Source of the DNA: Gaertneriomyces semiglobifer
Taxonomy: Eukaryota > Chytridiomycota > Chytridiomycetes > Spizellomycetales > Spizellomycetaceae
Assembly (NCBI GenBank): GCA_025558075.1
Contig: JAHLKF010000002.1
Span: forward strand, 1,302,001 to 1,366,000
Length of the DNA: 64,000 nucleotides
Reading direction: 5' to 3'
Under the pieces are notes generated by a model that ran no database searches, had not been told where the DNA came from, and worked only from the letters and a program-made list of their open reading frames with translations. Positions 1 to 64,000 of this stretch are shown here, in pieces. The position numbers and the translations under genes are program-made. Position 1 is the first letter of the stretch, and the number at the start of each line of letters is the position of its first letter.

Positions 1-1207
1 TCATTCGACTCCTACATTTGGGACGTGGAAAACCCAAACATGCCAGAACAGACGCTGACGCCGCCGAGTCCATTGGTTTGTCTGAAGTACAACCCGAAGG
101 ATCCGCACATTATTGTAGGCGGATGTTATAACGGGTTGGTCACCTACTGGGATACTCGGAAAGGTGCATTTCCAGTCGATACGAGTGCGGTAGAGAAAGG
201 ACATCGCGATCCCGTTTACGGAGTCAACTGGGTTCAAAGTAAAAGTGGAACAGAATGCTTTAGCGTTTCAACAGATGGACAGGTTTTATGGTGGGATATT
301 CGGAAAATGAGTGAGCCCACCGAAAGCATGACCATAGATCCGGAAAAGAATGGGTCCATTGTAGGGGGTACCGTACTTGACTATGAGACTACCATGGTAT
401 GATTATTGTTTTTTGACGCTTCTTTTGCGGCAATTGTCTGACGCTGGTAAACGTGTTGTAGCCTACAAAGTTTATGGTTGGCGGAGAAAATGGCTCGGTC
501 TTCATGTGTAACAAAAAGGCCAAAAACCCAAGCGAGCGGATCACCCACATCTATCCAGGCCATCACGGGCCAGTCTTGGCCTTGCAGGTATGTTCTCCCG
601 CTACTTCCTCTATTATATCGCAAGGCTGACGCGTCGGTTTATTATTTAGCGAAATCCATTCTTCCTCAAAAACTTCCTAACCATAGGCGACTGGCGTACG
701 CTGCTTTGGGCTGAAGACATTCGCTCACCTATAATAACGACGCCGTACTCACCGTCATATCTAACAGACGCTAACTGGTCACCAACGCGCCCAGCAGTCT
801 TCCTGGCCTCTACGCATTCCGGCACCATTCAAACATGGGATCTCTTGACCAAGCAAACTGGGCCAACGCTAACCACTCAAGTGTCACCTGCTCCTATTCA
901 CTGCTTGAAAATTCAAGAGCATGGTCGCACTGTGGCCGCCGGAGATCGTGAAGGTGGGGTGACTATCTTGGAGATGAGCGAAGCGTTGTGGAGGCCACAG
1001 AAAGATGAGAAAGCTATTTTCGGAGGAATGTTGGAACGAGAAGCAAAACGGGAGAAGACCTTGGAATCTAGTGCCAGAGAGAAGAGATTAAAAGCGCAAC
1101 AGGTGGCTGGACATAAAGAAAATGGACAAGGAGGTGTTAAGGAAGATGAGAAGGAAGAGATCATTAAGGTCGCAGAGGAAGAGTTTTGGAGCATGGTTGG
1201 CAAGTGA
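1..1207 (+). CDS. DNAI2: Axonemal outer-arm dynein intermediate chain DNAI2/IC69, 5' partial
   Basis: WD-repeat intermediate chain that anchors and regulates the outer dynein arm on doublet microtubules of the flagellum. The reading frame is open at base 1, so the N-terminus lies outside the window. Exons fit 1-396, 462-587 and 650-1207 with GT-AG introns and matching phases. Diagnostic DNAI2 segments are visible: [61 protein letters not shown] and [15 protein letters not shown]. After the last WD blade comes a charged helical tail ([16 protein letters not shown], then [10 protein letters not shown]), as in animal and algal DNAI2. Presence of this gene implies a motile cilium, so the host is a zoosporic fungus. 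The next gene on the same strand starts about 380 bp downstream. Family assignment is secure. Confidence 0.95.
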
Positions 1208-1584
1208 TAGCGCCAACCAGTTGGGCAAGAGCGTTTGTAGTAATAGTCGTGTTCTCAATCGAAAGCTGAGAGTGACCTTGTTTGTCCGCTCCGAACTGGC
1301 CCAGCAATGTGCTTCTGATGTCATGATGCATTTGATGGCGAATGCTCAGCGTAAAGGCGGCGATCTATGGGTTTTACAAGATATAATACTCGTTCGTCGT
1401 GGTGAGCGTTCCCAGCCGCGGAGCGCGATTACATAATACAGCTGTTAATGATAACACCATCACCAGCGCTCGGCGAACGGATCTTCAGAAATCTGCGAAA
1501 ACGTTTGAAGCCAGCGCAGGGAAACCAGGGAGCCATCAGAAGCGACTCGCAAGGACCGGCAACCAAAGACGGGAGAAGATAAGG

Positions 1585-1948
1585 ATGCCTGTTGCAAGTA
1601 TCGTTAGAGACAGGCTGACCCGGTTGGTCGCATCACAAAAAGAACCTGTCCGTCAAGCCCTACGCTCCATAAGTCGGGATACATCGTTGCCGGGTCATGT
1701 TCGCATGAAGGCCATGATTGAACTGCACCAGATGCCAAGATATACTCGTCCTACCGCTGTGCATAGCAGATGTGTGGAGAGTGGCAAAGCAAGGGTATGT
1801 TCGTCGGTTTGGCTTTCCAATCCGTTCCTCTCTCATGTATTCATTTTGTTCACAGGGGCATGTTACAGCATTCAAGATCAGTCGCATAGTGTTCCGTGAG
1901 AAGGCGTTGGCTGGAGAAATTCCTGGGGTTAAGAAGAGCACATGGTAG
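1585..1948 (+). CDS. Mitochondrial small ribosomal subunit protein uS14m
   Basis: Mitoribosomal small-subunit protein of the uS14 family, needed for assembly of the 30S-like head. Two exons, 1585-1794 and 1856-1948, join in phase 0 across a 61-nt GT-AG intron and give a 100-residue protein, the usual length. The C-terminus reads GHVTAFKISRIVFREKALAG followed by EIPGVKKSTW, matching the conserved uS14 ending (R...FREKALkGEIPGVkKsSW). The middle contains RDTSLPGHVRMKAMIELHQM and a short RCVESGKARG motif. The start is the ATG at 1585. An open frame extends upstream to 1399 through non-ATG codons and could add a longer targeting peptide, but no ATG supports it. Convergent with TAF5, whose stop is 185 bp away. 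Confidence 0.9.
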
Positions 1949-2133
1949 CCCTTATCAACTTCGATATATCCCTCTCTGCAACAACCTCAAACACCAGCAC
2001 GAATCTGCTTCATCTTCTTTAACCTTTCTGTATGATATTTATATATGTTCATTGTGTGTGCTACTACTGCACATCAGCGGAGCAAGCCAAGCCTCTTCAA
2101 TGTGGTCGTTACAGCAGGTGCATAGAGTTCACA

Positions 2134-4611
2134 TTACAACTCAAATGTGCCCATCGCCATCAACACATTCGTGCGTGTAAATTGCAAATTATATATGGGC
2201 GTGCGTTTTGTTGGATAGGCGCCAAGCCATGACGGTCTATAGTGTTTGAAATGAGGAAACGATGAGAAAACGCCGAGTCACTAAAATCCAAGAGACTGTG
2301 AAACCTACCTGTCGGCGTTCGCCTCCCTCTTCACTACAGCATGGTCGGATTTAGCTGCATCCCATATCCGCACGCACTGATCAGCGCCACCTGAAGCCAA
2401 CACATGACCGTCTTGGCTAAACGCTAATGAGTATACTGGCGCCGTATGTCCCGGCATGATCTTCATTGGCTTGCCCGAACCAATATCCCACAAGATAACG
2501 GTGTTGTCGTCACCTATCGGTTCTGTTAGCCAAGATTCTAATACAGGCATTTTGATGAACCAAATCTCTACTAACCGGCTGAAGCCATGCTCAGTCCATC
2601 AGGAGAGAAAGCCACCGTTTGAACCGCCCCTCGATGACCTTTGAAAAGCCTCACGCATGTTCCTGTTTGGACGTCCCACAACCGGCATGTACGGTCACTT
2701 GACCCTGTCAACACGTAGTTCCCATTCGGGTGAAATCGCACCGTCTGAAGAACAGGCTTCGCATAAGCATTCTGTTAACGCCTGAAAAGCAATTGCCGAA
2801 ACTTACATCCACATCTGACAAATGGCCCACAAAAATACGCAATGGATAAATATGATCGCAACTCCACAGTCGTGCACTTCGGTCGTGCGATGCTGTCGCA
2901 AAATACCATCCTTGCTGAGCAAATGCCACATCCCAAACAGGATAGCTATGCCCTTTGTATACAGCGATGTTCGTCAACGTGTCTAGACTCCACAATCTTG
3001 CAGTTTTGTCCTCTGAGCAAGTCATCAAGTATCGCTGATCTGAACTAAAACTACTTGCATACACCGGTCCAGAATGTCCAAGAAGCCTTGCTGATGACCG
3101 AGGTTTCTTCCCTTTCGCTGATGTTTGCTCTGGATTTGGACCATGAGGAGGGCTGGCTTTCACATCCCCGCCGGCGATGTTCCACACCCGCACATGTGAA
3201 TCTGCAAATGCTCCCGCAATCACTTGCGAATCCGGAGATATGGACAGCGATTGTAATCGGCCGTAAGTATTATGGAACGTATAGCAGCAAATCGATGGGA
3301 GGGATGTAGGCCCTAGGGTAGCTCGATTGGCGGCGTCCCTCAGTATTCGGACAGTAGCAGGGATGTCCTGCAGCTTGCTACACAAGCTTCAAGTTATACA
3401 TCAGAGATGCGAGAATGAGAACGGACGGGCTTACCTCGGTGGGGCCGCCAAAGCGGCTGCGTCGGTGGACGGCTCCTTTTTGATCTTATGCAGTTCGTCT
3501 GTGATGGCCGACGCATCTGGCCAAGACTAGCACCAAAACAGGTTGGTACATGGATATGGGCGAGTTAACAATACCGTTTACCAACCTGTTCCTGTACATA
3601 ACGCTCGACATCATCTAAGAAAGCGGAATCCGGCGGCAGCTGCGTCAAGTTTACTTTCTGCATGTTGAAGTTCTCCAGCTCTTGTACTGTGTTGCCTAGA
3701 AGACCCGTTTCCTCATCTTTCAGGGCTTCCGCGAGGGGTTCCGTTGTTGTCACTGAGGTGAAACCGGTCAGTACGACAGGCTGAGACGGCCACATACGGA
3801 TACCTGAATGAAGACTTACCAGATATTGCAACGTGTTCATTTAGAACTCGAAGCAAGAACATATACTTGTTATCTTGCAAGAAGGAAAACAGCAGTTCAA
3901 AGGAAAATCGGCTCATTTGAACGCCATACTTGTTGGTCCGGAAGTTGCGGGCTAGCTCGTTTTCTGTAATATGCTGCACAGACGTGACCGAAGTGAGCCT
4001 GTGCACATCCTGCCCGTGTAATTCGATGTGATCGCTCTTGAAGGCGTTGAGAAACTTCTTCGCTGAGTGCATAGTTAGGAACAGATACCAGGTAAGAACG
4101 CTCAATCATGAATCTAACCCTCATCCCGGAGTCCCCGAGTGATCAAGTCAAGATATGAGTGGACAAAGATGGGATATAAGACTCTCCGTAGCTCAAACTG
4201 AATTACATGCATCAGTTTAGGATCAGATGTCCAAAGGAACGGCGTAACGAACCTTGTACTTGTCAATAGAGTCATCTATCCACTTTCGTAGTCGGCTATA
4301 GCTCTGTTTATACGCATCCGGTTGATTTGCCTCATTCTCATTGTAGAAAAGGATGTAGTCCGGTACAGAAGCCTCTCCCCGTTGAATCAACGCCTGATCC
4401 ACATCGTCTAATGATAATAGCTTCGCTTCAGCTTTGAATGCATTCTCCGCTTGCTTGAAACCTGTACGCAGTAGTCATCAATATCTGTACTTGACCATTT
4501 ATTTATGCAGCTACGTTGTAAGCACAAACAGGGTTTTCACCGACCTCTTGACCGCAAATATGTCGCAACAAGCCGGTCTGGATGATCAGGAGGTAGCTTC
4601 GCATCTGCCAT
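2134..4611 (-). CDS. TAF5: Transcription initiation factor TFIID subunit 5 (TAF5)
   Basis: Core TFIID (and SAGA in fungi) scaffold subunit. Ten exons were traced with consistent phases: 4545-4611, 4253-4461, 4119-4197, 3820-4062, 3586-3752, 3435-3526, 2807-3377, 2576-2744, 2309-2513, 2134-2236, giving about 634 residues. Order of domains: an N-terminal LisH-like segment (VATYLRSRG, GFKQAENAFKAEAKLL), the TAF5 NTD2 domain (LYPIFVHSYLDLITRGL, AKKFLNAFKSDHIELHGQDV, NKYGVQMSRFSFELLFSFL), a linker, then six WD40 blades (RLLGHSGPVYASSFSSDQ, AVYKGHSYPVWDVAF, FVGHLSDVD-TVRFHPNGNY, FKGHRGAVQTVAFSPDG, GHTAPVYSLAFSQDG). The last small exon supplies the conserved PTKRTPIYNLQFTRTNVLMA ending. The start is the ATG at 4611 in front of MADAKLPPDHPD. 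The neighbouring SEN34 is transcribed divergently. Confidence 0.93.
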
Positions 4612-4784
4612 TGTCTGCTGCCCTCGTAGCGTTTGGCCGTCAACTGTCAACGCTTCACGAACTCAGTTCAGATGGGCTTTGCCGGTGTGGTTTTGAAAGT
4701 CTCAAAAGTTTGGAACCGTGTTCAAACTCACGAACCGACATTTAAAACAATGAAACCAACCAATGGACCGATGCACTATGTATA

Positions 4785-6110
4785 ATGGAGCCGTTGCCAG
4801 CCCTTCCGCCGCCGGTGCACGAACCTCCATCAGTGCCGTATCTGGTTTATGTGTCCAATGGTAGAGGATATGTCTGGGATGCTGACAGTAGGTACAGCAT
4901 TTGTCACTGAAGTCCCAGATCACGATGGCTAACAGTTACCTTCTAATGTAGCTGCTCTGGATTTGCGGGTGCGGTACCACATTATAGGAGCTCTAGTCGG
5001 GAGCCTGCCTAGAAATCCAGCGCAAAATACGTTCTTTGGTTTACCGCTTCTCTTACTGGATGAAGAGGTGACATTACTTCTTCAGAAAGGTACCTTACAA
5101 TATCAAATTCAAGTTCCAGAGGCTACAAACTCATAGAAACTTATATTCCAGGGCTGGTCAGGCTGGTGGACACAGCCAAAGCACACCGCTTACCAACTGA
5201 AGAAGAGTTGACCGTGGTTGCTGCCTCTAGAGCAAAAGAACTCCAGGATTACAATGTAGCAAGGAAAGAGCATGCGCAAACTGTGTCTGCTATTATGCGT
5301 GAAAAGCGTCAGAAAACTGAAAACGCGAGGACGAGCTCGACCGCTGTCGTTCTTGAGGACGCAACCGCTACCGAAGAGAAGCCGAACGGCTCGCCCGTTC
5401 TTCCAGGGCTAATAACAACGGATCGCCGCCAAGTTCTCGAAGAACCTCCTACCCCAATGACAGAGCTTGCCAGTATGATGCAACATCTAGTATTGCAGTC
5501 GCCTTCTACCGAAGCCACCGCCCTATTCGCCCAACCGCAGCCGTTTGCAGCAGCCAGCGAAGAGCGTTCGGGCACAGCGAGCCATCCGTCCATTCCGTTG
5601 CATCATAATTCACTGGGCGATAAGCCTCCACCACCTCTACTCCCGGTATCCACTCCGACCTCGTCATCGGGCTTTCCCTGGTTCGATATCTCTCGAGCAC
5701 AAGATTTCGGAACTGCTCAAGCGAGCGGGCTATGGAAATTTCCAAGCTCTGATAAAGCACGCCTCAAATTTAAAGTATTCAGTGCTTTATGGGCAAAAGG
5801 GTATTACATCACCAGTGGCAGCAAATTTGGAGGTGATTTTCTGCTTTATCCTGGTACGCATTTTTCCGCAAGTATACCTACCATATCGCATTCTTTATTG
5901 ACATTTTATCAAATTGTAGGTGACATTATGCGCTACCACGCACACTTCATTGTTTCAGTCATTGAGAAAACGAAATCTTTGACAGCCTTAGACGCGATTG
6001 TTATGGGCCGTCTCGGGACTGCAGTGAAGAAGTCTCATGCAGTGTGTTCGTGGGACGACGAGAAAGATGAACTCTTGTGTTTCTGTGTTCGGTGGACTGG
6101 GTGGAATTAG
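4785..6110 (+). CDS. SEN34: tRNA-splicing endonuclease catalytic subunit SEN34
   Basis: Catalytic subunit of the heterotetrameric TSEN complex that cuts pre-tRNA at the 3' splice site. Four exons join in phase: 4785-4887, 4952-5089, 5152-5853 and 5920-6110. The N-terminal domain has RYHIIGALVGSLPRNPAQN and the GLPLLLLDEEV strand typical of SEN34. A low-complexity Pro/Ser linker follows. The C-terminal nuclease fold reads [28 protein letters not shown] and later TAVKKSHAVC, so the catalytic Tyr, His and Lys triad is intact. One intron falls exactly between YPG and D of the active site. The last codons lie in the first copy of a 102-bp tandem duplication. The start ATG at 4785 precedes MEPLPALPPPVHEPP. 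Confidence 0.9.
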
Positions 6111-6278
6111 ATACCCCGCCACATGGATCACCATAGTGTGCAATGTGTGTTGACTGGATATCAGAGCAGGATATTTTTGTGTTTCTGTGTTCGGTGGACT
6201 GGGTGGAATTAGATACCCCGCCACATGGATCACCATAGTGTGCAATGTGTGTTGACTGGATATCAGAGCAGGATATTT
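6075..6278. repeat. 102-bp direct tandem duplication at the 3' end of SEN34
   Basis: Two essentially identical 102-bp copies lie head to tail at 6075-6176 and 6177-6278. The first copy contains the last 12 codons or so and the stop of SEN34; the second repeats that sequence, including the stop, in the 3' flank. The near-perfect identity points to a recent local duplication. Confidence 0.9.
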
Positions 6279-6406
6279 TTATTGCATCCGCGATATATGT
6301 TCCATGTTCAATATTTGCAGTCAACACATGTACGTGAACACCCAATGTCGACGGGGACAATATCATCAATAGATAAGTGGCAGTAAAGGCTAATAAATTA
6401 AAAAAC

Positions 6407-8973
6407 TCATTTGGCTGTGAGCAAATGCAGCATTCCAAATGTGTAGAGCGGGATGATGAGATTGTCGTTTTGATCAGAAAACGCCTCCAATAAGCCTATA
6501 TGAAGTGTCATGAGGTCACCCGGTTCCCATCAGTAATGATGAATGAGGCCGTGAACTTACTGCTGAGAGTCACACAAGCCATGATGGTGGTCCACTGCGA
6601 ACGCGCGAGTTGATATCGAGTATGGCGAATTCAAAAGCAAAAGTAACGTACGCTATCAATCGCAACAATATGCAGACTTGACAACATTAGAAGAGCGGTA
6701 GAAATGGAAAGTACAAAGGCGAGAGTGCCTTCAACCGTTTTACTCGTTCCTGGCCAATGAATACGTCCGAATCGCTTTCCACATACAGACGCCTGTAACT
6801 AGAATCAGCCAGACCTGCAATACCCCGAAGCGTCAATGGAGAAAATCCACATACCATTGTGTCACCAATTCCAAGTGTCAAAATACCGCTTAGTCCACCC
6901 AACACCGACTGCATGGCGATTCTGAAAGGGTTTGTATGTTTGAACATAGCCGTCGTCATTTCATCATGGGACGTACGAACAGTGCTTACTTGTTAAGCCA
7001 AACGGGTAGCGCGCACCCTGAAAGGAGGTACAGGTGTGATAGCACAACTGGCCCAGAATCGCGTTCGTTGAGGAACTGGCACATGAAGTTATGTATACCT
7101 TGACCCAACGGCCAAATGTTGAAGAAGCGGATATACTCGATGAGGATCAGGGCACTTGATGCCACAGAAAAAGCCAAGTGCATATACTCTGGCTGTGACA
7201 AGAATAGTAAGTTACCGTTCGCTTTCACGTCTGGTGCATTGAATACTCACGTCGATAAGATATCCTGGAAGAAACATCGTGGTCGCTAACACATGAAAAT
7301 ATTTTCGTTTCAGGTTCAACGCGCTAGACGTTGACACTGTCGGTGGGAACTTGTGCACGGCAATCGCTACTGCGATGCTGATCAGCAATGCCCAAAAAGC
7401 CGAAAGCGCTATTCTAGTTGAACTCGATGTGACGAACTCGTAGGTCCTAATGCCCGATGATGAGTATATACTTATAAGGCTGCTACAGAAGCTAATCTCA
7501 CCAAAGAAACGGCTCAGCAACAATGAGCATCCAAGTCCACGGTCTTATACCAAGCAGTACAGCGAGTGCCGCAATGCCAAAGAAAAGAGTGGACAAAGCA
7601 ATATGTTGGGTGCGTGCGTTCGTACTATCACTGGCCCGAATTTTTCGCAGAAGAGGCATTGATACGACCCCAATGGCCAGCATGCCCAGCACAAGGGCGT
7701 GCATGAATATGTACACTTCGCTACGAGGGAATATTCCAATGTTCCCGACATTTGCAGATTTCCAAACGATAGCCCCAAGACCTCCATGGAAGCGCGGTAG
7801 CAGTGTGGCAAGATGAACCTGCAATACGTCCCGTTATTATGTTGCATGAATGACCACACTCCGCTAACCCACTTGCTTTTTGAAATGTGGTCACAACAGC
7901 ATCCGATAGGAAAGCACTGAGGGATAGACTAATCGTAAGCGCTTCGCCTATGCTGACGCTATCTTGGAGCATGAACCGTGTTAGCACATGAGTCCCGGCA
8001 AAACTGACTGTGGTAGAGGTAAAGACGGCGACGTATTGCGCTGGTGGGGACACTTTAACAACCACATTCGGATAATGGCCACGTAGGAACATGTCTTATA
8101 CATACCGACATTGTCTACTTTTCCTGCAGCAATAGACACCACTATGAGAGCGAGCCCTCCGCAAACCTGGACACCGTGACTCAAGTGCCTTAAACCGAAG
8201 ACGGAACTGTTGAATAATAAACTTTGTAAAAGTACTCGAAAGTATGCAACTGAGGCCAGGCCAGGATTAGGAACATGGAGCAAGGCAAAGATTCAGAAAG
8301 CTGAACATCAAGCAGCTGTAAAGAGACTTACCACCTTCCGCGTCAGTTGGAAGTGCTAAGATGATGGCCGAGAGCACCAACGGAGGTATGATCAGTCCCG
8401 GGAAAAACCCTGGGTTCTTTGCATTCGCACTTTCCAATATGAGAATAGGAAGATCAGCCGTTTGGCGCGCGGCAATCTCGCACAGGTTCATCTGGACTCG
8501 CACCGGTATCCGTTCGTGGCCGAGTAACGTCGTCCCTTGTTGCGTCCAGCAAAGGAGAAACGCAAAAGGCACAGACATGCAATAAGCAAGGTGAAGATCA
8601 AGTCTAGCAATGGCGGCAATGCGTTAACCGGCCGTGAGCCGCCGTCGAGAACATTTGTTTGACAACATGTGAGTGACGTACATGCACATTCCCGATAGCA
8701 AGCCCGACGGTAGAACAGATAACCAGCCCACAAGCAAGGCGTGCCCAGCAACACAGCCTCGATGGTAGCGGGCAGAGATTTAGGCCCTTCCAGAGGTAGT
8801 CGTAGTGCTTTGACATTGGCGCGAGCTGTCGAAGAAGTTCCAATCACCGTCGTCGTAATGGCCGGCGGAGCTGAGCCGCGGTTATTCCGGGGTCTCATGC
8901 TGCCCAACGATGAGGCTGGTGCGATATACATGCTTGTACCAGCATCACAATGTTCATCATTATCCAAAGGCAT
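6407..8973 (-). CDS. SEC59: Dolichol kinase (SEC59 family)
   Basis: ER-membrane CTP-dependent kinase that makes dolichyl phosphate, the lipid carrier for N-glycosylation, O-mannosylation and GPI anchors. Read on the minus strand as a multi-exon gene with many hydrophobic segments. Family motifs in the C-terminal part: RKYFHVLATTMFLPGYLID, then GILTLGIGDTMA joined over an intron to SVCGKRFGRIHWPG and SKTVEGTLAFVLS (the CTP-binding cytidylyltransferase-like loop), then LLEAFSDQNDNLIIPLYTF. The stop (TGA at 6407-6409) follows HLLTAK. The chosen start is the ATG at 8973; the first ~90 residues are polar and variable, so the N-terminus is the weakest part. Internal exon edges between 7.0 and 8.6 kb were not all resolved. 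Confidence 0.88.
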
Positions 8974-9303
8974 GCGGTTTACGGATTAAGCTTCAGGACC
9001 AAGCGACGTATAAATATCTCACCGCGGCGACCATATCGATAACATCGTGTTATCGTTATCAAAATCAGGTTGAACGCGAGCGCTCTTCCAAAGATTCCTA
9101 TCAAGTTGGACGGATGCAAGTGCATTCTGTGGTGGGTATATTGTGTATCCAGTTATATATCAAGCTATCAACCTCTTCTGCCTGACAACAGAGGTTGCTC
9201 CTCTAAGTAAACGCTCTTCTCCACAACGACGGTGCGCTGTGCTTTAAACACTAGTGTATCTACTGTAGGGCTACTACGCGGCACTAAATTGCAATCACAT
9301 CCT

Positions 9304-11819
9304 CTATTTCCCATAGCTGCTGGGGTAGGCAGGCGGGGCGGCCATCATTTGAGGAACACCTTGAGCAGTGTGTGGAGCTAAAACACGAGTTGAAGAGTAA
9401 GCACGGGAACGATAAACAGACAATTTTTGTCGCGATTGCACCTACCAGCATACGCTCCCGCTGCGTAGGATTGGTGCGATGGTGGTGCAGATGGTTGTGC
9501 CGTCATTGCTGGCATCATTCCCATTGGTGAGACAGGTGTAGGCGGTGCAGCCATGGGTGACATCATTCCTGGCATCATCCCCGGCATCATCCCCGGCATC
9601 ATCCCAGGCATCATCCCGGGCATCATCCCAGGCATCATTCCCGGCATCATTCCGGTTGGAGAAACCGGAGACCCCATTTTCCCACTGGAAAGCCACATCA
9701 TCATGGCCATCTTCTCCTCTTGCTCTCGCTCTTCTCGTTCACGTTCCAATTTCTCCTCCCTCTCTCGTTTTTCCTCTCTTTCCCGCCGTTCTTCACGTTC
9801 TCGTCGTTCCTCCCGCTCACGCCTTTCTTCCCTTTCACGGCGTTCTTCGCGCTCAATGCGTTCCTCACGCTCTCGTCGCTCGCGTTCAGCTTTGTCTTCG
9901 CGCAACTGGTATTCGCGCTTCTCGCGTTCCACTTGAGCTTCATATTCACGCCTTGCGGCTTCACTCTGCTCTCTGGCTGCAGTCGCGCTGTTTTGCATGG
10001 CAATCGTACTGAATTGCGTCGACATTGCAACGGTAGCTTGTGTAGTATTCGCGTTGGCTGAAATGGCCACGTTCGCATTGGTGGCCAGAGCGGTTGATGC
10101 GGTGATTGACGCAGCTCCAACAGCAGCCGATGCTGCAGCGGAAGCAGATGCAGCGGCAGCCGCCGCAGCCGCCGCGCCTGCGCCGTCCGATGGTATCTGC
10201 ACGTTTTGGGAAGTGTTAACGACCTGAGAAACAGGTTGGGATACAGGGGCTTGTTGCACAGGCGCCTGTTTGACAGGGGGCACGTAGCCGGGGACGACGT
10301 CGACAGCGAGAGTTGTGTACTTATCACACACGGTATCCGCAACTCTAGTCATGTCTCTGCAAAGTGCGTCCCAACTAGGTAAAATCATCCTCCTCACAGT
10401 TTGTGATGCCTCCTCTTGCTGCGCAGTGAAAGCGACAGATGCAGCCTTGTACGCGCTCAAAGCCTGTTCAGCCAGTTCCGGCGTCTGGTGAGCTCCGTAA
10501 GCACTCTGTTTGAGTGCCGCTAGTTGTTCCTGCTTGGTGTTGACATCTTTGGCGTACCGGTAGCACGTCCCAACCTTATCGGCGTAGGCCGTGAGTGGAC
10601 CGGATAACAAGGTCGATAACGAAGCTGGGAGATCGCGAGCCCAAGGTTCGGCGAGTTTCATCAATGGTTGTGCTTTAGATAGGACGGCCGCATTATCCTC
10701 ATATTCAGGGTCGGTCATTGCTTGCTAAAGGCGCGGTTGAAACAACCATCATTGAGACGTCAAGTATATAAGAAACCCCCAAGAATTGCCGACGTACCTC
10801 ATTGAGGGCAGAGCACCACCCCATTAGCTGCTGAACAAAGTTTGTTTCCAAAGACACCGTGTTCCTCAAGGCGGAGTTCATTTGATTTGTGACAGTGGAA
10901 AGAACCCGTGCCGTTTCCAACTGGTCTCTGTTGAAACCGACTGCCTGTGTGGCGCGGTTTTGCAAGCCGACCTGTACTTGAGGCTGCAGCGCTGCATGTG
11001 TCTTATTGAATGCTTGATTGCACTGTGACCAGAACACTTGGGTCTCTGGAACGATGGGAATCAGATTTCTCTCGAGATTGGCGATGAACTCGTCTCGCCG
11101 GCGTGCAGCAGATGCCCTATTTTTCGCGGTGGCATTCTTCACAAGTTGGGCCTGCGGAGCGGTTGATCAGCATTCGCTAACCAATCATGCGTCTCATGCG
11201 GAAGGATGTCGACCGGTCGCGACACGTACCTGATCAACAAGATCCCGTTTCTTCTGAACAGTGGCGGCGTTTTTGTTACCAGCGACAGCCTTTTCATAGT
11301 CCTTGGTGACTTCCTCCAGATCTAACCTGGCTCTAACGTCCTGCCGAAGTTCGTTTAAAACATTGCCATCAAGCTGAAAGAGTTCTTGTACTGTCGTGAG
11401 CATGACTTTTATAGCCGCCTAATGCAGGAGATGTAAAGTTAGGACCGGGCCGAATACGGTGGGAATACCAAGCCATCATAATGATCTTACCTGGACGTTC
11501 GTACCGCCTTGAAACATCGTGTCGCCCAATCTTACAAACTCCTCGGCGGAAGCTCGTAATGTTGGGTCATCGAGCGCAGACGCATACCGCATGCAAGCTG
11601 CGCCGTGCTGCACACTGAGATGGCCAGCTGTACCGTAGGTATCATGCCATTGTTGTAGCGTTGCCAGCGTGTTCTGAAGTTGCTTTCGTAGCTAACAGCA
11701 AAGAAGAGTTAGAAACAAAAAGATACTTCAGAAATCTCCATTACTGAGTCGAGACGTACTTGTGAAGTTTCCTGCACCTCAAGAACAGCATCTACTGGGT
11801 TAGAGCAACAAGCTCCCAT
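9304..11819 (-). CDS. BAR-like coiled-coil protein with putative N-terminal lipidation and Met-Pro-Gly repeats
   Basis: No firm family name. Starts MGACCSNPVD, a classic N-myristoylation plus palmitoylation signal, so membrane attachment is expected. Four to five alpha-helical exons follow (QLRKQLQNTLATLQQWHDTY, VQELFQLDGNVLNELRQDV, NLERNLIPIVPETQVFWSQ, FVQQLMGWCSALNE), resembling a BAR-type three-helix curvature-sensing domain. Next come an Ala-rich spacer, a long charged Arg/Glu helix made of REERREREE repeats, a run of PGMM repeats, and a Pro/Ala tail ending APPAYPSSYGK after a last small exon (stop at 9304). Introns lie near 11.70-11.76, 11.41-11.49, 11.15-11.23, 10.73-10.80 and 9.38-9.44 kb. 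The BAR assignment is inferred from length and helix pattern only. Confidence 0.7.
9561..9653. repeat. 12-bp coding repeat (Pro-Gly-Met-Met units)
   Basis: About seven to eight copies of a 12-bp unit of the form GGCATCATCCCN, coding on the minus strand for PGMM repeats in the tail of the BAR-like protein. Third positions vary between copies, so the repeat is maintained at protein level and is not brand new. Confidence 0.85.
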
Positions 11820-12014
11820 GGTTGTACTACGTTATGACACTACAAGGAGAATGCTAAGCTACTATGTAAGCGCGACGGCCCAAAGTTCTAGCGGCATGCT
11901 TTTATAGCCGTCGTCCGAACACGGGGAGGGATCGCAAGCTGGTGTTACTAAAACGGATGGCATCTTCTAATCCTGAACTGCCAATGAACGCTGAATTGGT
12001 TCAAAAAAATTTGG

Positions 12015-12418
12015 ATGAACTCCGCAGACACTGCAGAGCTTGGTAGACCTGTGTTTGTTCTCAAGAATGGCTCCGCGTACCTGTGGACTCATACAAAGTC
12101 AGGCATTGAAGGGTGGCGTAAGGACACAAATGTAGTTATTTCTGGATACGTTTTACAGCTGGTACAACTCCTTTCACGCTTTAGACTCCAATGACTCGAT
12201 TCACATTAGCTATTTTAGGTGCTCTGAAGATCGCGCTATACAAACCGCCAAGGTGAAGTTTCCTTCTGTCCAAGGTGACCTTCATGTTCAGGCCTTGCAT
12301 GTACAGTATTGATCAGAAGGTATTCGGTGAAGAACGTCGAAAAGGAACGCGTGTGTCCATAACTGCTCCAAGATCGTCGCAGCTCATATCCTACCTCCTC
12401 AGACACGTACGTAAATAA
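12015..12418 (+). CDS. Possible small unrecognised multi-exon gene
   Basis: In the 1.8-kb gap between the BAR-like gene and HMG-CoA synthase, the plus strand has short coding-looking stretches with plausible splice sites: an ATG at 12015 opening MNSADTAELGRPVFVLKNGS and continuing to ISGYVLQL, a short piece IALYKPPR, and a last exon with SIDQKVFGEERRKGTRVSIT ending LLRHVRK and TAA at 12416-12418. The first intron needs an acceptor near 12230, and the exon joins are a guess. No family is recognised. Transcript reads would decide. Confidence 0.3.
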
Positions 12419-12671
12419 CAGATCAGCCAGTTGTCGGTGTCCCTCTGCAGCACAATTTGGCGAAAGCCTCGATGCACCTACGTATATGGATGGATAAGCT
12501 GACCGATTGTTCTTCTTAAATAAAAACAGATCGTCCGACGAAGAAGAAGTGGCCTAACGCGACTTCGCGCCCACGGATTACATAAGCAACCTCCGCTCAC
12601 TCTCAATCCAAACAGCGGTCAAACGAAGAACTGACGATGGATTGCAATTTGCAAGTAGGGCTAGGAATGAT

Positions 12672-12696
12672 ACGACGACGACGACGACGACGACGA
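12672..12696. repeat. ACG trinucleotide microsatellite
   Basis: About eight uninterrupted ACG/CGA units in noncoding sequence. The rest of 12.42-13.39 kb shows no convincing coding or RNA signal. Confidence 0.9.
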
Positions 12697-13389
12697 GGGT
12701 CGTTGCTAATGGTGGTTCGCATCTCTGTATGTCACTGACGCCGCACTGTACATTGTATGTTGAAGAGCAACGTTGGTGGTTGTCAAAATGGTTCCCCACT
12801 CTCGTCGCATGAATCGTATCATTTGCTGCCAGCAGCCGTTTGCGATGTTTGCAGGTTGGTAGTGATCATTTCATGGGCAGCTTACATTGGTGGTATTGCT
12901 TGTGCCATGTAAAGACGACGAACTCCAATAGAGTTCACCAATATCAACGTTCTAAAGGGAGCATGACATAATGGCAGCGTATTCGTTTTAGCGGACGACG
13001 CCTCATCGATCATTGGGAACCCTGAGCTGACGAGGGAACCCCTGCCCGCCAACCAAGTGCCATACGACTGTCCAATTCTTCCTCTAGCAACTGTGCTTAT
13101 ACTATTTAAACCAAGCAATGATTCAAGTAATGATTCAAGCACCCATGAATGCCCAGCCATCGCATCGCCGCCATCACATCACAACCAACCATCTCCCCGT
13201 CGCAAACTCGCAGCGGTCGTCGCAGGTGGGTTGATCAATTGGATGCCGCCGTTCGTTCGTCTCAAAATTCCACGTCGCGAAATCCGAATCCAAATTCGGA
13301 GATCGTTCGACCTCGTCGGCCGCCCGCTAAAAACCAAACCACCCAAAAATTAACGGTTTACTTTCCCCCCCTCCTTCGCAACGACGGCA

Positions 13390-13399
13390 TATATAAAAG
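13390..13399 (+). promoter_or_regulatory. TATA box of the HMG-CoA synthase gene
   Basis: TATATAAAAG stands 197 bp before the start codon, followed by a pyrimidine-rich leader (CTCCTCCCCTCTGTCTCTCT), the usual layout of a strongly expressed fungal gene. Confidence 0.5.
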
Positions 13400-13595
13400 T
13401 GAGCTGCCCCTCCAGTAGCCTCCTCCCCTCTGTCTCTCTCGTCCAGCGGCTCAAGTTCTCTCCGTGGCCCTTTTACTAAAGTCGCTCGCTACAGCTGACT
13501 CTCCACATAAATAAACCCTGTCTCGGACAACGAACGGATCACCTGCTCTCGCCTTGGAAACAGATTCAACATCCACAATAGATCTCACCCACACA

Positions 13596-15188
13596 ATGCT
13601 GAGTGCTCCTGCGTCTGTTTCGGCTCGGGCCGCGAACGTTGGCATACACGCCTACGAGGTCTATGTTCCCAAAAAGTTTGTTGACCAAGCTGCCCTGGAA
13701 AAGCATGACAATGTCTCCGCTGGAAAATACACCATTGGCCTGGGTCAGTCCAAGATGGCCATCTGCGACGACAGAGAGGACATCAACTCTATTTGTCTCA
13801 CCGGTACGTATTCTTTTATGCCTGAGAAGCACTTTGTGGATATGCGCGGAAACCCATTTGCACAAGTGTGAGACAAGTGCGGAGCATCATGAAGAACTCG
13901 GAAATGCAGAAGAATCGAAGTCTTTTTGTGAACGAAGCCTGACAGTCTTTCTTTTCCAGTGATACAAAACTTGATCGAGAACTACGGCATCTCCTACAGC
14001 GACATTGGCCGTCTCGAGGTCGGAACCGAAACCATCATTGACAAGTCCAAATCCGTCAAGTCCGTCCTCATGCAGCTTTTTGCCGACTCGGGCAACACCG
14101 AAATCGAAGGCATCGACACCACAAATGCTTGCTACGGCGGTACCAATGCTCTCTTCAACTCTATCAACTGGATTGAATCCTCTTCGTGGGACGGCCGTTA
14201 TGCCCTCGTCGTCGCCGGTGATATTGCCGTCTACTCCAAAGGTGCCGCAAGACCCACCGGCGGTGCCGCAGCTGTCGCGATCCTTCTTGGCGCGGACGCT
14301 CCCATCGTCTTTGATGTCGCCACGAGATCCACTCACATGGAACATGTCTACGATTTTTACAAACCCGACCTTCACTCAGAGTACCCCGAAGTCGACGGCC
14401 CTCTTTCCAACACTTGCTACATCAAGGCATTGGACAAGGTATATAACCGCTACCTCGGTAAGCTCGCCCGTGTAGAAGACATCCCAAACCCATCCATGGA
14501 CAGCGCCAACTACTTTGTCTTCCACTCTCCGTACACCAAACTTGTCAGCAAAGCCTTTGGCCGTCTCGCTTTCAACGATTTCTTACGGAATCCCGACCAC
14601 GCTGCCTACGAGTCTGTCTCACAATTCAAGGGCACCACCCATGAGGCCACATATGGCAACCGAGACGTCGAAAAGGCATTTGTCGACTTTACAAAGGATT
14701 CCTTCAAGAAAAAGGTCGCTCCGAGTTTACTGCTCGCCAAGAACTTGGGTAACAGTTACACCGCCTCAGTTTACTGCGGTCTAGCATCCCTACTGTCCTC
14801 CATCGCCCCAGAAACCCTTCTCAACAAACGCATTGTCCTCTTCTCCTACGGGTCCGGACTAGCCGCTTCCATGTTCAGCATGACCGTTCGCAGCGACATC
14901 TCTACCATCTCACGACACTTGAACCTCGCTCAGCGTCTCGAGACTCGCACAGAGATCTCTCCTGACGAGATGGAGGCCATCCTAAAACTGAGAGAAAAGA
15001 CACACAACTGCCGTGATTATCAGCCAGTCGGGACTGTGGATGCTAAGAACTTTGAAAAGGGAACATTCTATCTGACCAAAGTCGATGAGCGGTTCCGACG
15101 AACGTATGAACGTGTTGTAAGGGATGCGCCCAAGGTGAATGGCGTGAATGGTGTGAATGGGAATGGATGTGTTTCTGCGACCGTCTAG
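13596..15188 (+). CDS. ERG13: Hydroxymethylglutaryl-CoA synthase
   Basis: Cytosolic enzyme that condenses acetyl-CoA with acetoacetyl-CoA to HMG-CoA, the second committed step of the mevalonate/ergosterol pathway. Two exons, 13596-13803 and 13960-15188, join inside SICLT-VIQNL in phase 1 and give about 478 residues, the normal length. Signature segments: [20 protein letters not shown], the catalytic cysteine in [37 protein letters not shown], the catalytic histidine region [16 protein letters not shown], and [14 protein letters not shown]. The start is the ATG before [20 protein letters not shown]; the open frame extends upstream only through a TTG. Codon choice is strongly C-ending, unlike neighbouring genes, as expected for high expression. 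15189-15533 holds only the 3' flank. Confidence 0.97.
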
Positions 15189-15533
15189 ATGTATATATTT
15201 AATTCCCGCAATTGGAGATACCAGTTAGAGCACCGTCCAAATTTTTTTGTGGATTCGGGCTGCGGGGTTGGTGAAATGGACCAGTTTAATTTTCCGTTTA
15301 AAAAGTGTGCGGGAATCAGAATGATCTCACGTATATAATTTCCAATATATATTTACATACCTGCCTTTTCTGGAGGCTGCCAGTTTGCTTCTGTGTCACG
15401 CTGTCACGACAACTAGTTTTCCAAAACTCTTACTTTTATTCCGAACCGGCTCTATGTACAACTTCCGAACTTACAGGATAGGATGATGGAACGGCCGTCC
15501 ATCGACGCAGGTCCCGTAAAACCATTTTTGAGC

Positions 15534-18500
15534 TTATAATGCCCCCACTTGCGCACCAACCCTTTCAACAATAGCTTGAATCTTGGCCAGAACGATATTC
15601 CTGTCTGTTTCCCCTTCCGAGTCTTCCAAAACGCCTTCCATTATATGATACAGCACTTCCATGTCCGAAACCGTAGTCTTGCGCGTGATTTCCAGAATAC
15701 GGGCTAGCAAGATGCTCCGATCCTCGTCAGGTGCAAGAATAATAGAGTTCTCCATGGTGCCATTGGGAACGTTGGGCACAGCGTCCTTGGAGATATCCAT
15801 GCTTTCAGCTTCTGGATCGGAGACGAACAGATTTGATGCATCCTGCTTCAATGTCAAGGTGGCGGGGAGGTCATTCTCCGCTTCACGACCAGTAGTTGGG
15901 GAACTCCCATCTGCGGACATGACCGCATCGCCCTCCTGTACATCTTTCGGCTTGCTGCTGCCACGTTCCGATGCTGTATGCTCGTTGTTATCACTGCAGG
16001 GTCTACATCTATCATCCACTTGCCTATCCTCTAATTCACACCACCGTTTCCATATGGAGGCAACCCACCAATTCGCCTTTAGCCCGCGGCTCAAGCCTTC
16101 CACCCAGCTCCTAGCATCATCACGTAACTCTGCTGCACGGGACGTAACTTCTCCACGTCCGTTATATGCTTCCGAATTGCGCCATATAAGCTCCACGTCC
16201 GCTAACCAATGCTCTGGGGTCAGGTAACAATCGTCGTCAATCTTGGATTGAATCGTTCCCATATCCATGGGGTTTCGTATCCTATCATAATAATCGGGAT
16301 TCTTTTCAGCATCTACGGGATGGCAGAAGAGTCGATACTTCTGCTTGGCGATATCCTTGTGGAATGCACGGAGCTTGGTTTTCAAATCATGGAATAATCG
16401 AGATATCTTGGCGTCGATTTCCTTGCGCTCCTGAGCAGTTAATTCTGGTAAGGACATGGTGGGCGCCACATCTACCTCCATCAGAGCTGTGGGAGGAATC
16501 TCGGTCTCCGCGGGGTCACGCTGCCGATTGATCCCATCAACTATTGGTGTAAAAAATTCCCTCCGAGCATCTTCAGGTGCATCAACCATGGCAACGGATT
16601 GTCGGTACCCAAGGATACCAGACATATCGTTCTTCATGAACGCCTCGTAAACTGGCATGGCCTCCACTCGACTGTCAGCTGATAAGAGCTCTACAGTGCC
16701 TATAACAACTACCGCCCGCGACCGGGCATCAAGCGCATCTTCCAATCGAGTAACAGACTCTGCATCCCATTTTTCCATTCCTAGAACAACCATGACGCCG
16801 CGATCACTTAACCTCGAGGCCATCTCTTCAATTTCATCCGCCTTCCGTACAGCTTCAACGTGGAATCCTTCTTCACGGAGCCGGCCGGAAACAGCGACAG
16901 CCAGCTGTTGCTGACCCATGCCTTTGATCCCATGCAAAAGAATCCGTGGAGAAAGGGTCGGTTGATGTAGTGTTTTGCGAGACAACACATTCGTGATCAT
17001 ATCTAGTGTGGGAGTCAGAGCCCTTAATGGCGCAGATAACAGCGACAGAGTGTGAAGTGAAGAAGGTGGCAGATAATCTGCAGATGCCAGGATGCCGGAA
17101 GGCTTGAGCTCTAACAGAAACAGCCAGTGAGTGGGTTTGACTCCACTGGACAATGGAATATAATATTGACAAACCTCTCAAGCTCCGCACAAAGTCTCCT
17201 CTTGTGACCTTCACTTTCGTAAAGTCTACTTGCAACCTCTCCGCCCGTTCATATACTTGCGGCCAAGTCCGGCGCAACGCCTTATACCACGCGTCCGCAC
17301 ACAGCGCTTTCAAATCAGCGCCACTGAAACCTTCGGTGACAAGAGCCATTTCATCCTTGATGCTGTCGTCGAGCCCATATTCATGCGTTTTAATATCGAT
17401 GATTTTCCGACGCGCAATGCGATTAGGCGGGTTAAACCGTAACTGACGATCAAATCGGCCGGGCCGCAACAGCGCAGGATCTAACGTATCCAGTCTGTTA
17501 GTTGCACCAATAACAATCACTCTTCCCCGAGATTCAAGTCCATCCATCAGAGTTAATAGGGCAGTAACGACACTGTTGTGAGGTGCTGAGCTTTCTCCAC
17601 TTGCACGAGAGGGCACAACTCCATCAATCTCATCAAAGAAAATGATACTTGGTTGGGCGGCTTTAGCGTCCTGAAAGAGCTTCCGCAGATGCTTCTCCGA
17701 GTCACCGAACCACTTGGAGTGGATCTCCGAGGCATGAATGGGAAAAAACGAAACCGGATTGGTGGCAGTGGAATAGGTTGATGCTATTGCTCGAGCTAAT
17801 CCAATGGCGCATTAGCTTGGAACTTTTCCTGGTTGAATCGAGCAAGCACTCACCCATCAATGTCTTTCCGTTTCCGGGTGGGCCATAAAATAACAGTCCC
17901 TTGATGCTTTCCGCCTGTTTGGCAGCCTCAGGATAGAGCAGGGAAATTTTAATCATCTCGTGGATCATTTTAACATGGTCATCGTGTCCACCTATCATGT
18001 CAAACGTGACCCTCTCGGTAATTTGTGGTGTGCCAGGAAAATCATTGCTCTGCAAATGACTTTGCAGGCGAGCTTGTAATAGTGGCTTCTCAGAGGGGTC
18101 AAACCGTTCCAATAGTGATGCACAACGGGTATATTGTAGGAGTGGACGAGCGAGAGTATCCTCTTCATCATCTGAGACATAGCTGACACCACCGCCCACT
18201 GTACTTGCCATGGGAGCCGATCGTCGCTCCGAAGGTCTGCGTCGGTCATGATCGATTCCTCCAAACACAGCCTTCCACAATCGTTTTTCATCGTAATTAG
18301 GGGGAGGTTGCGTGCGCTTTGGACGTCCAGACGCGTCAGGGTCCCGATTCCTTTTCCTCTTTCGCGGATTAGGTGCATTTCCAGCATTATTGCGATTACG
18401 AAGATTGTAAGGTGTGGACATTACATTGTCGCTTGCGACCTCTTCCTCCTCAGCCTCGTTTCCATCAGCACTGGCTCGGTTCGGGGAGGCTTCAGGATCT

Positions 18501-19471
18501 GCGTCCGAGTCCTCTGGCTCGGAATCCTTCACCAAAACATTTCTCCGAGGTGTACGAACGAAAGGCTTGTCAATTTCGCGGGATTGGGAAACAGACGACT
18601 TTGACGCGCTCAGATGTCCCTCAAGCTCGATTTCGTCAGTTTGCTGCGTGATGGATGCAGCCGGAGCCTTACTTACTAGCTCCGCAAGTGCATCGGCTTC
18701 CAATGTGGACAGAGAATTGCGCGTTCGCCGACCAGACGGCGGCGGGTTCCATGCTGGGTGAGCTTGAGCATGGCTGGAGGTGCCATTGCTCTCTGTGACA
18801 TGGCTTCCGCGCTGGAACCGTGGGGAAGTTCGTGAATGCATGCTTACAAAATTCTTGTGGGAATTTCCGTTCCTTTCTTCGTGGTGCCCGTTGCGAACGA
18901 AGCGCGGAGAGATTCGTAGGTGCGTACCCGTGTGTGGTGGGCCCGCGGACGAGTCCGGACTGACGCGGTAAACATCCTGAGGACGGCGCACAGAACGCCC
19001 GGAGCGAGTGTGAGTCGGCATATTCATCGAATATACGTATTCGTATCCATCAGCATCATCGTCTCCTTGCTGGTGCCGCGATTTTTTATAGCCAGAGCCT
19101 TCATATCCTACTGATCTAGCTCTATCCCTTTTCCTATTTTCTTCCGATGTTTCAACTGCCAGGCGTTGAACTGGTTTCCGATCACGGCCAGAGCGCCTAA
19201 GAGCATCACCAATTAGAAAGCTAGAGTCGCCATGCATCATTTGTCGTGTGATATCATCCATTCCGCCAGGCGTGTACGCATTCAAATCATGCACACTTTT
19301 CAAATGACTACTGTGTGATGCAGACGCCGACACTTGAGGAGTTCCAATTATTGCTGTTCGAAGCTCGTCGTCTGAATCAGAAGAGACTGACCCTGGCGGA
19401 GCCGGAGGATAGTCGTATTCTTTCTCAACGCTTGCCGATTGACGCAGGACAAGCTCAATATCTTGCGTCAT
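15534..19471 (-). CDS. YTA7: ATAD2/Yta7-type AAA+ ATPase with bromodomain
   Basis: Nuclear chromatin AAA+ ATPase that controls histone H3 density and nucleosome turnover. Three exons joined in phase: introns run 17796-17853 and about 17085-17150. The N-terminal ~450 residues are acidic and disordered. AAA1 is intact: FYGPPGNGKTLM-ARAIAST (Walker A, split by an intron), SIIFFDEIDGVVPSRASGES (Walker B), VIVIGATNRLDTLDPALLRP and GRFDRQLRF (arginine-finger region). AAA2 is degenerate, with HGIKGMGQQQLAVAVSGRL in place of a Walker A, as in the family. The bromodomain follows: RLFCHPVDAEKNPDYYDRI, NPMDMGTIQSKI and WRNSEAYN, with the acetyl-lysine-binding Asn. The start is the ATG at 19471; the open frame continues upstream only through a GTG. 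Faces away from the TilS-like gene. Confidence 0.93.
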
Positions 19472-19868
19472 TTTCTGTTGGGTCTCCTCCCTCCGCACCC
19501 TAGTGGCGGGCTTCGAGTACTGTACTGATGAAGGTATTTCTCCTCTTGAACCACAATTCCTCTTTCACTCTCGCTCTCTCTCCCACCACAGATTCGTTGG
19601 TCGCTGATCAAAATGGGGCCAACATTGCCGAGTTCCTCACACTATGCTTGTCGTGGGCCGCTGCTCGTGATGGATATCATCCACGTTCTTCGTCTTGGCC
19701 GCACGCAGTCTTCTCGGCAGCCTCAACCTCACCGGAGTATTCTGATTGACAATGGCCCAAAGTAATTGAGCAGACTCTCGCAGCTGAACCTGTGATCACA
19801 TGACACCCCGTGATGTCACCCGCTCGTCATGTGACTTGCTGGAGCGTCAGCGAAAACGCAACATTAAA

Positions 19869-21769
19869 ATGTTTAACAAAACCAGGATCTCAGCAGAGAA
19901 GAAAGCAATGATGGCTTGCACTCGATCTGGTCGCATAACCCTGCTAGAATTCACTGCTGCTCTACGCAATGCTCGGCTATCTTTGGATCAGAAGTTTGGT
20001 AAGGACGGACGGTCTTCTAGACGTTACATGTCACAAGTACAGGCTCTAACCCACAGGATATAGGTGTTGCCGTGTCAGGAGAAGCCAAAAGCTTGGCATT
20101 GTTGTTATTACTGAAGGAGACTGTCGGCAAGGAGAAGCTGGTTGCGTTTACCGTAGATCATAAATTATGTCCCGACACTGACAAGGAGGCCGCGAAACTT
20201 CATGGCAAGATCACTGAACTAGGTGCGTCCTGCGCCTGCTACCGTTAAAGCTTGAGTTGAACCAACACTGACTTTCATAGCAAAGGGATAACACACCACA
20301 TTGTGAATGTGGATTGGTCCAAGAGCGGGTCCGGAATGCTGGGAGACACCTTGGATCCGCCCCAATCTCTTGAGAAACTCAAGCAGAAGCCATACTACAG
20401 GTTAATGCATCTTGCCCGGCCAAGGAGATATGCTGCTCTAGCGGATGCTTGCAAGGAGCATGGAATAGAAACGCTGTTCGCAGGCTACAACCTTGACGAT
20501 CAAGTACGGACGACTTTACATCGGCTAGATATGAGCAGCGGAATCAATGGACTCGCTGGAATACGTACTGTACAAAGTGAACTCCCAGCTGTAACCAGCC
20601 TGTCGGCCAAGAATGTGCGGCTGGTTAGCCCGCTGCTCAACTTTCCAAAGGAACGCCTGGAAGCGACATTAAGGGAGAGTCAAGCAGAGTGGGACGATGC
20701 CAATCCTTTGCGGCTCCAGCACAAGACGTCATACCCGACCCTGGTCGAAAATGCAGAACAGCTGAATCGCACCCTTGGCGAGAAGAGTCCAGTGTTGGGC
20801 CTTTCGCGTGAATCCATGGCGGTGTTCTGTAGTCACATGGAGAAACATAGGAAAGCGTTAAAAAAGAAAAGTATGCACCGTGATCAATGTTGTGTTCAGC
20901 GAGCAGGCTCATGCTTACCATGCATTTCTTCTTCAGCTTTGCCTATAATAGAAGAGTTCACCCTGCGCGACCCACCGACGGGAACATGTTTCATGCAAGT
21001 TAATTCAACCCGAAAGCATCTTAAGCGTCACTGGATAAGCCAACCACATCTCGCAGAAAGCGTTATATCGGAGTTGGCAAATTGGACAACAACTAGCTTT
21101 ACCAGGGTGCACACTTCATTTTACCAGGACGTTCGACAAGCTATCCTACGTTGGTATCGGCCGCGAGATAAAAGCGCATCTCGCGTCATGGCTGCCGACG
21201 TAATGCTGTATCATCCACGCGCTAGCCAGACCGGGGCATTCATATGGATGCTTACCCGAGCACCAATGTCGCGGATGAAAACGAGCAAAGGAAGTCATGT
21301 AGAACTCCAGATCGGACAGTCAGCATTGTGGGACAATCGCTTCGTGTTCTCACTATCCAATCCGGAAGGGGCAACGGATGGCCGCACCCTATTAGGCATC
21401 CCAACCAATGATCTTGTCTTCGTAATTCGTCCGTTTTTGGAGCAAGATTACCACAATATTATGGCTAGGATGCAGAGAGAGACCACTGGTGGCGAATGGA
21501 ATACTCACATACAAAAAGCACTTGCGCATTATTGGAAGAAGATGCCGCCGCGATCTCGAGAAACTATACCATGTGTTGCGTTGAAGCAAGATGGGAAAGA
21601 TACTAGTCACGTAGTGGCCGTTCCGAGCGTCGGCGTGATGTTGGAACCGAATCTTGTGGATATCAAATTTACATTTTTGAAGCAAATATCGCAAGAGAGA
21701 GCCAAGCATGAACAGGGCTTTGAGCTCTTGCAAGATCTGCCGGAACAGGAATCACAACGTGCTTCTTAA
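19869..21769 (+). CDS. tRNA(Ile)-lysidine synthase (TilS)-like PP-loop protein
   Basis: Related to the PP-loop ATPase that converts C34 to lysidine in tRNA-Ile(CAU), in fungi expected to be mitochondrial. Exons 19869-19998, 20064-20222 and 20286 onward join in phase; a further 66-nt in-frame intron is likely at about 20871-20936. Recognisable TilS segments are VAVSGEAKSLALLLLL, LVAFTVDHKLCPDTDKEA, GIETLFAGYNLDDQ, INGLAGI, VRLVSPLLNFPKERL and WDDANP. The ATP-binding P-loop, normally SGGxDS, reads SGEAKS, and the usual GHHxDDQxET reads GYNLDDQVRT, so two signature sites are altered. The 5' end is uncertain: exon 1 carries a basic stretch that could be a mitochondrial targeting sequence. Either a divergent functional enzyme or a PP-loop paralogue with lost catalysis. 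Confidence 0.8.
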
Positions 21770-22096
21770 ACGAGAACCTATCGGTCCTACAGCAACCATA
21801 ACCTGACTATCGCTCTGAAGTGCTTGTTCCGTGCCTGGAACTAATGATATGATCTGTTGTGTTCCAACAGAGTCTCCACCGGCTCCCAGTAGACGTGCTG
21901 TCTTCCCTCATCACGCCAAACTAAGCTGTTTACCGAACAGGCATAACGCATGGACGGTATGAGGGAATAGATGTAGTAGTAAGCAGAATAGTGGTAGTCA
22001 CCACATCCACTACTAGTAGCAGTAAAAATAGATATGTGGACCAAGACATGCATATATGCTCCCCGCCATGATATCCGTTCCAACGTGCGAATGCTC

Positions 22097-24386
22097 TCAC
22101 AAGGCGTCAAAGTTGATCGCGTGCAGTGCCTTCCTACGCTCCCGCTCATCCTCTCTGATCTCCATGTAATGCAGTCCTCCAACAACGCATACGAGGGTGA
22201 TCAGCGATACGATGAGAACCAGCATGACAGAATGCGAGGATGAGGATGGGTTGATGTATAGTTCCAGTCTCCACCTGAAAAACAATGAAACAGAACACTT
22301 TTAGTAACCAAGTAGTAACGGGTGGCCAGCAAATGTCACGTACAGTTGCGTTTCTCCGTACGGCAATACCACTAGCTGTGAATTCGGTATGACACCCTGG
22401 TACTCAACAACTCTATTTTCCTCTTCTCTTCTGCTGATCCCTACAAAGAAGCTTTCCAAGTAATTGTTTGTTCGACCAAGCCCAAGGAGTGCGTAAGGTG
22501 TTTGAAGTGCAAGGTACGAGGTTTGAGGGAGCTGGGCGGCTTGCGAAGCCCGGCGGGCACCTGAGGTGGAGAATACGGTATACTTGAACGTTGCTCCAGT
22601 GTAGGAGACACCGTACGGCTTAGGGGATGGAAAGCGGGGACCGGTTGGGCAAAAAGCCGGGCAGACACCATTGCTGACTACACTTAAGTAATTAGCCATG
22701 GAGTATACTTGACAACAGAAAGGTCCCAACATACCGAGTGCCTTGAGAAAGAACGCGTCGTTGTAATAATTGTTCAAAAGTACTTTTGTTTCATATTTCC
22801 CATTGTTGTTAGTCGCGACAAGAATATCCAACGTTCCCTACAGAGCGGTAAACACTGTTAACCACCTAAAGAATACCAAGAAAGAAAATGGGTAGAACTC
22901 TTACGTCTTCATCCAGATCCAAGAATCCAGCAAACATGTTATTTCCCGGATCCACTGTAAGCGATTCAGCGCCTTTCGTGACGAGTTCGAAACCTCTTCG
23001 TCCGGCATCTGCCGCCGCCCCACTGCAGAGGTTATCATCACACGGAATCGATCGCAGCAAACGCACACCAGCTGTTGTGATGGCAAGGATATCCATGTAG
23101 CCATCGTTATTATAATCGCCCAATCGGAGTGGGTTTGGAGCGATGCCTTTGAAATGTGAACTCTTGAGGTTGAATGTTTCTTTAGTGGATGTTAAAGATT
23201 GCAGAGAAATCTTCACATAGCCATCACTCTTTTCAGAAAAGTCGAACTGAAAGTCATCGTCTGCTGTGCATAGCTTCTCAACATGTCGACAGTTCGTAAA
23301 TAATTTCTCGGTGCAAAGGGGAATCTGTTTGTTATGCACAATATGAATATGACATTTGGCGTCAGACGTGCAGGTGGGGAACACGATATCCATTGTTCCA
23401 TCTCCATCTGTGAAATATAATCCTCCAATTAGTGAGTGGTAAAATAACACCAAACGAAGGCGCGAAACATACCCATGTCAGCAAACGTAACCTGTCCGGC
23501 TCCAGGCGGAAAAGTATGCTCTCGAGCCAGGCGGTATCCTTCTAGTCCATTTAGCCAAATTTGGAAGCTCGTTGATCCGTCTCCATTGTCGCATGTGAGA
23601 AATAGGTCTGCCAAGCAGTCACCGTTGAAGTCGACAAAGGCATTTGAGTGTGGATGAGATACCTTGCAGGCTCCCTTTCCATTGGATGATAATGTCACAT
23701 TTTCCGCACCGCCACCGTGGTCTACGGGTGACCAAAGCGACATCTTTCCAGTCTCAGGCACATCCGTAGAGGTATAACCCAGCAAATTTGGCCTCATAGT
23801 TCCATTGAAATCCAGAACAAATGGCTGAGTAAAAGCAGATGCTGACAGTTCAAGATAGTCGTTATGGCTAAATGCATCTCGTCCATTGCCGTAAAATATT
23901 CGCATCCGCACAGTATCGTCGGGCTGCTTTGCAGGATTCGCTTGAGCCATTAGGAGGAGATCCAACTTTCCATCATAGTTAAAGTCGCCAGGCACAGCAT
24001 TTATTATAATCATCTCATCTGGCTTGCGGGGATTGAATGAAGTGGCGGTATCTGGTAAAGGCTCAAAGGCAAAGGCTTCATGATTCCATCTGTGGACGGT
24101 GAGGATAGTTTGTTGAGTGTTCAGCATGAAAACATCTGTGCTGCATGACATGAATAAGACTGTGACAGAGGAAAACCTAAGCACAAGACACCAATACGCA
24201 CTACTTGTCCGCATCCATGTCGGCAAAAGCGATCGGGATGCCTTCTACATTGTCGAGGTTGACAACGTCAGCAACTTGGTACAAGCCCGGCGACGAAAAC
24301 TTGGGCGCAGTGGCGTTGACCGATGCGGATATGCCGAGGGCTAGTGCTACGCACGAAGCGAGTATATGTCGTCGTCTTGGAGGCAT
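22097..24386 (-). CDS. T-cell immunomodulatory protein homologue (ITFG1/TIP/Linkin), FG-GAP membrane protein
   Basis: Single-pass secretory-pathway glycoprotein with an FG-GAP beta-propeller ectodomain. Starts MPPRRRHILASCVALALGIS with a clear signal peptide, continues into the first blade (NLDNVEGIPIAFADMDADK), and shows repeated calcium-binding FG-GAP blades: VPGDFNYDGKLDLLLMAQA, AFVDFNGDCLADLFLTC, FADMG, YFTDGDGTMDIVFPTC, LRLGDYNNDGYMDILAITT, FAGFLDLDED and GTLDILVATNNNGKYETKV. The last exon has one transmembrane helix (SVMLVLIVSLITLVCVVGGL) and the family tail EIREDERERRKALHAINFDA. At least six introns separate the blades; not every exon edge was fixed. The stop is TGA at 22097-22099. Confidence 0.88.
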
Positions 24387-25560
24387 TCTGATATGTTTGA
24401 AAGGTTGTGTTGGGATTAAGGTTTGGTCATTGCGGTTGTGTGAACTTGGCCGCGTCGTTAGATCCACTACCAGTCATAAACTTCTTGGCAGCCAAACTGT
24501 GGACTAATCAGTGATAGGATATGACTGAATGTAAGGCCAGAACATCATGTATGGGCAACGATGCGACCGGTCCGAAACAAGAGGAGCTCAACCGCAACTT
24601 TGGGCTAACCCTGCAGGATGCGCCTCCCAATGGGTCATGGCAGACGATTCAAACCGACCTAGGAGAAAAGAAGACAAGTATGGGGCTGTCCCCACACATT
24701 ACTCTTAACTAGGTTAGTAAAAGTAATGTGTCCAAAAGCCGAAAATGAGGGTGGACATGACCAAACCCAGCTATCTCAAAAAACATGCTTCATCGACCTC
24801 ATTTGCATCAATACCGCCCGTGCCGTCCGTGGTATGTTCTGAACTTGCGTTCACTGGTTCAAAAACCCTACTCTGTGTGTCAGTTCTCCGTGTTGGCTCC
24901 TTTGTATCGTTGAGGTTCCGACCAGAACGCACATGCACAGGGTGCAGCCATGCTGAAAGAAACCCAAAAGAGGATGACACAAGTAAAGCCGAGATATGAA
25001 CAGCAGTATGTTGCCTGCCCCAACGTGCAACATGCTACGGGGCGGTTCGTATCCGATGCATTTAAGACCTATCACCGCTCGGGTCACTCTTCATCGTCGT
25101 CAATGTCTGTCCATCTCTCTTTACTTGATATTCATTTCCTTCCGTAAATTTGCATTGCCCGGGGTAAACGGCTGATGATTCCTGGTTGTCAGGCGGGACT
25201 CTTTCCGCTGTCCAGTATCTGCGCATCAGCGATCCAAAGTGCGTTGCACAGAGGACGCTAGATAATCAAGTACCGGCCAGTCATATGAGGTCGCTTTGAG
25301 CCGACAAGCGCACTGTGGATCATGAAACGCTCCTCATGTTCAAAAACTAAAGCCATGCTCTCCTCTCCAACTGGCCTGCGAGGAATGTCTGTTGGCTCTT
25401 GAGAACATTAGTTTCCGTCGAACTTGCTCGTCCAGCCTCTTCAAATTCACACTTGGGCTTACGTAAGCTCCGACACGCGCTCAGGTTACAAGCGCAGGAT
25501 TAAAAAGTTCAGCAAACGCAGAAGGATCAGTATCATCTTCATAAGTATCATTGAGGGAAA
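24387..25560. other. Intergenic region, no gene recognised
   Basis: Short frames on both strands, none with coding-like features or splice logic. It contains the divergent upstream regions of the ITFG1-like gene (minus) and IFT38 (plus). Confidence 0.6.
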
Positions 25561-27409
25561 ATGTCGTTCAAAGAAGTCAGATGTAAGCATTACGACATAA
25601 AGAGCATGTTTTTGCAAAGGCTGACCTTGTTTCAAAGCGTTCGCAGAAAAAATGCGGTCCTTGGGTTATCCCAACTTGATCTCTCTGGAATCATTTCGAT
25701 ATCCCAATTTTGATCTCGTTGCCGACACCCTCTTGTGGCTGGTCAAAAGGTGTTGGTGTTCATATCTCGTTGTGTGGCTTTTTCGATGGGACTGTGCGAC
25801 TTATGACCGTGCGAAATTTCCAGTTACGACCCAAGTATCGATGTGCCTGAAGACGTGGATACTGAGCAAGACCGGATCATGTTCATCAAATCCATTGCGT
25901 CGTTTATGGTCAGAACCTGTCGACGGTCTAATGCTTGAGAGTTTCTTTTATTGAGTATTTTCTCAATAAGTAGGCTCCCAAAGCGCATATCAAGCTCAAC
26001 ACTCGAAAGCTCTACATGGCAGATGGAAATGCAGTCAAGGAGCTGTTAAAAATTGCCAACGTCTTGTATGAAGCCAAAAATCAAAGGGACACTGACAAAG
26101 ATGTAAGGACAAACAGTGCGCGTATCCAAGCTCAACTGCAAGCGATAAACACTCTTTGCAGGACACTGGGCGAATAGCACCGCTCGATATCTCCAGCAGG
26201 ATAGGACAACTGAGGACGTGCAGGCAACTGGGATCGGAAATTACAGAAACGGGCGCGTGGCTTTATGACTTGTTAGCAAAGGAAATGCAGCTGCGGGTAT
26301 GAACCGGTTGAAAATGTAGCGGGATTCGCTCATGAGCTGACGTACTCTGAATCATCTAGGACGTTCGGACTGCAGTTATTTCTCGTCCGTTCGAGTTGAA
26401 CACCATGCAAGTAGCTGTAAACGAGGCGATCACCAACCTGCGGGGCCAATTATCCGTCACACAGGCGGCATTGGATAACCTGGGAGCGGACGAAGGAAAT
26501 TTATTGTCCAAGATTGACAAGAAGAAATCTGAACTTGAACGAGCTCAAAAACGCTTGCAGAGCTTGCAGAGTGTCAGGTAAGTTGAAAGCAAGGGCTCAA
26601 ACCATGGAGGGGTACAATTTTAAGCACCCGTTTCTTCCGAAAAGGCCTGCCTACATGGATGAGTTTGAACGCATTCAAAAAGATTTGGTTGTTCTGTATG
26701 AGCAGTACATGGACCGGTTCAGGAATCAAGCGTATTTGGAGCAACAGCTCGACGAGCATAATCGACAAGAGCAGGACAGATTCGAGGTAAACTATTAGTT
26801 GTTTTTCCTGTTTTTCTAGTTTTGCTTAGGATGCAATTTTTCAGGAAACCGAGGGAACATTGAAAAAGATGCAGACACGTCTGAGAGAAGAAGAGCTGAG
26901 ACTGCTCCGTGGTGATAAAGAAATGAGAGATGTTCTCGGCGATGCGTATACGTCTGATCGCCCCATCTCGAGAATGTCTCGGCCAAAGGGTAAGTTTGGA
27001 GGGTCCATTTATCGGTGTAAGGATTTTCAGGAATCACATGTATTTCCTTTTTTTAGCTGCTGGAGCAAACCAGCGTTCACGATCGTTTGTAAATGAGAGT
27101 GAAAGCGACAGTGAGGATGGCTTGGGAGACGATCAGGTGCGTGCTGCTTTTGTTTTAAACTGGTGCCGCGGCCATTGAGCGATTTCTTTTTTGCAGGGTG
27201 ATGAGATATCGCTTTCAGAGTCCGAGCTGATCAATAATAATGATATTCTCATTGATGACGACGACGAAGATGGCGAAGACGATTCACAGATGGACTTGGA
27301 TGATGATGAGGACGTGAATGACGGAGAGTCAGATTATGCTCCTGGGAGAATGGGTTCAAGGCGTATGACGGATGACGTTAGCTATGAAAGTGACGATAAC
27401 GACTTTTAG
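25561..27409 (+). CDS. IFT38: Intraflagellar transport protein IFT38 (CLUAP1 family)
   Basis: IFT-B peripheral subunit; its N-terminal calponin-homology-like domain binds IFT80/IFT57 partners during cilium assembly. At least nine short exons. Joined, the N-terminus reads [18 protein letters not shown], then [55 protein letters not shown] and [20 protein letters not shown], a near-textbook CLUAP1 start. A coiled coil follows ([60 protein letters not shown]), and the protein ends in an acidic tail with [20 protein letters not shown]. Together with DNAI2 this is direct evidence that the host builds flagella. Tail-to-tail with CDC45, stops 58 bp apart. Confidence 0.95.
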
Positions 27410-27466
27410 TAACTAGATTATGTGATAAGTAATATATATATTTACAGGCGGGGTCATTTCCCTTAC

Positions 27467-29948
27467 TCATCGCATGTAAATCCTTAGACTTTCCAAAAAT
27501 CCCTCCAAGTCCTCCCGCTCTACTTCGACAACGCTCATTTCAAAGCTGTCATGTTTGACTCTGGCACCCGTTCGTTGAGCGGCCGTCTGGAAAGCTAGGC
27601 CAAACATGCTAATTTTTGATAAGACAAATTGCGTATGCTGGTGATATATAGATAGAGAACTTACTTTTTCCTGCCACCACCGCCGCCGACGACAACCCAT
27701 CCAGCGTCTCCTTGGTCATTTTCTTCACCGTCGGGAGCTTCAGCGTCGTCGACTTTGGCAGCATGCTTTGCGGTTTTTTCGATTGCCACTACGATGGCGC
27801 CACCTTTACCACGAACGCCCATGGCTTCTTCCAAAAACTGCAACAACCGCATGGCGCGTTCACCCTCTGCAAATACTCCAAACTCGTTGTCGGTGAGTTC
27901 GCTAGAGTTTCCGGCGGACAAGATGCACAGTTGGAAATTGGGCAGCTGTTGGATCAATTTTTTGGAAAGAATGGACGCGCATGCTCGCACGAGGGCTTTT
28001 TGCAGGTGCATGGCAAGGTATATTCCATGAGTGAGTAGCTTGAAACTGCCAACGCGAGTGGGGGGTTAGCAGACGACAGGTAGCTGGTAGAAAGTAAAAG
28101 GTAGCATTCTTTCTTACCTTCCCAAGGCGTCGTAACCCACCCAAAATCTCCTCACCCAATCGCGCTCATCTTCTTCTCCAGACACTGGATTGGCGAGTCC
28201 CATTTCGTCTGGGTCACCGGCAAGAGCAGCCCCGTCCGTTGATACCAAGCCGGTTCGGGTGCCCACACCTACTCCGCGAAGACCGTCAAACTCGCTCTTG
28301 TCCACCTGTCCAGTTTTATCTTCTCGTCGAATGGCACCCATACCACCGGATAGAGAAGTGTTAAAGTCGCTGTCCTCGCCGCCAATCATGGACTCTACAG
28401 TGCTGCTGCTCATGTCCAAAATAGCTGCGAGCGAGTGGACAGCGTCCGCGGCCGACACTACTCCTTTGAATCCAAACGATTTGATAAATGATGGAAATAC
28501 GATTTCATGGAGATTGTAACGGGGTGCGACGGCAAGCAGCGATTTCCGGATCGTTTTTTTGTATTGCAAGGACATTTCAGTATACTTTTGCGATGACTCT
28601 TCAAGAGGTAGCCTGTGAAAAAAAAGCCGTCAGCACCTCTGCGGCGATAGCTCAGCATTCTGCGATTGAAAAAAAAACTCACCCCATTTTGACCAAGAGG
28701 TTTCCTAGACGTCGCTCGCCGCACTCTTTCCATACACCGAGCCTCGTCGCCACATATCCACTGCAGTACATTGCTTCCCAAAAGCTCCAATGCCTGAGCA
28801 ACATGAGTCGCAGTTCATCGTCGCACTTGATGCTACTGTCGTCGCGTTGTCTGCTTGTCGCAGTGTTAGCTGGATTGGAGGATCCGAAGAGTGACTCCAA
28901 GTCGTCCAAATTAGAGTCTGAAGCAATGGCGTTGCCCGCGCTGGACGGGTTCAGTTTGGACACTTCATCTTTATATGTTTGCACCACGGCCAGGTATCGC
29001 CGGTGTGAAATCCGAGAGGACAAATACTGATACGTTAGACCTATAATCGACAGCCATAGAAAGTCGTTTCCAGCGCGACCTAGCTGGCTCGCCATTGCAT
29101 ATAATAGCCCGGCGACGCTCATGCCGTAGTATGTGCCCTCTGCATAGTAATCTGCAATCATGCGTTGCAAACGTTTTCTCCGTCGCCGTGAATCAGAGCC
29201 ACGCAGCTTCTTTAATGGCGGTCCGTCTAGAGACTCGTCCGGTTTTCGTTTTCGTTTTCTCTTGCGTCGGCGTCCCGGTGAGGCGTTGGCGGCGTTGAGT
29301 GCGTCGTCATCATTATCAGCTTCCTCATCATCGTCATCATTATCAGAGACATCATCCTCATCATCTTCATCATTATCAGAGACATCGTCCTCGTCATTGT
29401 CAGATTCGGACCCGCCTTCTTCGAGCTCCTCGAATGCCTGTTGCAGGTCTGCGAGATCATCAATATCTCCATCGTCCATGAAGAGGACCTGATCGCTTCC
29501 AAAAAGGCCGTGCAAGTTGAGCGGTCGATGCGAGTCGCAGACGTAGACTGTCATTTCATCATTGAGACTCAGCATTTCACTTAAATCGACGAGACCACCG
29601 CAATTGAGGAGAATGATGGAGCGGAGCTCCTCATTCTCCTCAATATGCAACGAGTTGGCCGTCGAGAGATCGGTATATCCACTGACAGGAACGATCTTGT
29701 GAGCAATGTAGTCCGACTTGAACAGCGTCTGTTGGAATAGATGGGGTGTGAGTTTAATGAGCGCTCGGAGAGATGAAGAGTTCACAGGTGAAAAGACTTG
29801 CCACGAGCATGTTCAGGGCACATAGTGCGTCGACATCGTTGGTGACAAAGATCAGGACAGTACATGCACCCGTCCCATGATTCTTGACGGCCTCGGACGT
29901 GATGCGTTTATAAACATTGTCCAAATTCGCAAACGAGACATGTCCCAT
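27467..29948 (-). CDS. CDC45: DNA replication initiation factor Cdc45
   Basis: DHH-superfamily-derived subunit of the CMG replicative helicase. Starts MGHVSFANLDNVYKRI at the ATG at 29948, with VLIFVTNDVDALCALNMLV, then after an intron TLFKSDYIAHKIVPVSGYTD, IILLNCGGLVDLSEML, VYVCDSHRPLNLHGLFG. A long acidic insert of NDEDD repeats and a basic stretch precede the conserved region YYAEGTYYGMSVAGLLYAMA, LLRHWSFWEAMYCSGYVATR, and after further introns the C-terminal DHHA1-like part (GFKGVVSAADAVHSLAAIL, LRIYMR end). The first intron, 29729-29801, begins GCAAGT and ends CAACAG, a GC-AG intron in phase 0. 5' upstream sequence is occupied by the left copy of a direct repeat. Confidence 0.94.
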
Positions 29949-30203
29949 TGTATATGTATCTGGTGTCCTGAAATGTCCAGTCATCGTTTCCGCCGACCAA
30001 AAGTCCACTCGCGCGTTACCCCTCCTCCAATGCTTACATAATGCATAAAGCATGACTTTCACGTGATATAAGAGGTCCGATGCAGATCGAGGCGTGCAGC
30101 GTAAATAGACGACTCGCCTTCCACCAAATGTCAAGTCCTTCGGGACCTCTGACATCAAATAAATTGGAATCGATACAGAGAAGATTAGCATGGCTCCCTG
30201 TGC

Positions 30204-30515
30204 AAGGATGACACGCAATATCTGAGATTGGATAGTACCTTCGGGTACCTAATTTTTTCTTCATCGCAGGCAACCGCCGTTCAGACGCAATATCTGAGAT
30301 TGGGATAGTACCTTCGGGTACCTTTTTTTTTTCTTCATCGCAGGCAACCGCCGTTCAGACGCAATATCTGAGATTGGGATAGTACCTTCGGGTACCTTTT
30401 TTTCTTCATCGCAGGCAACCGCCGTTCATAAGTAAAGTTAAAATAAAAGGCAAGCACGGCGACGGAGGAACTGGTCCCCAAGCACAAATTAGAAAAAGGG
30501 GGGCGAAAGGACCTC
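30204..30515. repeat. Left copy of ~0.3-kb direct repeat flanking the serine-recombinase region
   Basis: Begins AAGGATGACACGCAATATCT and ends at GGCGAAAGGACCTC. Internally it is three tandem units of about 70 bp, each with ACGCAATATCTGAGATTGG, a GTACC-TTCG-GGTAC hairpin, a variable T run and CTTCATCGCAGGCAACCGCC, followed by a unique tail. The same structure recurs in the same orientation at 37447-37769, differing mainly in T-run lengths. Confidence 0.92.
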
Positions 30516-30878
30516 CTTCGGGTAGACCCGGCTGAGAGTTCGGGCTGACCCGGCTTGAGACGACGATACAGAGAAGATCACATGACCTTCAAAATTAGGG
30601 TTGGGTCTTCGAGTCACGTGCCTTCATTATTCGAATAGCCGAGAGGTCGAACATGCGTTAGGTTTCCATAATTAAATTGGTGGGCACAATGGGAACGGGA
30701 TGCAACGTACCGTTGATCTTGATGAAGTGTACATGTATATATATATATAATGACATTCAGTTATGAATGTGTCTGTCCGCATGTCACATAGCATTTCCGG
30801 CCGAAGCACATTCTGCTGACATGCCTGAGCGTTCGTTCAACTTGCCACACTTGGCCTCTTGATCTTGTTCTATTTCAA

Positions 30879-32551
30879 CGGAGTCCTCATTCCTCTGCAT
30901 GCAACCCTCTCAATTTCAAGCTCATGTGACCGCAACTCAGGTTGCTGAATTTCGAAGGTTGCCCTGATCAGTGGTTTGGGAACGCTTACGATTACGCTGC
31001 TGTTGTTGACGCCTGATCTCGCCGATGAACGGTAAGTTCGCCGATCTCGGGCGCATTCACCTGCATTGCCGCATTTCTCCTCTCTGGCATGCAGTACACT
31101 GCTCATAACCTATGATCTATCATCAGCGGAACAAAACACCGCCCTTTCAATTTCGGTGCTTTTTCCAAAGAGTAATGTGAGCGGTGGTGGTGCGAGCAGT
31201 AATGCAGTGATATGAGCGTTCAGTGGGTCTAATATAGGGGGTATAACAGACGTTCTGCTGCCGATCAGCAGAATGTCCCCCAGAGCATCGGGAAAGAATG
31301 TCAAACAGCAATCTATGAGGGAAATGACGCCACCGACTTCCATCAGCATGTTCAGTAAAAACGTGCGATGGAATGACCTGCAAAATGTGCTGAGGCGCTC
31401 GAAAAGGAATGTCAGAAGGAGGTAGGTGCTTTCGGTTTACGGGTGTGGAGAAAGACATAATGCATTCGTACAGAGCGCTTACCAGGAATGGTGCCGCATG
31501 ATGGAATGCGCAGATCGTTGGCCACATCAAACTGTCGAATTCCCTTGCAGCCTCTGGGAAAAGGGCCCGTCGACGTTAGAGCACCGTGGAACCGGGCGTT
31601 GGACGCAGCTTCAGATGCTGCTGCTGCTGCTAGCGTCGGCCATGTTGCGGATGCCGCGTGCGAAAAGGAGTTGTAAAAAAGCAGTGTTCCCTGGAACCAG
31701 AAGAAGCGCTACTGAACAAGTACTTGTCCTCAACGTCGGCAAGCTTATCTGCAAAGGCTCTCGAAGGCAAATCAGTCTCTCAATGGCATATCGGTCAACT
31801 TTCGGTGACTGTCGGTGGAACTGCAAATTGCGACGGTGGACCGACCGGTCACCGTCAGTTGACTGAGAAAGCCATAGCACATTCACCGCTGACTGCCAAT
31901 CGACCGAGAATTGACTGATTCACTGTACATATAACATGTATATGTAAGTTGACTGATAATCCACTTATTTCAGCTCCGTCGGTTGACTGACGGTTGACCG
32001 CAATTTGCCATGGTGCTATGGGTGATTCGGTATATAGTATCGGCGGATTATCGGTCGTTGACAAGTTTACTCTCAGCTGACTTCAATTTATCGGCTCGAT
32101 GTTCTGGGGGACATTCCGCTGTATGTACTGGGGTATATGGCCTTTGCATTGGACCCACCGGACGCTCATATTACGCTTATATCACTGCATACACCGCCGA
32201 CCGCTTGTATTAACCATCAAAAACACCAATGAAAACGCCGCGAAACCAACAGTTCGGTTGAATTTCAATGAATGCGGCCTATGGTGAGCTGCAGCGCGCC
32301 ATGCAGTTGAGAATTGATCTTGAGACATGTCGGCGTAGATCTTGATCATAGGTTATGAAAAGTGTGTTGCAATGCCGGTTAGGCAAACGCGGCAATGCAT
32401 ACACCCGAGATCTGCGAGACTCCAACACTCTCCATCCATGTTGCTGGATCTGGAGGTTGCGCTGATCAGTTGATGCGAACGCGTACCTGACGCTGACGGT
32501 TGATCTCGCCGATGACCGGACGAGGACGCTGCAGAGGAATGAGGACTCTGT
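30879..32551. repeat. Inverted-repeat (fold-back) segment, likely non-autonomous DNA transposon remnant
   Basis: The ends carry GAGTCCTCATTCCTCTGCA at about 30879-30897 and its exact reverse complement at about 32533-32551. Further inside, diverged inverted matches pair about 31080-31290 (CATAACCTATGATC, CAGAATGTCCCCCAGAGCAT) with about 32090-32360 (GATCATAGGTTATG, TGTTCTGGGGGACATTCCGC). Part of the arms also match as direct repeats (TGATCTCGCCGATGA). The core is rich in TTGACTGA-like motifs. No transposase is visible inside; similarity of the arms may extend outward to about 30.78 and 32.76 kb. Confidence 0.65.
31471..31673 (+). repeat. Dispersed ~200-bp repeat, left copy of an inverted pair
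   Basis: Runs from CAGAGCGCTTACC to GCGAAAAGGAGTTG and is about 85-90% identical by eye to the reverse complement of 40226-40418. Contains a GCT microsatellite of different length in the two copies. Confidence 0.88.
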
Positions 32552-33787
32552 GAAAAAAGAGGCAAATTCTCATGCAAGTGTGGCAAGCGAGGCAAAATTA
32601 AAAGAGGCAAAAAGGAAAGTCAGCCTGTAGGAATGTGCCCAGAAATGACATTAATCAACGTCTGATGGAACATCTTGGCTTCAAATGCGCTTGGGTACAT
32701 CTGAATTTGAACGGATGTCCTCGGCCGGAATGTGCTGATGAGTGTCAGCGGAATGCATTGGCAAATGCATCGGCAAATGCTGTTTGATGTGCCGACAGAT
32801 GCTGGCGCGAAATGTTAACCCACAATCAATATCAGTCTCGCGAACGCGTGGATCTTGAAATTGACATCCTGCTGAGAGAACACAGGGTCATCATCAAGGC
32901 ATTGTGTTAACGTCGGGCATCCTTAGGGACATCCGTCGGAGCTCCCGGGTCAGCTTTTAGTATCTCGCCCGTTTGCCACACTTCCCGTATTTTATTGCCT
33001 GTGCATTTGCCGCCTCCGTCTGCTCCAACTTCCAGCCTTTCCTGCAATTTGCATTCACCACCAAAATGCACCTTTTTTATGGCATCGAGGAGAGGGGATC
33101 GTGGACATTGATTGAGCGCTCTGTGGTTGTACAATGCAATGCCCCTGAGGCAGTATGCGCTGTATTCGCACTAATGGTACCTACCGTGCGACGGATGACC
33201 AGCCATAACGCATATTTCAGGCGTGGACTGCAACAGGACATGGGGGGTATAGGTAATACTCTACCCAGTCGGCATCCAGATCCAGTCTACCGAAAAACAT
33301 TGGGAATGCCATTTTCCATGTGTGTTCGCCATCCGTGACAACTTGGGAGGTACATGTTATTAATAAAGAGACATTCGGCCATTAAGTAATACGGGCGGAC
33401 TTTCGGATTATGTAAACACACAAAACGGTCGCGTTTGAACTGTCAAACGCGCTCGCAATTGAACTGTCTGTCAACTGTGTCTGTTTTTTTTTGAGCGGCC
33501 GATGTCTACACAAATGCAGGCCGCTTATCTTGACAGCCCGAAACCCCTCCGTCAATCACTGCAGCTCAGGCCATACTGGTTTGCACTGATTGATGGACGA
33601 GTGTCGTTTGTCAACATAAAAAGAGCCCGTTTCTCCTCCCATCGCTCGTACTCTCAACCCTTTCTTCAATAGAACGATCAACCAATAACTTCCAAACACC
33701 ACAATAACGTTTTCAACTTGCGATAATAAGCGTGCAATAGAGTGAGAGATTCCTTGCACGCTTGGTCTGGCAACAATTCTTAGAAAG
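32552..33787. other. Noncoding region upstream of the serine-recombinase-like gene
   Basis: No supported gene. A 121-codon open frame at 32973-33338 has no coding character that I can defend. A poly-T tract stands near 33485, and 33.55-33.78 kb is likely the 5' leader of the downstream gene. Confidence 0.5.
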
Positions 33788-36700
33788 ATGAATCCTTCAG
33801 TGAGGCGCCAGCTCGCTCGCCTCAACATCGATGAACCCGAAGAGGCCATTACGGCCACTCCTCAGAGCAACGACTACGCCTTGCTGGACGTCAGTGAATT
33901 GTCCAGCCTTGTTCGGGCCCTCCTTGGCGGATTCTTCGGGCCCAGTTTCGAGATCGCCATCAGCCCTGCCATCTTCAGATTCGTGATAAAAACCGCCCGG
34001 ATGCACGTTAACATTGCCACACTGGATGTTGTCGACTGGGAAGGCTTGTCCAAGTGGTTGTCCCAGCAAGACAAGTTGCTGCGGCACCGACTCGTCTCCA
34101 ATGAATCCGGCACGTTCTTAGAGCTCTTTGTTCCAGTGAGCAACCCCGACTCCTCTACGCCTCATTGGAATGCGTTCCGCAAGGATCGGCTCTCCGGGAG
34201 TCAATTGATGAGCTTGAAAAACGCCACGGGCGCCCTATCATCCGATCGTCCTCAATTGATTGTCATTCACGCTCATGGGCGTCTTCTGCCGGTGCCCCTT
34301 CCAAACCCTGACGATTTAGGCACGAACACTCGGAAAGCTTGCGAACGAGTGCAGTTGATTGTCGGCTACGTAAGGGCCACTTGCCTTCTCGCACCATCCG
34401 CAGTGGTGCCTCTCATTGCAGAATTGGCTCCATTGAGTCAATCGAACCAGAACATCCTTCTTCGTTGGCCTAGCGCACCAGCGCTTTTGCTAGACGCTCT
34501 CGCAGGTGTTGAAATGATAGCCAATGGTGTAAACGTCGCGCCCTGGGTCAGGATGGCCATCGAGACGCCTTGGTTTCCGAATGGCACGCACCTTCGCCAG
34601 CATCTGTCAGAAGGCAATATGGCACACACGTTCCGTAAGAGCACGCATGTTGAGGACTACTTACGAAACAATGGTTATCACTTTGTCGCTGTCAGGCTGA
34701 AGTACGTGTGGACTCCCGATCGCATTGGCTACGACCAGACTTCAGTCATTTTGCCCCAGGCTGCTCCCGGCATCGATCCCATGGCCTTTCGCACCACAGA
34801 TGGCTCGCTGTTTTATAGACAAGTGATTATCTTGCAGCAACGAGTCGCAATCCGGCGCAGCGTCATCCTTGTCTCATCTCGAACCATCAACGCCTTCACT
34901 CCTGACAATATTGTGGAAATCCTCGTGGCCGCTGCGAGGCAACTCAAGTGGTCCGGAGGTTCACCTGCTATCACAATGAACCGTTTCGCGATGACTGTAC
35001 CTTTGGAGTGGACCATGTTCGGGGAGAGCAGGTTGTTTCATTCGAACGGAAGTCTGAACACTCATCTAGCCTCAATGCGTCTGGTGCAGCATATGCGAGA
35101 CCTTGGACAGTTTGGTCTCTTTGGCGAAGGCCCCCAACAGCAAGAACAAGAGGCGCCAGTAACTACTGCCCCTCAAGATCGGTTGGAGGGTTTGAAATCA
35201 GCAGTGAGCGCCGCGGACCTTGTCATTTTGTACATTCGCGCATCTACCGTTCAGCAAACGGAAACGTCAGCAGGATTGGAGCGCCAGATAGTCTCAATGG
35301 TCGAAGACCTGCGTACTGCTGCTCCGCAAAACCTGCTCGTCGGGGTAGAATATTGTTCGACGAGCCAACATCCCTGGAAAGACCGGAAGTTGATGAAACT
35401 CCTTTACCGCCAAATCCAGGAATTCCGCAATCCGATCTTGCTCACCGTCAACGCAGATCGCTTGACCCAAAGAGAATCTGACCTTGAAGCCATAACTGAA
35501 GAGTTTCACTCTCGCAATCTGGTTTGGTGGGCTCAAGGAAACGTTGTAAACCCAGCCACGTGGCAACAATTCAGTGCTCATCCAGAGCTGACGCACCAAC
35601 TCCTGATTGGACGTGAGATGGCCATTCAGCACGGCTTCTACACCCGCTGTGTCGCCGTTCAACTGCGCATTAACAACAGCGCCAGCGACAGCAGCATTAC
35701 TACCATTTCAACTTGGATGCGAGAAGTCTGTCGAGGTCGACGGTTGGTCGGCTTGGTTCGAGTGAGCCCGAGTTTTCGTGTCAGTGAAGACCCACCTACA
35801 AACAATAGTCTGGATCGTCAGGCGACATTTTTGAAAGCGCTCGTGGGTCGTGGTATTTCGCAGTGGGAACGGTTACTTGGTGTCTCTGCGTACTCCGGAG
35901 AGGCACTGGACAGGCTGGAGACAACCCTTGCTTCATTTAATGAATCGTGCGTGGTGGTGCTGCCGTCAGTGGATCGTCTCATTCGCAAACCGGAGCAGTT
36001 GCCGCGACTCCAAGCGATTTTGGCCGCAGGGCAGCACATTATTGTGTCGTTCTTGTGGTCGTATGACTCGCTGGATGTGCTGGGCGACGACGATGATGAG
36101 GGTCTTCAATGGATCTCATCTGTTTCTGTCAATGCTGTTAGCTACTTTGATCAACGACGCATTGGCAACAACGCGCTGGCTCTGCCAGTAATATGGCCAA
36201 TGATGTGGTTCAATGGTGAAGACTGCAACCCCGCGGTGTTCCATGCTGCGTCAAAAGCACAGGATTTCATTGCCGGCTTTCGGACATCTTCCTGGCAAGG
36301 AGACCGACAACTAGCCATTCCACAGGCCTTGCAAGGGCTGAATACCAGCGGTAAGCGTGGGTTTCATGATAGGCAAAAGGTCGCTTGGGATCGCTACATC
36401 AGAGGACAACTTCCAAACACCAATCTCCTCGGCCTTATCGACGTCCCGAGCACAGCTTGGATCTGTTCTTGCCCAGAAAATAGCGCCAACCACGATCGTG
36501 ACTGCGTCTGCGATTGCATGAAATGCACCGCCCATCGCTGGGCCGCGTGTTCCTGCAGCAGTCACGAGATAGTCCGAACGGCCAATCGAACGGCTATGAA
36601 GCGCCTTCCGGCCGAGATATGCCGTTGTTCCGCTGCCTGTCCTTGTATCTGTGAATACTGTCACAAGGAGGGGAGTGCGGCCAGAGGAAAAAAACGGCAA

Positions 36701-37360
36701 CGGGCAGAGTTCTCTGATCCGTCGACGACGCAGTCGAGTCAATCGCAGCAAGGAGCAGTATTTTCGTCTCCGCCGTCTGCGTCTGAACCCATCTCGGAGC
36801 GAAACCCTCTGTCTCCTCTAGAACTGGCATCATCTCAACATTCTGAGATAACCAGCGACCTCTTGCCTCCAGCAAGTTGGCCTTCGACTGCTGGGCCTTC
36901 GACTGCTGGGCCGTCGACTGCTGGGCGTTCGACTGCTAGGCGTTCGACTGCCGGGCCCTCAACTGCGGGGCCTTCAACTGCGGGGCCTTCAACTGCGGGG
37001 CCTTCAACTGCGGGGCCTTCGACTGCTGGGCCTTCAACGGGAGTGCGCATGTGTGAGGTTCCAAATTGCCCCAACCCTGCTCCAGTGGGTGGCGGCGGTG
37101 GGAAGAAGTGCCCAAGCTGTTACAAGGCTGCCTTGCAAGCACGGAAGGTGGCTGCCGGTGCAAATTACTGTTCCCGGCCCGGATGCCCAAACCGTGTGCG
37201 CAATCAGAGGACAACATTTTGCAGCGTAGAATGCTATGTGCAGCAGACCCCGAATCCAAAACGCTGCAGGGACTGCGACAAAGTGGTATTGCCAGGATTT
37301 GGCAACGCCTGTGAAACGCATGTCACCCGCACCAAGCGGGCAAAGAAGGCGAAGAAGTAG
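33788..37360 (+). CDS. Large protein with two tandem serine-recombinase-like catalytic domains and a Cys-rich C-terminus
   Basis: Uninterrupted 1190-residue ORF, no intron needed. Residues 1-470 match nothing I recognise. Residues 479-600 look like a resolvase/invertase catalytic domain: YIRAST (candidate nucleophile Ser486), LERQ (Arg499), Arg533, and LLTVNADRLTQRESDLEAI (DRL motif at 557-559). Residues 652-760 repeat the pattern: LVRVSPS (Ser660), LDRQ (Arg677), RLETTL (Arg709), VVVLPSVDRLIRKPEQL (DRL at 729-731). A Cys-rich region near 890-970 (CSCPEN, CVCDCMKC, CRCSAACPCICEYC), a (STAGP)n linker and a terminal zinc-binding-like module (CEVPNCPNP, CSRPGCPNR, CRDCDK) follow. Direct repeats flank the gene. 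Probable recombinase/transposase of a mobile element; function inferred from motifs only. Confidence 0.75.
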   Translation: MNPSVRRQLARLNIDEPEEAITATPQSNDYALLDVSELSSLVRALLGGFFGPSFEIAISPAIFRFVIKTARMHVNIATLDVVDWEGLSKWLSQQDKLLRHRLVSNESGTFLELFVPVSNPDSSTPHWNAFRKDRLSGSQLMSLKNATGALSSDRPQLIVIHAHGRLLPVPLPNPDDLGTNTRKACERVQLIVGYVRATCLLAPSAVVPLIAELAPLSQSNQNILLRWPSAPALLLDALAGVEMIANGVNVAPWVRMAIETPWFPNGTHLRQHLSEGNMAHTFRKSTHVEDYLRNNGYHFVAVRLKYVWTPDRIGYDQTSVILPQAAPGIDPMAFRTTDGSLFYRQVIILQQRVAIRRSVILVSSRTINAFTPDNIVEILVAAARQLKWSGGSPAITMNRFAMTVPLEWTMFGESRLFHSNGSLNTHLASMRLVQHMRDLGQFGLFGEGPQQQEQEAPVTTAPQDRLEGLKSAVSAADLVILYIRASTVQQTETSAGLERQIVSMVEDLRTAAPQNLLVGVEYCSTSQHPWKDRKLMKLLYRQIQEFRNPILLTVNADRLTQRESDLEAITEEFHSRNLVWWAQGNVVNPATWQQFSAHPELTHQLLIGREMAIQHGFYTRCVAVQLRINNSASDSSITTISTWMREVCRGRRLVGLVRVSPSFRVSEDPPTNNSLDRQATFLKALVGRGISQWERLLGVSAYSGEALDRLETTLASFNESCVVVLPSVDRLIRKPEQLPRLQAILAAGQHIIVSFLWSYDSLDVLGDDDDEGLQWISSVSVNAVSYFDQRRIGNNALALPVIWPMMWFNGEDCNPAVFHAASKAQDFIAGFRTSSWQGDRQLAIPQALQGLNTSGKRGFHDRQKVAWDRYIRGQLPNTNLLGLIDVPSTAWICSCPENSANHDRDCVCDCMKCTAHRWAACSCSSHEIVRTANRTAMKRLPAEICRCSAACPCICEYCHKEGSAARGKKRQRAEFSDPSTTQSSQSQQGAVFSSPPSASEPISERNPLSPLELASSQHSEITSDLLPPASWPSTAGPSTAGPSTAGRSTARRSTAGPSTAGPSTAGPSTAGPSTAGPSTAGPSTGVRMCEVPNCPNPAPVGGGGGKKCPSCYKAALQARKVAAGANYCSRPGCPNRVRNQRTTFCSVECYVQQTPNPKRCRDCDKVVLPGFGNACETHVTRTKRAKKAKK
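36881..37038. repeat. 15-bp coding minisatellite (STAGP units)
   Basis: About ten copies of a 15-bp unit CCTTCGACTGCTGGG and variants, encoding Ser-Thr-Ala-Gly-Pro repeats between the Cys-rich region and the final zinc-like module of the recombinase-like protein. Confidence 0.92.
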
Positions 37361-37446
37361 TTGAGGCCATAGAAATCAGTGTTGTAGATAGAGGTCAACG
37401 TAGCTGGCACCTGTCGAGTAGAACTTTAGAACCTTATTCTTTCAGG

Positions 37447-37769
37447 AAGGATGACACGCAATATCTGAGATTGGATAGTACCTTCGGGTACCTAATTTTT
37501 TTTTTTTTTTTCTTCATTGCAGGCAACCGCCGTTCAGACGCAATATCTGAGATTGGATAGTACCTTCGGGTACCTAATTTTTTTTTTTTTCTTCATCGCA
37601 GGCAACCGCCGTTCAGACGCAATATCTGAGATTGGATAGTACCTTCGGGTACCTTTTTTTCTTCATCGCAGGCAACCGCCGTTCATAAGTAAAGTTAAAA
37701 TAAAAGGCAAGCACGGCGACCAAGGAGCTGGTCCCCAAACACAAATTAGAAAAAGGCCGAAAGGACCTC
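37447..37769. repeat. Right copy of ~0.3-kb direct repeat flanking the serine-recombinase region
   Basis: Same start (AAGGATGACACGCAATATCT), same three internal ~70-bp units with the GTACC-TTCG-GGTAC hairpin, and the same tail as 30204-30515, in the same orientation. It starts only 87 bp after the recombinase-like stop codon. Confidence 0.92.
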
Positions 37770-38689
37770 AAGGACTTGTATACAGGCACCCTAAACCTAA
37801 CGCGTAGCCCCCTTAGATACATATGTAAACTGGACAAATCCAAAGTCCGCCATCATTCTGGATCTACGACCTTCAAATTCACTGCACATGCAGTTGCCTG
37901 TTAATTTTAAGGCAGGAAGCTTTTGCAGCATTCTCTCTTATGTGTCTCCCTGCCAGAAACTAGACGGACTCAGCTCAGAGCTGTTACATAAGCTATGTGA
38001 TCACGCGTGCACACGAACGGACAACTATCTCCTTATTATATTTAGAACGAGCATTGCCAACCCGTGCTGGGATCACGGGTAGATCTAGTTCAAATTCAAC
38101 CTGTTAAGTTACTGTTCCGACGCATGCTCATAGTGCCTGTTTGTATATGTGCAGACTGTACAGGCTTCTGTACATTCCCATGCGATGCAATTTGTGTATT
38201 CATTCGTGTAAGAACTCCTGTGTGCCCGGTCGCAAATGCCCAGCGCGCACGGCTGTTCCGATCTCCAGACGTACCCGTAGTTACCCCGTCGGTGGCCGTC
38301 GCTGGTGCTTGCGCGACAACAGTTTGCACAGGCAGAACTGGACTGTTGAAGTTAGCTCGCTCGCTGCCTGTTCGCTCGTGACTGGGCCACCCCACTGACG
38401 GGTATATAGTTATTTAGAACAATTTAGATGCCACACATGAGAAGCAATTCCGAAACTTTAAATTTACAATTTTCGGGTAGCACACAACCTTAATTATCAC
38501 CGTCACGTGCTGGCTTTCCCAGCTCAAATTCTCAAAGCTGCAACTTTTTCATCATCCACTTACTGCCAGTATAAGTATAGCCGTCCGGAATATCACTGAA
38601 TATTTAATTAGCACACAACGTCTGATGAGCCGTACTCGAAACCTGCTCTCTCTGCAATCGCCATTGTACATAAAAAGTCGGGAGCGGAT
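37770..38689. other. Intergenic region, no gene recognised
   Basis: Only short overlapping frames on both strands. Nothing supports a coding or RNA gene. Confidence 0.55.
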
Positions 38690-39991
38690 ATGAACTGCTG
38701 GATTTGCGGCATTCCATGGTGGAGTCAGCTACGCGATCGTCATGCCAAAGTTGTCGACTTGTCCTTCAAGGAGCGGGAGGAATTTGAGTATCGTGATCTC
38801 GACCAGTTGTGGTTCATGAATGGAGTCATGGTAGCGTCGGACCATGTCACATCTCCTGGAACGATGAGTAGCCGCTGGATATTTTGGCGCTCGGTACGGT
38901 CCGGGTTTGATCTGGATAAATTGCTTGGAAAGGGATACAAGGTGGACCATAATCCGGATTACTATGCCCGTAGTGAGCAAGGGGAGCATGAAGTGGACCG
39001 CACGGGCGGCCCGCCATATGTCTGCAATTGGACCGATGAGGACGACGACGATGAACGTGCCGAGACGTTTTATTCGGTGCCTAAGCCGTGGCTCAACAAA
39101 GGTCCTGATCTCCTTGGGAGACGGTACAAAGATGGCTTACCAGACCTCGGGGTCTTCTGGCCGGCACATTTTGGATGTTTAATGTTGGTCGCGGCATGGA
39201 CAGGCAACCTCGCGTGCCCGCAGGACATATTTAAAAGGGACGGTTGGACACTTCTCGCCCACCGTCAGAAACTTCCAGCCGATCGAGAGACAGTTTGGTT
39301 GGATGACCTTCCCACAGAGCGTGAAGAACTGCCGACTCGCCTCCTTGACTATGGCCCGCTCCAACATCACGACGTTATATATTACCCCGAGCACAGAGAT
39401 GATAAGAAATGGGGCACCTCGATATTTCGTAGCCGCGAGTTCGTCGAGGGAAAAGGATACAAACAAACTCGATACATGTACCACTATTATGAACAACTAG
39501 GTTTATTATGGTGTTTGCGGCGGCCAGACCTTTTCCCGGAGCCCATGCCTCGCAATCCCGATGAACCGTCTAATATCTGACTCGACACCAACAGAACAGG
39601 ACTAGGATCCCTGGCTTTTTTGCCCGACGACCTCCTTTCTGACATCCTGGCCTACGTTGCGTCGTCATCCGAAGGGTTTGCGCCTCTGATGCGCACATCG
39701 TCCAAATTGTACGCCTTCTTTGGCGGTGCTCCAAAGGGTACAGATCCGCACGCGTCTCCGCTCGCGCAAACTCTATACAGAACCCGCTGCGAGTACCTCG
39801 GTCTGGTCCCTACCAAAGTGGATTTGAAACGAACCGCAAACAATTTTCGCAAAATTGTTGCCGCGGGGCCTATCGATTGGATTCGCTACTACTCAGATTG
39901 CAGCAAATCGGAACATATGCGTAACCGGGCCCGGATTCGGCGGATGGTCAGAAGGATCGTGGAGATGATGGATAGTTTTGAGGAGGCGTAA
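38690..39991 (+). pseudogene. F-box-like lineage-specific protein, copy A, with in-frame TGA
   Basis: Unrecognised family with an N-terminal CWICGIPWW zinc-knuckle-like motif, a ~250-residue middle part, an F-box-like helix (LPDDLLSDILAYVASSSEGF) and a C-terminal module (RTRCEYLGLVPTKVDLKRTA, then SEHMRNRARIRRMVRRIVE). The two open frames 38690-39577 and 39581-39991 are in the same phase, separated only by TGA at 39578-39580. Copy B on the other strand reads through the equivalent point, so the stop looks acquired. An intron could not be fitted. Function is unknown; F-box members usually bring substrates to SCF ubiquitin ligases. Confidence 0.6.
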
Positions 39992-40225
39992 TATTGTGAG
40001 AACTTTAAAAGTTGATTAACCCAGTTGATCAATGCGCCATGTTGGCCATGTTTTCAGAGCGTATCTTCTGAAAAAGGTTTACATTACTTTTTGGTCAAGT
40101 TTCATTTTTGGCGTAATAGAAAGTTTTGGGGTGGATAATTGTAAATTTCGGCCAAAATGTCCAGCCCATCACATGGATTGGTTGCGAATGCCTCCAAACA
40201 TGATAAGCATAAGAATTTGGAATTT

Positions 40226-40418
40226 CAACTCCTTTTCGCATGCGGCATCCGCAACATGGCCGACGCTAGCAGCAGCATCTGAGTCCAACGCCCGGTTCCA
40301 CGGTACTCTAAGGTCGACGAGCCTTTTTCCCAGAGGCTGCAAAGGGAATTCGACAGTTTGATGTGGCCAACGATCTGCGCATTCCAATCATGCGGCACCA
40401 TTCCCCGTAAGCGCTCTG
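40226..40418 (-). repeat. Dispersed ~200-bp repeat, right copy of an inverted pair
   Basis: Reverse complement of 31471-31673 with a few indels. The pair encloses 8.5 kb holding the recombinase-like gene, both its direct-repeat neighbour on the right and F-box-like copy A. Confidence 0.88.
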
Positions 40419-40634
40419 CTCTTCAGGAGGTCGAAACGGACCAACGGAACAGCGGTTCTTGGGAGGGGAGTTCGCCTTCCCCAGGCGACGCACAAGTAGG
40501 TTTTAGAGCAGGCAGCGCTGCGTAGAGCAGCGTAGTATTATGTCGTCGCGGGGCGCAGGCAAATGGAGAGCAATAACTTTATGACAAAGCGCAGCATGTA
40601 CTGCATTTGACGTCGCCCCGTAACCCGTAAGTAC

Positions 40635-41900
40635 TTAGTTAGTTAAGGACCATGGTGGACCCACATTCAGCTTTTCCCATAGGTCACGAGCGATGCGCCG
40701 TATCCTGGCTCGATTCCTCATGCTCATAGATGCCTTGCAGTCATGGTAATACCGGCCCCAGTCCAGACATCTCGAATTTCGCTCAGATTCTTCCAAACTT
40801 TTTGCGGTTACTGCCGCAGCTGTTCTTCTGGTGTCAACAGCGGTGGGGATCCACCCGAGCTCCTCGCATGCTTGACGCCAAACTGGGGCTACCCAATAAT
40901 GGAACAGGTTGCGCCATCGTGAAGACCCGAGAGGCTTTCTCCAAGTCTTCCAAAGAGAGGTACCGTGCAATTTCGAGAAAAGCATCCGCATGTATGGTAT
41001 GTATACCTGGGCAAAGGTCCACTTCTCTAATACCTTCATTGCGAAGCAAGACGTCATCAAATTCGTAAAGTTCCGGAAACCTGTCAGGTCTTACGAGCAT
41101 CCACGGTTTAACACATGGGTGAAGTAAGATGAAGCTTCCATACGGATCATCACCCGGTACGTCCCAGGAATGCACACAAAATTGCAGGGTTCGCTTATCC
41201 TGAGGGACAATACCACCATAGTCAATGCCTGATACGTGATTTCCTTGGACATTGTGACATCCGGGAAATTCCTGATCTAAATCACACAGCACGCTGGGCA
41301 CCACCGTCCCAGGATCATCAAAGTATTCTTCGGTGATTGTGACTCGCTTGTCCAAAAAAATATCATGCCGAGACTCCAGTGGCACGTTATGCCAGGAGCA
41401 CGCTAAATCCAAGCAACCAGCGCGTGGGCAGGCCGCGGCTGTGGACTCCTTCCGTGTTCAAGATATATCTTCTCTAGCCCAGGATGGTCGGATGCAGAAC
41501 TACGGATCAGAGACCAATCAGGATCAATCATAACAGTCGTATCCTCTTCATCATCGGGGAGAGCCAAAGGTGGTAAGCTTGGAATGAGGAATCTTCCCGC
41601 GTCGGGCTCATACTCATAATTGACCCGGGCATCTGGCCAAGGAGTCACGCCAATGAGTGAGGTGTTCTTTGCATCTAACGCGCGGGCCAGCATGGACCAT
41701 GTTCCGTCGCCAGGGCGGATCTCCGAAAAGGAGGGGTCTAATACTCCAGCTGATAGGTACACCTTGACAAGCTCGTACACGTTGGTGATAGGACCGCCGC
41801 AGATGAGACAGCAAGTGTGAAACTCTACATGTGCCGGTAGACCCTTTATTTCCTTCGGAGGCTCATAATCCTCCCATTGATGAGCGTCGTCTTCCTCCAT
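40635..41900 (-). pseudogene. F-box-like lineage-specific protein, copy B, frameshifted
   Basis: Paralogue of copy A: N-terminal CLICGGPITNVYELV, middle part with GDGTWSMLARALDAKNTSLI, then LVRPDRFPELYEFDDVLLRN and LCPGIHTIHADAFLEIARYL (F-box-like), and the C-terminal module RQACEELGWIPTAVDTRRTA with SMRNRARIRRIARDLWEKL. The frame changes near 41405-41420 and again near 40900-40915, and no GT-AG introns fit either place, so the gene appears broken. Points toward copy A (tail to tail). Confidence 0.6.
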
Positions 41901-42280
41901 TGATTGTTACTCCGCTTCTGCAAGCGCGGATTTGGTTTGATGCAGCGTAGTGACGCGGACGATATAGCTGGATCTGGAGCGGCTTTTGAACAGCCAGGCC
42001 GGCGATCATCAGCTCGTCCGTCACCTTGATCAAAGCGCAGGGACCAATGCCCGTCGTTATAGTTGCTTTGGTTTAAGTTAAGTTGCACCGTTGCTGGCCC
42101 CGTTGCTCATTCCAGTCGGCTACTCCGTTTGCATATGATCCGATAAGCGCAGTCATGTTTGCAAAGCCGCCGACGCACCCACTGCCTTGCAATCCAACAA
42201 GCGCATTGAGCTCTGTATGAGCTTTCAGTACATGGGAGTGCGCCAGGGTTGTTACTATCTATTTAGGAGTGTAGGAATAA

Positions 42281-42810
42281 TCATATAATACCGACATTTC
42301 GCGGTGCACGGTAAGAGGTGCCTTTTTGGTTCTCAGCATTTTGGAGCTCATACTTGTAGTATTTTAGATCGTAGATCCACATGGCAGCTTCAAGAGTCCA
42401 TGATATCCACAACAAAGCCCAGAAATATGGAGTCAGTCTGGCTGCAATGATAGTGAGACTCGGGGGGCGCACGGCAAGTGCAATGAGGGCACTGAGAAAG
42501 GAACCTTCAATCACGAATGTTAGTTAAATTTCACAAATGTTCCTCTCCAACGTATATACATACCAATGACCACCGCGATTAAGCCCAAGCAGCTCTGCTT
42601 AATGACTGGCTTGCCTTTCGAAGTGCAGTATCGGTCGAAACCCACAAGAATCAGGCCCAGGCCTAAAGATGTACTGACGTGGATGTAAAGCGACGTCCGG
42701 CCCGAGTCTTCCTGTGGGCCACTGGCTAGAAGGCCCAGATAGAGACCTCCACAAAAACACAAAAGGAAGAGCAAGGTACGGTAAACCAAGAGGACTGGCG
42801 GCCGCCGCAT
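42281..42810 (-). CDS. Small four-helix membrane protein, function unknown
   Basis: Two exons, 42564-42810 and 42281-42504, join across a 59-nt GT-AG intron with a CTAAC branch-like motif and give 156 residues. Hydrophobic helices are visible in LLFLLCFCGGLYLGLLAS, SLGLGLILVGFD, LGLIAVVIGSFLSALIALAV and YFWALLWISWTLEAAMW. The polar tail ends SYRAPRNVGII. The start ATG at 42810 is the first in frame, but an upstream exon is possible. No family is recognised; topology recalls small MARVEL-like or DUF membrane proteins. Confidence 0.6.
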
Positions 42811-43084
42811 GATGAGTGTCTTTGGCGTGAGATTGCTGCTCTGGTTTTATTATTCGAGATGAAAAGATCGGACTCGGAAACGTTCGCAGCGATTCCATAC
42901 ACCATCATATCAAAGTTTAGCGTTAAGGTTAAGGTTAAGCTTTAAAAGGTCGCGTAACACCGTCGGTCCGTCGTTGCATGGCCGGAAACGGCAAATGAAA
43001 AAAGCAAATGAATCGGGATGAGCAATTGTAGTAAGTAAAATTGTAAAACGGTTGTAAGAAGCTGGATAAGCTCGATGGGCGCGT

Positions 43085-43335
43085 GAGAGAAGGGGGTATG
43101 ATAGTTTGTAACACCTTTTTCGGTATCGATAACGCAAAAGTGGGCGCGGAAGCGGAGTAAATTTCAATAGATTTCAATGGATTGCGATATATTTCATATG
43201 ACACGCGTCTTATTATGAAACAAACGGAAAGAATCGGAAATGTATGAAAGATTCGTGAAAGAAATAAAGTTTGCATTGACGCGGGACCCACGGGGCCGGG
43301 AGAAGGTGACACCGAGTGAGCGGGGGTGACTCAGT
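43085..43335. repeat. Direct duplication, copy 1
   Basis: Contains ATAGTTTGTAACACCTTTTT, CGGTATCGATAACGCAAAAG and TGTATGAAAGATTCGTGAAA in the same order and orientation as at 44325-44565. It is a decayed copy of the region that, in copy 2, codes for part of the hypothetical protein at 44023-44595. Confidence 0.85.
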
Positions 43336-43348
43336 TGAACACTACATA

Positions 43349-43420
43349 CCCCAGATCGTATAGTGGTTAGTATCTCTTCTTGTCGCGGGGAAGGCCTGGG
43401 TTCGATTCCCAGTCTGGGAG
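43349..43420 (+). tRNA. tRNA-Asp (GTC)-like gene
   Basis: 72-nt cloverleaf: acceptor CCCCAGA with TCTGGGA (pair 1:72 is C-A, the only mismatch), D arm with A box TAGTGGTTAGTAT, anticodon arm TCTTC-TTGTCGC-GGGGA with anticodon GTC (two G-T pairs), T arm CTGGG-TTCGATT-CCCAG with a perfect B box, discriminator G. It closely resembles eukaryotic tRNA-Asp. The weak pairs leave open whether it is a functional gene or a relic. Confidence 0.8.
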
Positions 43421-43444
43421 CTCCATCTGTTCTTCCATGTGGCA

Positions 43445-43954
43445 TTATTGTGGAAAGGCACTATCGAGACGAATGTGCGTGCTGAGAATGTTCACTCCAC
43501 CGTCTAGCTTACACTGGACGCAGCACATATAGTCCTTATTGATGGTACGGATAAAACAGTCTCTGCAGTAGAGATGGGAACATCCTGGAAGTTTCAAGAG
43601 ACCGGCAACCTCGCTTTTACAAAGGCAACAGCAGACCGTTTCGACAGGGCGGCTTAGAATCGCCGAACAAAAAGGACCGCTGCATACCATACTAGCAAGC
43701 GTAGCGACACAGCGGAGGTGGTAAAAGTGGTAACAATTGGTGTAGGCCCGAGGAGCGTCGGGGGAAATGGCTTTGAGACAGGCGGAACAACGGAGCAGCG
43801 ACCTGGCACCTTTTGGAGTGGCGACGCAAGGTGGTGGAGGAGGAGGAGGAGGAGGAGGGTGAGAAGAGGAAGAATCATCGTGAATAGTATTGTGATTGGC
43901 CATGTGTGAGAGATGTGAGGCAGAGAACAGGAAATAGGAGAGCCTTTGCAGCAT
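43445..43954 (-). CDS. RING-type zinc finger protein
   Basis: 169 residues from 43954, or about 152 from the alternative ATG opening MANHNTIHDDSSSSHPPP. A poly-proline stretch precedes a cysteine-rich region with CSACLKAIS, CYHFYHLRC, CCCLCKSEV, CSHLYCRDCF and CCVQC, in the spacing of a RING or RING-like E3 ligase domain. Sits at the edge of the viral element between the two duplicated segments, next to the tRNA-like gene. Could be a viral accessory ubiquitin ligase or a host gene; context favours the element. Confidence 0.65.
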   Translation of the reverse strand: MLQRLSYFLFSASHLSHMANHNTIHDDSSSSHPPPPPPPPPPCVATPKGARSLLRCSACLKAISPDAPRAYTNCYHFYHLRCVATLASMVCSGPFCSAILSRPVETVCCCLCKSEVAGLLKLPGCSHLYCRDCFIRTINKDYMCCVQCKLDGGVNILSTHIRLDSAFPQ

Positions 43955-44022
43955 AAAAGCTTTCGCAAAAAATTTAAGGGGTAGTCAAACACAAACATTC
44001 ATGTTCTAATTATGAAAGTGAG

Positions 44023-44595
44023 TCATACACATGTACTGTCGTGTTGAATCGCGTATGTGTTTCCATTGGGACCTTGAACTTGAACTTTGAAGGTTGTCGG
44101 TAACACTTTCCAAACACTACCGTAAGGATAGGGGCGAGCGGTGTAGATACAATGGTCCCAGAAAAAGATCAATCGATTGAAGCGAGGATCAAGTGCTGCA
44201 AACAGGTGCAGTCCAACAGCAGAATCGAGAGAGTGGAGAAGGCGTGTAAATGCAAAAGAATCAGCATTCATGAAGCGACCACTCAAAGGTGTTTTGACAA
44301 TAACAACGTGTCTATAAGCAAGAGAGAAGGGGGCATGATAGTTTGTAACACCTTTTTCGGTATCGATAACGCAAAAGTGGGCGCGGCAGCGGAGTAAATT
44401 TCGGATAGATTTCATAGATTTCGGATAAATTGCATAGATTTCGGGGAAAGCACGTTTTATTATGAAAAGAATGGAAACAATGGAAATGTATGAAAGATTC
44501 GTGAAAGAAATAGAGTTTTGATTGTGCGTGCGACCCAGGGGAACGGAAGAGAGTGACTCATAGTACGCCACACAGCCACAAAGAGTTTCGGACAC
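44023..44595 (-). CDS. Hypothetical protein of the viral element
   Basis: Open frame of 190 codons. The part downstream of about 44400 looks protein-like (HFCVIDTEKGVTNYHAPFSL, FMNADSFAFTRLLHSLDSAV, DPRFNRLIFFWDHCIY, VWKVLPTTFKVQVQGPNG); the upstream part lies in AT-rich repeated sequence and the true start is unclear. A decayed partial copy is present at 43.0-43.3 kb. No family recognised. Confidence 0.4.
   Translation of the reverse strand: MSETLCGCVAYYESLSSVPLGRTHNQNSISFTNLSYISIVSILFIIKRAFPEIYAIYPKSMKSIRNLLRCRAHFCVIDTEKGVTNYHAPFSLAYRHVVIVKTPLSGRFMNADSFAFTRLLHSLDSAVGLHLFAALDPRFNRLIFFWDHCIYTARPYPYGSVWKVLPTTFKVQVQGPNGNTYAIQHDSTCV
44325..44565. repeat. Direct duplication, copy 2
   Basis: Second copy of the segment at 43085-43335, about 1.24 kb away in the same orientation. 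The pair brackets the tRNA-Asp-like gene and the RING protein gene. Confidence 0.85.
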
Positions 44596-44714
44596 TCTGG
44601 TGTCGTTTATGGAAACTCATAGAAGGTTTTGGAATATTTTGAGAGGGTTTTACCCGACAGAGTCATTTATTAAATAGTCAGGTTGTACGTTGACAAACAT
44701 TCTTCGACAAAGCT

Positions 44715-45191
44715 CTACCAGACCATCTCCGCAGACAACATTTCACCATAGAAGGAACGAAGATTGTCATGACCAAAGTCCATGATGATGGTACCAAAGA
44801 GGGACGCACATATTGCACAAAATAGCAAATGGACTTGAGGTTGATATTGCAGGTGTCCGGAAGGTACACCAGGCTTAAAGTAAAGTTCCACATCGTAGAG
44901 CAATTTTGGCTTATCAGAACCTTCGAGAATCACATAGGTTTGATAGCGACGACGCCGAAGACACGAGCCTCTTAACTTGGTGACATATGTTCGTTCATCG
45001 AGAACAGGACCTAACAAGCTTCCCATGGGACCAATGCGTTGAGCAAGACGGGTTCGAAAATGAGTGCGTAAACGCTGTGGAGTAAAAAGCTTCTCGAAGG
45101 TCCGAATACGATCATACATATGGTCTTTGGCGCGGATCCCGAAAATGAGTTTTCGAAGCTCCACAGGAAGATCGTCAAAGGTCGCTGGCAT
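44715..45191 (-). CDS. Small basic protein with F-box-like N-terminus
   Basis: 158 residues starting MPATFDDLPVELRKLIFGIR, an F-box-like helix, followed by a basic region (RLRTHFRTRLAQRIGPMG) and LLYDVELYFKPGVPSGHLQY. Divergent from the gene at 45271 with 79 bp between starts. No family assigned. F-box proteins are known accessory genes of DNA viruses, but the match is only over the first ~18 residues. Confidence 0.5.
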   Translation of the reverse strand: MPATFDDLPVELRKLIFGIRAKDHMYDRIRTFEKLFTPQRLRTHFRTRLAQRIGPMGSLLGPVLDERTYVTKLRGSCLRRRRYQTYVILEGSDKPKLLYDVELYFKPGVPSGHLQYQPQVHLLFCAICASLFGTIIMDFGHDNLRSFYGEMLSAEMVW

Positions 45192-45224
45192 GGCAGGTTG
45201 AGGAGATTGCTATTATGAGGTGCA

Positions 45225-45233
45225 TATAAAAAG
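45225..45233 (+). promoter_or_regulatory. TATA box upstream of the 45271 gene
   Basis: TATAAAAAG, 46 bp before the ATG, in the compact divergent promoter shared with the minus-strand gene at 45191. The same type of box precedes other genes of the element. Confidence 0.6.
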
Positions 45234-45270
45234 AGTAGAGTTTGTGAAATGGAAAAACCAACATGTAACA

Positions 45271-46473
45271 ATGACTGTCGAAGAAAACGTACAAGTACTA
45301 CACGGTCGTCATGGACGGATATTCAAGATTGAAAATGTCACAAACGACGGCCGCTTTGAGATGCAAATGTTTACCGGCATCCATTGGAGTGAAGATACGT
45401 TGGACGACGTTAAAGTTCAAAAGGTTCTTACCCAACGATTACCACCAGAGTTGAGGGAACGTGTTCTGCAATACACTGTGTTGACAATGTTGAAAGGACA
45501 TGCGATTGCAGAGGCTGCTAGACTGGTAGCCATCAGCCAACCGTTGTTAAGATGGTTTTTTCGACGGTTCGTCAGGGGTCTTCACACCGTGGATAAAGTC
45601 TCTACATTCACCATGATTCACCAAACGTTGCGAACATTCAACATCTTACACCTTGTCACCGGAGCCGCTTTTGAAATTACTCGTGAAGAACGAAATTTGG
45701 TCGACGACATCTTTGATACGACACTGCAGTACTGTGTTTATCAGTTTCGGAATAATGCTGATTACTCCCCCTGTAACATTCTTTGCAATTACTATGATCA
45801 GGATCTTTCATTACACATTGCAGAACGCACTGTACAACATGTTACATCGACTCTGGAAGAAGGTAGCGGCATTGACTCGGAATCGATTCATTCGCAAGAT
45901 TCGACATGGTCGGAGGATGCACCATCAATGATGCAAGAAGAGGAAGACGACGAGGATGACGATGAGTTTATTTTGGACGAATCGGGCGATGATCGTACAT
46001 TGATGCACCGCCCCTTTGTTCCTTTACGTATCCAAGCATTTGTGAGACACAGAAGCATGCGACAGATGATGATTCGAGTGCGGGAACGTCCTACAGGTTA
46101 TGGTGCGGCAGGCCCCATGCGTTTTAAATCCTTGGGATGGGGCGCGGGTTCCATTGGCACTACCGTATTGTACGAACGTTCCTACGGGCCGAATCAACCC
46201 CACATCGACGCGACCTCATCTCATGTGACAATGGAACCAGTCAAGCACCTAATGCATCCGTGTATTGTCATCGGGTTTCAGCAACGTATACCTTACAAGT
46301 ATGGCGAAAACTGGATCGAATGGTGCCGCTTCGCTGAACTTGTCAAACTCAGCTGTGATGACGCTGAACTGTTTTTACTCTACAATGAGGATTCAGTGTT
46401 TGAATCAACGTTGACAGGGTTGCTTCCCATTCATCGTCAAAATGTTTTGCTTCATGTACGTATAGATGAATAA
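45271..46473 (+). CDS. Hypothetical 400-residue protein of the Polinton-like element
   Basis: Starts MTVEENVQVLHGRHGRIFKI at the ATG behind the TATA box; the open frame begins 51 bp upstream with GTG, inside the TATA region, and that start is rejected. Middle helices (LPPELRERVLQYTVLTMLKG), an acidic stretch of about 15 Glu/Asp residues near residues 225-245, and a C-terminal part with MRFKSLGWGAGSIGTTVLYE and HPCIVIGFQQRIPYKYGENW. No homologue recognised. Size and position allow a structural or DNA-binding role, but nothing shows it. Stop TAA at 46471-46473. Confidence 0.6.
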   Translation: MTVEENVQVLHGRHGRIFKIENVTNDGRFEMQMFTGIHWSEDTLDDVKVQKVLTQRLPPELRERVLQYTVLTMLKGHAIAEAARLVAISQPLLRWFFRRFVRGLHTVDKVSTFTMIHQTLRTFNILHLVTGAAFEITREERNLVDDIFDTTLQYCVYQFRNNADYSPCNILCNYYDQDLSLHIAERTVQHVTSTLEEGSGIDSESIHSQDSTWSEDAPSMMQEEEDDEDDDEFILDESGDDRTLMHRPFVPLRIQAFVRHRSMRQMMIRVRERPTGYGAAGPMRFKSLGWGAGSIGTTVLYERSYGPNQPHIDATSSHVTMEPVKHLMHPCIVIGFQQRIPYKYGENWIEWCRFAELVKLSCDDAELFLLYNEDSVFESTLTGLLPIHRQNVLLHVRIDE

Positions 46474-46490
46474 AGGACGCACATATATTG

Positions 46491-47198
46491 TTAACCAAAA
46501 ATCATCGAATACATGGATGCGACATGGTTATCTACAGCTCCATGCACACGTTCACGAGTGTACCCATCATGCCATCTTTGTTCAACCTCATGGTTTGCCA
46601 ACTCTTTCAGTTCCTTCTTGGTCATCTTGGCACCTTTTTGCTCTTCTTGCTCCTTCACAATGGAGGTGACAAACTTGGTGAACCAGGTTGGGGGCTTGTC
46701 CTCTGAAGGATCCAAATTAGGTTCACTCTTTGGTTTGCGGACACGTTTCGGTTTACTAACCCCGTTGCTCACGGTCTCTGTCGGGGGAGACGACACTTGG
46801 TCCGAACGTTCTTCGGTTTCGGTTTCGGAACGAGGGTCCGACTTGGTGTCACTGTTTTCGTTTTCGGTGACGGTTTCTTGCTTCCGTTTGCGGGCTTCAC
46901 GGCGTTTCGCGTTCGCGGCTTCCTTTCTAGCCTTGGCAGCATTAGCAGCTTCTTCTTCGGCTTTTACTTTTAAAAGTTCTTCCTCACGACGTTTTTGTTC
47001 TTCGGCTAGTTTCTCTTGGCGGCGTTTCTCGCGAGCTTCCTTCATCTTTTGTTTTTGTTCCTCTGAAAGAGTCCGCTTAGGTTTCGTTTCAACTGACGCT
47101 GATGATGTCTCATCCAGTTTCGTAGGTGGGCCCATCGACTGGGCCGAAGCGACGTACAAGGATGGGGAAGTCTTGGTAGGTGCAGCTGACTTTGGCAT
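46491..47198 (-). CDS. Lys/Glu-rich coiled-coil protein
   Basis: About 235 residues from the ATG at 47198 (MPKSAAPTKTSPSLYVASAQ). The centre is a long charged helix (REKRRQEKLAEEQKRREEEL, KVKAEEEAANAAKARKEAAN), then an acidic serine-rich spacer, a basic KPKRVRKPKSEPN patch and a compact end with WFTKFVTSIVKEQEEQKGAK. Composition resembles virion core or scaffolding proteins of polinton-like viruses. Role inferred from composition and neighbours only. Confidence 0.55.
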   Translation of the reverse strand: MPKSAAPTKTSPSLYVASAQSMGPPTKLDETSSASVETKPKRTLSEEQKQKMKEAREKRRQEKLAEEQKRREEELLKVKAEEEAANAAKARKEAANAKRREARKRKQETVTENENSDTKSDPRSETETEERSDQVSSPPTETVSNGVSKPKRVRKPKSEPNLDPSEDKPPTWFTKFVTSIVKEQEEQKGAKMTKKELKELANHEVEQRWHDGYTRERVHGAVDNHVASMYSMIFG

Positions 47199-47326
47199 GG
47201 TGGAGCGGCGTCTACACAAAAAGAATGAATAATCAAGTGTGCACAAGAAGAAGAAAGAAAACGAGGTATCTATTGCGTCGGACGGTCGTGTGAGGGTGTA
47301 AGGTACAGTATGAGGTGCACACTATC

Positions 47327-47974
47327 TCATAATCCTTTCATTTCATCAAGGAGCGACCCAACAGACCCCGCCGCAGCATGAGGGATCACCACTCCACCAG
47401 ATGAAGCCCTACTACTCGACGCTCGACGTTCCGTCACACTGGTTCCCTGTGATGGTGGACCGTGATGACGCCCTGTGGGGCCAACGAAACGGGTCGTTCG
47501 GTATTTCATCCACTTGTCACTAGGAGAGGAGGTCTTCAAGTTAAGCACACCACCTTTCATTATTTTACCTGTGCGGTACTCGATACCCTCCATAGGATCG
47601 TCTTGATAGGTAACCTTGCGAATTTGATCAACGTTACCACCGTAAAATGCGTTTGGAGGACCTTCCGAACGTCCAGCAATGACAGGTGTCGTTCCATGTG
47701 GGGGTTGTCGGAGTCTCACAGATGCAGGAGTACGTTTCATGGCTGAATCGGTTTGAGCGGCCAACGTATGAAATCTTCCAAAAGGGTAAGGGGCTTGTAT
47801 CACCGCCTTGACATCGGATTTCCGGAAGTCTTGATAAATGGTTTTTGCAATGGTAGTACGGGTACGATGTTCTCGCCAGTTGGCAACGGGAAAGTAACGG
47901 GTTCCGCAACTTCCAACATTCACACGTTCTATCGGTCTGCGTGGTGCGTACACGGTAACGTTATCGATGCCCAT
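47327..47974 (-). CDS. Hypothetical basic protein, candidate minor virion protein
   Basis: 215 residues starting MGIDNVTVYAPRRPIERVN. Contains GSCGTRYFPVANWREHRTRT, NAFYGGNVDQIRKVTYQDD and a Ser/Arg-rich C-terminus ending GSVGSLLDEMKGL. Basic and Pro/Gly-rich, lying directly after a small membrane protein and PolB on the same strand. No family recognised. Confidence 0.5.
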   Translation of the reverse strand: MGIDNVTVYAPRRPIERVNVGSCGTRYFPVANWREHRTRTTIAKTIYQDFRKSDVKAVIQAPYPFGRFHTLAAQTDSAMKRTPASVRLRQPPHGTTPVIAGRSEGPPNAFYGGNVDQIRKVTYQDDPMEGIEYRTGKIMKGGVLNLKTSSPSDKWMKYRTTRFVGPTGRHHGPPSQGTSVTERRASSSRASSGGVVIPHAAAGSVGSLLDEMKGL

Positions 47975-47986
47975 GACAGTGTCACG

Positions 47987-48256
47987 TTACTGTGTCCGGT
48001 CGCGCGGCGGAGAATTGTCTGGAACCCGTTGGTCAACCGGAGGTGCCGTGGAACCACGCCGGCTCACAGCCTCAACAAGTGTTGTGGTGGTCGCTTTTGT
48101 TCCCTTGAAAAGAGCACCTGTGACACTAGCAGTGCGGTTCGGTGCTTTGATTCCCAAAGCTTCTGATACTCCAAGGAGGACACCCAAAACAACGGTCACA
48201 ATGGTAAGCCAATCCGGTGCTTTGCAGGTCGTGGCAGGGTCACCGGAAACGTCCAT
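47987..48256 (-). CDS. Small membrane protein of the Polinton-like element
   Basis: About 89 residues from the ATG at 48256 (MDVSGDPATTCKAPDW). One strong transmembrane helix, WLTIVTVVLGVLLGVSEALG, followed by a basic polar tail. Small proteins with a helix of the form LGVLLGVSE are common in large DNA viruses and polinton-like elements, which supports a virion-membrane or assembly role. The open frame reaches 48280 with a non-ATG codon. Confidence 0.5.
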   Translation of the reverse strand: MDVSGDPATTCKAPDWLTIVTVVLGVLLGVSEALGIKAPNRTASVTGALFKGTKATTTTLVEAVSRRGSTAPPVDQRVPDNSPPRDRTQ

Positions 48257-48298
48257 AGTAGATGTCACGTTACTTGTCAATGTAAATGTGCATATTAT

Positions 48299-51200
48299 TT
48301 AACACATATCCTCTAAAATACTGTGTCCAAAAGGCCACAATTGTTTCGTTTCTTTATCGTACACACCCTTCAACTTGTCTTGATCAAACGTGATCTTTTT
48401 GAAAAAACGCCGACTCGTCATATCACGACCCATATGATACGTAAAGGTGAATTGTGGCACATCAACGGTTCTGTCGGACAAGAGAATCTCCAAGGCGGTG
48501 TTGAAATTGAAGATTTTGTTGTGAGCCACTTTGAGAGAGACACCTTTACATTTGAAGGTAGTGTAGCCGTCGTCACCACGTAACCCATACGTCTTGGGTC
48601 CCAAACCGACAAACTCACGAATCCCCTTATGTTTCTTTTCAAACTTGTCCACTTCCTAGTCTCCCCAGATATCACCTGCTGGTACAAAATCCTTGGGCAT
48701 ATCGGGTGTCTTTACATAAATGATACTGTCAGTGTCATGCATAAGAACGTTGGTATCGAGCTTGAGCATTTGCTCTAACAGTAGGAGGCGTCCGTATGCT
48801 GGAACAAAGATGGCCGCTGGTATGTAACCCTTATGGAGATCAGGTCGGCTTTTTTCCCGATTGTGTTTGTATCGGAACAACGTGTACTCGTCCAAAGCAT
48901 CATAAGAGCTGACACGGTTCGTATCGTCAGCTACTGTTTGCATGAAGCGCGACACATCTTCATCATCTTCTTCATGAACAATGATGCTCTGTTGATGGTC
49001 TACAGTCTCAGCATGCTTTCCCCAAGCACTGTTGAAAAGAATTTTGAATGTCTGTTTGACAGCTGGCATGTTTCGGAACTTGGTGGGGTCGATGTCCATT
49101 CCGAACCTTTCTAGGTACTCGTGTTTGAGTCTCTGACCTTCTTCTTCAGACCGAAGCTCCCCACTGTTGTACAGTTTGAGTTTGTACAATTCGTGCAACA
49201 AACCCGACCATTTAGATGGTGCGCGCTTGTACTCGTGAAGGCGATAGACTCGAGAGATCTTGTATCCACAGGTGACCGCTTTTTGTAACTCGACCGAAGT
49301 GAAAACACCCTTGTTCAAAGGTTCCAAGGTCGCCAAACACTTGTTTTGTGTATGATCAAAGTGGACAAGGACAGGGTGGTATAAATCTCTTGGAGGTGTC
49401 ACATCGCAACAGATGATCCCGAAAAAGGTTTCTAGGTATTGAGGTGTGGGTTGTTCAGCGTGTTCAATGACATGGATGCGCCGATTACGAGTTCGTTTCC
49501 TCTCTTCAATATGACATTTGCACCCATCCAACGGTCGATTGAAATGTTTGTAACAAGGATAGAAAGCATCATCGTATATATGTATGATGGGCGGCCCCAC
49601 CGGATAATCGTTGACCACTTGGACAAAAGGATACATCGACACCACATCAATGTAGGAGATGCGCTCTCCACGTTCCCAGTCAGCATCAGAAACACGATGG
49701 TGAAACTTGCGAATGTCCGTTCGACCACCGCGGAGCGCAGCACGGTCAAAGTAATGTTCTTCAGCTTCCAAGGCGCACCAGTTGTCGTATGCTGATTGAG
49801 CCACACTGTCAGGATCGTCCAGGTCGAGCTCCATCATCTTACTGTTGTATCGTAAAAACAGATTGTGGACATAACCTGCTGAGGTTGGGTGCAACCATGG
49901 GGAGATAGCAAGGTCTTCATCGAACGCGGCCAGGTTTTCAGTACAAAGATCGTGGTATTTGCGAGCAATCTGAACCAAGACCTCCACGTCCTGTTTACAG
50001 TACTTGACTATTTCATGGCGAAAGTTCCAATCGTTGCGCCCCATCCAAGTAGCGTACCAGTCGTTGAATTCCTGTAACTCGGCGGCGTCGCGACAACTGA
50101 AACTCAGGTCAAAGAAGCTCTTGTCCGGAATAGGTCCCACATAATGCTGATTTTCGGGTGTGTTAAACAGATGAGGGAAATGTCCCTTGTCAACATCCGC
50201 ATTATTAGGAAAGAAATCATTTGCCAGATCCTTCAAACGACCTTTCAAATGGAGCATGGTATCCAGAAAGATCGTATTCCCAACTTGGAGACGCATGAAC
50301 TTTCCGCCGCGCAAGATCGGTTTGATGCTGGTGGCTAAGCCGGTCATCTTGATTAAAGTGTTGAACAATAACCGTGAGTCGTATCCGCTAGCATTGTGTG
50401 CAAGACAAATGTTTTTACCGTCGTTGTGTTGAAGCATGAAATGAATAAACTCCTCTAGAGAATCCACAACACAGGTGTCGCCAACATGGTCGAAAAGGTT
50501 CCGGTAACAGACAAGATTGGGTACTTGAGTTTGTTCCGTTACGGTGTATGTTCTGACTTTACCCGTCTCTTGATCCAAGACAAAGTTCCCACCCTCATCC
50601 GATATGAAATGGAGAGATTCCGTATCCGGCACAGGTACTAGACAACTCTCAATGTCGTATGCCCAAACCATGTACTGGTCCTTTTCACCCTGCTCACCGT
50701 GGGACAGAAACGTAGGTTTGTGTTGGGCAAAATCTTTCCATATGGTACATCGGTGCGATCGTAGTTCCGTAAAATTAACGTCCAGATAGCAAAATTTGCA
50801 CTTCATCACGTTACATACATGGCGATGTTTTGGTGAATAGGAGATGCCGCACATATCACATATTTTGTTTTCCACGAAACGTGCCATCTTACGAACGTAG
50901 GGCTCTCCAATCTCGTCGCAACAAGAATGTCCAGCGACTGCAAGAAATGTGCTGGAACATCGACTGCACCAGCTCCAGTTCTGAGCTCGTCGCATATGAC
51001 TGATAAAGGCGGGAGGCGCATCCACAGAAACATAGTGACGTTTGACTTCGTCCAAGTGAACATACACAATACGGTTGGGTAGGGCGTCATAATCATAATC
51101 TACCCCTGACCAATCGTGCATTGCCATGGACTTGAGCGTGGGGATAATCAACACGATACGATAGGCAGAATAGTCAGGGTGTTTGACAAAATCCTCCAAC

Positions 51201-51886
51201 TGGGCAATGGTCACTTCTTGAGACCAACCCAGTTTTGTCTGAAGTGCTGCAGCTTCACGAACCATAGGCGTGCCCCGAACTACCATCATTCTTCCCGAAG
51301 GGTATAGATCCGGGCGGGTATAGATGAGGTGGAGCATGATCGCCACAGCGGCGCAAGCAACCGGTTGATCATTGTGATAATGGGTGGTGAGAGATGCTTG
51401 GCGAACACCTTTAACTCCACGCAGACCTCTTTTTGTTCCCGCACCAACATTCAGAGTATCGCGTTGAATGTAGTAAGAATAAGCGATGGTGTAGATGGTA
51501 ACTTCGGTTTGTGAATGTACTGCCCGTTCCAACATATCATCAAAGCGTCGATCAGTCACATGATGTAACGCTACTCCCGTTTCATTTACTGTTACCGCTG
51601 GGCCATCCACATTTCTCAGTTGTAAAAATCCATGGACGCGAGTCATGATTTGAGTTGGTGTCCAATTCGGTAGGTACGCTTGAAGCTCAGCAAATATTCG
51701 ACTCCGAAAAGATATCCCAAAAAGAGCTCGAACCCGATCATCATCAATCGCTTGATCGTTACCCAAACGTATAGCACGCATCGTAATTTCGATAGGACGA
51801 CCATCTCGTGCACGGCGAACTGTCACCTCATAGGTAGGTGTCCTGGCTGCAGAAGGTTCAACCACTTGAAATGGTACTGTACTCAT
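48299..51886 (-). CDS. polB: Protein-primed family B DNA polymerase, interrupted by one in-frame TAG
   Basis: Replicative polymerase of Polinton/adintovirus/linear-plasmid type. From the ATG at 51886: N-terminal unknown domain (1-300), Cys/His zinc-binding pairs (CSRC 307-310, CDMC 343-346, CKFC 363-366), exonuclease motifs YDIES (410-414), HNASGYD (497-503) and YCKQDV (629-634), then polymerase motifs DVVSMYP (747-753), KQTFKILFNSAWGK (944-957) and HDTDS (1050-1054). After residue 1076 a TAG (48656-48658) interrupts the frame. The next 118 codons in the same frame (48299-48655) carry the conserved C-terminal region IREFVGLGPKTYGLR and CKGVSLKVAHN. All catalytic residues precede the stop, but the thumb end would be lost. 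Pseudogene, readthrough or assembly error cannot be separated here. An ATG at 51928 is not used: the frame there is GTG-like and close to the TATA box. Confidence 0.92.
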
Positions 51887-51947
51887 CGCTGACAATGGTG
51901 TGTATTTTCTGTTCAAACTATGATACACACAAAATAGTCGAACATCT

Positions 51948-51955
51948 TATTTATA
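51948..51955 (-). promoter_or_regulatory. TATA box upstream of polB
   Basis: TATAAATA on the minus strand, 62 bp before the polB ATG at 51886; supports that start. Confidence 0.55.
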
Positions 51956-51976
51956 CAAGAACTGAACCGGCGTTCA

Positions 51977-52615
51977 CTACTGAGTTCCTTGAAAACTAAT
52001 CGTATCATCATTGACCACTTGAAATGCATCCGTGGGTGGGTTGAACACGTTGACTGGGATGCTTCTGGAAGGTGCGCCCAGTCTAGGTATTAACCGCATA
52101 ACAGCAATAGCTTTCGTCGGGTCGATGGTGAGTACTGACGCGGTAGGGTTCCGAATGGTGATATGGAGACCTTGCACTTCTCTTGTACCGACACAACCGT
52201 TGGAGTTGGTTTCATGAGTAAACGTCTGAAGCACGACCGAATGGGACACATCGGCCACATGCTCGATCTGAACTGTCATACCGCGTGGTACGTGAAACTC
52301 CAAACCGAGCGGGATCTCCGCGAAAGAGTAGGGTGTCATATGGAATGGTTCAGGAAAGTTTGTCGGGACAAAGAGTAGGAAGGTGTTCATGCGGTTGTGT
52401 TGTCGTAAGGGCCAATGGCACACGGTCGGATCCCGGACGTTGACAATCAAGGGGCAGATTTGATCCATTGCAGGGTACAGATATAGGAGAAGTTGGTCTT
52501 CACGCACTTCAGGAACGTTCTCGAAAGTTTCGCTACCTAAGAGTTCAAAGAACCGCGCGCGCTCGTACTCGCCAATGACAAGGGTCAAGTCCTCTACGTT
52601 AGCGGGGCGAACCAT
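51977..52615 (-). CDS. dUTPase-fold-like protein, catalytically doubtful
   Basis: 212 residues starting MVRPANVEDLTLVIGEYERA. The second half follows the strand order of trimeric dUTPases: IPLGLEFHVPRGMTVQIEHV, VGTREVQGLHITIRNP (position of the GviDxdYRGei motif), then LTIDPTKAIAVMRLIPRLG (position of the GDRiAQLi motif). The catalytic Asp/Tyr of the family are not obvious. Could be an inactive dUTPase-derived protein, as seen in several DNA virus groups, or a jelly-roll virion protein of similar strand pattern. It ends TAG immediately followed by TGA. Lies just upstream of polB on the same strand. Confidence 0.45.
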   Translation of the reverse strand: MVRPANVEDLTLVIGEYERARFFELLGSETFENVPEVREDQLLLYLYPAMDQICPLIVNVRDPTVCHWPLRQHNRMNTFLLFVPTNFPEPFHMTPYSFAEIPLGLEFHVPRGMTVQIEHVADVSHSVVLQTFTHETNSNGCVGTREVQGLHITIRNPTASVLTIDPTKAIAVMRLIPRLGAPSRSIPVNVFNPPTDAFQVVNDDTISFQGTQ

Positions 52616-53130
52616 CTTGTATTGAATTTATGGAGTTTTTACAACCGTATGGGTGAGCAAAAGAGGGTTCCAGAGAAAGATGCCTACTATCTCATCTGCA
52701 CACCCCGTCGTTTTTAAGTCTGAGGTCCAACACCAGTGTACATCGTCGCCTTCCCCATCATTCCGCTCCCGACAGATGGCGGTCGTGGGACTTTCATTGA
52801 AATGTCGTACCAGTCTGCCGAGTGGGTTGCGACGCTGCCACGGCTGGTGCCACGACTCTCCCAAAGGGCACCAAGTTGTCGTCGCTGTCGACGATACCGA
52901 GGCCGACGCGTTACTCGAAGGTTCTTTCGCCTGAACATGTCTTGAACCGCCCCTGGCAACATTGTGCATGAAAGAAAAACGAGACAATGTGAGCATCCGT
53001 GCTTTTTTCCGAACGGTTGAACATCAGGTCGTACCAATTTTGTTCTTTTGAGTTCTATACACTTCCACTGATATTGTCGACTCTCATAGAGTAGTATGCT
53101 CACTATTTTACATTGTTTCACGGATTGGAA
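52616..53130. other. Unresolved region with overlapping small frames
   Basis: All three minus-strand frames and one plus-strand frame are open for 60-130 codons. One minus frame (52714-53121) encodes an Arg-rich stretch (LRVTRRPRYRRQRRQLGALW) that would suit a DNA-condensing core peptide, another (52628-52996) has a Ser/Thr-rich protein. I cannot choose between them. Confidence 0.3.
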
Positions 53131-53139
53131 TATAAAACG
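53131..53139 (+). promoter_or_regulatory. TATA box and CAA-repeat leader of the 53277 gene
   Basis: TATAAAACG lies 146 bp before the ATG. The leader contains an uninterrupted (CAA)n tract at about 53220-53242, an unstructured sequence typical of efficiently translated mRNAs. Confidence 0.55.
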
Positions 53140-53276
53140 GCGAAAGGTTCTCTGTGCCCCCGGAAGTTTTTTCTAGCAAACAACCTTAACCATCAAGAAC
53201 CCCAGGGTCCCGACAAGAGCAACAACAACAACAACAACAACATCAACGTCAGTAATTCTATTTCCCCATTTGGAAA

Positions 53277-53861
53277 ATGACTGTTACGACCTTCACACCA
53301 TCGGCCCTGCTGGAGAACAACCCTGACACCGCATTTCAATGTGTGACACTCAGTAATCCCAATGCACCTAATCTGATGTTTACCAACCTGACTGTGCGTC
53401 CATTATTGCTCGAGTTAGTGGGACAACTTGCCACAAACACCATCAACACGGATAATTGGGGCAACCACACGTTCGGTATCACCGTTAGTGCTCAAGACCT
53501 GGGTGCTTTGCAAACTCTCTTTGAACGTCTTGAAGGTTGTGTTACGGACAAAGATGCTGTGGCGTTCTATAGCGAAGATAAGGAGAAACGTTGGAACGGA
53601 CGTCTCTTTGACCCCACTGAGACGACACCACGTATCTTTGTCAAAATGACCACTGACACGACAAAGAAGTACTTCAAAGCCAAGAGCAACATCAAACTTG
53701 TGCCTGGTGCACCGCCTAAAACCCTTTGTGCTGGTATCCCGATGGTAGTTCACTGTAGTGTTGGAGGTTGGTTCAACAAGGGCATGAAACGCTTTGGAAT
53801 GAACTTTGCAGCCACAAATGTTGTGTTCCCAGGTCTCAAGGATGAGAAGAAGCAGGAATGA
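53277..53861 (+). CDS. Candidate single-stranded DNA-binding or other abundant protein of the Polinton-like element
   Basis: 194 residues starting MTVTTFTPSALLENNPDTAF. Beta-rich: FQCVTLSNPNAPNLMFTNLT, WGNHTFGITVSAQDLGAL, LFDPTETTPRIFVKMTTDT, then AGIPMVVHCSVGGWFNKGMK and RFGMNFAATNVVFPG. The last part has the strand-turn pattern (hydrophobic strand, GW, basic residues, FG, hydrophobic strand) seen in OB-fold ssDNA-binding proteins. The strong promoter and leader fit an abundant product. The assignment is inference from pattern; no exact family. Confidence 0.5.
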   Translation: MTVTTFTPSALLENNPDTAFQCVTLSNPNAPNLMFTNLTVRPLLLELVGQLATNTINTDNWGNHTFGITVSAQDLGALQTLFERLEGCVTDKDAVAFYSEDKEKRWNGRLFDPTETTPRIFVKMTTDTTKKYFKAKSNIKLVPGAPPKTLCAGIPMVVHCSVGGWFNKGMKRFGMNFAATNVVFPGLKDEKKQE

Positions 53862-54003
53862 CTTAGAACGCGCCAGACTGGATGTGAGGGTTGTCAGAAC
53901 GGTTGGCCGTCACAGAGAGACCACGCGTGTTGTAACAGTGATTTACTTGTCATGGAATAAAAATTCATTTACTCTAAAGATTAAACTGTATTGCCTTTTC
54001 CGA

Positions 54004-54960
54004 TTAATTATCCAGAAAGATGTACTGATCAAAATTCTTCATAACACGGAGTTTTTTCGGCTTCTTGTAGTTGATGTACATAAAATCGTAGTCCTGTTCT
54101 GTGCAGTACCTATATGCTCGCACCCACACTTCCCAAGTCATTCCGCAAGTGTTCTCTTCATAAAGCGCTTTCAACTCGGATTCATTTGTCACTTCAAAAA
54201 GAATCAAAGCGGTAAGGTTTACCCGCACGGTTTTGGGGATCTAGTAACACAAGTGTTGATATACTATATCGTCGGAGTTAGGTAATCAAAAAAAACACGC
54301 TCGTGTTTTGCTTACCTCACGGTACGCTTGCGAGACCAAGAGCAAACTGGCAGACGCGTGTCCATGATTCGTGTTCAACATTTTGAACACACTCTGTCGC
54401 TTATTGCTGAATAAGGTACTACCTACAAGATCATCAAAAATGATCAACCAGCGGTTTGCGAGGTGTTTGGTTCCTCCCAACCCTTCTATTTCTTTGATCA
54501 TGTCCCGCTGCTCTGTAAGCATGTCATCCAACGTGGACTCATCGTATTCGCTGATAAAGTGACTGTCTGGTATATGCGGGTTGAAAGGTTTGTTACCCTG
54601 ATCGATGATACTGGGTCTTCCCACCACCGGATTTTCACTCTGCCCCTTCTTCTTTAGAAATTTGACGAGTTGTGTATTTTCGGCTAATAACGGTAAACGG
54701 CGGACTGTTTCCCACTTTTCGTCACAGTGCAACGTTGGGCTGAAGACCGTGATAACGTGGAAGTAGCCCTGATAGAATTTGAGGATGTTGCAGATAAGCG
54801 TTGTTTTCCCACTCCCTTTCGGTGCAATCAGTCCGGCTGTAAATTCGTGATACGGAAGAACATCGTCGCCGATGGGTGGAGGAGGGTGATGCGCTGTTAC
54901 AGGCAGCGGAATGGGCCGCACCTGTAACTCTTGACGGTTTGAGTGTTTCCGCGGTGCCAT
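54004..54960 (-). CDS. A32/FtsK-HerA-type DNA packaging ATPase, with one intron
   Basis: Virion genome-packaging motor ATPase of Polintons, polinton-like viruses and nucleocytoviruses. Exon 1 is 54316-54960 (215 codons), exon 2 is 54004-54240, and the 75-nt intron has a GTAAGC donor, a CTAAC branch-like site and a TTACTAG acceptor. Together they give 293 residues. Walker A APKGSGKTT at 46-54, Walker B LIIFDD at 172-177, sensor-like SLLLVSQAYRE at 205-215. Exon 2 continues without a break in family sequence: IPKTVRVNLTALILFEV, then TEQDYDFMYINYKKPKKL and a FDQYIFLDN end. Without splicing the protein would stop nine residues into the intron and lack the last quarter. Divergent from the HNH-containing gene. 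Confidence 0.92.
54241..54315 (-). other. Spliceosomal-type intron inside the viral packaging ATPase
   Basis: 75 nt, phase 0, GTAAGC donor and TAG acceptor, same length class as the host introns in this window. Both sides match the ATPase family in one continuous protein. Confidence 0.88.
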
Positions 54961-55065
54961 GGACTAATCAATGTTTCGTGTTTTTCGTGTTTTTTGTTGT
55001 CACCAGGTGTTGTGATCGATCGGGGTTGCCGGTACACTCCTACCTTCATACTAAAAACGAATGGT

Positions 55066-55074
55066 TATAAAAGG
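55066..55074 (+). promoter_or_regulatory. TATA box upstream of the HNH-containing gene
   Basis: TATAAAAGG, 63 bp before the ATG at 55129, followed by a pyrimidine-rich leader. It places the true start well inside the open frame that begins at 54943. Confidence 0.6.
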
Positions 55075-55128
55075 TCGGTGTCTCCCTTTTCACCTCTACC
55101 TACACCTTATCATTTTCTCACAGTCATC

Positions 55129-57020
55129 ATGCCACGTGTTCCATTACCACCCCGCGATGTTACCGTGTTGGACAAGACAACTTTCCCATACCATCACATC
55201 CCATGTGATATTGTATACCGTGAACGTGTTTCAAAGGATTTCAAGACGTATTCAACGATAACAACTTTTACCGTCTTTATGAAAACGGAAACACGTTTCA
55301 AAGTGCCTACAACCATCATTCAGCAAGCACCATGGGTGGATGATGTAAGCGACGTTGAAACCGTTGTGGTATCGGACGATGACGAAGAGCCAAGTGTGAT
55401 CAATACATTAACGACGCCAGCGCCAGAACCGACAAACCGACATGTTCAAATAAATTCATTACCTGAAGTTCGGGTCTTTACACATAACACAGAAAGTGTG
55501 CCCCGATCCCTTGTTCGCTCAACGTTAACAGGGCAGGCCTTGAAATCGGCCCTACGTTGCCCTCGCAACGTATCAAGATCTCCTTCGCCAGTTACAACCA
55601 ATACGGTCACATCCCCTGCAAGCCAACCATCATGTACCGCTACAGTTTCGCAGAGAACTGAAGAAACGGTATGCTCCTTGGAACTACCATCGTATGATGA
55701 GTCAGAAGCAAGGTCGTTGGAGCAGCCTTCACAAGGTGAGGAACCATGGTTACCGATGCCGGACCTCACTATGTATAAGGACCCTGCGGAGGCAGAAAGG
55801 GTGCGTCAAAAATACGAGGCGATCAATGCCACCGCAAAAGGGAAACAACGTGTACCACAAAGGTCGCCACCCCCTCCTGTAACCCCTTTAACGAACCGAT
55901 GGATGTTTTTGCAGAAAAACAGGGAATATATCAACCACAAGAGGATGCATATCGTAGGAAGCAGTCGACCCGCTTGGTCCAAACGTTATCGCCAAGATCC
56001 ACCTTCCCAGTCCGATGTGGTAACCACGGATCATATGAATATTGACGGTACGATTACAGTAATCAACACAAGTGACATGGATATTGATGGTGCTGCCGCC
56101 GCAACGACAGCAACAACAACAGAAACGGTAGAAGAAGAAGAAGAAGAAGAGGAAGATTGGGAAGAGATCTATGGCAAAGCATCAGAGTGGGCAAATTCGC
56201 AACCCTTACAGGATGAAGTAGAAGAAGCTGATGTGCCCACACAACCGGTCTCGGAAGAAGACGATGAACTATCCGTGCCTAACGCTACAGCGACTGTGGC
56301 TATAGATGCCACACAGTACACCACCTGTATCCCGTTCCAATCCCTTGAGTCTGGGTTTGGTAATGACCCACGCTATAACCCGTCATTACGTATGCGTTCA
56401 AAATCGGTACATATCTTTGAATCCTCTACGCACCAACCCCTTCAACCACCCAAGATCTACGCCGATGCACAGGAGTGTGCTGACGCTTACCAAACAACCG
56501 TTCAAGCCGTACTGCGATCTTGTCTAGAGAAAGTCAACATCGGGAAGGGTCATTATGCGCAGTTCTTTGATACCGACCACACGCACGAAATCTGGAAAGA
56601 GCATCCGGATTTTCCAGGATACTTTTTCTCTAGCCGGGGTGCTGTCCTTGGAAAAAGTAAAAAATTTTGGCGCAGCGTGCAAAGGAAGGTTACCGAACGG
56701 TAACCCTAAGGCACGAGGGTCAAAACAAAAGTGTTTACGTGCATCGGGCTCTTTATCGGTGTTTTTTCCCACATGTCAATATTGACAACCTGACCATCAA
56801 CCACGACAACATGCAAAAGCACGATAACCGTATTGGTAACCTAACACCGATGACACAGCGGGAAAACAATGAACATGCTAGGAGCATGCTCGCACGCATA
56901 CGTCGACATCGAAAAGCATCCTTACATCAACGACCGGACTTGATGGATCCAAGTCTCCCTGGTTCTCAGATAGTGTCCTTCTTTACGAATGGATTTTCAT
57001 ATGATAGTGGGCAACAATGA
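55129..57020 (+). CDS. Large disordered protein with C-terminal NUMOD4/HNH endonuclease domain, frame broken near 56660
   Basis: Starts MPRVPLPPRDVTVLDKTTFP. A short folded N-terminus is followed by about 350 low-complexity residues with acidic runs (VEEEEEEEEDWEEIYGKASE). The C-terminus is a NUMOD4-HNH homing-endonuclease-like domain: HEIWKEHPDFPGYFFSSRGA in frame 1, continuing after a -1 shift in the frame of 56667-57020 with EGYRTVTLRHEGQNKSVYVH, RALYRCFFPHVNIDNLTINH, and NRIGNLTPMTQRENNEHARS. The switch falls in the A6T4 run at 56659-56668; frame 0 has a TAA just before it, so the change must occur there. Most simply one base is missing (mutation or assembly). It may supply the DNA-cutting activity of an element in which no integrase is seen. 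Confidence 0.7.
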
Positions 57021-57046
57021 CAGTTGTAGCTTTTATTATAGAATCA

Positions 57047-57273
57047 TTACATAACTTTGAAGCGTTTAGCACTTGAACCTGGCCCCATTGACATCGTAAC
57101 TGGTAAAGTCCTTTTGTTTCGGTTGTTTACAAAGTCGTAACGGGCCAAACTCGCCTCGCGTTCCACTAAAACTCCCAAGGTGACGCACCAAGCAATACCG
57201 TTTAAATCCACCTCCATACCCGTATCTCCGTATTTCAGTTGAAGGTCAACAGCTTGCACATTTCCAGCGCTCG
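57047..57273 (-). pseudogene. 3' fragment of a virion-type gene truncated by the palindrome
   Basis: About 75 codons read toward a TAA-type end: NVQAVDLQLKYGDTGMEVDL, NGIAWCVTLGVLVEREASLA, RYDFVNNRNKRTLPVTMS, ending AKRFKVM. The pattern (strand, DxxG, vDLnGxxW, strand) resembles C-terminal regions of capsid-associated jelly-roll proteins. Upstream, the frame runs directly into the 54-bp palindrome and tandem repeats, so the 5' part is missing. Confidence 0.5.
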
Positions 57274-57327
57274 TTGTCACAGTGCAGACCGACATTGCAT
57301 ATGCAATGTCGGTCTGCACTGTGACAA
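57274..57327. repeat. Perfect 54-bp palindrome
   Basis: Arms of 27 bp meet without a spacer between 57300 and 57301: TTGTCACAGTGCAGACCGAC then ATTGCAT, mirrored as ATGCAATGTCGGTCTGCACT then GTGACAA. It separates the truncated viral gene from the tandem repeats. Confidence 0.95.
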
Positions 57328-57660
57328 TGGACATTGTTGAGTCATATGGACATTGCTGACTGACAATGGACATTGCTGGCTCAAAATGGACATTGTTGAA
57401 ATCTGGGTTAATTTCGCATATTCTTTGCACTGACATTCTCAACCCGAAATGGACATTGCTGGTTCAAAATGGACATTGCTGAAATCTGGGTTAATTTCGC
57501 ATATTCTTTGCACTGACATTCTCAACCCGAAATGGACATTGCTGAAATCTGGGTTAATTTCGCATATTCTTGCACTGACATTCTCAACCCGCGACCATTC
57601 TGGACATTGCTGAAATCTGGGTTGAGTTAGAATATTTTCCTTATGTCAATCTTAACCCGC
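57328..57660. repeat. Tandem repeat array with GGACATTGCTG core
   Basis: Four main units of about 70-90 bp, each with TGGACATTGCTGAAATCTGG, GTTAATTTCGCATATTCTTT, GCACTGACATTCTCAACCC. Short TGGACATTG motifs are further repeated between units. Each unit has GGGTT and AACCC near its ends and can fold on itself. Confidence 0.9.
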
Positions 57661-58326
57661 AAAATCACCTACCATGTATTATCTAGCGCCTCCTTCCTCT
57701 TGACCTTCCAATCCCTCCATATTTCATCGAGTGCCGCCCCTATGAAACTTCCGCGTCCTGCCGCACCTATCCATGTCCTTATATATGCCTCGTCTTCATC
57801 GATAAGTCCAGAACTCTGACATCAGACACTTATCGATAAATCCTCAATGCTTCGCGCATATATCCTATGAACCTTATCAAATCAAACGCGCGCGTTCATT
57901 TCGTCGATAAACGGCCCTCGCCTATGGCGCTACGGGACTTGTATTCGTCAACGCATTTCCCATGTCCTTATATATGCCATTTCATTTACGAATATTTCTG
58001 CTAACCCAAATCTTCAAAAACCTCGATTTTTTTCGATCGCCGCTCCTTTGAGAAATTGGGTCACCTATTTTCGCCTTTTTACTTTAGTTTCTTCCTGCTT
58101 TCTTAAAAAAACACCTTTTCTAAATCCCTTTTTCTTCCTTTTTTTAACGCTATATTGCTTTTCCCGCTGACCCACTTACCCATTTTTCTTCGAAAGAAAA
58201 ATAATATACGCCCCTTCACACACTACTTCATAAGCATCTCCATTAAGCAAAAGTATGTTATATACACACAAAATCTATCGAGCCAATCCCTCAACCGGTC
58301 TGGGTCAATACAACTTTTACAGGCTT
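57661..58326. other. AT-rich noncoding junction between the two viral elements
   Basis: No gene. Contains repeated ATGTCCTTATATATGCC (57.77 and 57.97 kb), several TTATCGATAA-like palindromic motifs and long T runs. May include regulatory or terminal sequence of the second element. Confidence 0.5.
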
Positions 58327-58983
58327 TTACTGGCCCCGAGACAACTTTCTAAAATAGCACTCCTCACAGAACTTGTGGAAGCCGGGTTTCTTGCTTGATG
58401 TCATTCGAGGACAGTTTTTTGTCGAACAGGGACGATTTTGTGCATTTTTTGATGTTGCTTGCTTGAAAGGTACTGGCTTGCTATTTTGATTTTCCTTAGA
58501 CCAACACGGAGGACATTTTGGTTTCCACTTTCGGTCCTTTTCTTCGCAATAAAACCATTTCTGACATTTGGTTTGTTCACATTTTTTGTAAGAGTTAAAA
58601 CATCTATTACAGATTTCGACACTTTTCGCCGTCGATTTTAAATAACGTTTCTTGCACTTTGGAATCTGACAATCCCATGTCTTTCTTTTGAGGATGCGGA
58701 GTTTTTCAAGTGCCAGGTCCCGTTGGGCTTGAGGGAAAAAGTTCTGTATGCATTTGTTGCCAATAATGAGACGTTTCCCATTTTCACTCGATACCACTTC
58801 ACATATTTCCTTAATATCATGGGTGCAGATGCATTTGACGACTACGTCACTTTTGTAAACATTCTCCACACAAAATTCGAGTATAGCCTCGCGATAGTTG
58901 TCATGGTTGGAATGTTTGACTATTTGCTGTCGAAAGATTTTGTGGTAGTACTGAGCGTCCTGTTCGTCACTATCGTCTGCCAT
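58327..58983 (-). CDS. Zinc-binding protein with CIC...GxxCIxxF module
   Basis: 218 residues from the ATG at 58983 (MADDSDEQDAQYYHKIFRQQ). Residues ~45-90 show KCICTHDIKEICEVVSSENG and LIIGNKCIQNFFPQ, a cysteine module met in proteins of nucleocytoviruses and their relatives. A series of CxxC ribbons follows: CQIPKCKKRY, ICNRCFNSYKKC, CPPCWSK, CSTKNCPRM, FCEECYFRKL. DNA or RNA binding is likely. Divergent from the primase-helicase gene; both have TATATAAAG-type boxes. Confidence 0.65.
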   Translation of the reverse strand: MADDSDEQDAQYYHKIFRQQIVKHSNHDNYREAILEFCVENVYKSDVVVKCICTHDIKEICEVVSSENGKRLIIGNKCIQNFFPQAQRDLALEKLRILKRKTWDCQIPKCKKRYLKSTAKSVEICNRCFNSYKKCEQTKCQKWFYCEEKDRKWKPKCPPCWSKENQNSKPVPFKQATSKNAQNRPCSTKNCPRMTSSKKPGFHKFCEECYFRKLSRGQ

Positions 58984-59060
58984 TAGAAATACTGCAATTT
59001 TTGATTTGGAGTTACCCAAGTGACCCAGTTTTTCCTGTTTTAATATGTAAGTGCAGATGT

Positions 59061-59070
59061 CTTTATATAT
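59061..59070 (-). promoter_or_regulatory. TATA box upstream of the 58983 gene
   Basis: ATATATAAAG on the minus strand, 78 bp before the start codon. Confidence 0.5.
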
Positions 59071-59173
59071 GGTATGTTCAGTCGATAAAATAGATGTAAA
59101 ATACGCGCAAAAACATCGCATATACATGTGTCTTCTGCATTAGATACCTTTTTTTAGATGTTTAAAAAAGACA

Positions 59174-59180
59174 TATAAAG
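59174..59180 (+). promoter_or_regulatory. TATA box upstream of the primase-helicase gene
   Basis: TATAAAG within ACATATAAAGG, 66 bp before the ATG at 59246; near-identical context to the divergent box at 59061-59070. Confidence 0.55.
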
Positions 59181-59245
59181 GTTAGAGGTTATATCTGTTC
59201 TATAGGGGGGTCTGTCAATTTACTTTTCTAATCAAAAGACCTAGA

Positions 59246-61606
59246 ATGAGTTTGGAAGGTGTCATACTCGATCAATTAAAGTCAGCAAAGGCAAAACTGT
59301 TAAAAAAGGGCTTTGTGCCGATTCCAGCACATCCGAAGGAGAAAAGACCTTTGGGCGATTGGAAGGAATACAATGTATCAGATTGGAATAAGGTTTTAAA
59401 GTGTTTACGGGGTGTGAGAAGTAATATTGGGGTTTTGACTGGAGAAAAATCGGGCATAGTTGTCGTGGATATCGATAAGAAGGAGCCGAAAGAAGATGAA
59501 GCGCCCAACGATGACTATAGCGCTGAGACCGGTCTTTCAGATTGGCAGGAAATGATCAAAGAACATGGGGATCCAAAGACACTCAAATGCAGATCACCGT
59601 CAGGTGGCTTGCACTACTACTTTCGATGGGATGATGAATTGGGACAATCAGTAGCGACGACCTCCACAAGAGTAATGTCAAGGGCCGATGGACGTTTGTG
59701 TGGGATCGATCTTCGTGGCGATGGAGGATTTATTATGGCACCTCCGAGTTCTATCAAAACTGGAAAGTACGAATGGTTGGATGAAACTGAAATAGCACCC
59801 TTGCCCACATGGATTCGGAATAACATCCTCAAAACCTGCAATGGGCTTAAAAAGGCTCGACATGAAACAAAAGTAAAAAATCACTTCATCAATGCTTTCG
59901 CAAATGATTCAATAACATTGGAAGATTTTGAGGTCTTCAAAACCTCTCCATATTATCAAGATCATGAAGTTGTCAATGTCGATTCGTACAGTCGAATAAT
60001 TTTGAAAGAAACCAAGGATTTTGACTGTACGATATGCAAGCGTAGACATGTCAACCACAAGAACCACCCCTTCCTGGTTCGATTTGGTGGTAAATTGTTG
60101 TTTGTCTGTCGTCCCAACAATGGAGACCAAAAACATAATGTGATTGTCAAAAAGGAAGAGGAAACAAGTAATGAAGACGATGTCAAAGATACCCCGCATT
60201 ATCTGTTGATGTCCGAATTATGGACTATTGCAAAACGAGACTCATTGAAGAAATACAACAATTGGATATACAGGCCTCTTGAAAACAAACCATGTGCGTA
60301 CGTCAAATATCTTTCCTACCAAGAATGGGTGAACAAGGTGTTGAGAAAGAACAAAATCTACGTGTCAGCCCCAAAACGACACTTGGATATTCTGAAACAC
60401 TTGGAGATGTACAACGACCCAGATCTTCCTTTTCTGCAGCGCGACCGCAATGTGATTGCCTTTCGGAATGGTGCGCTACTTCTTGATACGAATACATTTG
60501 TTCCTTATTCTGATGCGACTTTGAAGGGAGTGGCTGCCCGACATTGTATTGACCAAGACTTTACCAAGAGCGACTATACTCCAATGTTTGATCAAGTTGT
60601 CATGCATCAACTGACAGGATACGATCAAGAAGAGCGTAAAAACATTTACAATGTTGTTATCGGGTTAATTGGACGATTATTCTTTGATGTTGGACAGTAT
60701 GACAAGTGGGCAGTCGCACTTTTACTATATGGAGAGTCACGCACCGGAAAGTCGACATTACTCAATATCATAAAAGCAATGTTCGATATTTCCGAAGTGG
60801 CAATACTGGCTGCGAACACTGAGAAGATCTTTGGCTTGGAGAATATCATTGGAAAAGAACTGCTATTGGTTCCGGAAATACCTCACAATATGAAGGACAC
60901 ATTTGATCCTACGATGCTTCAATCAATGATTGACGGTGACTTTGTCAATGTCGCGGCCAAACATGCGAAAGCGACCACTGGTGCCTTTAAAACACCTATT
61001 ATGATGGCGGGGAACGTGTTTCCTAACTATGATGATAAGAAGGGAGCCATTGTGAATCGTGTGCCCATTTTTGTGTTTGAAAACTTTGTTACTGATAAAG
61101 ACACCAGCATTGAGGAAGTAGTCATCAAAAACGAACTGCCAAACCTTATATACAAGTCATTAAAAATATATTATATATTGAGGGAATCCCACAAGGGACA
61201 AAGTTTCTGGGACTTTGCTCCAGTGTACTTTCGAGACAATCAAGAAATTGCAAGAAAAGCGACCAATTGGTTGCATCGATTCCTCACTGCACCTGCAGAG
61301 GAAAACGCCTCTTCTACGGCTTCGTATTGCGTCAAGAAAAAAGTGCTTCCAGGCGCCGATAGAATCAAGGTTCATATCGAAGACGTGAAAAAGGCCTTCA
61401 TGCGTTATATGAAGTTTAATCATCCAGGGCAGAAATATACATGGGACGATAACGATTATTCGACTTTCAAAAGTCTTGGATATGAGGTCGAGAGAATGCA
61501 TATATGCAAATCTTGCAACAATCGTGCAAAAGGAGGTAAAGATAAATGTTGTGAGGAATACGATTCTGCAAACCGAACAAAGCGCACCTTCATATATGAT
61601 CTTTGA
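59246..61606 (+). CDS. Primase-polymerase fused to D5-like superfamily 3 helicase
   Basis: Replication protein of polinton-like viruses, virophages and related elements, 786 residues in the intact frame. PrimPol domain (1-190): FVPIPAHPKEKRPLGDW, catalytic VVVDIDK with DxD at 75-77, SPSGGLHYYF at 117-126, IDLRGDGGFIMAPPS. A C/H zinc ribbon lies at 261-288 (CTICKRRHVNHKNHPF). The SF3 helicase has Walker A YGESRTGKST (495-504), Walker B ELLLVPEI (538-545), sensor TPIMMAGN (583-590) and the arginine region IVNRVPIFVFE. A terminal CKSCNN...CC knuckle follows. The frame stops at 61606, but the -1 frame from about 61600 continues for some 55 codons (STSTYKIVPDAEEMTVDL, KKRSILDGLAGSGAKRSRI) to TAG at 61768-61770, suggesting a single-base loss near the end. 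Confidence 0.93.
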   Translation: MSLEGVILDQLKSAKAKLLKKGFVPIPAHPKEKRPLGDWKEYNVSDWNKVLKCLRGVRSNIGVLTGEKSGIVVVDIDKKEPKEDEAPNDDYSAETGLSDWQEMIKEHGDPKTLKCRSPSGGLHYYFRWDDELGQSVATTSTRVMSRADGRLCGIDLRGDGGFIMAPPSSIKTGKYEWLDETEIAPLPTWIRNNILKTCNGLKKARHETKVKNHFINAFANDSITLEDFEVFKTSPYYQDHEVVNVDSYSRIILKETKDFDCTICKRRHVNHKNHPFLVRFGGKLLFVCRPNNGDQKHNVIVKKEEETSNEDDVKDTPHYLLMSELWTIAKRDSLKKYNNWIYRPLENKPCAYVKYLSYQEWVNKVLRKNKIYVSAPKRHLDILKHLEMYNDPDLPFLQRDRNVIAFRNGALLLDTNTFVPYSDATLKGVAARHCIDQDFTKSDYTPMFDQVVMHQLTGYDQEERKNIYNVVIGLIGRLFFDVGQYDKWAVALLLYGESRTGKSTLLNIIKAMFDISEVAILAANTEKIFGLENIIGKELLLVPEIPHNMKDTFDPTMLQSMIDGDFVNVAAKHAKATTGAFKTPIMMAGNVFPNYDDKKGAIVNRVPIFVFENFVTDKDTSIEEVVIKNELPNLIYKSLKIYYILRESHKGQSFWDFAPVYFRDNQEIARKATNWLHRFLTAPAEENASSTASYCVKKKVLPGADRIKVHIEDVKKAFMRYMKFNHPGQKYTWDDNDYSTFKSLGYEVERMHICKSCNNRAKGGKDKCCEEYDSANRTKRTFIYDL

Positions 61607-61756
61607 TTGACCGTAATGAAAAATCGACATCCACATACAAGATCGTCCCAGATGCTGAGGAAATGACAGTGGATCTGGAACCAACTTCGCCTCCACTTAT
61701 CAAAAAACGCTCCATTCTTGATGGACTCGCTGGTTCGGGAGCAAAACGATCACGTA

Positions 61757-62020
61757 TCAGGGACTGCTAGGTTTCCTCATCACTTTCCGAGTCAGGTACC
61801 AGAACATAGTCTTTGACTTCCCGGCGCTGCTCCAGCATTCGAGACAATAAGGGCGGCCTTTCATCTTTGGAATAATGGTAGGGCAGTCATCTGTCTTGCA
61901 CTTTTTGCAGCGATCTGGAATAATTAAATTACCTTGTTTATCGCGCTGGGGTGTGTATACGGGAACGTCTCTTTGGCCATGTTGTACTTTCTTTAAATAG
62001 GAAATGAGGGAATAAATCAC
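61757..62020 (-). CDS. Small zinc-ribbon protein
   Basis: Up to 87 residues. Contains YTPQRDKQGNLIIPDRC, KKCKTDDCPTIIPKMKGRPY and CLECWSSAGKSK, a four-cysteine ribbon. Its 3' end overlaps the possible frame-shifted tail of the primase-helicase gene by about 14 bp, tail to tail. No family recognised. Confidence 0.5.
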   Translation of the reverse strand: MIYSLISYLKKVQHGQRDVPVYTPQRDKQGNLIIPDRCKKCKTDDCPTIIPKMKGRPYCLECWSSAGKSKTMFWYLTRKVMRKPSSP

Positions 62021-62131
62021 ATGTGCGGTTGGAACAGAACTTATACATTCTGTATAATGTTTAAATAGGATTTTTGATAGTTCTTTGTAAATGTTCGAAT
62101 TCAGCGATTCATATTATGATACGCCTAAAGA

Positions 62132-62365
62132 ATGTGTTCAAGTGACGTGTTAGAGTTGTTCGACGCATTAAAGCCAGAGTTTCAGGAACAGTTTGTGAAA
62201 GATCTTGAAGAGATGAATACGGAAAATGTGGTGGACGAAGGAACATTCAAAGTTCTGAAATGGTCGCTTCTATTCAATAAACTGAGTTCTCAATACAAGG
62301 ATCATGTCAAAGTTGAAGAAGCACCAAAGAAAAGAAAGGGCAAGAGCAAAGCACCCAGCATCTAG
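62132..62365 (+). CDS. Small acidic/basic helical protein
   Basis: 77 residues starting MCSSDVLELFDALKPEFQEQ, helical, with a strongly basic C-terminus (APKKRKGKSKAPSI). Possibly a nuclear or DNA-associated accessory protein of the element. Not recognised. Confidence 0.5.
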   Translation: MCSSDVLELFDALKPEFQEQFVKDLEEMNTENVVDEGTFKVLKWSLLFNKLSSQYKDHVKVEEAPKKRKGKSKAPSI

Positions 62366-62617
62366 GGTGCTTAAATATACTGTTACTCGGTATATAGGTT
62401 CTATGATGTATTGATGTACATCACAGGAATCCTGTGGAGCATGTTATTAGTCGATATGCTCAGACCGGTTACTTGTTGGTTTATGGTGGCTTCAACGTAG
62501 TAACAAAAAATGCCTATAAAACAAATCTTAATCAGAACGAGCACTGATTGGGATGTAGGGAGCACCTTGATGCTCCCAATCATATGTTCTGAAAAAAAGA
62601 TTTGTCCTAAACGCAAC

Positions 62618-63798
62618 CTATACATCAGCAAAGACTCCACCAATGCTCAGCGTAACATTCTCGTAGTAGTTCACAAGTAAACGAACCGACTAGGGAAGAA
62701 CAGTGTCATGAATCGTGGCAATTTTAAGTGACGAATTTGTTCCTTCAAATGACAAACCAGCGCTCGAAGACTCGGTACGGTCTTGGAACGACCAGCCAAA
62801 GGAGAATTGCTTCTTGTCATAATCAGCAAATGAGATATCCATATCGCCGAGACTGTCAAAATCAGTCTGCGATAACAGACTGGCGAGCAATGTCTGATTG
62901 TCGGTTGTTGAATGCTTGAAGCCGGCTTTCCCGCTGGGAATTGCGGTCATACCAAGAACAAGACGCCACTCCCTGAGATCCCAAGAGGAATAGTTCAAAG
63001 CAGCATCCTTTGTAGTATCAGCATTTGCGTCAACAAACATTGCATCAAATCCCTGCAAGGATCGCACTCCGGACATATTCAGATTAAAAATATTCTTTTC
63101 AGTGCCAGAAGCCGGCACCAGAGCCTGGGTTGTTCTCGTATACTCATAGGAGATGGCTCGAGTTGCATTAACGAACTGAGGGCTCGGAGTATGATAAGGC
63201 ATCAAGAGCCTAATGTTGCTGACACGGATTTCGTCCACATTCCCATTTGGGAATACGGAGGCTGGGTGTGCAAGGGCGATGGTGAACTCCAGTGTCTGGT
63301 CCGGGAGTGCAAACACGTGAAAGAAATTTTATTCTTAGGATTACAAAAACCAACCCATGGATGCATGTTCATGGAGACAGTTGCTCGAGTGTCGAATATA
63401 TTATCGTTTGAATAACCGCTAAGTTGTCTCAACAATTTCTTATGTCCGGCCGACATGTTCTTGTAGATGCTGCTCAAGAAAGCCGGGTAGTTATGAATTT
63501 TCTCAACAACTTGCCCTGCGGCCGTGATAGTCAAAGACTGAATGATGGCCTCAAGACCGAGATAAGTGTTCTTAATATCGGCACCAGGAGTAATAGCGGT
63601 TCCGTTGTTATATGCGGAAACATCCATGGAGAGGACCATTTTTGTAAGGTCAAATGATGTCGTGCAAGAATCACATACAATACGGATGGGAGTCGAACTG
63701 CGGTCCTTTGAAGAATATTCGGCTTGATCGGTAGGAGAGAAGGTATGTATACCCTTTCCCAAAGGGTCACCAAATTGCCGAGCAGGAATCTCAGACAT
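62618..63798 (-). CDS. Major capsid protein-like gene of a polinton-like virus, frameshifted and with in-frame TAG
   Basis: Candidate double jelly-roll capsid protein, about 390 residues if continuous. From MSEIPARQFGDPLGKGIHTF: RIVCDSCTTSFDLTKMVLSM, GLEAIIQSLTITAAGQVVEK and IHNYPAFLSSIYKNMS, the last matching the 'iE.I.nYn.l..ll..ms' region of polinton-like virus and virophage capsids. After MHPWVGF the frame must shift by -1 near 63320-63340 (A4T3 run) to continue in DQTLEFTIALAHPASVFPNG, VSNIRLLMPYHTPS and WDLREWRLVLGMTAIPSG. The frame then meets TAG at 62690-62692, but the following 24 codons (RLLVNYYENVTLSIGGVFAD) are a typical capsid ending with TAG at 62618. Directly downstream of a packaging ATPase, the usual order. 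Confidence 0.7.
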
Positions 63799-63860
63799 GG
63801 ACGTTTCTTTTGATAATAGAAAACGAGGTAATTTATTAGTGCTGCGTTTAAGGCCCATGC

Positions 63861-64000
63861 TTATTCTGTGCTCGGTTTTCCCTCGGTGAACACGTCCTCA
63901 TTCTTTGGTGTCTTTAGATCAATGTAGAGGAATGAATACGGTTCTTTTGTTGCTCGATCTGCAACATCGATAAACTCGCGTTCAGTGAGGTGACATCTCA
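63861..64000 (-). CDS. Packaging ATPase of the second viral element, 3' partial
   Basis: Last 45 codons only; the rest lies beyond the window. CHLTEREFIDVADRATKEPY followed by SFLYIDLKTPKNEDVFTEG matches the C-terminus of FtsK/A32-type packaging ATPases of polinton-like viruses and virophages (Lt..ef..va..at..pYsFLyID). Stop TAA at 61 bp upstream of the capsid-like start. Its sequence differs completely from the end of the ATPase at 54004, so two different viruses are present. Confidence 0.7.
   Translation of the reverse strand, partial: RCHLTEREFIDVADRATKEPYSFLYIDLKTPKNEDVFTEGKPSTE

Follow-up and report, generated by a model that had tools for sequence, protein, structure and literature searches.

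How does a chytrid fungus come to carry an uninterrupted gene with two serine-recombinase domains in a single chain, and what might such a protein do? Serine recombinases are normally bacterial or phage enzymes built as single catalytic units. Here we analysed one such gene of Gaertneriomyces semiglobifer within a 64,000-nucleotide stretch of DNA (the window), together with its relatives, its further copies and the sequences that flank it.

Two recombinase domains in one protein

The open reading frame runs on the + strand from an ATG at 33788 to a stop codon at 37360 and encodes 1190 amino acids (P0001) with zero internal stops, in agreement with the first-pass annotation, which had called it intact. 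Its features are as follows.

33788..37360, + strand: tandem serine recombinase ORF (P0001), uninterrupted, 1190 aa, with PF00239 matches and relatives
33788..35206, + strand: N-terminal part, residues 1-473; the alignment to Phlyctochytrium arcticum starts at residue 82
35216..35641, + strand: predicted catalytic domain 1, residues 477-618 (PF00239 E of 1e-4 alone; conserved in all three proteins covering it)
35243-35245, + strand: Ser486 codon of domain 1, whose other residues are Arg484, Arg533 and Asp557-Arg558
35735..36067, + strand: predicted catalytic domain 2, residues 650-760 (PF00239 E of 0.0037 alone; model match; alignment)
35765-35767, + strand: Ser660 codon of domain 2, with Arg658 and Asp729-Arg730-Leu731-x-Arg733 and no Arg45 equivalent
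36188..36397, + strand: conserved stretch after domain 2, residues 801-870 (WPMxWF ... SKAQ ... SSWQG; alignment with relatives)
36455..36673, + strand: Cys-rich module 1, residues 890-962, with Cys invariant between P0001 and its P. arcticum relative, P0002
36879..37035, + strand: 15-nt in-frame tandem repeat coding for STAGP repeats, between the Cys-rich modules
37046..37327, + strand: Cys-rich module 2, residues 1087-1180 (54% identity to P0002 over residues 1087-1187)

Profile matches confirm the two predicted tandem serine-recombinase (PF00239) catalytic domains that had been proposed for this chain. The Pfam Resolvase family PF00239 matches the whole protein in two stretches (1.5e-7, 32 bits) and residues 479-800 alone at 3.8e-9 (37.2 bits), both above the curated cut-off of 23.3 bits; by themselves, residues 479-634 (1e-4, 22.8 bits) and 635-800 (0.0037, 17.8 bits) each fall below it. 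The only other Pfam match at E up to 10 is an insignificant STAT_linker, and the N-terminal 478 residues gave zero significant families in the Pfam profile search. Matches in PHROGs to a DNA invertase family (0.0018 for the core, 0.035 for the whole protein) and to two more families (~0.2) are consistent with, if weak for, a recombinase identity; a sequence search of PDB returned zero recombinase matches.

Both domains carry the R-x-S motif with its Ser nucleophile position (R484-A-S486 and R658-V-S660), kept in P0001, P0002 and the relative P0003. Around it, domain 1 reads Y482-I-R484-A-S486, L497-E-R499-Q500 and D557-R558-L559, and domain 2 reads L656-V-R658-V-S660, D676-R677-Q678 and D729-R730-L731-I-R733. 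A further catalytic arginine, which we take to be number 45 and whose position was placed by alignment to Gin, Bxb1 and phiC31, has the invariant Arg533 near its place in domain 1; in domain 2 the alignment holds no Arg there in either covering protein (P0001, P0002). The D-R-L-x-R motif, with the Arg68 and Arg71 whose roles are treated alongside R8 in PMC4499144, is complete in domain 2 of three out of three proteins and in domain 1 of P0002 and P0003 (D-R-V in P0003). The motif set originally claimed thus stands for R-x-S, (E/D)RQ and DRL in both halves, but domain 1 of P0001 reads D-R-L-T-Q-R, with Gln561 at the Arg71 position (+4 from the Asp) and the conserved Arg562 at +5, whereas +4 and +5 are each Arg in the relatives from P. 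arcticum and Chytridiales sp. JEL 0842. As aligned, then, the putative halves are unequal, domain 2 being without Arg45 and domain 1 of P0001 having Gln for Arg71; of the fused dimer first envisaged, two resolvase-type domains in one chain hold up, and action as a built-in dimer is hypothetical.

The structure models bear on one half of this prediction. The full-length model has a mean pLDDT of 29.7 and the template-free core model one of 48.7, with ten-residue means of 51-81 across domain 2 and 44-64 across the first 80 residues, a profile that makes the core model usable for half 2 only. The best structural matches of the domain 2 model are solved serine recombinases, which supports a resolvase-like fold in that half; the domain 1 model, whose matches are a mix of unrelated folds, is too weak to confirm the fold that had been expected in both. 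Outside the core, the conserved long N-terminus and the Cys-rich C-terminus agree with the suggested ~470-residue N-terminal domain and Cys-rich modules, for which DNA binding is a hypothetical role; the STAGP repeats are missing in P0002.

A chytrid family with truncated or decayed copies

All relatives found are chytrid proteins. P0002 of P. arcticum has 1035 aa and 42% identity, the same species also has a truncated paralogue, and the relative in Chytridiales sp. JEL 0842 has 578 aa; the genes are DFS34DRAFT_436523 and DFS34DRAFT_649112 in P. arcticum and HDV05_006475 in JEL 0842. PF00239 scores 30 bits in the P. arcticum relative, 18.5 bits (under the 23.3 cut-off) in P0003, and has zero match in P0004. 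Ser486, Ser660 and their arginines, proposed earlier as the residues whose conservation should be looked for among homologues, are kept in the three of three proteins that cover them, at 30-45% identity in three species. Two DNA-level scans of viral contigs and two of prokaryotic genomes gave zero confirmed relatives; plasmids searched with the core gave zero match, and in 50,697 phage records a tblastn search with the core returned only 7 hits at E of 3-4, which we took as chance. Among the matches listed from the open-licence literature, no title or abstract opening dealt with a chytrid or tandem-domain serine recombinase.

A decayed second copy lies on another contig of the G. semiglobifer genome (the C25 relic), with no U6 near it, and P0002 and P0003 used as queries recovered this gene and the relic and nothing else. 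A PF00239 search of the genome had zero match at E <= 0.001, this gene itself included, and so says nothing about other copies. Across the family, truncated or decayed copies are present in two of the three genomes.

A U6 gene and direct repeats at the locus

The recombinase gene sits between a U6 gene and a U6-derived repeat, a linkage that is new relative to the first-pass annotation.

30130..30257, + strand: U6 spliceosomal RNA gene (Rfam RF00026, 65.7 bits, E 2.4e-14)
30204..30515, + strand: left direct repeat, with the U6 3' half (from nt 75), two more U6 3'-end copies and flank (alignment to right repeat)
30564..30578, + strand: 15 nt identical to the U6 word CGATACAGAGAAGAT, a short way in from the left end; the longest U6 5'-half match in the interval
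31062..32399, no strand given: long imperfect inverted-repeat (transposon-like) stretch between left repeat and gene; other parts of the genome contain similar sequence
37361..37446, + strand: 86-bp tail from stop codon to right repeat, matched at one place in the genome; a proposed right end for the element
37447..37769, + strand: right direct repeat, with the U6 3' half without its 5' half, two further U6 3'-end copies and flank (alignment to left repeat)

A search of the 20.9-Mb assembly, in which 47 of the 1036 first-look candidates were scored, detected one U6 gene. The two repeats, in direct orientation, have a common three-unit array and ~85 nt of flank and differ by 6 substitutions in 307 aligned positions. 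Their homology begins at U6 AAGGATG, with the break in U6 at about nt 74/75, in the internal-stem-loop region; at the right junction CAGGAA stands in place of the GTGCAA of U6, and the 19-nt junction word of the right repeat occurs exactly at two genome places. P0001 and one ORF overlapping it are the only ORFs of at least 150 aa between the repeats. In 12 control segments taken from the window, both strands included, matches to the U6 5' half did not exceed 11 nt. The word CGATACAGAGAAGAT may be either what is left of a U6 5' half or a piece of a recognition site.

Several candidate features were set aside. Gapped alignment did not bear out 30516-30600 as a distinct second 5' half of U6: it scored 51, where 300 random sequences of like composition averaged 49.9 and reached 61 at most. 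No U6 between 30258 and 38700 was reported by Rfam at E up to 10, a null that says little, since the certain U6 3' half at 37447 was missed too. The region upstream of the gene shared with the C25 relic aligns weakly (59, where the best of 100 shuffles reached 51.5) and has no sharp edge to serve as a left end; a 34-nt motif whose two copies (30999 and 32487) flank the nested repeat was rejected as an element end, its core being present also near the relic and on C4 and C11. The tandem array was considered as a Helitron end (hairpin plus CTAA), an idea dropped once the array was recognised as U6 3'-end sequence.

Proposed integration into U6, its alternatives and known systems

The arrangement looks like site-specific integration into U6, and we give about even credence to a chytrid mobile element, integrated site-specifically there, whose integrase or transposase would be the tandem serine recombinase. 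One chain would supply, as a covalent pair, the catalytic halves that bacteria take from two subunits, with DNA bound by the Cys-rich C-terminal modules, the N-terminal part or both. The element would enter U6 at about nt 74/75, in the internal stem-loop, by serine-linked cutting and rejoining, leaving direct repeats of the U6 3' half on both sides and one complete U6 gene at the left; U6 would stay whole if its 3' half was brought along, or duplicated, by the element. This supposes that the junctions were made by this enzyme and that its domains work as a pair. More tentatively, and with less confidence, the family may represent a new superfamily, a single-chain serine-recombinase pair that integrates in the internal-stem-loop dyad of U6 and carries a U6 3' end rebuilding the host's only U6, as a eukaryotic counterpart of tRNA-gene-restoring bacterial elements. 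The mobile element first suggested for this gene gains signs of mobility from the decayed second copy and the U6-derived direct repeats; its ends, and DNA cutting by the enzyme, are putative.

The main rival is a local tandem duplication of U6 and its 3' flank by unequal exchange, with a second copy later divided or stripped of its 5' half, and a recombinase gene that arrived independently of its own activity. The array and flank shared by the repeats would fit, as would the 15-nt word at 30564 past the left repeat, expected of a second-copy remnant. Yet outside that word the supposed 5' remnant aligns no better than random, the U6 3' half is unchanged, and the break, only 86 bp away from the stop codon, is within the site known for Dada-U6; we regard a duplication as rather unlikely. 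That same site could point to another U6-targeting transposon of the Dada type, with a DDE transposase, as maker of the junction and the recombinase gene as its cargo or neighbour, and Dada-U6 elements are described with a subterminal CAGAGAAGA that is also found in U6 (PMC3706591), a word of this kind being present at 30569. With no ORF of at least 150 aa between the repeats beyond P0001 and the one overlapping it, no DDE family in P0001 by Pfam, and CAGGAA at the right junction instead of the expected 6-7 bp target duplication, this origin is improbable. Just as doubtful is a host gene, domesticated or in decay, in which the two domains have ceased to recombine DNA: the one intact copy found in the genome, the Gln for Arg71 and the lacking Arg45 would agree with it, but the conserved nucleophilic serines and phosphate-binding arginines do not, and the truncated and decayed copies look like those of a mobile family.

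If integration at U6 is real, the element would live harmlessly in an RNA gene that is essential, much like the bacterial elements that occupy tRNA genes, and two unrelated enzymes would have found U6 as an address. A fused catalytic pair conserved across chytrids would be a natural single-chain recombinase, offering a test of concerted half-site cutting and possibly a tool for targeted insertion.

P0001 shares with the PF00239 enzymes (resolvase/invertase and large serine integrases) catalytic-domain homology, motif order, the Ser nucleophile, R-x-S and D-R-L, and integrated serine-recombinase elements have direct repeats at their borders, as seen here. It differs from known serine recombinases in its two catalytic domains, ~470-residue N-terminal extension, Cys-rich C-terminus and eukaryotic host; of large serine integrase traits, neither a Recombinase nor a zinc-ribbon domain was picked up by Pfam at E up to 10. 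The eukaryotic serine recombinases in the literature consulted are IS607-type with one catalytic domain, and IS607 TnpA, from elements with TnpB/Fanzor2, is described as having a DNA-binding domain at its N-terminus and a single catalytic domain; no NCBIfam family, IS607 included, matched P0001 at E up to 10. Dada-U6 is reported to insert at GCGCAA/GGATG in U6 snRNA genes with a 6-7 bp target duplication (PMC3706591), the same place in U6 as at this locus. That unrelated enzyme is a DDE transposase in hosts described as having multicopy U6, whereas here a serine recombinase accompanies one detected U6 gene. Among fungal site-specific recombinase-type elements are Crypton and Starship, and Starship uses a tyrosine recombinase. 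Crypton likewise has a tyrosine recombinase (PMC3212892), in contrast to P0001, in which the only significant Pfam family is PF00239.

A double-domain recombinase and its relatives

The open reading frame at 33788-37360 (+) runs for 1190 residues without interruption, in agreement with the intact gene described in the first-pass annotation, and its product, P0001, matches the Pfam resolvase catalytic domain (PF00239) twice (whole protein, 1.5e-7). The two tandem serine-recombinase-like domains proposed there are borne out by the match over residues 479-800 (3.8e-9); the profile check suggested for residues 470-770 held for this core, and each half alone gave a match below the curated cut-off of 23.3 bits (half 1, 22.8 bits, 1e-4; half 2, 17.8 bits, 0.0037). 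The catalytic motifs, as aligned, are:

Domain 1: Y-I-R484-A-S486, E-R499-Q500, R533, D557-R558-L559
Domain 2: R658-V-S660, D676-R677-Q678, D729-R730-L731-I-R733

We consider it very probable that P0001 is a double-domain serine recombinase.

Searching about 5.8 billion proteins returned three relatives, all from chytrids, which indicates a chytrid origin for the window as well; the family may occur more widely, since only the roughly 8,000 candidates with the most words in common with the query were scored per search. P0002, from Phlyctochytrium arcticum (1035 aa; E 4.4e-186; 42% against P0001), aligns over P0001 residues 82-1001 and 1087-1187, taking in both Cys-rich modules. P0003, from Chytridiales sp. 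JEL 0842 (578 aa; E 6.5e-41; on a 4.9-kb contig), spans residues 288-824 at 165 identities in 504 aligned residues, and its deposited sequence lacks part of domain 2, including the D-R-Q motif. A truncated P. arcticum paralogue, P0004, is identical to P0002 at 225 of 264 aligned residues; R484 and S486 are present in it, and it breaks off after the first motifs. The anticipated conservation of Ser486, Ser660 and the DRL arginines is found in all three covering proteins (P0001, P0002 and P0003), in which R484, S486, D557, R558, R658, S660, D729, R730 and R733 are invariant; P0003 has Val at the Leu559 position. No relative was confirmed among viral contigs, prokaryotic genomes or plasmids, and seven phage matches to the P0001 core (E 3-4) were taken as chance.

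Judged from sequence, the two halves of P0001 are unequal. When P0001 and P0002 are aligned with Gin, Bxb1 and phiC31, domain 2 of both lacks the arginine of these enzymes at what we take to be position Arg45. Domain 1 of P0001 carries Gln561 at the Arg71 position, with the conserved Arg562 adjacent; in P0002 and P0003 both positions are Arg. Because R71 is among the arginines (R8, R68, R71) that have been observed or suggested to bind the scissile phosphate (PMC4499144), the P0001 copy may be weakened while its relatives keep Arg.

U6-derived repeats and the surrounding sequence

Features around the recombinase gene are:

28679-29785 (-): CDC45 replication gene (PF02724, 3.8e-100), on the opposite strand and pointing away from the U6 gene
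30130-30257: U6 snRNA gene (Rfam; 65.7 bits, E 2.4e-14)
30204-30515: left repeat
31062-32399: long imperfect inverted repeat resembling a transposon; several contigs have similar stretches
37447-37769: right repeat, in the same orientation as the left

This U6 gene is the single match in the assembly (20.86 Mb, 66 contigs; 47 of 1036 candidates scored). Its 3' half from nt 75 (AAGGATGACACGC...), two more tandem U6 3'-end copies and about 85 nt of flank recur in the right repeat, so that the recombinase gene lies between direct repeats starting inside U6. The repeats differ by 6 substitutions over 307 aligned positions and by length changes, mainly in T tracts. The right repeat lacks the U6 5' half and begins 86 bp past the recombinase stop codon; these 86 bp have no other match in the genome. 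In a genome scan, a 19-nt junction word matches exactly at the two repeats only, and with 3 mismatches at three other places (reversed-pattern control, one).

The triplicate U6 3' ends in each array form units beginning at ACGCAATATC; an extra G common to the second and third units on the left suggests homogenisation within the array. The ORF adjoining CDC45, up to 30218, reads like the CDC45 start and has no Pfam match.

Contig C25 carries a decayed recombinase copy, internally deleted and interrupted by stops, that shares 76-80% protein identity over residues 911-1116; the 9.9 kb examined near it contain no U6 sequence. Between 36512-36870 and this relic, 34 of 357 aligned positions differ (7/6/21 by codon position), a pattern suggesting that the encoded protein stayed under constraint through much of the period after the split between the copies. 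The U6 repeats are less diverged (2% of aligned positions) than the gene copies are over that stretch (9.5%), which would place the arrival of the P0001 gene at U6 after that split, provided that gene conversion did not reset the repeats.

A repeat of about 200 nt occurs in inverted copies, 89% identical, on either side of the recombinase gene (31471-31677 and 40223-40418), with more copies on C25, C33, C9 and other contigs. Short ORFs on opposite strands at 39620-39991 (+) and 40635-41060 (-) share the motif RNRARIRR and might represent a small gene family that arose by duplication. Towards the end of contig C2, genes at 48656-51928 (-), 54286-54960 (-) and 59246-61606 (+) have the look of an endogenous viral element, polinton-like or related, with these matches in the set:

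DNA polymerase type B, organellar and viral (PF03175): 9.7e-37
Pox_A32-type ATPase: 2.2e-7
Prim-Pol primase: 3.1e-26, with DUF5906

Dense tandem repeats based on TGGACATTGCTGA, of several period lengths, occupy 57322-57660 in this region. No link between the set and the recombinase was seen.

Integration or local duplication

The best-supported reading is a mobile element of chytrids, putatively integrated at the U6 internal-stem-loop site, whose recombinase unites two serine-recombinase domains in a single chain; such integration would leave one U6 gene whole. Its chief rival is that U6 was duplicated locally, beside the recombinase gene. The likeness of the repeats, which extends across the array and 85 nt of flank, fits this rival as well, but the 86-bp distance from stop codon to repeat and the position of the break inside U6 both favour integration. 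Whether the P0001 recombinase itself made the U6 junctions we regard as an even bet.

The sequence around the break is the internal stem-loop of U6. It forms an imperfect dyad, the type of site to which paired recombinase subunits bind. In the computed U6 fold, nt 59-87 are paired in the centroid, with stability no greater than that of shuffles (z -0.34).

Comparison with Dada-U6 transposons and known serine recombinases

Dada-U6 DNA transposons, as described in PMC3706591, sit between U6 fragments 1-70 and 65-104, encode a DDE transposase and carry a 6-bp duplication, GCGCAA or GCGAAA. The Rfam U6 consensus has GCGCAA immediately 5' of GGAUGACAC, and the break in this U6 falls within the same 6-bp site, here GTGCAA. 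Dada-U6 ends bear the U6 word CAGAGAAGA (same paper); a 15-nt exact U6 word including it lies at 30564, whereas 12 control segments gave no match longer than 11 nt. This 15-nt word could be what is left of a second U6 5' half, or else belong to a recognition site. No Dada-like target duplication is present here, and Pfam finds no DDE transposase in P0001.

The eukaryotic serine recombinases in the literature found are IS607-type enzymes, among them the products of six Saccharomyces kluyveri genes (PMC2715888) and the enzymes that some Fanzor2 elements encode (PMC3627910). Among the openly licensed papers listed, no title or opening of an abstract dealt with a tandem-domain or chytrid serine recombinase. 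P0001 matches no IS607 profile and lacks large-serine-integrase domains (Pfam); it would appear to belong with the serine recombinases as a new variant.
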